IMG/VR virus record: IMGVR_UViG_3300032282_000936
Location: 1 to 22,554 of that record
Direction: 5' to 3' (one strand)
Length of the DNA stretch: 22,554 nucleotides
Origin: a virus
How positions within the stretch are numbered: the stretch's first letter is position 1; every line of letters begins with the position of its first letter. Under the pieces are notes generated by a model that saw only the letters and a program-made list of their open reading frames with translations, made no database searches and was not told where the DNA came from. Positions 1-22,554 of this stretch are shown one piece after another. Both the position numbers and the translations under genes were made by a program.

Positions 1-1
1 C

Positions 2-172
2 TACGGGTTCTTCTTCTTGTTGGTAGCTATAGATGCAACGCTGGCTTACAAAGGTATAACTAGCGGCGTGGACTTTAATACATTAGCTGATCAGCTTTGG
101 GATAACGAGACTCAGGCGCTGTTTGCCAGCATCATAGCGTTTCATTTTGGCGGTCGGGCGTTTGGGAAATGA
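2..172 (+). CDS. C-terminal part of a holin-like small membrane protein (5' end outside window)
   Basis: The open frame entering from the left edge ends at the TGA at 170-172 and encodes about 56 residues. It begins with a hydrophobic stretch (GFFFLLVAIDATLAYKG), continues through a polar turn (DFNTLADQLWDNE), and ends with a second mildly hydrophobic segment and FHFGGRAFGK. Short phage membrane proteins with a Gly-Gly-Arg...Lys ending are typical of the three-helix holins related to the GTA holin family. The stop overlaps the endolysin start as ATGA, the usual holin-endolysin arrangement. The endolysin has no export signal, so it needs a pore-forming partner. The holin assignment rests on neighbourhood and hydropathy, because only the end of the protein is visible. 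Confidence 0.5.
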   Translation, partial: YGFFFLLVAIDATLAYKGITSGVDFNTLADQLWDNETQALFASIIAFHFGGRAFGK

Positions 173-648
173 TAAGCCCCAAGGCGCTAAAACTTATAGC
201 GCACCATGAAGGTGTAAGGACTAAACCTTACCAATGCCCTGCTAAGTTATGGACAATTGGGGTGGGGCATGTGATTGACCCAAACCACGGCAAGTTGAAG
301 ATAGAAGACAGGGTAGGTTTGCCCTGCCCAGCGGGTTGGAACCGCGTATTTACAATGGAAGAAGTGGATGCCATACTTGCAAAAGACCTTGAGCGTTTTG
401 AGCGCGGAGTTCTTAAATATTGTCCTACTGCTGGTAGCCGCCAAGCTTGGTTGGATAGTCTGGTCAGTTTTTCCTTCAATGTAGGCTTAGGAACTTTACA
501 ACGCAGCACACTGCGACAGAGACACAACCGGGGCGACTACACAGGAGCCGCCGACGAATTTTTAAAGTATTGCAAAGCAGGTGGTAAGGTCTTAAAAGGA
601 CTTGAGAACCGCCGCAAAGATGAACGCGCTTTGTACTTGGGTGGATAA
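169..648 (+). CDS. Endolysin, GH24 (T4-lysozyme-like) muramidase
   Basis: The 159-aa protein has the length and layout of a single-domain phage lysozyme that cuts the MurNAc-GlcNAc bond of peptidoglycan at the end of infection. The catalytic signature is clear: E14 in AHHEGVRTKPY, C23 in the position held by Asp in T4 lysozyme, and T29 in WTIGVGH. This is the E-8aa-(D/C)-5aa-T spacing of the family; the Cys variant is known in many phage endolysins. The C-terminal half has SLVSFSFNVGLGTL and the closing GLENRRKDERALY, both typical of GH24. There is no signal peptide or N-terminal anchor, so release should depend on a holin, consistent with the membrane protein whose stop overlaps this start. 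No strong Shine-Dalgarno is visible; translation is probably coupled. Confidence 0.93.
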   Translation: MISPKALKLIAHHEGVRTKPYQCPAKLWTIGVGHVIDPNHGKLKIEDRVGLPCPAGWNRVFTMEEVDAILAKDLERFERGVLKYCPTAGSRQAWLDSLVSFSFNVGLGTLQRSTLRQRHNRGDYTGAADEFLKYCKAGGKVLKGLENRRKDERALYLGG

Positions 649-2784
649 ATGCCATTACAGAAACTACAACTACGTCCGGGCGTCAACAGGGAATCGACAA
701 CCCTTGCCAATGAAGGTGGTTGGTTTGAGTGCGATAAAGTTAGATTTCGTTCAGGGTATCCACAAAAGCTAGGCGGTTGGACTCCCATCTCTAGCTATAC
801 GTATCTAGGTGTAGCGCGGTCGCTCTGGAATTGGGTGACTCTACGTGGTTACAACCTGCTAGGCGTTGGCACTAATTTAAAGTATTACGTCGAGAGCGGC
901 GGTGTCTATAACGACATTACGCCGGTTAGAGAAGTACAAGTTTTAACTGATCCGTTTACCACTGTTAGTGGTTCTGCGACTGTTACTGTAACGGATGTGG
1001 GGCACGGCGCTATTGATGGTGACTACGTAACTTTTTCTGGTGCATCTACTGTTGCGGGTTTGGATTTAAATAATCAGTACCGCATTACGTACGTCAACGC
1101 CAATTCTTACACTATTACTGCTTCATCCACTGCAAACTCAAGTACAACAGGTGGTGGCACAGTTACAGCTACATATCAGATCAATATTGGTCAAGCTGTA
1201 TTTGGTTATCAAACTGGTTGGAGCGCGGGTCTTTGGGGTGGTTTTGTAGCGGGCACAAAACAAACTACGCTTTCAGCTTCGCTTAGTTCAAGTAACACTA
1301 ACATTGCGGTTGTATCGACTACTGGGTTTTCAAACGCTACTGGTACAGTCTTAATAGATTCAGAACTAGCTAAATATACAGGCAATACAGCAACTATATT
1401 TACAGGGGCTACACGCGGCGCTAACGGTACTGTAGCTACAACCCATGCAAATAACTCTATTGTCTATAACGCCACTTCGTTTACAGGGTGGGGGCAGTCC
1501 GCTGCATACGGTATCCCACAACAGCTTCGTTTGTGGTCAGAAGCTAACTTTGGTGAGTACTTAATTATCAACCCACGAGGCGGTGCGCTATATCTATGGG
1601 TGCCTACTTATTCCGTGTCGGGTAGTCTGACGTTTACTAATCCTGCGGTACTTTTGTCTAGCGGCAGCAGCGGCGTATACCAGACAGATACAAGTTGCCC
1701 GTCTATAGCTAATTATGTCATGGTGTCTGACGCGTCTCGGTTTGTTATTGCGTTTGGCGCAAATGATTACGGTAGCGCTATTCAAGACCCCCTGCTTGTG
1801 CGTTGGTCAGACCAAGAAGATTACCAAGTATGGGCACCTGCTATTACTAACCAAGCAGGTAGCTACCGTCTGTCGTCAGGTTCGTACATAGTTACAGCAC
1901 AGCAAACCCGCCAAGAGATTTTGATATGGACAGACGCTGCTCTGTTCTCTATGCAGTATTTAGGCCCACCATACGTCTGGGGCTTCAACATCCTGTCAGA
2001 CAACATCTCCATCATGGGGCCAAATGCGGTTGCTACAGTAAACAACATTACCTATTGGATGGGCGTAGATAAATTCTATGCGTACTCAGGCCGTGTTGAA
2101 ACGCTGCCTTGCTCACTGCGTCAGTTTGTGTTTGGCGATATTAATTTAGCGCAGTCTAATCAGTTCTTTGCTGGTACAAACGAAGGCTATAGCGAAATAT
2201 GGTGGGGCTACTGTTCATCTAATTCAGACGTGGTAGACCGCTACGTCATCTATAACTACCTCGACCAAGTATGGTACTACGGCACATTGAGGCGCAGTGC
2301 GTGGCTAGATAGCCCACTGCGTGAATACCCTATGGCTGCTACATACCAGAACACCATTGTGTACCAAGAGAGCGGTAACGACGACACTGAAATTAACGGT
2401 ACTACATTACCTATTGAATCTTACATACAGTCGTCTGACTTTGATATTGGTGACGGTCACAACTATGGTTTTGTGTGGAGAATGATCCCTGACATTACGT
2501 TTGATGGATCAAGCACTCCTGCCCCAGCGTACCCACAAGTTACGTTTGCAGTACGCCCACGGTATAACCCCGGTGCTCCTTATGGCACAGCAGATACACC
2601 AAGCGTCACTTCAGCGCAGTCTTACAACACCGTTAAGAACTACACGGTGCAAGAGTTTACTCAGATTGTGTATACACGACTGCGCGGTCGCCAAATGGCT
2701 TTTAGGATTAGTTCCGACCAGTTGGGTTGCCAATGGCAGTTAGGCGTGCCACGGATTGATGTAAGACCGGACGGACGCAGATGA
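649..2784 (+). CDS. Beta-rich tail structural protein, possible tail nozzle / DNA stabilisation protein
   Basis: The 711-aa protein begins directly after the endolysin stop. Its N-terminus (LQLRPGVNRES, then GGWFECDKVRFRSGYPQKLGGW) resembles the opening of beta-propeller tail proteins of podoviruses, such as P22 gp10 or T7 gp12, in which a 'gain of genome' strand precedes repeated blades. Two inserted beta modules are visible: residues of about 100-180 (VTVTDVGHGAIDGDYVTFSG through a Gly-rich GGGTVTATYQI) and about 200-275 (TTGF...TVLIDSELAKYTG...GATRGANGTVATTHA). Such modules recur in phage tail proteins. The rest is rich in aromatic residues and Ser/Thr/Gly (DQEDYQVWAP, VDKFYAYSGRVETLPCSLR). 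The gene ends in an ATGA overlap with the next one. A virion structural role is well supported; the exact position (nozzle, hub or adaptor) is inference. Confidence 0.65.
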   Translation: MPLQKLQLRPGVNRESTTLANEGGWFECDKVRFRSGYPQKLGGWTPISSYTYLGVARSLWNWVTLRGYNLLGVGTNLKYYVESGGVYNDITPVREVQVLTDPFTTVSGSATVTVTDVGHGAIDGDYVTFSGASTVAGLDLNNQYRITYVNANSYTITASSTANSSTTGGGTVTATYQINIGQAVFGYQTGWSAGLWGGFVAGTKQTTLSASLSSSNTNIAVVSTTGFSNATGTVLIDSELAKYTGNTATIFTGATRGANGTVATTHANNSIVYNATSFTGWGQSAAYGIPQQLRLWSEANFGEYLIINPRGGALYLWVPTYSVSGSLTFTNPAVLLSSGSSGVYQTDTSCPSIANYVMVSDASRFVIAFGANDYGSAIQDPLLVRWSDQEDYQVWAPAITNQAGSYRLSSGSYIVTAQQTRQEILIWTDAALFSMQYLGPPYVWGFNILSDNISIMGPNAVATVNNITYWMGVDKFYAYSGRVETLPCSLRQFVFGDINLAQSNQFFAGTNEGYSEIWWGYCSSNSDVVDRYVIYNYLDQVWYYGTLRRSAWLDSPLREYPMAATYQNTIVYQESGNDDTEINGTTLPIESYIQSSDFDIGDGHNYGFVWRMIPDITFDGSSTPAPAYPQVTFAVRPRYNPGAPYGTADTPSVTSAQSYNTVKNYTVQEFTQIVYTRLRGRQMAFRISSDQLGCQWQLGVPRIDVRPDGRR

Positions 2785-3443
2785 CAACTAAGATTGTTAC
2801 TACTGAGTCTATTGACCTCACAAAGACTAAAGCACCGGCGTTGCCTATTGCTCCTACGCTATACGCACGTCAATACCAAGACCAGCTTAATAACGTGCTG
2901 CGGTTGTACTTTACTCAGATAGACAACTTTATTTCGCAGTTAAATTCTAACACTTCTGTTGTTACGTCTAACTTGCGGGTTCCTTATGGAGCATTTTCTA
3001 GCAATCTTACGCAAACAACAACAGCAAACACAGCAACATTGATGACAATGAACACGACGGATTTTACTAGCAACGTCACGTTAAATTCGTCAAACATTAC
3101 TGTTGAGTACGCTGGTATATACAACTTGCAGTTTAGTGCGCAGCTAGAAAACTCTGCAAATCAGCCGGAAGATGTGTATATCTGGTTAAAACAGAACGGT
3201 GTTGATATTCCCGGTTCTACTGGCGTAGTTGGTCTGCAAGCTAGAAAAAACCCCGGCGACCCAGCGCATGATATTAAAGGGTGGAATTACTTTTTAAGTA
3301 TGAACGCTAGGGATAATGTATCTATTCATTGGTCAACCACACAGTCTACTGTGACCATACCTTTTTATGCCGCGTCAGGTAGCCCAACCAAACCTGCGAC
3401 ACAGTCTGTGGTGACTACAATAACTTTTGTATCGGCGCGATGA
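2781..3443 (+). CDS. Virion protein with C-terminal C1q/jelly-roll-like domain
   Basis: This 220-aa protein has two visible parts. Residues of about 25-55 (PTLYARQYQDQLNNVLRLYF, TQIDNFISQL) form an amphipathic helix seen near the start of many small phage tail proteins. From about residue 67 onward the sequence is a beta sandwich of the C1q/TNF-like type: PYGAFSSNLTQTTTANTATL, then NITVEYAGIYNLQFSAQLEN, then VYIWLKQNGVDIPGS, ending in a strand-rich tail. This architecture, a helix followed by a trimeric jelly-roll, is common in tail fibre or adaptor proteins that decorate the particle. It is coupled to its neighbours by ATGA overlaps at both ends. A virion role is likely; whether it binds a receptor cannot be told. 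Confidence 0.6.
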   Translation: MTTKIVTTESIDLTKTKAPALPIAPTLYARQYQDQLNNVLRLYFTQIDNFISQLNSNTSVVTSNLRVPYGAFSSNLTQTTTANTATLMTMNTTDFTSNVTLNSSNITVEYAGIYNLQFSAQLENSANQPEDVYIWLKQNGVDIPGSTGVVGLQARKNPGDPAHDIKGWNYFLSMNARDNVSIHWSTTQSTVTIPFYAASGSPTKPATQSVVTTITFVSAR

Positions 3444-3748
3444 CTCCCGTAAGAGAGACACTATATCAAGATAACGAAGTGCATTTTTTATGTGACTATA
3501 TTATCAACAAAACAAAAGTAGCCATGCACTTAAACATCACGCCGGGGGCGTGGTCACCCTCAAGATTTAAACGGTATAAGGCTATCTTTTTTCAGCAAGT
3601 TGTGCCTTATTTGAAAGACAAACAATACGGCGAAGTGTATGCTACACCCTTTGAAAACGACGTAAAAGCTCAGAAGCTCATAACGATGTTTGGGTTGAAA
3701 GAATTTGATAGAAAGTCAGGCTGTGTCTTGATGAAACGGGAGATTTAA
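3440..3748 (+). CDS. Small virion-module protein with possible acetyltransferase-like C-terminus
   Basis: The 102-aa product lies between a tail protein and a likely ejection protein, overlapping the previous gene by ATGA and ending 1 nt before the next. Its second half (QYGEVYATPFENDVKAQKL, ITMFGLKEFDR) has the pattern of the last strand, helix and strand of a GNAT fold, in which a surface Asn is followed by a helix and a Gly turn. It is too short to be a complete, active acetyltransferase. T7 gp13, a small internal virion protein next to the ejection proteins, also has an acetyltransferase-like shape, so a similar assembly role is possible. It may instead be an unrelated small structural protein. 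The coding call is firm from packing and composition. Confidence 0.5.
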   Translation: MTPVRETLYQDNEVHFLCDYIINKTKVAMHLNITPGAWSPSRFKRYKAIFFQQVVPYLKDKQYGEVYATPFENDVKAQKLITMFGLKEFDRKSGCVLMKREI

Positions 3749-3749
3749 C

Positions 3750-5504
3750 ATGCCAGCACTATTACCCGCAGTTGGTGTCGAAGCACTATTTGCTTCTTCT
3801 ACCGCCGCTTTGTCTGCCGCTGAAATTGCAGCCGCCGCTCAAGCTGCCGCTGCCGCTGCCCAAACCGCCGCCGCTACTACCGCTGCTACTACCGCTGCCA
3901 CAACTGCTGCTACCGCTGCTCCTGCTGTTGAAGCTGCTGCTACGCTCCCGGGGATTCTTCCTGAGGCTACTGGGATTCTTCCTGAAGCAATGGGGGGAGC
4001 GCAAGGAATTATGTCGGGCGGTGCGGCACCAGCCGCCGTAGAAGCTGGCACACAGGCAGCAATGCAACAAGCGCAAGTGCAAGCGTTGGGACAAGGCGCT
4101 CAAGGTAGTGGCGAACTACTACAAGGTTTAGACGCAGCAAAGTTTGATGCTGTTACCGGGCAGGCGGGAGTACCTCAGAATGCTTATGTTTATAATTCTC
4201 CTGCTTCTGCACCTTCTGTAACTGCACCTTCTGTAACTGCACCCCCCGCGGCTCCACCTCCCGCAGCTCCACCTCCCGCAGCTCCACCTCCTTATGTTCC
4301 TACCCCTCCCGCTCCCCCAATTGAAACCGGTAACGTTATACCCCAAGCTCCTGTTCAGCAATTTGGCGTTCCACAACCTGAGCCAGATATTTTAAGCGGC
4401 GGTGCTGGCCCAGTTAAACCAGAATCCGCGTTACTAAAAGGCGGCAATAACGCCATGCAGATGCTAGGCAAAATGGCGGGCAACATATCAGATTACGCTA
4501 AAGAGAACCCAATTACTTCTCTTGGTGGGGTGTTGACTGCGCAAAAGCTGGGTATATTTGGCGGTAATAACAGCGGGGGTACACCTAAAGATAAATACGA
4601 ACGTACGCCTTACTCTGGATTGTCACCTAACTTTGCTTCTACTGAATCAGGCGCTTACCGTCAACCCGGTGGCGCTAGCCCATACTTGTACGGCTTTGCT
4701 GACGGTGGCCCGGTTGAGCAGATGTCTAATATGAACGCTGGGATTATGCCTACTACGGGGCAAAACAATATGTACCCCATGTCCCAGCAAAAACCACTTG
4801 CTTACGCTAACCCAGCTATTCAAAACCCTATATCGCAAAACGTAATAGACGTAGGTGCTTCTAATAGTCTTGATCCTTATTCTGGTATGCCCGCGTTTTC
4901 TGAAGGTGGTTCTACATACGACGATGATAAAGAAGCTGCAAAAACCGCAGCAATGCGCAAACGCTATTCTAAAATGATGGGTGATAACTCAAACATGGAA
5001 GATAACGTATCTGAAATGAAATCTGCTGTAGCAAGAGCGCAAAGCAAATCAGGAATAGTAGGGCATGGCATTGAAAATTTAAGTCAAGCCGCAGGGCCAG
5101 CAGCGGTAAATGAATTAGAAAAAATGATGAAGAAATACAAAATTACATCTTCAATGCCTAAAATGCTTACCCCTGATAGTGGAAGTATGGAGTACGCAGC
5201 AAGTGGCGGCATCATGCACGGTCTAGGAGGGTACTCAGATGGTGGAAGGTTACTTAAAGGCCCCGGTGATGGTGTTAGTGATTCTATCCCAGCTACTATT
5301 GGTAATCGTCAGCCTGCTCGTCTTGCTGACGGAGAGTTTGTCATTCCCGCACGAATTGTTTCTGAACTGGGGAATGGCAGCACGGAAGCAGGAGCTAGAC
5401 AGCTCTACGCAATGATGGAACGTATACAGAAGAACCGTAAGAAGTCTGTAGGTAAAGGTAAAGTAGCTGTTGACTCCAAAGCTAAAAAACATCTACCCGC
5501 ATAA
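3750..5504 (+). CDS. Ala/Pro/Gly-rich internal virion (putative DNA-ejection) protein
   Basis: The 584-aa protein starts 1 nt after the previous stop, behind GGGAG seven nt upstream. Residues 15-75 are almost entirely Ala, Thr and Gln; residues of about 150-195 are a Pro/Ala repeat (APPPAAPPP); then come Gly-rich stretches. Several Gly-Gly motifs recur (FADGGPVEQM near 315, FSEGGSTYDD near 382, SGGIMHGLGG and YSDGGRLLKGPG near 483-503). The C-terminus carries GPGDGVSDSIPATIG and LADGEFVIPARIVSELGNGS (about 500-545), a module found at the ends of many phage tail and ejection proteins whose function is unknown. The last 25 residues are Lys-rich. Low complexity, place in the operon and the C-terminal module point to an internal or ejected virion protein; this is inference, not a fold match. 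Confidence 0.55.
   Translation: MPALLPAVGVEALFASSTAALSAAEIAAAAQAAAAAAQTAAATTAATTAATTAATAAPAVEAAATLPGILPEATGILPEAMGGAQGIMSGGAAPAAVEAGTQAAMQQAQVQALGQGAQGSGELLQGLDAAKFDAVTGQAGVPQNAYVYNSPASAPSVTAPSVTAPPAAPPPAAPPPAAPPPYVPTPPAPPIETGNVIPQAPVQQFGVPQPEPDILSGGAGPVKPESALLKGGNNAMQMLGKMAGNISDYAKENPITSLGGVLTAQKLGIFGGNNSGGTPKDKYERTPYSGLSPNFASTESGAYRQPGGASPYLYGFADGGPVEQMSNMNAGIMPTTGQNNMYPMSQQKPLAYANPAIQNPISQNVIDVGASNSLDPYSGMPAFSEGGSTYDDDKEAAKTAAMRKRYSKMMGDNSNMEDNVSEMKSAVARAQSKSGIVGHGIENLSQAAGPAAVNELEKMMKKYKITSSMPKMLTPDSGSMEYAASGGIMHGLGGYSDGGRLLKGPGDGVSDSIPATIGNRQPARLADGEFVIPARIVSELGNGSTEAGARQLYAMMERIQKNRKKSVGKGKVAVDSKAKKHLPA
3951..3992 (+). repeat. Two tandem 21-nt units in the Ala-rich virion gene
   Basis: GGGATTCTTCCTGA begins at 3951 and again at 3972, in frame, giving a repeated GILPEA peptide (GILPEATGILPEAM). 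The second copy differs in the last few bases, suggesting an in-frame duplication that has since diverged. Confidence 0.85.
4209..4238 (+). repeat. Two tandem 15-nt units encoding APSVT
   Basis: GCACCTTCTGTAACT occurs twice without mismatch (4209-4223 and 4224-4238), in frame, encoding APSVT twice just before the proline-rich stretch. Confidence 0.88.
4251..4291 (+). repeat. About 2.7 tandem 15-nt units encoding a Pro-Ala linker
   Basis: GCTCCACCTCCCGCA is present at 4251 and 4266, with a partial third copy from 4281, encoding repeated APPPA. The exact copies suggest recent in-frame slippage in a flexible linker of the virion protein. Confidence 0.88.
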
Positions 5505-5506
5505 CT

Positions 5507-5914
5507 ATGGCTTTATACCAAGTACACCCAAACGAATTATCTAAAATTTGGCTTATTGCAGCGCCAATGCTACAAAGAGCAATTGATCTTGACCCTAGTT
5601 TAATAACTATAGAACAAGTTGAATACGCGGTAAGAACAGGACGTACGTTTTTATTAGTGTGGGATGAACCGGAAGAAGGTATAACCGGCGCAGTTACTGT
5701 AGATATTATTGACTATCCGCGTGAGCGTGTAGCGCATGTAAATTTAATGGGTGGTAAAGGCATAGTCCGCACTCATGTATTTGACGAAGCTAAAAACTGG
5801 ATGCGCCTAATGGGCGCTACTACCGCACAATGTTGGGCTAAGGGAACCCTAGTCCAGATGTATGAAAAAATGGGCATGACCAACACCCATCAGGTAATGA
5901 GGACAGAATTATGA
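5507..5914 (+). CDS. GNAT-fold-like small protein of the ejection module
   Basis: The 135-aa protein lies between the 584- and 909-aa virion genes and overlaps the latter by ATGA. Its secondary-structure pattern fits a GNAT N-acetyltransferase fold: N-terminal helices (LSKIWLIAAPMLQRAIDLD), a strand pair around FLLVWDEPEEGITGAVTVDI, a turn at about residue 84 (LMGGKGIV) where the family would bind the acetyl-CoA pyrophosphate, a helix (VFDEAKNWMRLMG), and the final MYEKMGMTNTHQV. The pyrophosphate loop is not a clean consensus, so catalytic activity is doubtful. T7 gp13, encoded beside the ejection proteins, is a comparable small protein with this kind of fold and acts in virion assembly. I infer an assembly or chaperone role; a true acetyltransferase is the alternative. 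Confidence 0.55.
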   Translation: MALYQVHPNELSKIWLIAAPMLQRAIDLDPSLITIEQVEYAVRTGRTFLLVWDEPEEGITGAVTVDIIDYPRERVAHVNLMGGKGIVRTHVFDEAKNWMRLMGATTAQCWAKGTLVQMYEKMGMTNTHQVMRTEL

Positions 5915-8640
5915 ATATCTTTAAATGGTTGTTTAACCCCGACTGGTTTACCTTTGGTATGGGTGGCGGTGGTGGCGGCCCAAACACGACTTATTCTCAA
6001 ACCTCTAACATCCCTGAATACGCTCGCCCCTACGTTGAGCAAATGCTTGGTGCTACACAAAAGCAGTTATTTACAGGTACAAGCGATGCTAAAGGTAATT
6101 TTACGCCTACTGGGTTTAATAATTTTACCCCTTACGGCGCTACGTACCAAAAAGATGCGCAAGGTAACCCGTTAAGAGACTCAAGCGGAAACATTTTATT
6201 TACCAACACAGCGCAACAACAAGCTCAAGCCGCTGTGGCCCCCGTTAGTGCTGGTCAGCAAATGGCTACTAACACAATTAACCAGTACTTAGCGCCTTCA
6301 CAAACTCAAGGGGCTACTTCTATTGCTGGGGATATAGCAGGGCGTTCGGCTGCTAGTGGTTATTACTCGCCTTTACAGGCTGAGCGGTTCCAGCTTGGTA
6401 CACCACAACAAGTGCGTACTGACTCGTTCACGGCTCCGGGTGTATCTCAAGCGTATATGTCGCCGTACATGCAGAACGTAGTTAACACTCAACAGCGTGA
6501 AGCTGCTCGTCAATCGCAAATCCAACGTAACCAAAACCAAGCTCAAGCAGCTAGCCAAGGCGCTTTTGGTGGTTCACGTCAAGCTATTGTTGAAGCAGAA
6601 CGCCAACGTAATCTTGGTACGCAACTTGGCGATATTCAAGGTGCTGGGTTACAGCAAGCGTACGGTCAAGGCATGGGGCAGTTTAATGCTGAACAAGCTG
6701 CGTACCTTCAAGCCCAACAAGCTAACCAAGGCGCAAATCTTAATGTAGCTACTCAAAACCTACAAGCTCAGCAGCAAGCACAAGCTGCGCAAGAAGCATC
6801 ACGTCAGTTTGGCGCTCAGTTAGGACTGCAAGGTTACGGTCAAAGTTTGCAAGCAGCACAAACGCTTGGTCAGTTAGGCCAACAGCAGTACGGTCAAGAC
6901 ATGGGCACTATTCAAGCTATGGCTGGTCTGGGTGCACAAGAGCAAGCACAAACACAAAACATCATCAACCAAGCAATGCAAAACTATGGCACTGCGCAAC
7001 AGTACCCACTGATGCAACTTGGCGTGATGTCAAATATGCTGCGCGGTCTGCCTATGCAATCGTCAACAACCAACATGTACCAAGCTCAACCTTCGATGGC
7101 GTCTCAAATAGCTGGAGGGGTAGGAACTGGTCTAGGTCTGTATCAGCAAGGTCAACAAGCTAAGCTGTTTAAAGAAGGTGGCATAGTTAAAATGGCTGGT
7201 GGTGGCGCTACAGGTGTGCCTGCTGGCAAGCTACAAGCTGCTTTTAGAGGGCCTAGTTTTGACGACAAAGAGCTTGGGATGAAAGCACAAGATGCAAGTG
7301 ACCCAGTAACTCAAGCGGCTGCGGCAACTGAAATGGCACGTCGCGCTAGGTTACGCGCCGGTGCTCCGGTGATGGCAGCTAACGGCGGCATTGTTGCTTT
7401 TAAAGGTGGTAAAAAAGTTAAAGGCCCTAAGGTTAGCGACGTATACCCAGAAGAGTTTGAACGCGGTTCGGCTAAAGGTATTGCCCAAAATTCTGTTCCA
7501 GACGAAGCACCTACACAAGACGCTGCACCTACACAAGACGTTGCACCACAAGGTGATCCAGAGAAAGCTGCGTTGTACGGTAATGAAGGTTATACGGGGG
7601 TTGTACCTAAAGGCATAACTCCTGCTAAGCCTACGTACGAAGAGACGTTAGAACAGCAGATTGCTAACTTAACAAAGTCACAAGAAAAGTTAGATACGGA
7701 TAGGAATTTGTCTGTTACAGACAGAATGAAGCAGCAAGAAGCTGAACGTGAAAAGATGGGTCTTCCTTCGCCTTACGGTAGTGAGCTGGAGAAAAATAAA
7801 AAACGACGTGAGAAAGTAGACGAAGACTCCGTGCAAGAAGCGAGAGAAAATTTGACTATGTTCTTACAACGCTGGGGTACTACGCCCGGTACTACTTTAC
7901 TTGCTATGAACAAAGCAGGTATGGAGATGGTAGAGAAATCAGGTCTTGATCGTAAAGCGCGGCGTAAACTGCTTGACCAACTAGATGGTGTAGAGAGGGA
8001 TTTGCGTACGGGTGAGTATCAGCGTCGTCTTGGCGAAGAAGAAAGAGCGCGGGGGCATATTGAGAAAGCTGGTAAAGAGTACAACCAAGTTGGCGAGAAG
8101 ATCGTTGAGTACACGGTTAAGCTTATCAACAACGAAGCTACTAATGCAGCAAGAGAAAAAATAGCTGACTTAGCGCAAAAGTTGCAACAAGCAAAAATTG
8201 ACGGCAAAGAAGTGTCCGACTATAAAACACGATTAAACATTATTGCTGGTGAGTTAAAGTCAAACCCTAAGTTTAAAGATGTGCCTGAAGCTATGATACT
8301 AGCCTCAGCAGACAAAATAGTTCGGGCGCATGAAATTACTAAACAAGCCGCTGGTGCTGCGCAGTCCGTGCCTGTTAAAGAGCGCGAAGCTGATATACAT
8401 GGTGAAAAAGTAAACGCAGACATAGTTGATAAGGTTACCAAAACGGTTACTCGGGAATTAATGCTGCCGGGGCCTGTTAAAGATGAATACAAGTCATTAA
8501 AAACACCCGAAGACAAAGAAGCCTTTAGAAACAAATTGATCCAAAAACGAATTGGCGAAGCAAAGTCAGCCAATGTTTCTACGACTCAGCCTAGTACAAA
8601 TAGTGGTAAGGGTCAAGACTATAGCAAACTCTGGAACTAA
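5911..8640 (+). CDS. Gln/Ala-rich internal virion (putative DNA-ejection) protein
   Basis: The 909-aa protein opens with a hydrophobic patch and six glycines (GMGGGGGGPNTT). Residues of about 185-230 contain AYMSPYMQNVVNTQQREAAR and AASQGAFGGSRQAIVEAERQ, a signature of a family of phage virion proteins that I recognise without a fixed name. Residues 230-400 are a Gln/Ala-rich helical array (LQAQQQAQAAQEASRQFGAQ). Gly-Gly motifs follow (FKEGGIVKMAGGG near 420, AANGGIVAFKGG near 490). After an APTQD repeat near 533-545 the C-terminal 350 residues are charged, lysine/glutamate-rich and probably coiled coil. Composition and position between small GNAT-like and giant polyvalent proteins suggest an ejected inner-core protein comparable in role to T7 gp14/gp15; the exact role is inferred. 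Confidence 0.65.
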   Translation: MNIFKWLFNPDWFTFGMGGGGGGPNTTYSQTSNIPEYARPYVEQMLGATQKQLFTGTSDAKGNFTPTGFNNFTPYGATYQKDAQGNPLRDSSGNILFTNTAQQQAQAAVAPVSAGQQMATNTINQYLAPSQTQGATSIAGDIAGRSAASGYYSPLQAERFQLGTPQQVRTDSFTAPGVSQAYMSPYMQNVVNTQQREAARQSQIQRNQNQAQAASQGAFGGSRQAIVEAERQRNLGTQLGDIQGAGLQQAYGQGMGQFNAEQAAYLQAQQANQGANLNVATQNLQAQQQAQAAQEASRQFGAQLGLQGYGQSLQAAQTLGQLGQQQYGQDMGTIQAMAGLGAQEQAQTQNIINQAMQNYGTAQQYPLMQLGVMSNMLRGLPMQSSTTNMYQAQPSMASQIAGGVGTGLGLYQQGQQAKLFKEGGIVKMAGGGATGVPAGKLQAAFRGPSFDDKELGMKAQDASDPVTQAAAATEMARRARLRAGAPVMAANGGIVAFKGGKKVKGPKVSDVYPEEFERGSAKGIAQNSVPDEAPTQDAAPTQDVAPQGDPEKAALYGNEGYTGVVPKGITPAKPTYEETLEQQIANLTKSQEKLDTDRNLSVTDRMKQQEAEREKMGLPSPYGSELEKNKKRREKVDEDSVQEARENLTMFLQRWGTTPGTTLLAMNKAGMEMVEKSGLDRKARRKLLDQLDGVERDLRTGEYQRRLGEEERARGHIEKAGKEYNQVGEKIVEYTVKLINNEATNAAREKIADLAQKLQQAKIDGKEVSDYKTRLNIIAGELKSNPKFKDVPEAMILASADKIVRAHEITKQAAGAAQSVPVKEREADIHGEKVNADIVDKVTKTVTRELMLPGPVKDEYKSLKTPEDKEAFRNKLIQKRIGEAKSANVSTTQPSTNSGKGQDYSKLWN
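7507..7539 (+). repeat. Two 15-nt copies on an 18-nt period encoding APTQD
   Basis: GCACCTACACAAGAC occurs at 7507-7521 and 7525-7539, separated by one codon, giving APTQDAAPTQD in the linker of the 909-aa virion protein. It marks a flexible linker between the Gly-Gly motif region and the coiled-coil half. Confidence 0.85.
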
Positions 8641-8642
8641 AC

Positions 8643-11600
8643 ATGGCTAAACCGTGGAGTGAAGTATCAGGTAGCGAAGCATTTAAAGGCTTATCTGATG
8701 CCGAAAAAGAATCTGCTCGTCAACAATACTTTGAGCAGGTGGTAGCTCCACGCGTACCTAAAGCAGACTTATCCATAGCACGGGATCAATTCCTAAGCCA
8801 AACTGCGTTTAAGCCCAAAGAGCAAGACAAGAAATCCCTCGCGGACAAAGTATTTACCGCTGCACAAGATGTTAACGCAAGTGTTGTTTCGGGTGTTGGT
8901 TCATTAGTGCAAATGCCGGGGCAGGTGTATGGCCTTACTACAGGTGATTTTTCAGACACGGGTTTATTAAAAGCTGGTCGGCAAATGAAAGAACATGCCG
9001 AAACAATGAAGTCTGAAGAATTTAAAGGCAAAGAAAAAGCACGTTCAGCAAAAATACGTGAAGCAGAAAAAGAAGGCGTATACGAAGCCGCAAAAACAGC
9101 TTTTGCAGAAACTGTTAAAGACCCAACACTTTTACTTAATTTTGTAGCAGAACAGCTACCTAATTTGTTACCCGGTATGGCTGTAGGTCGTGCGCTTGGT
9201 GCCGCTGGTATGACTGCTGGTGCAGTACGAGGTGCAGTTGCTACGGGTGCAGTTCAACAAGGTTCTGATGTAGGTGCGCAGTCGTACGTAGAATTGCAAA
9301 AAGAACTTGTTAAACGCGGTATACCTGAAGCCGAAGCGTCAGCACAAGCGTTGGGGCTTGCACGTAAAGTGGGTGCTGGGGCAGCGGTTATATCTTTAAT
9401 ATCGCAAAAGCTGCCGGGCTTAGCTGGGCTTGAAGGCGAAGCTCTTGAGAAGTTGATGGCGGGTGCAGTTAGTAGTTCGGCTAAGAAAGGTATTGTTGCT
9501 ACAACTAAGCGGGCAGCTAAAGCAGGGCTAGGTGAAACCGCCAGTGAGATGATTGAAGAAGGTGGCGGTAAAGTTGCTCAAAATATAGCTGCACAACAAG
9601 TAGACCCAACTCGCAAACTTACTGACGGTCTAGGCGAAGCTATGGGTATGGCTGCTGTTGGCGGCGTTACTATGGGATCAACTGCTGGAGCATTGCAAAA
9701 AACTGCACCTGAAGCCGCAACACCTGAACGCATTGAACCAACACTTAACGCACCTACACCCGTTGCACCTGCGGCAACAGCGCAGCCCCAAGCTCCAGCC
9801 AACCCGCAAAGAGACGAACTTGTACAGTCGTACATAAAACAAGGCATGGCTCCTGACGATGCTGCTTTAATAGCAGATCGAGAATTTGCCGCGCTTACAA
9901 CTTCACCAGAAGCAACAGTGCAACCAGTGGCAGATGCCGCTAAAGCAGTGGAGGCCCAAAATGTTACTAGCTCCAGCACCCAGCCCGTACTTGATGGCGC
10001 TCAATCAACAACAGATCAGTCTGGCACTGGAGTGCCTAGCGCACCAACAGATACCGCCGCAGGAGCTACTGACCCTCTCACTAGCGGATTGGCTGATGCT
10101 GAGCGCGTTGCTAGAAAATTTGCTAGTGGAGAAACAGAACAGCGTACTGCACTAAAACCTCCAGTAGAAGCACTTACGCCTGAGCTTCCGTATGAAGCTG
10201 CGCAAAAAATACTTAATGCTCTTGAGAACCGTGACAAGTACATGGTTATGGAGACAGAGAATGGGTTTGTAGTTACGCCTAAGCGCGATCAAACTACTGC
10301 ACCAGCAACAACGCAAGTAAAAACGCCCATTGATGACATTGCTCCTCCCCCTCCTACCGGCCTTACGATTATGGACGGAGATAACACACGCGTTGTTACT
10401 GAAGACGAAGCAATACGTCTGGCAGAAGAAAAACAATTAAGGGATGAACAAGACAAACAAGACGTAACACCTACACCTACTGAAGTTATAACGGAGGAAC
10501 CTAGTGTCGCTAAAACCACTGAAGCCATCGAAGCAGAAGCGCAAAGACAAGAAGAACCCGCAGCCGACGAATCCGCACCCGCAGTAGCTAGCGCTGAAGA
10601 AGCTGATGCCATCTTAGCGGGTACTGAACAAGCAGAGGCAGACATCAAAGCATCTATTGATGAAGGCAAAGTTGTGCAAGAAGATAAAACAGCTAAATAT
10701 GAAAAGTCAAATGCTGCCAAAAAATTAAACAACATTACCAAACAACAGATAGCGCTAGCTGACAAGTTGATCCTTATGATCTCGGACTTGAAGCGGGTGT
10801 CTAACTTTGCCGACAGGCATACTAATTACAAAAACTTTGCGGCTATTGATGTGCGTTATACAGCGGCTAGGGATGAGTTAAACAATTTACTAAACTACTT
10901 TGAAGACTTATCTACTAAAGGTACAGCAGAACCGCATAAGGCTGCTAAAGCGTACCTAAAAACATTAGACACTAATTTAGACGAACACATCAAAGGCATT
11001 AAACAACGTGCTGAAGAAGGCAGAAAAGCTAGAACAGAAGATGAAGCTATAAAAGCTAGAGAGAAAGCGGAGCCTGTAAGCGCTGAAGAAACTAAAGAAG
11101 CTAAAGAAGATCGACGGGTTGAGAAAGCAGCAGAGGTAAAACAAGCTGCCGAGTTTAAATCACGCTTAGATGCATACATAGACGAAGAAGATAAGGTTGC
11201 GCTTGCCAAACACTATGGCGAGAAAGCGTACAACCAAATTGCCGAAAACAAATTTATTGCTGACATAAACACAGTCAACGACGAAGGGTTGGGTAGCGTA
11301 TCTCCTGTTGTGCAAGACATCATTAAGTCTATTAACCCTGATGTTAGTAAACAAATTGTTAATAAATCAAAATTTGATCTTGGTTCTCGCGCCGATAAAC
11401 TTTTAGCCGCGCTTGCAGAAGGGCTGATTCCACAACGCCTTAGAAGAAACTTTCCTAACCCTGAGTTTAATAAAGCCAAGTCTTTAATCAGAGCGTTAGA
11501 AATGGTTACTAAGGACACTACGAATAACACTACGTACGATATTTTAATAGCTGACTATTTGTTAAGCCCACAAAACATTAAGTCTATAAATGATATTACG

Positions 11601-14600
11601 TTAAGCGTAATAGAAGACAACGATAAAAAAGGGTTAAAAGAAGCCGGTAAAGCATTTAGAGATGCGCGAGGTATGTATGTATTAAGCCCTGACGGAGAAC
11701 CACATATATACCTGCGGGGCGAAAGTTTTGGTTTTGAAGACCAAGGCATTAACACGCTTACAGTGTTGCATGAAGGGCTGCATGGCGCAGGTAACCAAAA
11801 GATCAACCTTGTACAGCTTGCGAGAAAATATAAGTTCACGGACAAAGTGCCTTCAGATTTAATAGAAGCCGTTGAAGGTTTAGAGCGGCTAATGGAACGT
11901 GCTAAAGGAGTGTACGAAGCAGGTTCACGGAATAAAGAGATACAAACTAGGTTAGACAGCTTAGCCAGAGGTGGCGCGTTTGAAGATGTAAAAGAGTTCT
12001 TTACGTACGCTATGACCACACCTAGCATGCAAGAGTTTTTGCAAACTGAAGTAAAAGGCGAAGTAACTAAGACATCTGGCTTTAGTAGGTTTATTGAACT
12101 CGCTTTAAAGTTGTTGGGTGTAAACCCTGAGCTTCACACGGGGCTTAAAGATTTATTTGTTTACTCCGACGTAATCATCAAAGAAAAAGTAGCTAAACAA
12201 AACGTACAAGAAATAGCCAAGCTACTGTCTGCGGAAAAAGCAAAACTATATAGCCAAGCCAAAAAACAAAAATCTACTTCACAAGATGCCGAGCGCAAAC
12301 TAGAAGCTGCTAGACGTCAAACACAAATTGTAGAAGATATGGGTTCGCTATTGAACGTAGCAAAGAACCCTGCGTTGTGGCCTGACTATATTAGACTTAA
12401 TTTCCGCAACATAGCTGCTCCTGCGTATAAAGGGTTGCTAAAGTCTTTGCCTACTAACGTAATCATAGACACAGGCACTGCGCTTGGTATTGGTGGGTTG
12501 ACAGATGTAAATGCTAACGTGCAGAAGATGTACACGTACCGCACTCAAGAATTACAAAAGGTACAAGACACCGCTGTGCCTTGGATAAAACTTGATGCGC
12601 CTATGCAAGCGAAGCTAGCAGAAACTATGCACTACGCTACGGATGTGCAAATAGACCCAGATAAAACGTCGGGTAAAGACCCTGAGTTGGATAGGCGTTG
12701 GAATGCGTTAAGTAGCGATGCTAAAGAAGTTTATCGCAAGGTGCGCGACTTCTATACAAATAAATACAAGCTATACCGCGCTTTGCTTGAGCAACGTGTT
12801 AACGACGTGACTACTGATCCCGCAGAACGTAAGCAGTTAATGGACTCTATCAAGGCTACCTACGGCGATAAAAACATGGAGCCGTACTTCCCATTCATGC
12901 GTTATGGTGAATACTGGGCAAGCGTTGGTAATAAAGAGAGTAAAGAATTTCACATGTTTGAGTCGCCGGGACAACGTGATTTATTTCTTGAGCGTCGTGT
13001 TAAAGAGCTAAACCTCAATGGTGATAACCGCACACTTGCAGAGATGATGGAGGGCGAAGATATTCGTGCAGGTAATGACGTAGATAGTTTGCGTGAAGAT
13101 GCTGCAAACGAAAGCGCCAACTTAAAAGAAATGTTTGCCACTATCGACGGAATGAAAACTAGTAGCGATACAGAAAAGTCCCGTCTTAAGGATGAGATAT
13201 TTCAAATGCACTTGTTGACGTTGCCAGAAGCATCGTTCCGTAAACAGTTCATCCATCGTAAAGGTACGGCTGGTTTTAGTGGCGATGCACTACGCAACTT
13301 TAATGAAGCAAGCTCACGAATTGTTAACCAAATATCACGCGTTAAGTATGGCCCTAAAATTAATGTAGCCATGAGCGCTGCAAATGATTCTTTAGCTGGT
13401 AACCCCGATCAAGCTAAGCTAGGCATGATTACACGGGAGATAGAACAACGCCTCAAAGAAGAACTTGCTCCTGAGTTTAAAGACGACGCGTTAGACAAAG
13501 CTGCACGTACTGCTAACAAAGCAGCGTTTATTTGGCTTCTTACTTCTGTTAAGTCCGCAGCTAACCAAATGTTTAGCGTGGTTAGTTTTACGATGCCTAC
13601 TTTAGCTAAGTACCACGGCTGGGGCGCTACACTTAAAGAAATGGGCAAGATGTCTGCTGTGTGGAATGAAGTAGGTGCTACACGTACAGACAAGAACGGT
13701 AACGTAACTTTTATACCGTCGGTCAGTATTGCGCACTCTAAAGCGTTAAAACTAAACCCTATAGAGCAACGTGCTTATCAAGTCATGGTTGACCGTGGCG
13801 TATCTGACGCTACACGTACTTATGATTTGTTTATGCGTAAAGGTGCGCCAAGTGCAGACTACAATAACAAACTAGCTAACGCTGTTAAAGCTATGGGGAC
13901 TTTGTTTCACGCAACCGAACGCTTGTCTCGTGAGATTTCGTATATGGCTGCGTTCCGGTTAGAGATGAAAAAACATGGTGACTTTGACCGCGCAACTGAA
14001 AAAGCAATGCACGTAGTTAACGAAGCTTTGTTTGATTACTCTACATGGAATGCACCACGCGTAATGCGCTCAGCCCCAGCCAGAGTTGCTACACAGTTTA
14101 TGAAATTCCCAATGTTCGTAACCATCTATCTAGCACGTAACTTCCGTGCAATGATGAAGCCTATGGATGGCGAAACTAGAGCGGGAGCGTTTAAAGCTTT
14201 TACTGGTACGTTGGGTATGACTACGTTGCTAGCTGGCACTTCTGGGTTGTTTATGTACAGCGCTGTTTTTGGTGTGCTACAAGCAATGCGTAACGCTATG
14301 CGGGATGACGATGATCCTGTACCTATGGAAGAAGAAAACTTAGAACGATGGTTCCGCAAAGTATGGTTGCCTGAAACTTTTGGTGAAGTAAAAATAATGG
14401 GTAAAGGGTTAGATGACATTATAGACACCGGAGTATTGAATGCAGCTACTGGGCTTGATTTTGCTAGCGGGTTATCGTTAAATAATATGTGGTTCCGCGA
14501 CGCGCCTGAAGCTAGCTCGTGGAAAGATGCGTACGCTCAAAATGCTACTGCTTTCTTTGGAGGCCCTGCTTATGGTCTTGGTGAATCATGGGCAACGGGT

Positions 14601-15125
14601 ATTGACGATATAAACAAAGGCGACACATTAAAAGGAATGGAAAAGTTAACCCCTGCATTATTCCGTGGGGGTCTTACTGCTCTTCGTTACAGTAATGAGG
14701 GTGCAGTTTCATCTATAGGTAGTCCTATAAAAAGTATGGATGAATTTACTTATTGGCAGTTAGCCGCGCAGGTAGCAGGGTATAAATCAACAGGTATGGC
14801 TAGATTAACTGAAGATAACTTTGCTATTACCCAACAGATGAAACAAATCAACGGTCAGCGTTCTAAATTGTTAGGTGATCTTAACCGTGCTGCGGTTATG
14901 GATCGTGAGTCTGATTTTGAAAAAGCGGTTGATAATGTTGTTAATTTTAATATTAAATACCCAACAAGAGAAATAGAAATGGATGATATTGATAACGCGA
15001 TAGACCGTCGAATTGAAATGCTTTCAAACAGTAATCGTGGTGTGTATGTTCCAGACGATTTCTTACAACTTGAAGTGCTACGGGAACGTAGCTTAGAAAG
15101 AATAGAAAGCGAAGCCGCGAAATAA
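8643..15125 (+). CDS. Giant polyvalent virion/DNA-ejection protein with HEGLH metallopeptidase motif
   Basis: At 2160 aa this is the largest gene. The N-terminus (AKPWSEVSGSEAFKGLSD, then ARQQYFEQVVAPRVP) is a signature of phage polyvalent proteins, which are packaged and enter the cell with DNA. Residues of about 160-350 form Gly/Ala-rich hydrophobic helices plus ETASEMIEEGGGKVAQN, likely membrane-active. Residues 350-700 are Ala/Pro/Glu linkers; 700-870 are charged helices. An HExxH site, HEGLH at 1043-1047 preceded by INTLTV, with E1118 in VKEFFTYAM as a possible third ligand, suggests a zinc metallopeptidase. Near 1412 is EPYFPFMRYGEYW, conserved in such proteins. Residues of about 1610-1900 resemble the LPD38-type C-terminal domain (FIWLLTSVKSAANQ; VATQFMKFPMF), with a hydrophobic helix at about 1855-1880. 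I see no lytic transglycosylase motif, unlike T7 gp16. Confidence 0.75.
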   Translation: MAKPWSEVSGSEAFKGLSDAEKESARQQYFEQVVAPRVPKADLSIARDQFLSQTAFKPKEQDKKSLADKVFTAAQDVNASVVSGVGSLVQMPGQVYGLTTGDFSDTGLLKAGRQMKEHAETMKSEEFKGKEKARSAKIREAEKEGVYEAAKTAFAETVKDPTLLLNFVAEQLPNLLPGMAVGRALGAAGMTAGAVRGAVATGAVQQGSDVGAQSYVELQKELVKRGIPEAEASAQALGLARKVGAGAAVISLISQKLPGLAGLEGEALEKLMAGAVSSSAKKGIVATTKRAAKAGLGETASEMIEEGGGKVAQNIAAQQVDPTRKLTDGLGEAMGMAAVGGVTMGSTAGALQKTAPEAATPERIEPTLNAPTPVAPAATAQPQAPANPQRDELVQSYIKQGMAPDDAALIADREFAALTTSPEATVQPVADAAKAVEAQNVTSSSTQPVLDGAQSTTDQSGTGVPSAPTDTAAGATDPLTSGLADAERVARKFASGETEQRTALKPPVEALTPELPYEAAQKILNALENRDKYMVMETENGFVVTPKRDQTTAPATTQVKTPIDDIAPPPPTGLTIMDGDNTRVVTEDEAIRLAEEKQLRDEQDKQDVTPTPTEVITEEPSVAKTTEAIEAEAQRQEEPAADESAPAVASAEEADAILAGTEQAEADIKASIDEGKVVQEDKTAKYEKSNAAKKLNNITKQQIALADKLILMISDLKRVSNFADRHTNYKNFAAIDVRYTAARDELNNLLNYFEDLSTKGTAEPHKAAKAYLKTLDTNLDEHIKGIKQRAEEGRKARTEDEAIKAREKAEPVSAEETKEAKEDRRVEKAAEVKQAAEFKSRLDAYIDEEDKVALAKHYGEKAYNQIAENKFIADINTVNDEGLGSVSPVVQDIIKSINPDVSKQIVNKSKFDLGSRADKLLAALAEGLIPQRLRRNFPNPEFNKAKSLIRALEMVTKDTTNNTTYDILIADYLLSPQNIKSINDITLSVIEDNDKKGLKEAGKAFRDARGMYVLSPDGEPHIYLRGESFGFEDQGINTLTVLHEGLHGAGNQKINLVQLARKYKFTDKVPSDLIEAVEGLERLMERAKGVYEAGSRNKEIQTRLDSLARGGAFEDVKEFFTYAMTTPSMQEFLQTEVKGEVTKTSGFSRFIELALKLLGVNPELHTGLKDLFVYSDVIIKEKVAKQNVQEIAKLLSAEKAKLYSQAKKQKSTSQDAERKLEAARRQTQIVEDMGSLLNVAKNPALWPDYIRLNFRNIAAPAYKGLLKSLPTNVIIDTGTALGIGGLTDVNANVQKMYTYRTQELQKVQDTAVPWIKLDAPMQAKLAETMHYATDVQIDPDKTSGKDPELDRRWNALSSDAKEVYRKVRDFYTNKYKLYRALLEQRVNDVTTDPAERKQLMDSIKATYGDKNMEPYFPFMRYGEYWASVGNKESKEFHMFESPGQRDLFLERRVKELNLNGDNRTLAEMMEGEDIRAGNDVDSLREDAANESANLKEMFATIDGMKTSSDTEKSRLKDEIFQMHLLTLPEASFRKQFIHRKGTAGFSGDALRNFNEASSRIVNQISRVKYGPKINVAMSAANDSLAGNPDQAKLGMITREIEQRLKEELAPEFKDDALDKAARTANKAAFIWLLTSVKSAANQMFSVVSFTMPTLAKYHGWGATLKEMGKMSAVWNEVGATRTDKNGNVTFIPSVSIAHSKALKLNPIEQRAYQVMVDRGVSDATRTYDLFMRKGAPSADYNNKLANAVKAMGTLFHATERLSREISYMAAFRLEMKKHGDFDRATEKAMHVVNEALFDYSTWNAPRVMRSAPARVATQFMKFPMFVTIYLARNFRAMMKPMDGETRAGAFKAFTGTLGMTTLLAGTSGLFMYSAVFGVLQAMRNAMRDDDDPVPMEEENLERWFRKVWLPETFGEVKIMGKGLDDIIDTGVLNAATGLDFASGLSLNNMWFRDAPEASSWKDAYAQNATAFFGGPAYGLGESWATGIDDINKGDTLKGMEKLTPALFRGGLTALRYSNEGAVSSIGSPIKSMDEFTYWQLAAQVAGYKSTGMARLTEDNFAITQQMKQINGQRSKLLGDLNRAAVMDRESDFEKAVDNVVNFNIKYPTREIEMDDIDNAIDRRIEMLSNSNRGVYVPDDFLQLEVLRERSLERIESEAAK

Positions 15126-15148
15126 AAAACCCCCGGACGGGCCGGGGG
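15124..15148 (-). terminator. Rho-independent terminator of the minus-strand module
   Basis: On the minus strand, CCCCCGG and CCGGGGG form a perfect 7-bp all-GC stem (15142-15148 with 15130-15136) around a 5-nt loop, followed immediately by six T. The T-run is templated by the A-run 15124-15129, whose first two bases belong to the TAA stop of the giant plus-strand gene. On the plus strand the same hairpin is followed by CACAAGTC, so there is no U-tract and it should terminate poorly in that direction. Confidence 0.88.
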
Positions 15149-15156
15149 CACAAGTC

Positions 15157-15198
15157 AACCGAAGGAGAATCAACGGACGAAGGAGCTAACAACGTCCG
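15157..15198 (+). other. Orphan Shine-Dalgarno-like leaders and stem-loop at the convergent junction
   Basis: Two SD-like elements lie on the plus strand: AACCGAAGGAGAATCAAC from 15157 and CGAAGGAGCTAAC from 15179. They closely match leaders of minus-strand genes (AACCGAAGGAGCTAA before the lipoprotein gene, AAGGAGAAGCAAC before the 47-aa gene) but no open frame follows. The second lies in the loop of an inverted repeat, CGGACG (15174-15179) and CGTCCG (15193-15198). This could be remnant gene starts or a structural RNA element. The gap between the last plus gene and the last minus gene is 87 nt and otherwise holds only the terminator. Confidence 0.45.
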
Positions 15199-15212
15199 CC
15201 AAGTGCTTTATA

Positions 15213-15407
15213 TCATATTCTCCACACTCGCACACCTCTGATACTGTTCTCGATTACACACTTGGAAACCACGTTGTACTTAAGCCTATTTGTTACGCGC
15301 TTAATTTCTTCGGTTGCACTTGGGCAATGTAAGCAAGGGATGAAAAACGAATGCCCTTTCTTAAATTGCTTCCAGTTAATTTGATACAGAACTCCCGCTA
15401 CCTTCAT
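15213..15407 (-). CDS. Small conserved-type phage protein, function unknown
   Basis: The 64-aa product (MKVAGVLYQINWKQFKKG, HSFFIPCLHC...RGVRVWRI) is the last gene of the minus-strand module. I chose the internal ATG at 15407 rather than the one at 15425, because GGAG lies 7 nt upstream of it and nothing SD-like precedes the outer one. Its start overlaps the last 32 nt of the primase gene. The pattern W-x-x-F-K-K-G-x-S-F-F-I-P followed by a basic helix and an ending IRGVRVWRI recurs in small proteins of phage replication modules that I have seen annotated only as hypothetical. Cys residues at CLHC could bind metal, but one pair is not enough to claim it. A DNA- or protein-binding accessory role is guesswork. 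Confidence 0.75.
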   Translation of the reverse strand: MKVAGVLYQINWKQFKKGHSFFIPCLHCPSATEEIKRVTNRLKYNVVSKCVIENSIRGVRVWRI

Positions 15408-18219
15408 CTTCTTTCTCCACACCAACGTATGCGTCTACGTTAATGAACTCAGGCGCGTTACAATCAAAATGCATGACGTGAACGGGTGTACCTTTAATCT
15501 TAGTGCCGCTAGTCATACGCCTTGTAGTGCTACCTAGATAAATACCTTTGGTCTGTAACTGCTTCATAGTTTCTTTGTAGTTGAGTTGCCGCTCTACGCA
15601 GTCATCCTTAAACGCCTTAGCCACAATGTACATCTGCTTGGTATCAGGCTCATACCGTATTATTAACTCACCATACGGCTCTTGGATTGGTGCGGGTAAG
15701 AGCTTAGTCCGGGCGTCTGCTTCACCGTCTACCACTAGCGTGTTACGTATATGGCGGTTGATGAAATCACCTACTACGCTTGATGGGTCGTCTCTTGGTG
15801 CGGTGCTATCTTCGCGGATGTCACGAATCATGCCGCATGCCCACTTGTATATAGCCTTCATGTCGTAGTCGTGCAGACCTAGCGACTTGGCAATCAAGCC
15901 GCCCATGATGTTACATGCAACAACACCCGACCAGAACCGTTCCCGCTGGCTAAGGCGCAACTCCTTGTCTATCTTGGCTTGCACTTCTAATAGCTGCTGC
16001 ACGGCTTCTTCTTTGTGCCCCACTAGCCACTGTGCATAGATGTCACCTGCATGCCCATAGTTTTCTAACAGTTGATGGTCAAACATACGCTTGCCTTCTT
16101 CGGTAGAGATAGCATCGCTGTAGCCGATTGTGTACTCCATCAAACGCATCATCTCGCCGTCAGGCGTGTTCTTAAGGCTACCAAGCTTCTCGTAAAAACT
16201 AGAGTTACCGCTGGACAAGGTTATGTTCTGCCACTTCGTGTTGTTCTTGCGTAGCTTGTTAACTCCCGCCTCTACCCTGTTCTTGCCCCGCCCTTGTGAC
16301 ATAGCGTAGGTCAGGTCAGAGAACTCGTCAGACTTCATGTTGGTAATCTCGTCCATCGTGAACGGTAGATTGTTCATAACGCCTAGCATGTGCATACGGG
16401 CATTCATAGTGTCCTTCGGTATAGCCACTAAGTCCTTGGGGTGTCCGTACACGCTGTTCGCCATAAACAACGCTGTAGACTTACCTGAACCTGAGTGCGG
16501 AAACATGACGTTAATGATAGCCCCGCTAAGCCCAACAAACTTAAGTAAGGGTGAGCCAAACGCAGTAAGTGCAGCAAACGCATTAGGCTCTAGTCCGGGT
16601 CGTGAGTACATGTTAAATACTTCTTTCCACTTCTCTAACGTACCCTTAGCCACCATGTGTTGCGCTATGCTTTCGGTGTGGGAGGAAGGGGGGCTGTAAT
16701 ACACCCCGTCTGCGGTGATCTCTCTGTCACCAATAATAAACTTGCTGTCTGTGTCAGCCCAGCCAAACTGCGTTCTCATAAGCTCTGCTCTCCTTGTTAG
16801 TTGTATATCCTTCGCGCAGGAAAGTAAAAATCCTACGATGTTGTCCATCTGCTGACCACGGGCTAACACACCGTTTTCACCTAAAAACTTCTTCGGCTCG
16901 TCCTTACCAATTAATGCACTTGCTGGTATGGCAAACTCTTTAACCCCATCTCTAGGTAGATGCAGCCGCATCAACGCCATCTCGCCTTTCTCAGGGTCGG
17001 TCATACGCTTGAGTACAAACAGGTCATGCTCATAGATAAGTACGGCGTCATCGTCCTTTCTTTCCATGTAGATGCCGCCTGTCTTGCCACGGAAGTATGG
17101 ATAAGGGAAAGCTGGCACTTTGTAAGAAACAACCTCCTCTTCCTCCTCAGCTTCAACCTCGTACACACCCTCTTCAGTCGGCTCAGCTTGCGCTATCTCT
17201 TTACCTAGTACGATAGGTGTAGTGATCTTGCCCTTGTGTATACAACCAATACACCCGTCGGGGTTCTCCTTCTCAAACGTCTCACAGAAGTGCGGCCCAC
17301 CTTTACGCTGTAGGTCATGCACCTTGATTTCGACTTCGTCGGGGTCATAGCCGGGGTACTTCTCTGACATCTTGTGCGCAGCCGATGCTCCCTCCTCACA
17401 AAATGCCGTGATAGATAAGGCGCTACGCCATAGGTTGTAAGAAATAGTGTCTTGGTTCTGGAAGCAATGGACTAACTGTTTGCAACCTTCGCCTTGCGCC
17501 GACTTCATCATTATGGTTTTGAAGCGGGAGATACGGTTGCCCATCAGGGATAAAGTCAAGGCACTTCGTTGTATCTGCCTTCTTGGAGCAAACTTCTTAT
17601 CCGTAACACCTAATGTTAGACGTAGCTCAGCAGGCTCACTTACATTACCACCTACAGCTATTACAGTAACTGGAGACGGTGGCGTATCCTTAAAGTTATA
17701 CGTATTTGGTACACGCAGTATCCGTGCTGGTTCAAAGCACTTGGGGTCTGCTGTAAGGCTGTGAATTTTACATAGCTCAGCCAGACGATCCATCATCGGT
17801 TGCCAGCGGTCTTTGCCGATAACCTCAGTGAACGCCCAGTAAGCATGTATGCCACGGCCTGAGTTAATTAGTATGGGCTTGGGTAGCCCAATTGTCTTAC
17901 AGAAGCGTTGCAGTTCCTGTAGTCCAGTAGCTTGGTCTATATAGCCTTCACCGGATGCAGCCTTATCTTCTCCGCAGTCAATGTCCACCCACAATGCTTT
18001 GAAGTACTTTGCATTGTCGCCTGTGCGGTTATCTCCTGTTTCGTACTTGGCGCAGCCAAAGTACACGTCGCGCTCTTCTTCGAGCATGTCTTGTACTAGC
18101 TCATTTACCTCTTCTCTAGTCTCTACAAGGTGCTGCCTCGTCTTCTTGTTCTTGATGCCTACGACTGCGTACCACCCTTGGGGGGCAAGCACAGCATCTA
18201 AAAGGTCGAAGTCAGCCAT
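15376..18219 (-). CDS. AEP-type primase fused to an AAA+ (DUF927-like) helicase
   Basis: The 947-aa protein combines priming and unwinding at the phage fork. The N-terminal archaeo-eukaryotic primase domain shows catalytic D79 and D81 in WVDID, SGRGIHAYW at 120-128 with H125, and D158 with PARILRVPNTYNFK at 164-177. A likely zinc cluster follows: C311, C322, C325 and H327. After an acidic linker (about 350-365, EAEEEEE) the C-terminal ATPase has a Walker A PHSGSGKST at 573-581, Walker B LPFTMDE at 617-623, a sensor strand QNITLSSGNSSF (663-674) and R691 as possible arginine finger. This resembles the DUF927 helicase group. The start has only a weak SD (GAGATAAG) and lies 16 nt beyond an intrinsic terminator, so low expression is expected. 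Whether the primase domain also polymerises DNA cannot be told. Confidence 0.88.
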   Translation of the reverse strand: MADFDLLDAVLAPQGWYAVVGIKNKKTRQHLVETREEVNELVQDMLEEERDVYFGCAKYETGDNRTGDNAKYFKALWVDIDCGEDKAASGEGYIDQATGLQELQRFCKTIGLPKPILINSGRGIHAYWAFTEVIGKDRWQPMMDRLAELCKIHSLTADPKCFEPARILRVPNTYNFKDTPPSPVTVIAVGGNVSEPAELRLTLGVTDKKFAPRRQIQRSALTLSLMGNRISRFKTIMMKSAQGEGCKQLVHCFQNQDTISYNLWRSALSITAFCEEGASAAHKMSEKYPGYDPDEVEIKVHDLQRKGGPHFCETFEKENPDGCIGCIHKGKITTPIVLGKEIAQAEPTEEGVYEVEAEEEEEVVSYKVPAFPYPYFRGKTGGIYMERKDDDAVLIYEHDLFVLKRMTDPEKGEMALMRLHLPRDGVKEFAIPASALIGKDEPKKFLGENGVLARGQQMDNIVGFLLSCAKDIQLTRRAELMRTQFGWADTDSKFIIGDREITADGVYYSPPSSHTESIAQHMVAKGTLEKWKEVFNMYSRPGLEPNAFAALTAFGSPLLKFVGLSGAIINVMFPHSGSGKSTALFMANSVYGHPKDLVAIPKDTMNARMHMLGVMNNLPFTMDEITNMKSDEFSDLTYAMSQGRGKNRVEAGVNKLRKNNTKWQNITLSSGNSSFYEKLGSLKNTPDGEMMRLMEYTIGYSDAISTEEGKRMFDHQLLENYGHAGDIYAQWLVGHKEEAVQQLLEVQAKIDKELRLSQRERFWSGVVACNIMGGLIAKSLGLHDYDMKAIYKWACGMIRDIREDSTAPRDDPSSVVGDFINRHIRNTLVVDGEADARTKLLPAPIQEPYGELIIRYEPDTKQMYIVAKAFKDDCVERQLNYKETMKQLQTKGIYLGSTTRRMTSGTKIKGTPVHVMHFDCNAPEFINVDAYVGVEKEDEGSGSSVSN
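15415..15418 (-). promoter_or_regulatory. Shine-Dalgarno fixing the start of the 64-aa gene
   Basis: GGAG on the minus strand lies 7 nt before the ATG at 15407, inside the end of the primase coding region, and decides between two possible in-frame starts. Confidence 0.7.
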
Positions 18220-18235
18220 TGTCTTATCTCAGGTG

Positions 18236-18263
18236 AAAAAAAGGGGGAGGATTGCTCCTCCCC
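18236..18263 (-). terminator. Intrinsic terminator between the SSB-like and primase genes
   Basis: On the minus strand GGGGAGGA, a 4-nt loop (GCAA) and TCCTCCCC form a perfect 8-bp stem (18256-18263 with 18244-18251), followed by C and seven T (A-run 18236-18242 on the plus strand). It lies directly after the SSB-like gene and ends 16 nt before the primase ATG, leaving no room for a promoter in between. It should reduce primase transcription through partial termination. Confidence 0.88.
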
Positions 18264-18267
18264 GAAA

Positions 18268-18282
18268 GCCGCATGATGCGGC
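18268..18282 (-). other. Short stem-loop preceding the terminator
   Basis: GCCGCA and TGCGGC form a 6-bp stem with a 3-nt loop, 8 nt after the stop of the SSB-like gene and 4 nt before the terminator hairpin. In the transcript it stacks just upstream of the terminator. It may protect the SSB mRNA 3' end or modulate termination; no protein site is evident. Confidence 0.6.
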
Positions 18283-18290
18283 GTGAGAAC

Positions 18291-19196
18291 TTAGTCGTCA
18301 CTCCACGCACTAACTACATCTGCTAAGCTACCTTTTGTTTCTGCTGGAGGTGGAGTAGCTTTCTTCACTGCACGCTTAACTGGCTCCGCTACTTCCTCTT
18401 CCTCTTCTACAACCTGAGCTTTCTTAGGCTTCTGTTCAAACTCCTCGTTGCTATCACCGCCCTTGTCTACAACAGCTACGTTCAACGCAATAGCTTTATG
18501 TATTTCAGGCGACTCAACTGCTTCATCAACTATTGCTTGCAAGTCAGGATGGCTAGCTACAAAGTCAACTGCACGGAATAACACGGACTGATTGTTGTTG
18601 TCTTCGTTAAAATCAATCTCAGTTATTACACCATCAATGTTTTCACCGTTAGCAATAACGTAGTCAAGATAAGCATTAAGCGGGAATACCTGACCGCTGC
18701 CCTTACCAAAGATTGACTTCGACGCTACCTCAAGCTGATAGATGTCGCCATGATTATTGCCACCCACTTCTTCTGGCAGGATAACCGCTACACGACGCTT
18801 GAACCTACAAGCACGGGAATCTGCTTGGCCTGAACCCTTGATGTTCTGTGGGCAGGTTTCACAAGTCTTGCCTTGTGGGGTCTTGATGCTGGCATCTGGC
18901 TTGTTGCCGTCATTAGTCCAGCAGTCAGGCGCAGTAGCCTCGGCGTTAGGGTCGTATGCTTTGATATAGAACGTACGCTGTACAGACGGAGCCACACCTA
19001 CCAACACCACTCGCAACGGCGCTTTAAATTTACCTGCTGAATCACCGTTGACTATACGAACAAACATACCGTTACGTGGAGAGATACGCTTGAGCTTGCT
19101 GCCGCCCTTCATCAATGACTGAGTCAATGCGCTAGGGGCTTTCTTACCTGCGACCGCTACGTCGCGGTTCTTGAAAATAGAAACTTCGTTAGTCAT
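18291..19196 (-). CDS. Putative single-stranded DNA-binding protein with Cys4 zinc site and acidic tail
   Basis: The 301-aa protein lies just upstream of the primase-helicase gene. Its core carries a probable zinc site, C92, C112, C115 and C130 (DCWTNDG; CETCPQN; ACRFKRR), embedded in a beta-rich stretch (residues 35-230) compatible with an OB fold. The C-terminus is a low-complexity linker (VVEEEEEVAEPVKRAVKK) that ends in SLADVVSAWSDD, an acidic-aromatic tip of the sort SSB proteins use to recruit partners. T4 gp32 likewise couples an OB fold, a zinc site and an acidic tail, although I see no sequence match to it. A strong SD (AAGGAGA, 8 nt spacing) and a terminator directly after the gene suggest abundant expression, as expected for SSB. 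The function is inferred. Confidence 0.65.
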   Translation of the reverse strand: MTNEVSIFKNRDVAVAGKKAPSALTQSLMKGGSKLKRISPRNGMFVRIVNGDSAGKFKAPLRVVLVGVAPSVQRTFYIKAYDPNAEATAPDCWTNDGNKPDASIKTPQGKTCETCPQNIKGSGQADSRACRFKRRVAVILPEEVGGNNHGDIYQLEVASKSIFGKGSGQVFPLNAYLDYVIANGENIDGVITEIDFNEDNNNQSVLFRAVDFVASHPDLQAIVDEAVESPEIHKAIALNVAVVDKGGDSNEEFEQKPKKAQVVEEEEEVAEPVKRAVKKATPPPAETKGSLADVVSAWSDD

Positions 19197-19211
19197 TTGT
19201 TGTTTCTCCTT
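19184..19211 (-). repeat. Copy 1 of a 28-nt duplicated translation start region (SSB-like gene)
   Basis: From AAGGAG through the ATG and the next codons, this segment matches 19320-19347 in 26 of 28 bases, with differences at positions 9 and 21. Both encode an N-terminal MTNE and both have 8 nt between SD and ATG. Confidence 0.85.
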
Positions 19212-19332
19212 TTACTATGTATTGTTCAAACACTTTTGCTACTTTAATTATGTCTTCGGGGGTTTCTGCATCGCCTTCATAAAACTGAAACGATAGGTTT
19301 ATAGCTCTGAAACGTATTTCTTCGTTTGTCAT
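19189..19332 (-). CDS. 47-aa protein of the replication module, function unknown
   Basis: This short gene encodes MTNEEIRFRAINLSFQF, then YEGDAETPEDIIKVAKVF and EQYIVKGETTND. It is supported by a strong SD (AAGGAGA, 8 nt before ATG), an ATGA overlap with the preceding 131-aa gene and an 8-nt overlap of its stop with the ATG of the SSB-like gene. The pattern, an N-terminal amphipathic helix, a short acidic loop and an IIKVAKVFEQYI helix, is that of a tiny two-helix protein found in phage early modules near SSB or nuclease genes; I do not know its function. Its start region is nearly identical to that of the next gene, so the two are probably translated at similar rates. It is below the size usually called automatically. 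Confidence 0.75.
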   Translation of the reverse strand: MTNEEIRFRAINLSFQFYEGDAETPEDIIKVAKVFEQYIVKGETTND

Positions 19333-19347
19333 TTGTTGCTTCTCCTT
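19320..19347 (-). repeat. Copy 2 of the 28-nt duplicated translation start region (47-aa gene)
   Basis: SD, spacer, ATG and first codons match 19184-19211 with two mismatches. The direct repeat brackets the 47-aa gene, so homologous recombination between copies would delete exactly that gene and leave the SSB start intact. Confidence 0.85.
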
Positions 19348-19724
19348 ACGGTTATTTTGTACTCACTATCCAACAACATGCCCGGGGGGAACTTGTCGGG
19401 GTTCTCTTCAAGAAACTGCTTCATATTTGTCTGATGCACACGACGTTCAAGTAGACCATACGCATCGTTCTCTTTGACGAAGTTGTACATCGAGTCCCAG
19501 TCATTAGTCCAGTAACGAGTTGCTACTCTACGCATCACTGTACCTGCTTCGGTTTTAATACTATTAGCATCGTTGTCTTTACATATATCCAACAACTTAG
19601 CTTCAATTAAATCCATCTGCTCTTCTAATTTCTTATCTTCTTCGTCGTACTTTGCTTTTAGCTCTAATCTTGCATCGCGTATCTTTAAATAAATTGACGA
19701 TAGTTTGCCAGCCGACCAATCCAT
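19329..19724 (-). CDS. Conserved phage protein of Gp157-like shape, function unknown
   Basis: The 131-aa protein has an N-terminal helical half (KLSSIYLKIRDARLELKAKY, then EEDKKLEEQMDLIEAKLLDI) followed by a beta-rich half (SIKTEAGTVMRRVATRYWTN, then DWDSMYNFVKENDAYGLLER, RRVHQTNMKQF and YKITVRR). A helical hairpin followed by an 'S-I-K-T-x-x-G-T' strand is also the layout of the phage Gp157 family, for which no molecular function is firmly established, and many phage replication clusters carry this protein. The start has the strongest SD in the window (AAGGAGG, 4 nt spacing), which overlaps the stop of the lipoprotein gene. Its stop overlaps the start of the 47-aa gene as ATGA. It is probably cytoplasmic; it lies in the same transcript as the SSB-like gene. 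Confidence 0.7.
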   Translation of the reverse strand: MDWSAGKLSSIYLKIRDARLELKAKYDEEDKKLEEQMDLIEAKLLDICKDNDANSIKTEAGTVMRRVATRYWTNDWDSMYNFVKENDAYGLLERRVHQTNMKQFLEENPDKFPPGMLLDSEYKITVRRSNK

Positions 19725-19733
19725 AACGCCTCC

Positions 19734-19988
19734 TTAGTAGGTGTACTTAGGTGCGCATGTGACGTCAGTAACTATATCGGTCGTGCGTCCAGATATTTTG
19801 CGTTTAGCCATAATGACTACTGCACGGGTACGGTTGAACTCGCACTCGTTAATAGCCATGATGACCTCGTTGCGACTCATGCCTTGTACTTCTTTATCAA
19901 CTACAAGGGTTGAGTTTGGTGGGTTGTATGCGTCGCCCAACGCACACCCTGCTAATACTACAGGGACGAGTAATAATAATTTTTTCAT
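19734..19988 (-). CDS. Small phage-encoded lipoprotein, function unknown
   Basis: The 84-aa product starts with a textbook lipoprotein signal: two Lys, a hydrophobic core and the lipobox LAGC with C15 (MKKLLLLVPVVLAGCALG). Ala after the Cys favours outer-membrane sorting by the E. coli +2 rule, if the host is Gram-negative. The mature part of about 70 residues contains STLVVDKEVQGMSRNEVIMA, INECEFN with C49, and a C-terminal TDIVTDVTCAPKYTY with C78; the two cysteines could form a disulfide in the periplasm. The gene has a good SD (GAAGGAG). It sits among replication genes, not lysis genes, so an early role at the envelope, such as superinfection exclusion, is plausible. Without a holin/endolysin neighbour, an Rz1-like spanin is unlikely. 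Function is inferred only. Confidence 0.8.
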   Translation of the reverse strand: MKKLLLLVPVVLAGCALGDAYNPPNSTLVVDKEVQGMSRNEVIMAINECEFNRTRAVVIMAKRKISGRTTDIVTDVTCAPKYTY

Positions 19989-20098
19989 GCTTAGCTCCTT
20001 CGGTTAATAAAAGTACGGGGTCACTAGGGATGAGGTGTTACATTTGTCAAAGGCCCTAGCCCCCGCTGCCGGTGTTATTAGCGCCACCTCCGGCTGGG
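19989..20098 (-). other. Intergenic leader between helicase and lipoprotein genes with two inverted repeats
   Basis: This 110-nt gap is the only sizeable one inside the minus module. Two stem-loops are possible: GCCGG (20068-20072) with CCGGC (20090-20094), and CTAGGG (20024-20029) with CCCTAG (20054-20059). The second encloses TTGACA (minus strand, 20045-20050). A matching -10 box is not visible, so a promoter is only possible. The stretch lacks a T-run and therefore is not an obvious terminator. It could separate the helicase message from the lipoprotein-SSB message. Confidence 0.4.
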
Positions 20099-21658
20099 CT
20101 ATTTTGATTCTATTTCCTGCTTGTACAACTCAATTATTTTATTGTGGTTTACTATGTTGCCCCGAAGCATGGCGTACATTCGTCTTTCGACTTCACTACC
20201 TTTTATATGTACAACAGTCATCGCATTCTTTTGGCCCGGCCTGTCAATTCGTGCATTAGCCTGAAGATAGGTTTCAACACTAGTGACAGGGGCGTACCAG
20301 ATTACTACATTTGCTGCGGTTAGTGTCAACCCATGTGATGCTGCTTGGGGTTGAATTATCAAAACTTTAGTATCTTGGTTAGATTGAAACCTCTGAATAA
20401 TGTCATGCCTTTTGTTAACTGTTACTTGTCCGCTAATAACTTCACAGGTAATACCAGACTTAGTCAGATGCTCTTTCAATAAAGCTATCGTATGGGTGAA
20501 CGGTACAAATACCAGCACCTTGTGGCTAGCTTCTTCTATGACCTCTTGAACCACATTGAGACGGTTTGATACATCAAATTCAATTACTTGTTTATCGTCA
20601 GAATAAACCGCACCGCCCGATATTTGCAACAACTTATTTAGTTTTACTGCTGCGTTAACAGACGTAACATCTTCACCGTCTGCTGACATAATCATTTGCT
20701 GCTTAAGTATCTCGTAATACTTTCTTTGCTGAGGCGTTAAAGGTGCATCTCGTTCTACATACGTTACATCAGGTAAGTCTAAGCACTGTGATTTCTCAAA
20801 CCGTATAGCTGGTTGTAACGCGTTGTGCACAACAACTTCTGAATCTTTACGTGGTATCCAACGAAACTGACCAACCTTCTCCATTACCTTGTCACGGAAC
20901 TGACCATAGAACTTAGGTATACCATCAGGGTTGATTAGCTTAGCTAGACCATACGCATCTACAGGCGACTGCGCAGCGGGTGTACCTGTTAGCATCCACA
21001 ACCATGTATCAGGGGTAACCAACGTCTTCAATGCTTTCCAACGGTTAGTCTGTATGTTCTTGTACGCTGACGCTTCGTCTGTAACAATCAAGTCAAACCC
21101 ACCATTAGCAATCTCTTCCCTGACAATATCTACGCCATCAAAGTTAATGATGACAAACTCTGCATCACCCAACACAACCTTAGCGCGTTGCTCTTTCTTG
21201 CCATACGCTATGTCTACGCTTCTATGCACAGCGAACTTAAACAAGTCTGCTTGCCATGCTGACTTCATAATAGACAAAGGGCAGATGATAAGTACTCGGC
21301 GAATTAAGCCTAACTTTATTAAATAGTCAGCCGCCCATATAACTGCTGCTGTCTTACCTGTACCTTGCTCGTTAAAACAAAATGCTTTCTTGCGTAACGT
21401 CAAAAATGCTGCTGTCTCCTTTTGATGCTCGAACGGTTTGTGTAGTCCGGGCCAGTTGTAGTCTCTTGATATGGTGCTGGGTACGCCTTTGATCTTTAAG
21501 CTAGTAAGCTGTTGCGCTTCTTTAAGCCCAAAGAAAACAGCGACGTCGTGCAGCCCATCCGGTAGCCAACCGATGATCTTGCTCTTCTCAATCTTTTCGG
21601 TGACTAGATGTGGTCGTCTAGTTCTTATCACTATTACCTTATTGTTTACGATTTGCAT
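20099..21658 (-). CDS. SNF2-family (SF2) DNA helicase/translocase
   Basis: The 519-aa protein is a complete two-lobe SF2 ATPase. Visible motifs in order: Q motif region KPFEHQKETA (about 74-83), motif I EQGTGKTA (97-104), motif II DEAS (194-197), motif III LTGTPA (223-228), motif V ASHGLTLTAAN (about 440-450), and motif VI QANARIDRPGQ (467-476). The order, DEAx box, and R-x-x-R-x-G-Q closing motif are SNF2-type. Such phage enzymes remodel or unwind DNA and are often found beside nucleases in recombination modules. The gene follows the HNH-like gene with adjacent stop and start (TAAATG), so they are co-translated. No extra domain is present beyond the ATPase core and a short N-terminal extension. 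Confidence 0.93.
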   Translation of the reverse strand: MQIVNNKVIVIRTRRPHLVTEKIEKSKIIGWLPDGLHDVAVFFGLKEAQQLTSLKIKGVPSTISRDYNWPGLHKPFEHQKETAAFLTLRKKAFCFNEQGTGKTAAVIWAADYLIKLGLIRRVLIICPLSIMKSAWQADLFKFAVHRSVDIAYGKKEQRAKVVLGDAEFVIINFDGVDIVREEIANGGFDLIVTDEASAYKNIQTNRWKALKTLVTPDTWLWMLTGTPAAQSPVDAYGLAKLINPDGIPKFYGQFRDKVMEKVGQFRWIPRKDSEVVVHNALQPAIRFEKSQCLDLPDVTYVERDAPLTPQQRKYYEILKQQMIMSADGEDVTSVNAAVKLNKLLQISGGAVYSDDKQVIEFDVSNRLNVVQEVIEEASHKVLVFVPFTHTIALLKEHLTKSGITCEVISGQVTVNKRHDIIQRFQSNQDTKVLIIQPQAASHGLTLTAANVVIWYAPVTSVETYLQANARIDRPGQKNAMTVVHIKGSEVERRMYAMLRGNIVNHNKIIELYKQEIESK

Positions 21659-21934
21659 TTATTTTTTAGGCTTGTTCTTCTTTACCGTGTGGTCTGAGTT
21701 ACGACTGAACGAACGATTAGCGCTCGGCTTCTTTAGCTTCAAGTTACTCGGCGCATTAGTGCCACCTTTGCTAAGCGGTATCGTATGGTCGATGTCCTTA
21801 CCTGTACGATCAATGCCCTTCTTGTCCATCTCGTTACGCGCACGTTGTCGCTCCATCCTTGTGGGTAACTCACCACGCTCTTTCTGCTGCTCGTATTCTT
21901 TCTTGTACGGCCTAGGTTTGTTTACGTATGGCAT
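21659..21934 (-). CDS. Small HNH-nuclease-like protein
   Basis: The 91-aa protein has a Lys/Arg-rich N-terminus (KPRPYKKEYEQQKERGELPT) and a core DIDHTIPLSKGGTNAPSNLK, followed by NRSFSRNSDHTVKK. D-H-x-x-P-L-x-x-G-G-x-N...N-L is the beta-beta-alpha HNH signature, with the first His/Asp pair at about D48-H50 and Asn at about 59-63. No zinc-binding cysteines are present, as in the simpler phage HNH enzymes. The gene overlaps the preceding one by 23 nt and is co-translated with the SNF2 helicase, suggesting a working pair. HNH activity could nick DNA, help recombination, or the protein could bind DNA without cutting; the sequence does not settle this. Confidence 0.6.
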   Translation of the reverse strand: MPYVNKPRPYKKEYEQQKERGELPTRMERQRARNEMDKKGIDRTGKDIDHTIPLSKGGTNAPSNLKLKKPSANRSFSRNSDHTVKKNKPKK

Positions 21935-22247
21935 GATCTTCTTCCCTTTTTCCTAGCATGTGTGTATTTAAATCTTTGTGCATTAGTCCAAGTTCTTCCG
22001 GTGTTGATTCCCATAAGGGTTTACGGTTTTCTTCCTCTGTGTGACGCATAATCTTACCTACGGTAATACTTATTTCCATCAGCATTTCTTGCTTGTATTC
22101 TTCAAACGCTTTGTGCACTTCGCTTTTTACTAAGCTGTTTATATATCTGTTTATTGTTCTTTCTACTTCTTTCTCCACTCGTTCTCGTATTCTGCCTTCT
22201 AGTATAATTGCTGAGTCTACTGCTTCATTGGTTAGCTCTTCGCTCAT
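21912..22247 (-). CDS. Helical phage protein, function unknown
   Basis: The 111-aa product is almost entirely alpha-helical. Residues 15-60 form a charged amphipathic stretch (LEGRIRERVEKEVERTINRY, INSLVKSEVHKAFEEYKQ) likely to make a coiled coil. The end contains HTEEENRKPLWESTPEELGL and a charged tail. I do not recognise a catalytic motif. It starts 1 nt after the stop of the nuclease gene, behind GAGG, and its end overlaps the HNH-like gene by 23 nt, so it belongs to the recombination operon. It may be an oligomeric partner or regulator of the nuclease or helicase; that is a guess from position only. Confidence 0.55.
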   Translation of the reverse strand: MSEELTNEAVDSAIILEGRIRERVEKEVERTINRYINSLVKSEVHKAFEEYKQEMLMEISITVGKIMRHTEEENRKPLWESTPEELGLMHKDLNTHMLGKREEDHAIRKQT

Positions 22248-22248
22248 C

Positions 22249-22554
22249 TTATTTTCCTCGGTTGTGTGAACAACTTGTTACTGGGCAGAACTTACATAAC
22301 GGCCCTGCTATTGGGTTCCATACATTAGCTGTCGTAGCCATAGCTAGCCTAGCAAGTTCAGGTTCCATGACGTTCATGTATGAGGAACGCATAATGTGTT
22401 CGTGGTCTTTCTTTACTATCTCGTTGCTAACCACAAACAGCAATGCAGACTTAATTTCCATCACCTTAGGGAAGTGCGTGAACACCGCCCCTGCTAACAA
22501 GTCAAGCTGCTTAGTGTCTGCATACTTGGCGTTCTTACTCGTCTTGTAGTCAAC
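22249..22554 (-). CDS. C-terminal part of a PD-(D/E)XK nuclease (5' end outside window)
   Basis: The open frame runs off the right edge; 101 residues are visible. They begin with VDYKTSKNAKYADTKQLDLL, the D-x-K catalytic step plus the Q-x-x-x-L motif of RecB/Cas4-type PD-(D/E)XK nucleases. The C-terminus has NPIAGPLCKFCPVTSCSHN, a cysteine cluster as in Cas4/AddB-like enzymes and phage DUF2800-type exonucleases, where such cysteines may hold an iron-sulfur centre; the fourth ligand, if any, would be outside the window. The likely job is 5'- or 3'-resection of DNA ends for recombination, alongside the SNF2 helicase and SSB-like protein. The internal Met that would start an 83-aa frame is inside the domain and is not the true start. 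Confidence 0.75.
   Translation of the reverse strand, partial: VDYKTSKNAKYADTKQLDLLAGAVFTHFPKVMEIKSALLFVVSNEIVKKDHEHIMRSSYMNVMEPELARLAMATTANVWNPIAGPLCKFCPVTSCSHNRGK

What the first reader, a model, noticed from the sequence alone, without database searches (positions are those of the whole stretch)
11640..12050. Putative zinc metallopeptidase embedded in the giant ejection protein
HEGLH at residues 1043-1047 of the 2160-aa protein is preceded by a strand (INTLTV) and followed about 70 residues later by VKEFFTYAM with a candidate third ligand (E1118). Known polyvalent proteins carry enzyme domains into the cell with the DNA. A peptidase here could act on virion partners during maturation, on the host envelope during ejection, or on host proteins afterwards. 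I see no peptidoglycan hydrolase motif in the virion proteins, so it may replace the transglycosylase of T7 gp16.
Basis: partly seen in the sequence, partly recalled or inferred. Interest (0 to 1): 0.7.

Follow-up and report, generated by a model that had tools for sequence, protein, structure and literature searches.

The report
Zinc peptidase in phage ejection protein
A giant phage protein, probably injected into the bacterium with the DNA, carries an intact-looking zinc-protease domain of a type already known from the injected RNA polymerase of phage N4; the same domain sits in hundreds of cultured phages, many of them labelled as having a cell-wall-cutting enzyme instead.

Summary
HEGLH is at residues 1043-1047 (window 11769-11783) of the 2160-aa protein, and the proposed third ligand E1118 is correct. 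In 35 non-redundant relatives H1043, E1044, H1047, E1118 and L1133 never vary. In a separate set found only through the C-terminal half of the protein, 69 of 72 evaluable relatives keep the domain, all with HExxH and E1118; the other three carry a different HExxH/HExxxH motif upstream of the same C-terminal module.

AlphaFold2 gives a confident zincin-like fold (pLDDT 94.5). Its best solved matches are the C1 domain of phage N4 virion RNA polymerase, then M34-type catalytic domains (anthrax lethal factor, PPEP-2).

This is the zincin-like metallopeptidase of polyvalent proteins (Iyer et al. 2017), followed here by LPD39 and a DarB-like C-terminus: a new member of a known kind. Replacement of the T7 gp16 transglycosylase is not supported: one relative carries both domains, and phiKMV-type phages keep a lysozyme in the neighbouring protein.

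By-product: the "endolysin/exotransglycosylase" domain named in phiKMV/KP34-type ejection proteins, including the PhiM1 cryo-EM structure, coincides with this zincin. Activity, zinc binding and substrate are untested.

The parts
8643..15125 (+). 2160-aa giant polyvalent/ejection protein
   Evidence: Open reading frame with ATG start; PHROG and Pfam domain matches
8643..10148 (+). N-terminal module, residues 1-502, resembling delivery modules: residues 1-123 match a 'DNA ejection protein' family, residues 121-502 match the N-terminal part of the N4-type virion RNA polymerase family
   Evidence: phrog_26400 E 1.3e-4; phrog_2206 E 1.7e-12 (profile 178-536); phrog_10089 E 2.3e-5. Ala-rich region, so moderate confidence
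10323..11447 (+). residues 561-935: variable, charged linker region without family match
   Evidence: No PHROG match; 40% identity to L003 over residues 670-930 against 59% (zincin) and about 90% (C-terminus)
11448..12230 (+). zincin-like metallopeptidase domain, residues 936-1196 (modelled)
   Evidence: AlphaFold2 pLDDT 94.5, pTM 0.92; VIA-align Z 8.2 to N4 vRNAP residues 2124-2372 and 7.2 to lethal factor 594-776; profile matches to solved ejection proteins
11769..11783 (+). HEGLH, residues 1043-1047: two putative zinc-binding His and the catalytic Glu
   Evidence: Invariant in all relatives tested that carry this domain; in predicted helix 1038-1062 (model residues 103-127)
11994..11996 (+). 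E1118, putative third zinc ligand
   Evidence: Invariant in 35 non-redundant members and in all 70 rows of the unbiased set; at the start of predicted helix 1116-1125
12435..12830 (+). LPD39, large polyvalent protein associated domain 39, residues 1265-1396
   Evidence: PF18858, 40.4 bits against a cut-off of 27
12573..15083 (+). DarB-like C-terminal region, residues about 1311-2147
   Evidence: phrog_10089 'DarB-like antirestriction' E 3e-61, phrog_30335 E 1e-63; tblastn to PLxRFG/DarB-like proteins of 32 phage records
169..648 (+). separate 159-aa phage lysozyme (probably the lysis endolysin), the only peptidoglycan hydrolase recognised in the window
   Evidence: PF00959 E 3.1e-35; phrog_7 endolysin

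Best explanation
Residues about 936-1196 are a zincin-like metallopeptidase domain of the phage polyvalent-protein type, in the group of the C1 domain of N4 virion RNA polymerase. H1043, H1047 and E1118 hold a zinc ion and E1044 activates the water (inferred from conservation and fold). The domain sits between an N-terminal delivery module and an LPD39/DarB-like C-terminal module in a protein packaged in the head and ejected with the DNA (inferred from family and gene context). The likely working step is after ejection: the protein is threaded out unfolded, refolds in the host, and the peptidase then either cuts its own polypeptide to free the C-terminal module or cuts a host protein. I lean slightly towards cutting in cis.
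For: Sequence: HExxH and E1118 invariant across T7-like (Autographiviridae), N4-like (Schitoviridae) and uncultured phages. Sampling by the C-terminal module only: 69/72 evaluable relatives have the domain, all with HExxH and E1118; the other three have another motif (HESLGH, HEASH with a weak WLM match, HEQGVH), which suggests that a metallopeptidase as such is kept. Fold: confident model with three strands, then a helix with HExxH, then a helix starting near E1118; best solved matches N4 vRNAP C1, lethal factor, PPEP-2; viral library hits are virion RNA polymerases, large polyvalent proteins and a phiKMV-type core protein with TM 0.72. Delivery: N-terminal match to ejection-protein and vRNAP families; homologues lie inside the head in a solved structure (PMC11440229). 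Cis cutting: the domain lies a near-constant 214-249 residues before the C-terminal module in most of 69 relatives; prior proposal and the P1 DdrB precedent (PMC5512222).
Against: No activity or zinc has been shown for any member as far as I found. Recombinant full-length N4 vRNAP shows no degradation (PMC12633501), so self-cutting is not automatic. The distance between the three ligands in the model could not be measured. No curated Pfam model matches the window domain. Virion location of this protein is inferred, not shown. The domain evolves faster than the C-terminus (dN 0.28 against 0.06, but dS also higher, 1.25 against 0.65), which would also fit a changing host target or recombination.
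Confidence: 0.75

Rival explanations
1. The peptidase cuts a host protein after ejection (an effector), rather than its own chain.
For: Best cellular fold matches are M34-type proteases that cut foreign or secreted proteins; faster divergence of this domain than of the C-terminus; N4 vRNAP is stable when made in full (PMC12633501).
Against: Near-constant position in the chain and occurrence in phages of very different hosts with the same few conserved residues do not point to one target.
Confidence: 0.35
2. It works during head assembly, as a maturation protease that processes virion proteins or its own precursor, as suggested for P1 DdrB.
For: P1 DdrB with an MPTase domain is processed before packaging; the N4 region with the MPTase is required for encapsidation (both from PMC5512222).
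Against: N4 vRNAP is packaged uncut (PMC5512222); the deposited ejection-protein chains of the PhiM1 and phiKMV-type entries correspond to the full-length gene products (1263 and 1337 aa), though this is the deposited sequence, not proof of an uncut chain.
Confidence: 0.15
3. A cell-wall hydrolase that replaces the T7 gp16 transglycosylase, or the 'endolysin/exotransglycosylase' of current annotations.
For: No SLT in the window or in 13 related records; many homologues carry this label; PMC11440229 assigns residues 268-528 of PhiM1 gp48 so.
Against: Zincin fold and ligands; coexistence with a real SLT in one protein and with a lysozyme in the neighbour; phrog_342 is labelled after an endolysin domain, but LKD16 gp37 matches it only from position 168, past the SLT region that the Limnohabitans protein covers.
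Confidence: 0.07
4. HExxH metal site with another chemistry (for example the alpha-ketoglutarate HExxH enzymes mentioned for N4 in PMC12633501), or a purely structural metal site.
For: The N4 authors leave this open; no proteolysis shown.
Against: The invariant second-helix Glu and the M34-like fold are those of peptidases; the catalytic E1044, not needed for a structural site, is never lost.
Confidence: 0.08

Closest known systems
C1 domain of coliphage N4 virion RNA polymerase gp50 (residues 2124-2375; PDB 9pnt/9pnr)
   Same: Fold (Z 8.2 over 184 residues), HExxH and third Glu, central position in a giant ejected protein, similar N-terminal module
   Different: 15% identity in the structural alignment; N4 has an RNA polymerase before it and a different C-terminal domain; the window protein has LPD39 and a DarB-like region
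Zincin-like MPTase domains of polyvalent proteins (Iyer et al. 2017, PMC5512222)
   Same: Domain layout (three strands, helix with HExxH, helix with Glu), association with LPDs in giant phage proteins
   Different: Not matched by the curated Pfam model MPTase-PolyVal PF18818
PhiM1 tetrameric ejection protein gp48 (PDB 8vb2) and phiKMV-type internal virion protein gp37 (PDB 9sfn)
   Same: Profile matches E 5e-8 and 1e-38 with HExxH and Glu conserved
   Different: Domain named 'endolysin/exotransglycosidase-like' in PMC11440229; these proteins are T7 gp16-like, 1263-1337 aa, without LPD39
Anthrax lethal factor / PPEP-2 catalytic domains (peptidase family M34)
   Same: Similar fold over about 150 residues, Z 7.2 and 5.9; second His to Glu spacing 47-88 in the phage set, about 45 in lethal factor (own knowledge)
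   Different: No sequence similarity found beyond the motif; rmsd 4-4.5 A; membership not claimed
T7 gp16
   Same: Place in the ejection machinery (inferred)
   Different: Window protein has no SLT domain

Membership tests
Polyvalent-protein zincin-like MPTase (N4 vRNAP type) | HExxH in a helix after a three-stranded sheet | tested here: met
   Model strands 51-55, 75-79, 85-90, helix 103-127 with HExxH at 108-112
Polyvalent-protein zincin-like MPTase (N4 vRNAP type) | Invariant Glu in the next conserved helix | tested here: met
   E1118, 100% in 35 and in 70 sequences; helix 181-190 of the model
Polyvalent-protein zincin-like MPTase (N4 vRNAP type) | Profile and fold similarity to the N4 vRNAP C1 domain | tested here: met
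   Profile E 6.7e-5 to 9pnr; Z 8.2; phrog_2206 E 1.3e-9 at profile 2097-2258
Polyvalent-protein zincin-like MPTase (N4 vRNAP type) | Setting in a giant multidomain phage protein with LPDs | tested here: met
   LPD39 above cut-off, DarB-like C-terminus
Polyvalent-protein zincin-like MPTase (N4 vRNAP type) | Zinc binding and peptidase activity | not testable with these tools
   Needs protein; not shown for the N4 relative in the papers read
Pfam MPTase-PolyVal PF18818 | Match above the curated cut-off | tested here: not met
   No match at E up to 10 in the window
Large polyvalent protein, LPD39 family | PF18858 above cut-off | tested here: met
   40.4 bits against 27
T7 gp16-type ejection protein with lytic transglycosylase | N-terminal SLT domain | tested here: not met
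   No SLT in the protein; positive control P0002 gives SLT E 9e-17
Peptidase family M34 (lethal factor, PPEP) | Fold and HExxH...E site of M34 | tested here: inconclusive
   Z 5.9-7.2, within the range that can mean a common arrangement
Virion (ejection) protein | Presence in the virion and ejection | not testable with these tools
   Inferred from N-terminal family matches, neighbours and solved relatives

The most novel reading that the evidence does not exclude
One ejected zinc-peptidase module is shared by phiKMV/KP34-type, N4-type and uncultured aquatic podoviruses, its active site is practically never lost and it is sometimes swapped for another metallopeptidase, so ejection of a working protease is a general step of infection in short-tailed phages; the 'endolysin/exotransglycosylase' domain of phiKMV/KP34-type ejection proteins, including the PhiM1 cryo-EM structure, is this protease and not a cell-wall hydrolase.
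Probability: 0.6. Interest if true: 0.6.

Novelty: new member of a known kind. Interest (0 to 1): 0.42.

Why it matters
The domain type was recognised in 2017 and noted again in the N4 polymerase structure, so the window adds a member. The wider comparison makes an open question testable: whether short-tailed phages inject an active protease. It also suggests that a common annotation ('internal virion protein with endolysin domain', 'peptidoglycan lytic exotransglycosylase') names the wrong enzyme in many phiKMV- and KP34-type phages, some of them laboratory-tractable.

Tried and rejected
Close relatives by tblastn of the window domain: only one phage record, and a scan with peptide patterns from the window domain alone found none; the family opened up only through the Limnohabitans phage domain. 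Foldseek against PDB gave no significant hit (best E 0.27); the N4 match came from the second look by VIA-align. PF18818 gave nothing. Pfam scans of the 11 domain members gave only scattered weak matches, the most relevant being SprT-like (two members) and DUF6782, a putative metallopeptidase family (one member). The genome-contig scan found only one Zoogloea MAG contig, not followed. Rejected: chance motif; replacement of the transglycosylase. Proline-rich linker sites (residues 506 and 568) as PPEP-like cleavage sites were looked at but nothing supports them. Papers for PDB entries 9sfn and 23sg were not found.

Full report
Check of the observation. The window is the whole of a 22,554-base virus record. 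ORF 8643-15125 encodes 2160 aa. A shuffled copy of this protein contains HExxH in 1.2% of cases, so the motif alone is weak evidence; conservation decides.

Finding the family. tblastn with the window domain hit one phage record, Limnohabitans phage YIMV22061, whose 1576-aa gp16-like protein aligns HELIH with HEGLH and KEFITYGLT with KEFFTYAMT (31% identity, E 1e-9 in the pairwise comparison). That domain in turn hit 142 phage records, and the Providencia phage MTT version hit 366 (the two sets overlap). The records sampled include phiKMV-type gp37, KP34-type internal core proteins and N4-type virion RNA polymerases. All ten phage proteins first fetched keep HExxH, as do four more fetched later.

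Conservation. In the first alignment (11 sequences, all at 22-28% identity to the first) the only invariant columns are H, E, H, the Glu equivalent to E1118, one Leu and one Gly. Adding viral-contig relatives and reducing to 35 sequences below 70% identity leaves H1043, E1044, H1047, E1118 and L1133 invariant. HExxH was part of that search pattern, so its conservation there is not independent; E1118 was not part of it. To remove the bias I searched with the C-terminal module only (residues 1261-2160). Of 80 ORFs with that module, 8 are cut off before the domain; of the 72 others 69 have the zincin domain, all with HExxH and E1118. The three exceptions have a different motif upstream of the same C-terminal module: FHESLGHFGL (L133), VHEASHY with a weak WLM match (L116), LHEQGVHIGL (L141). 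The 2017 survey describes HExxxH forms among polyvalent MPTases (PMC5512222). That these three are metallopeptidases is inferred from motif and position.

Structure. AlphaFold2 on residues 936-1196 with 31 aligned relatives gave pLDDT 94.5 and pTM 0.92: strands, then a long helix with HExxH, then an insert of two helices, then a helix beginning two residues before E1118. Foldseek found nothing significant in the PDB. The second look ranked N4 vRNAP residues 2124-2372 first (Z 8.2, rmsd 4.5, 184 residues), then anthrax lethal factor residues 594-776 (Z 7.2) and PPEP-2 (Z 5.9). The Z values are moderate; the N4 match is backed by independent profile matches. The viral library gave 16 hits at E below 0.001, among them large polyvalent proteins, a virion RNA polymerase and a phiKMV-type core protein. 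The tool gives no coordinates, so the clustering of the three ligands is inferred from conservation and topology, not measured.

Setting. The N-terminal 502 residues resemble an ejection-protein family and the N-terminal part of the N4-type vRNAP family (the region is Ala-rich, so moderate weight). After the zincin come LPD39 and a DarB-like region. Relatives with the same layout are common in viral contigs, for example 35-37% identity to L044, L056 and L041. In 53 of 69 relatives HExxH lies within 400 residues of the C-terminal module (median of all 235, middle half 228-249); in the other 16 the distance is 932-1145. In the longer ones examined by Pfam (L021, L028, L090 and the L116 variant) a GHKL-type ATPase match lies in between; the others were not scanned.

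Against the transglycosylase idea. The Limnohabitans protein has an SLT domain (E 9e-17) and the zincin in one chain. LKD16 gp37 has the zincin and no peptidoglycan-hydrolase domain match in Pfam, while its neighbour gp36 has a lysozyme-type domain. No SLT was found in 13 related records of 44-66 kb; six have a separate phage lysozyme, like the window (169-648). So the window's group may lack a recognisable virion muralytic enzyme, but nothing suggests that the zincin does this job.

A likely mislabel in the literature. The PhiM1 ejectosome paper assigns residues Asp268-Asp528 of its tetrameric ejection protein gp48 to an 'endolysin/exotransglycosidase-like domain', found by BLASTP and DALI (PMC11440229). 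The same 1263-aa protein in the genome record (PhiM1_43; Asp268 and Asp528 fit the numbering) matches the zincin profile at 289-517, with HEAAH at 385 and the Glu conserved, and no Pfam domain. The label probably spread from annotation of the PHROG_342 kind, which covers T7 gp16-like proteins with an N-terminal SLT (the route is inference). I could not inspect the deposited coordinates.

Mechanism. Shown: conserved site, fold class, place in the chain. Inferred: zinc, peptidase activity, ejection with DNA. Iyer et al. proposed autoprocessing or host targets for such domains, and note that N4 vRNAP is packaged uncut (PMC5512222). Recombinant full-length N4 vRNAP shows no degradation (PMC12633501). 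Action after ejection is therefore the more likely timing. I put cis processing slightly ahead because the domain keeps its place next to the same module and is replaced by another metallopeptidase motif rather than lost, but host targets are nearly as likely.

Verdict. Interest is moderate, mainly because the comparison unites several well-known phage groups and questions a common annotation.

Noticed in passing
L116 residues 1148-1261 (ORF 3286-11904); also L021, L028, L090: A GHKL/Hsp90-type ATPase domain lies between the zincin and LPD39 in longer relatives of the window protein (and before LPD39 in L116), E 1e-8 in L116, weaker in the others.
   Followed up: partly
L133 residue about 1067, L116 about 1711, L141 about 759: Relatives without the N4-type zincin carry a different HExxxH or HExxH motif upstream of the same C-terminal module, as if one metallopeptidase was swapped for another.
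   Followed up: partly
L073 ORF 5631-12464 residues 811-1007 and 1083-1306; L006 residues 2129-2329 and 2370-2600 (stop-to-stop ORF numbering): Two copies of the zincin domain in one protein.
   Followed up: no
L171 7198-10989 (PhiM1_43) and phiKMV/KP34-type homologues (L005, L009, L012, L172-L174): The domain labelled endolysin/exotransglycosylase in the PhiM1 structure paper, and proteins so labelled in many phage records, coincide with the zincin.
   Followed up: yes
window 11448-12230 against 12231-15122, compared with L003: The zincin and the region before it are much more diverged (59% or less identity) than the C-terminus (about 90%), with a sharp step near residue 1197 and higher dS, which suggests recombination at that point.
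   Followed up: partly
window 15376-18219 (-) and 20099-21658 (-): Genes on the opposite strand encode a primase/helicase-like protein (947 aa) and a DNA helicase (519 aa).
   Followed up: no
L094 (Zoogloea sp. MAG contig): The only match in the bacterial genome collection, 30% identity over residues 87-220 of the query; possibly a prophage or phage contig.
   Followed up: no
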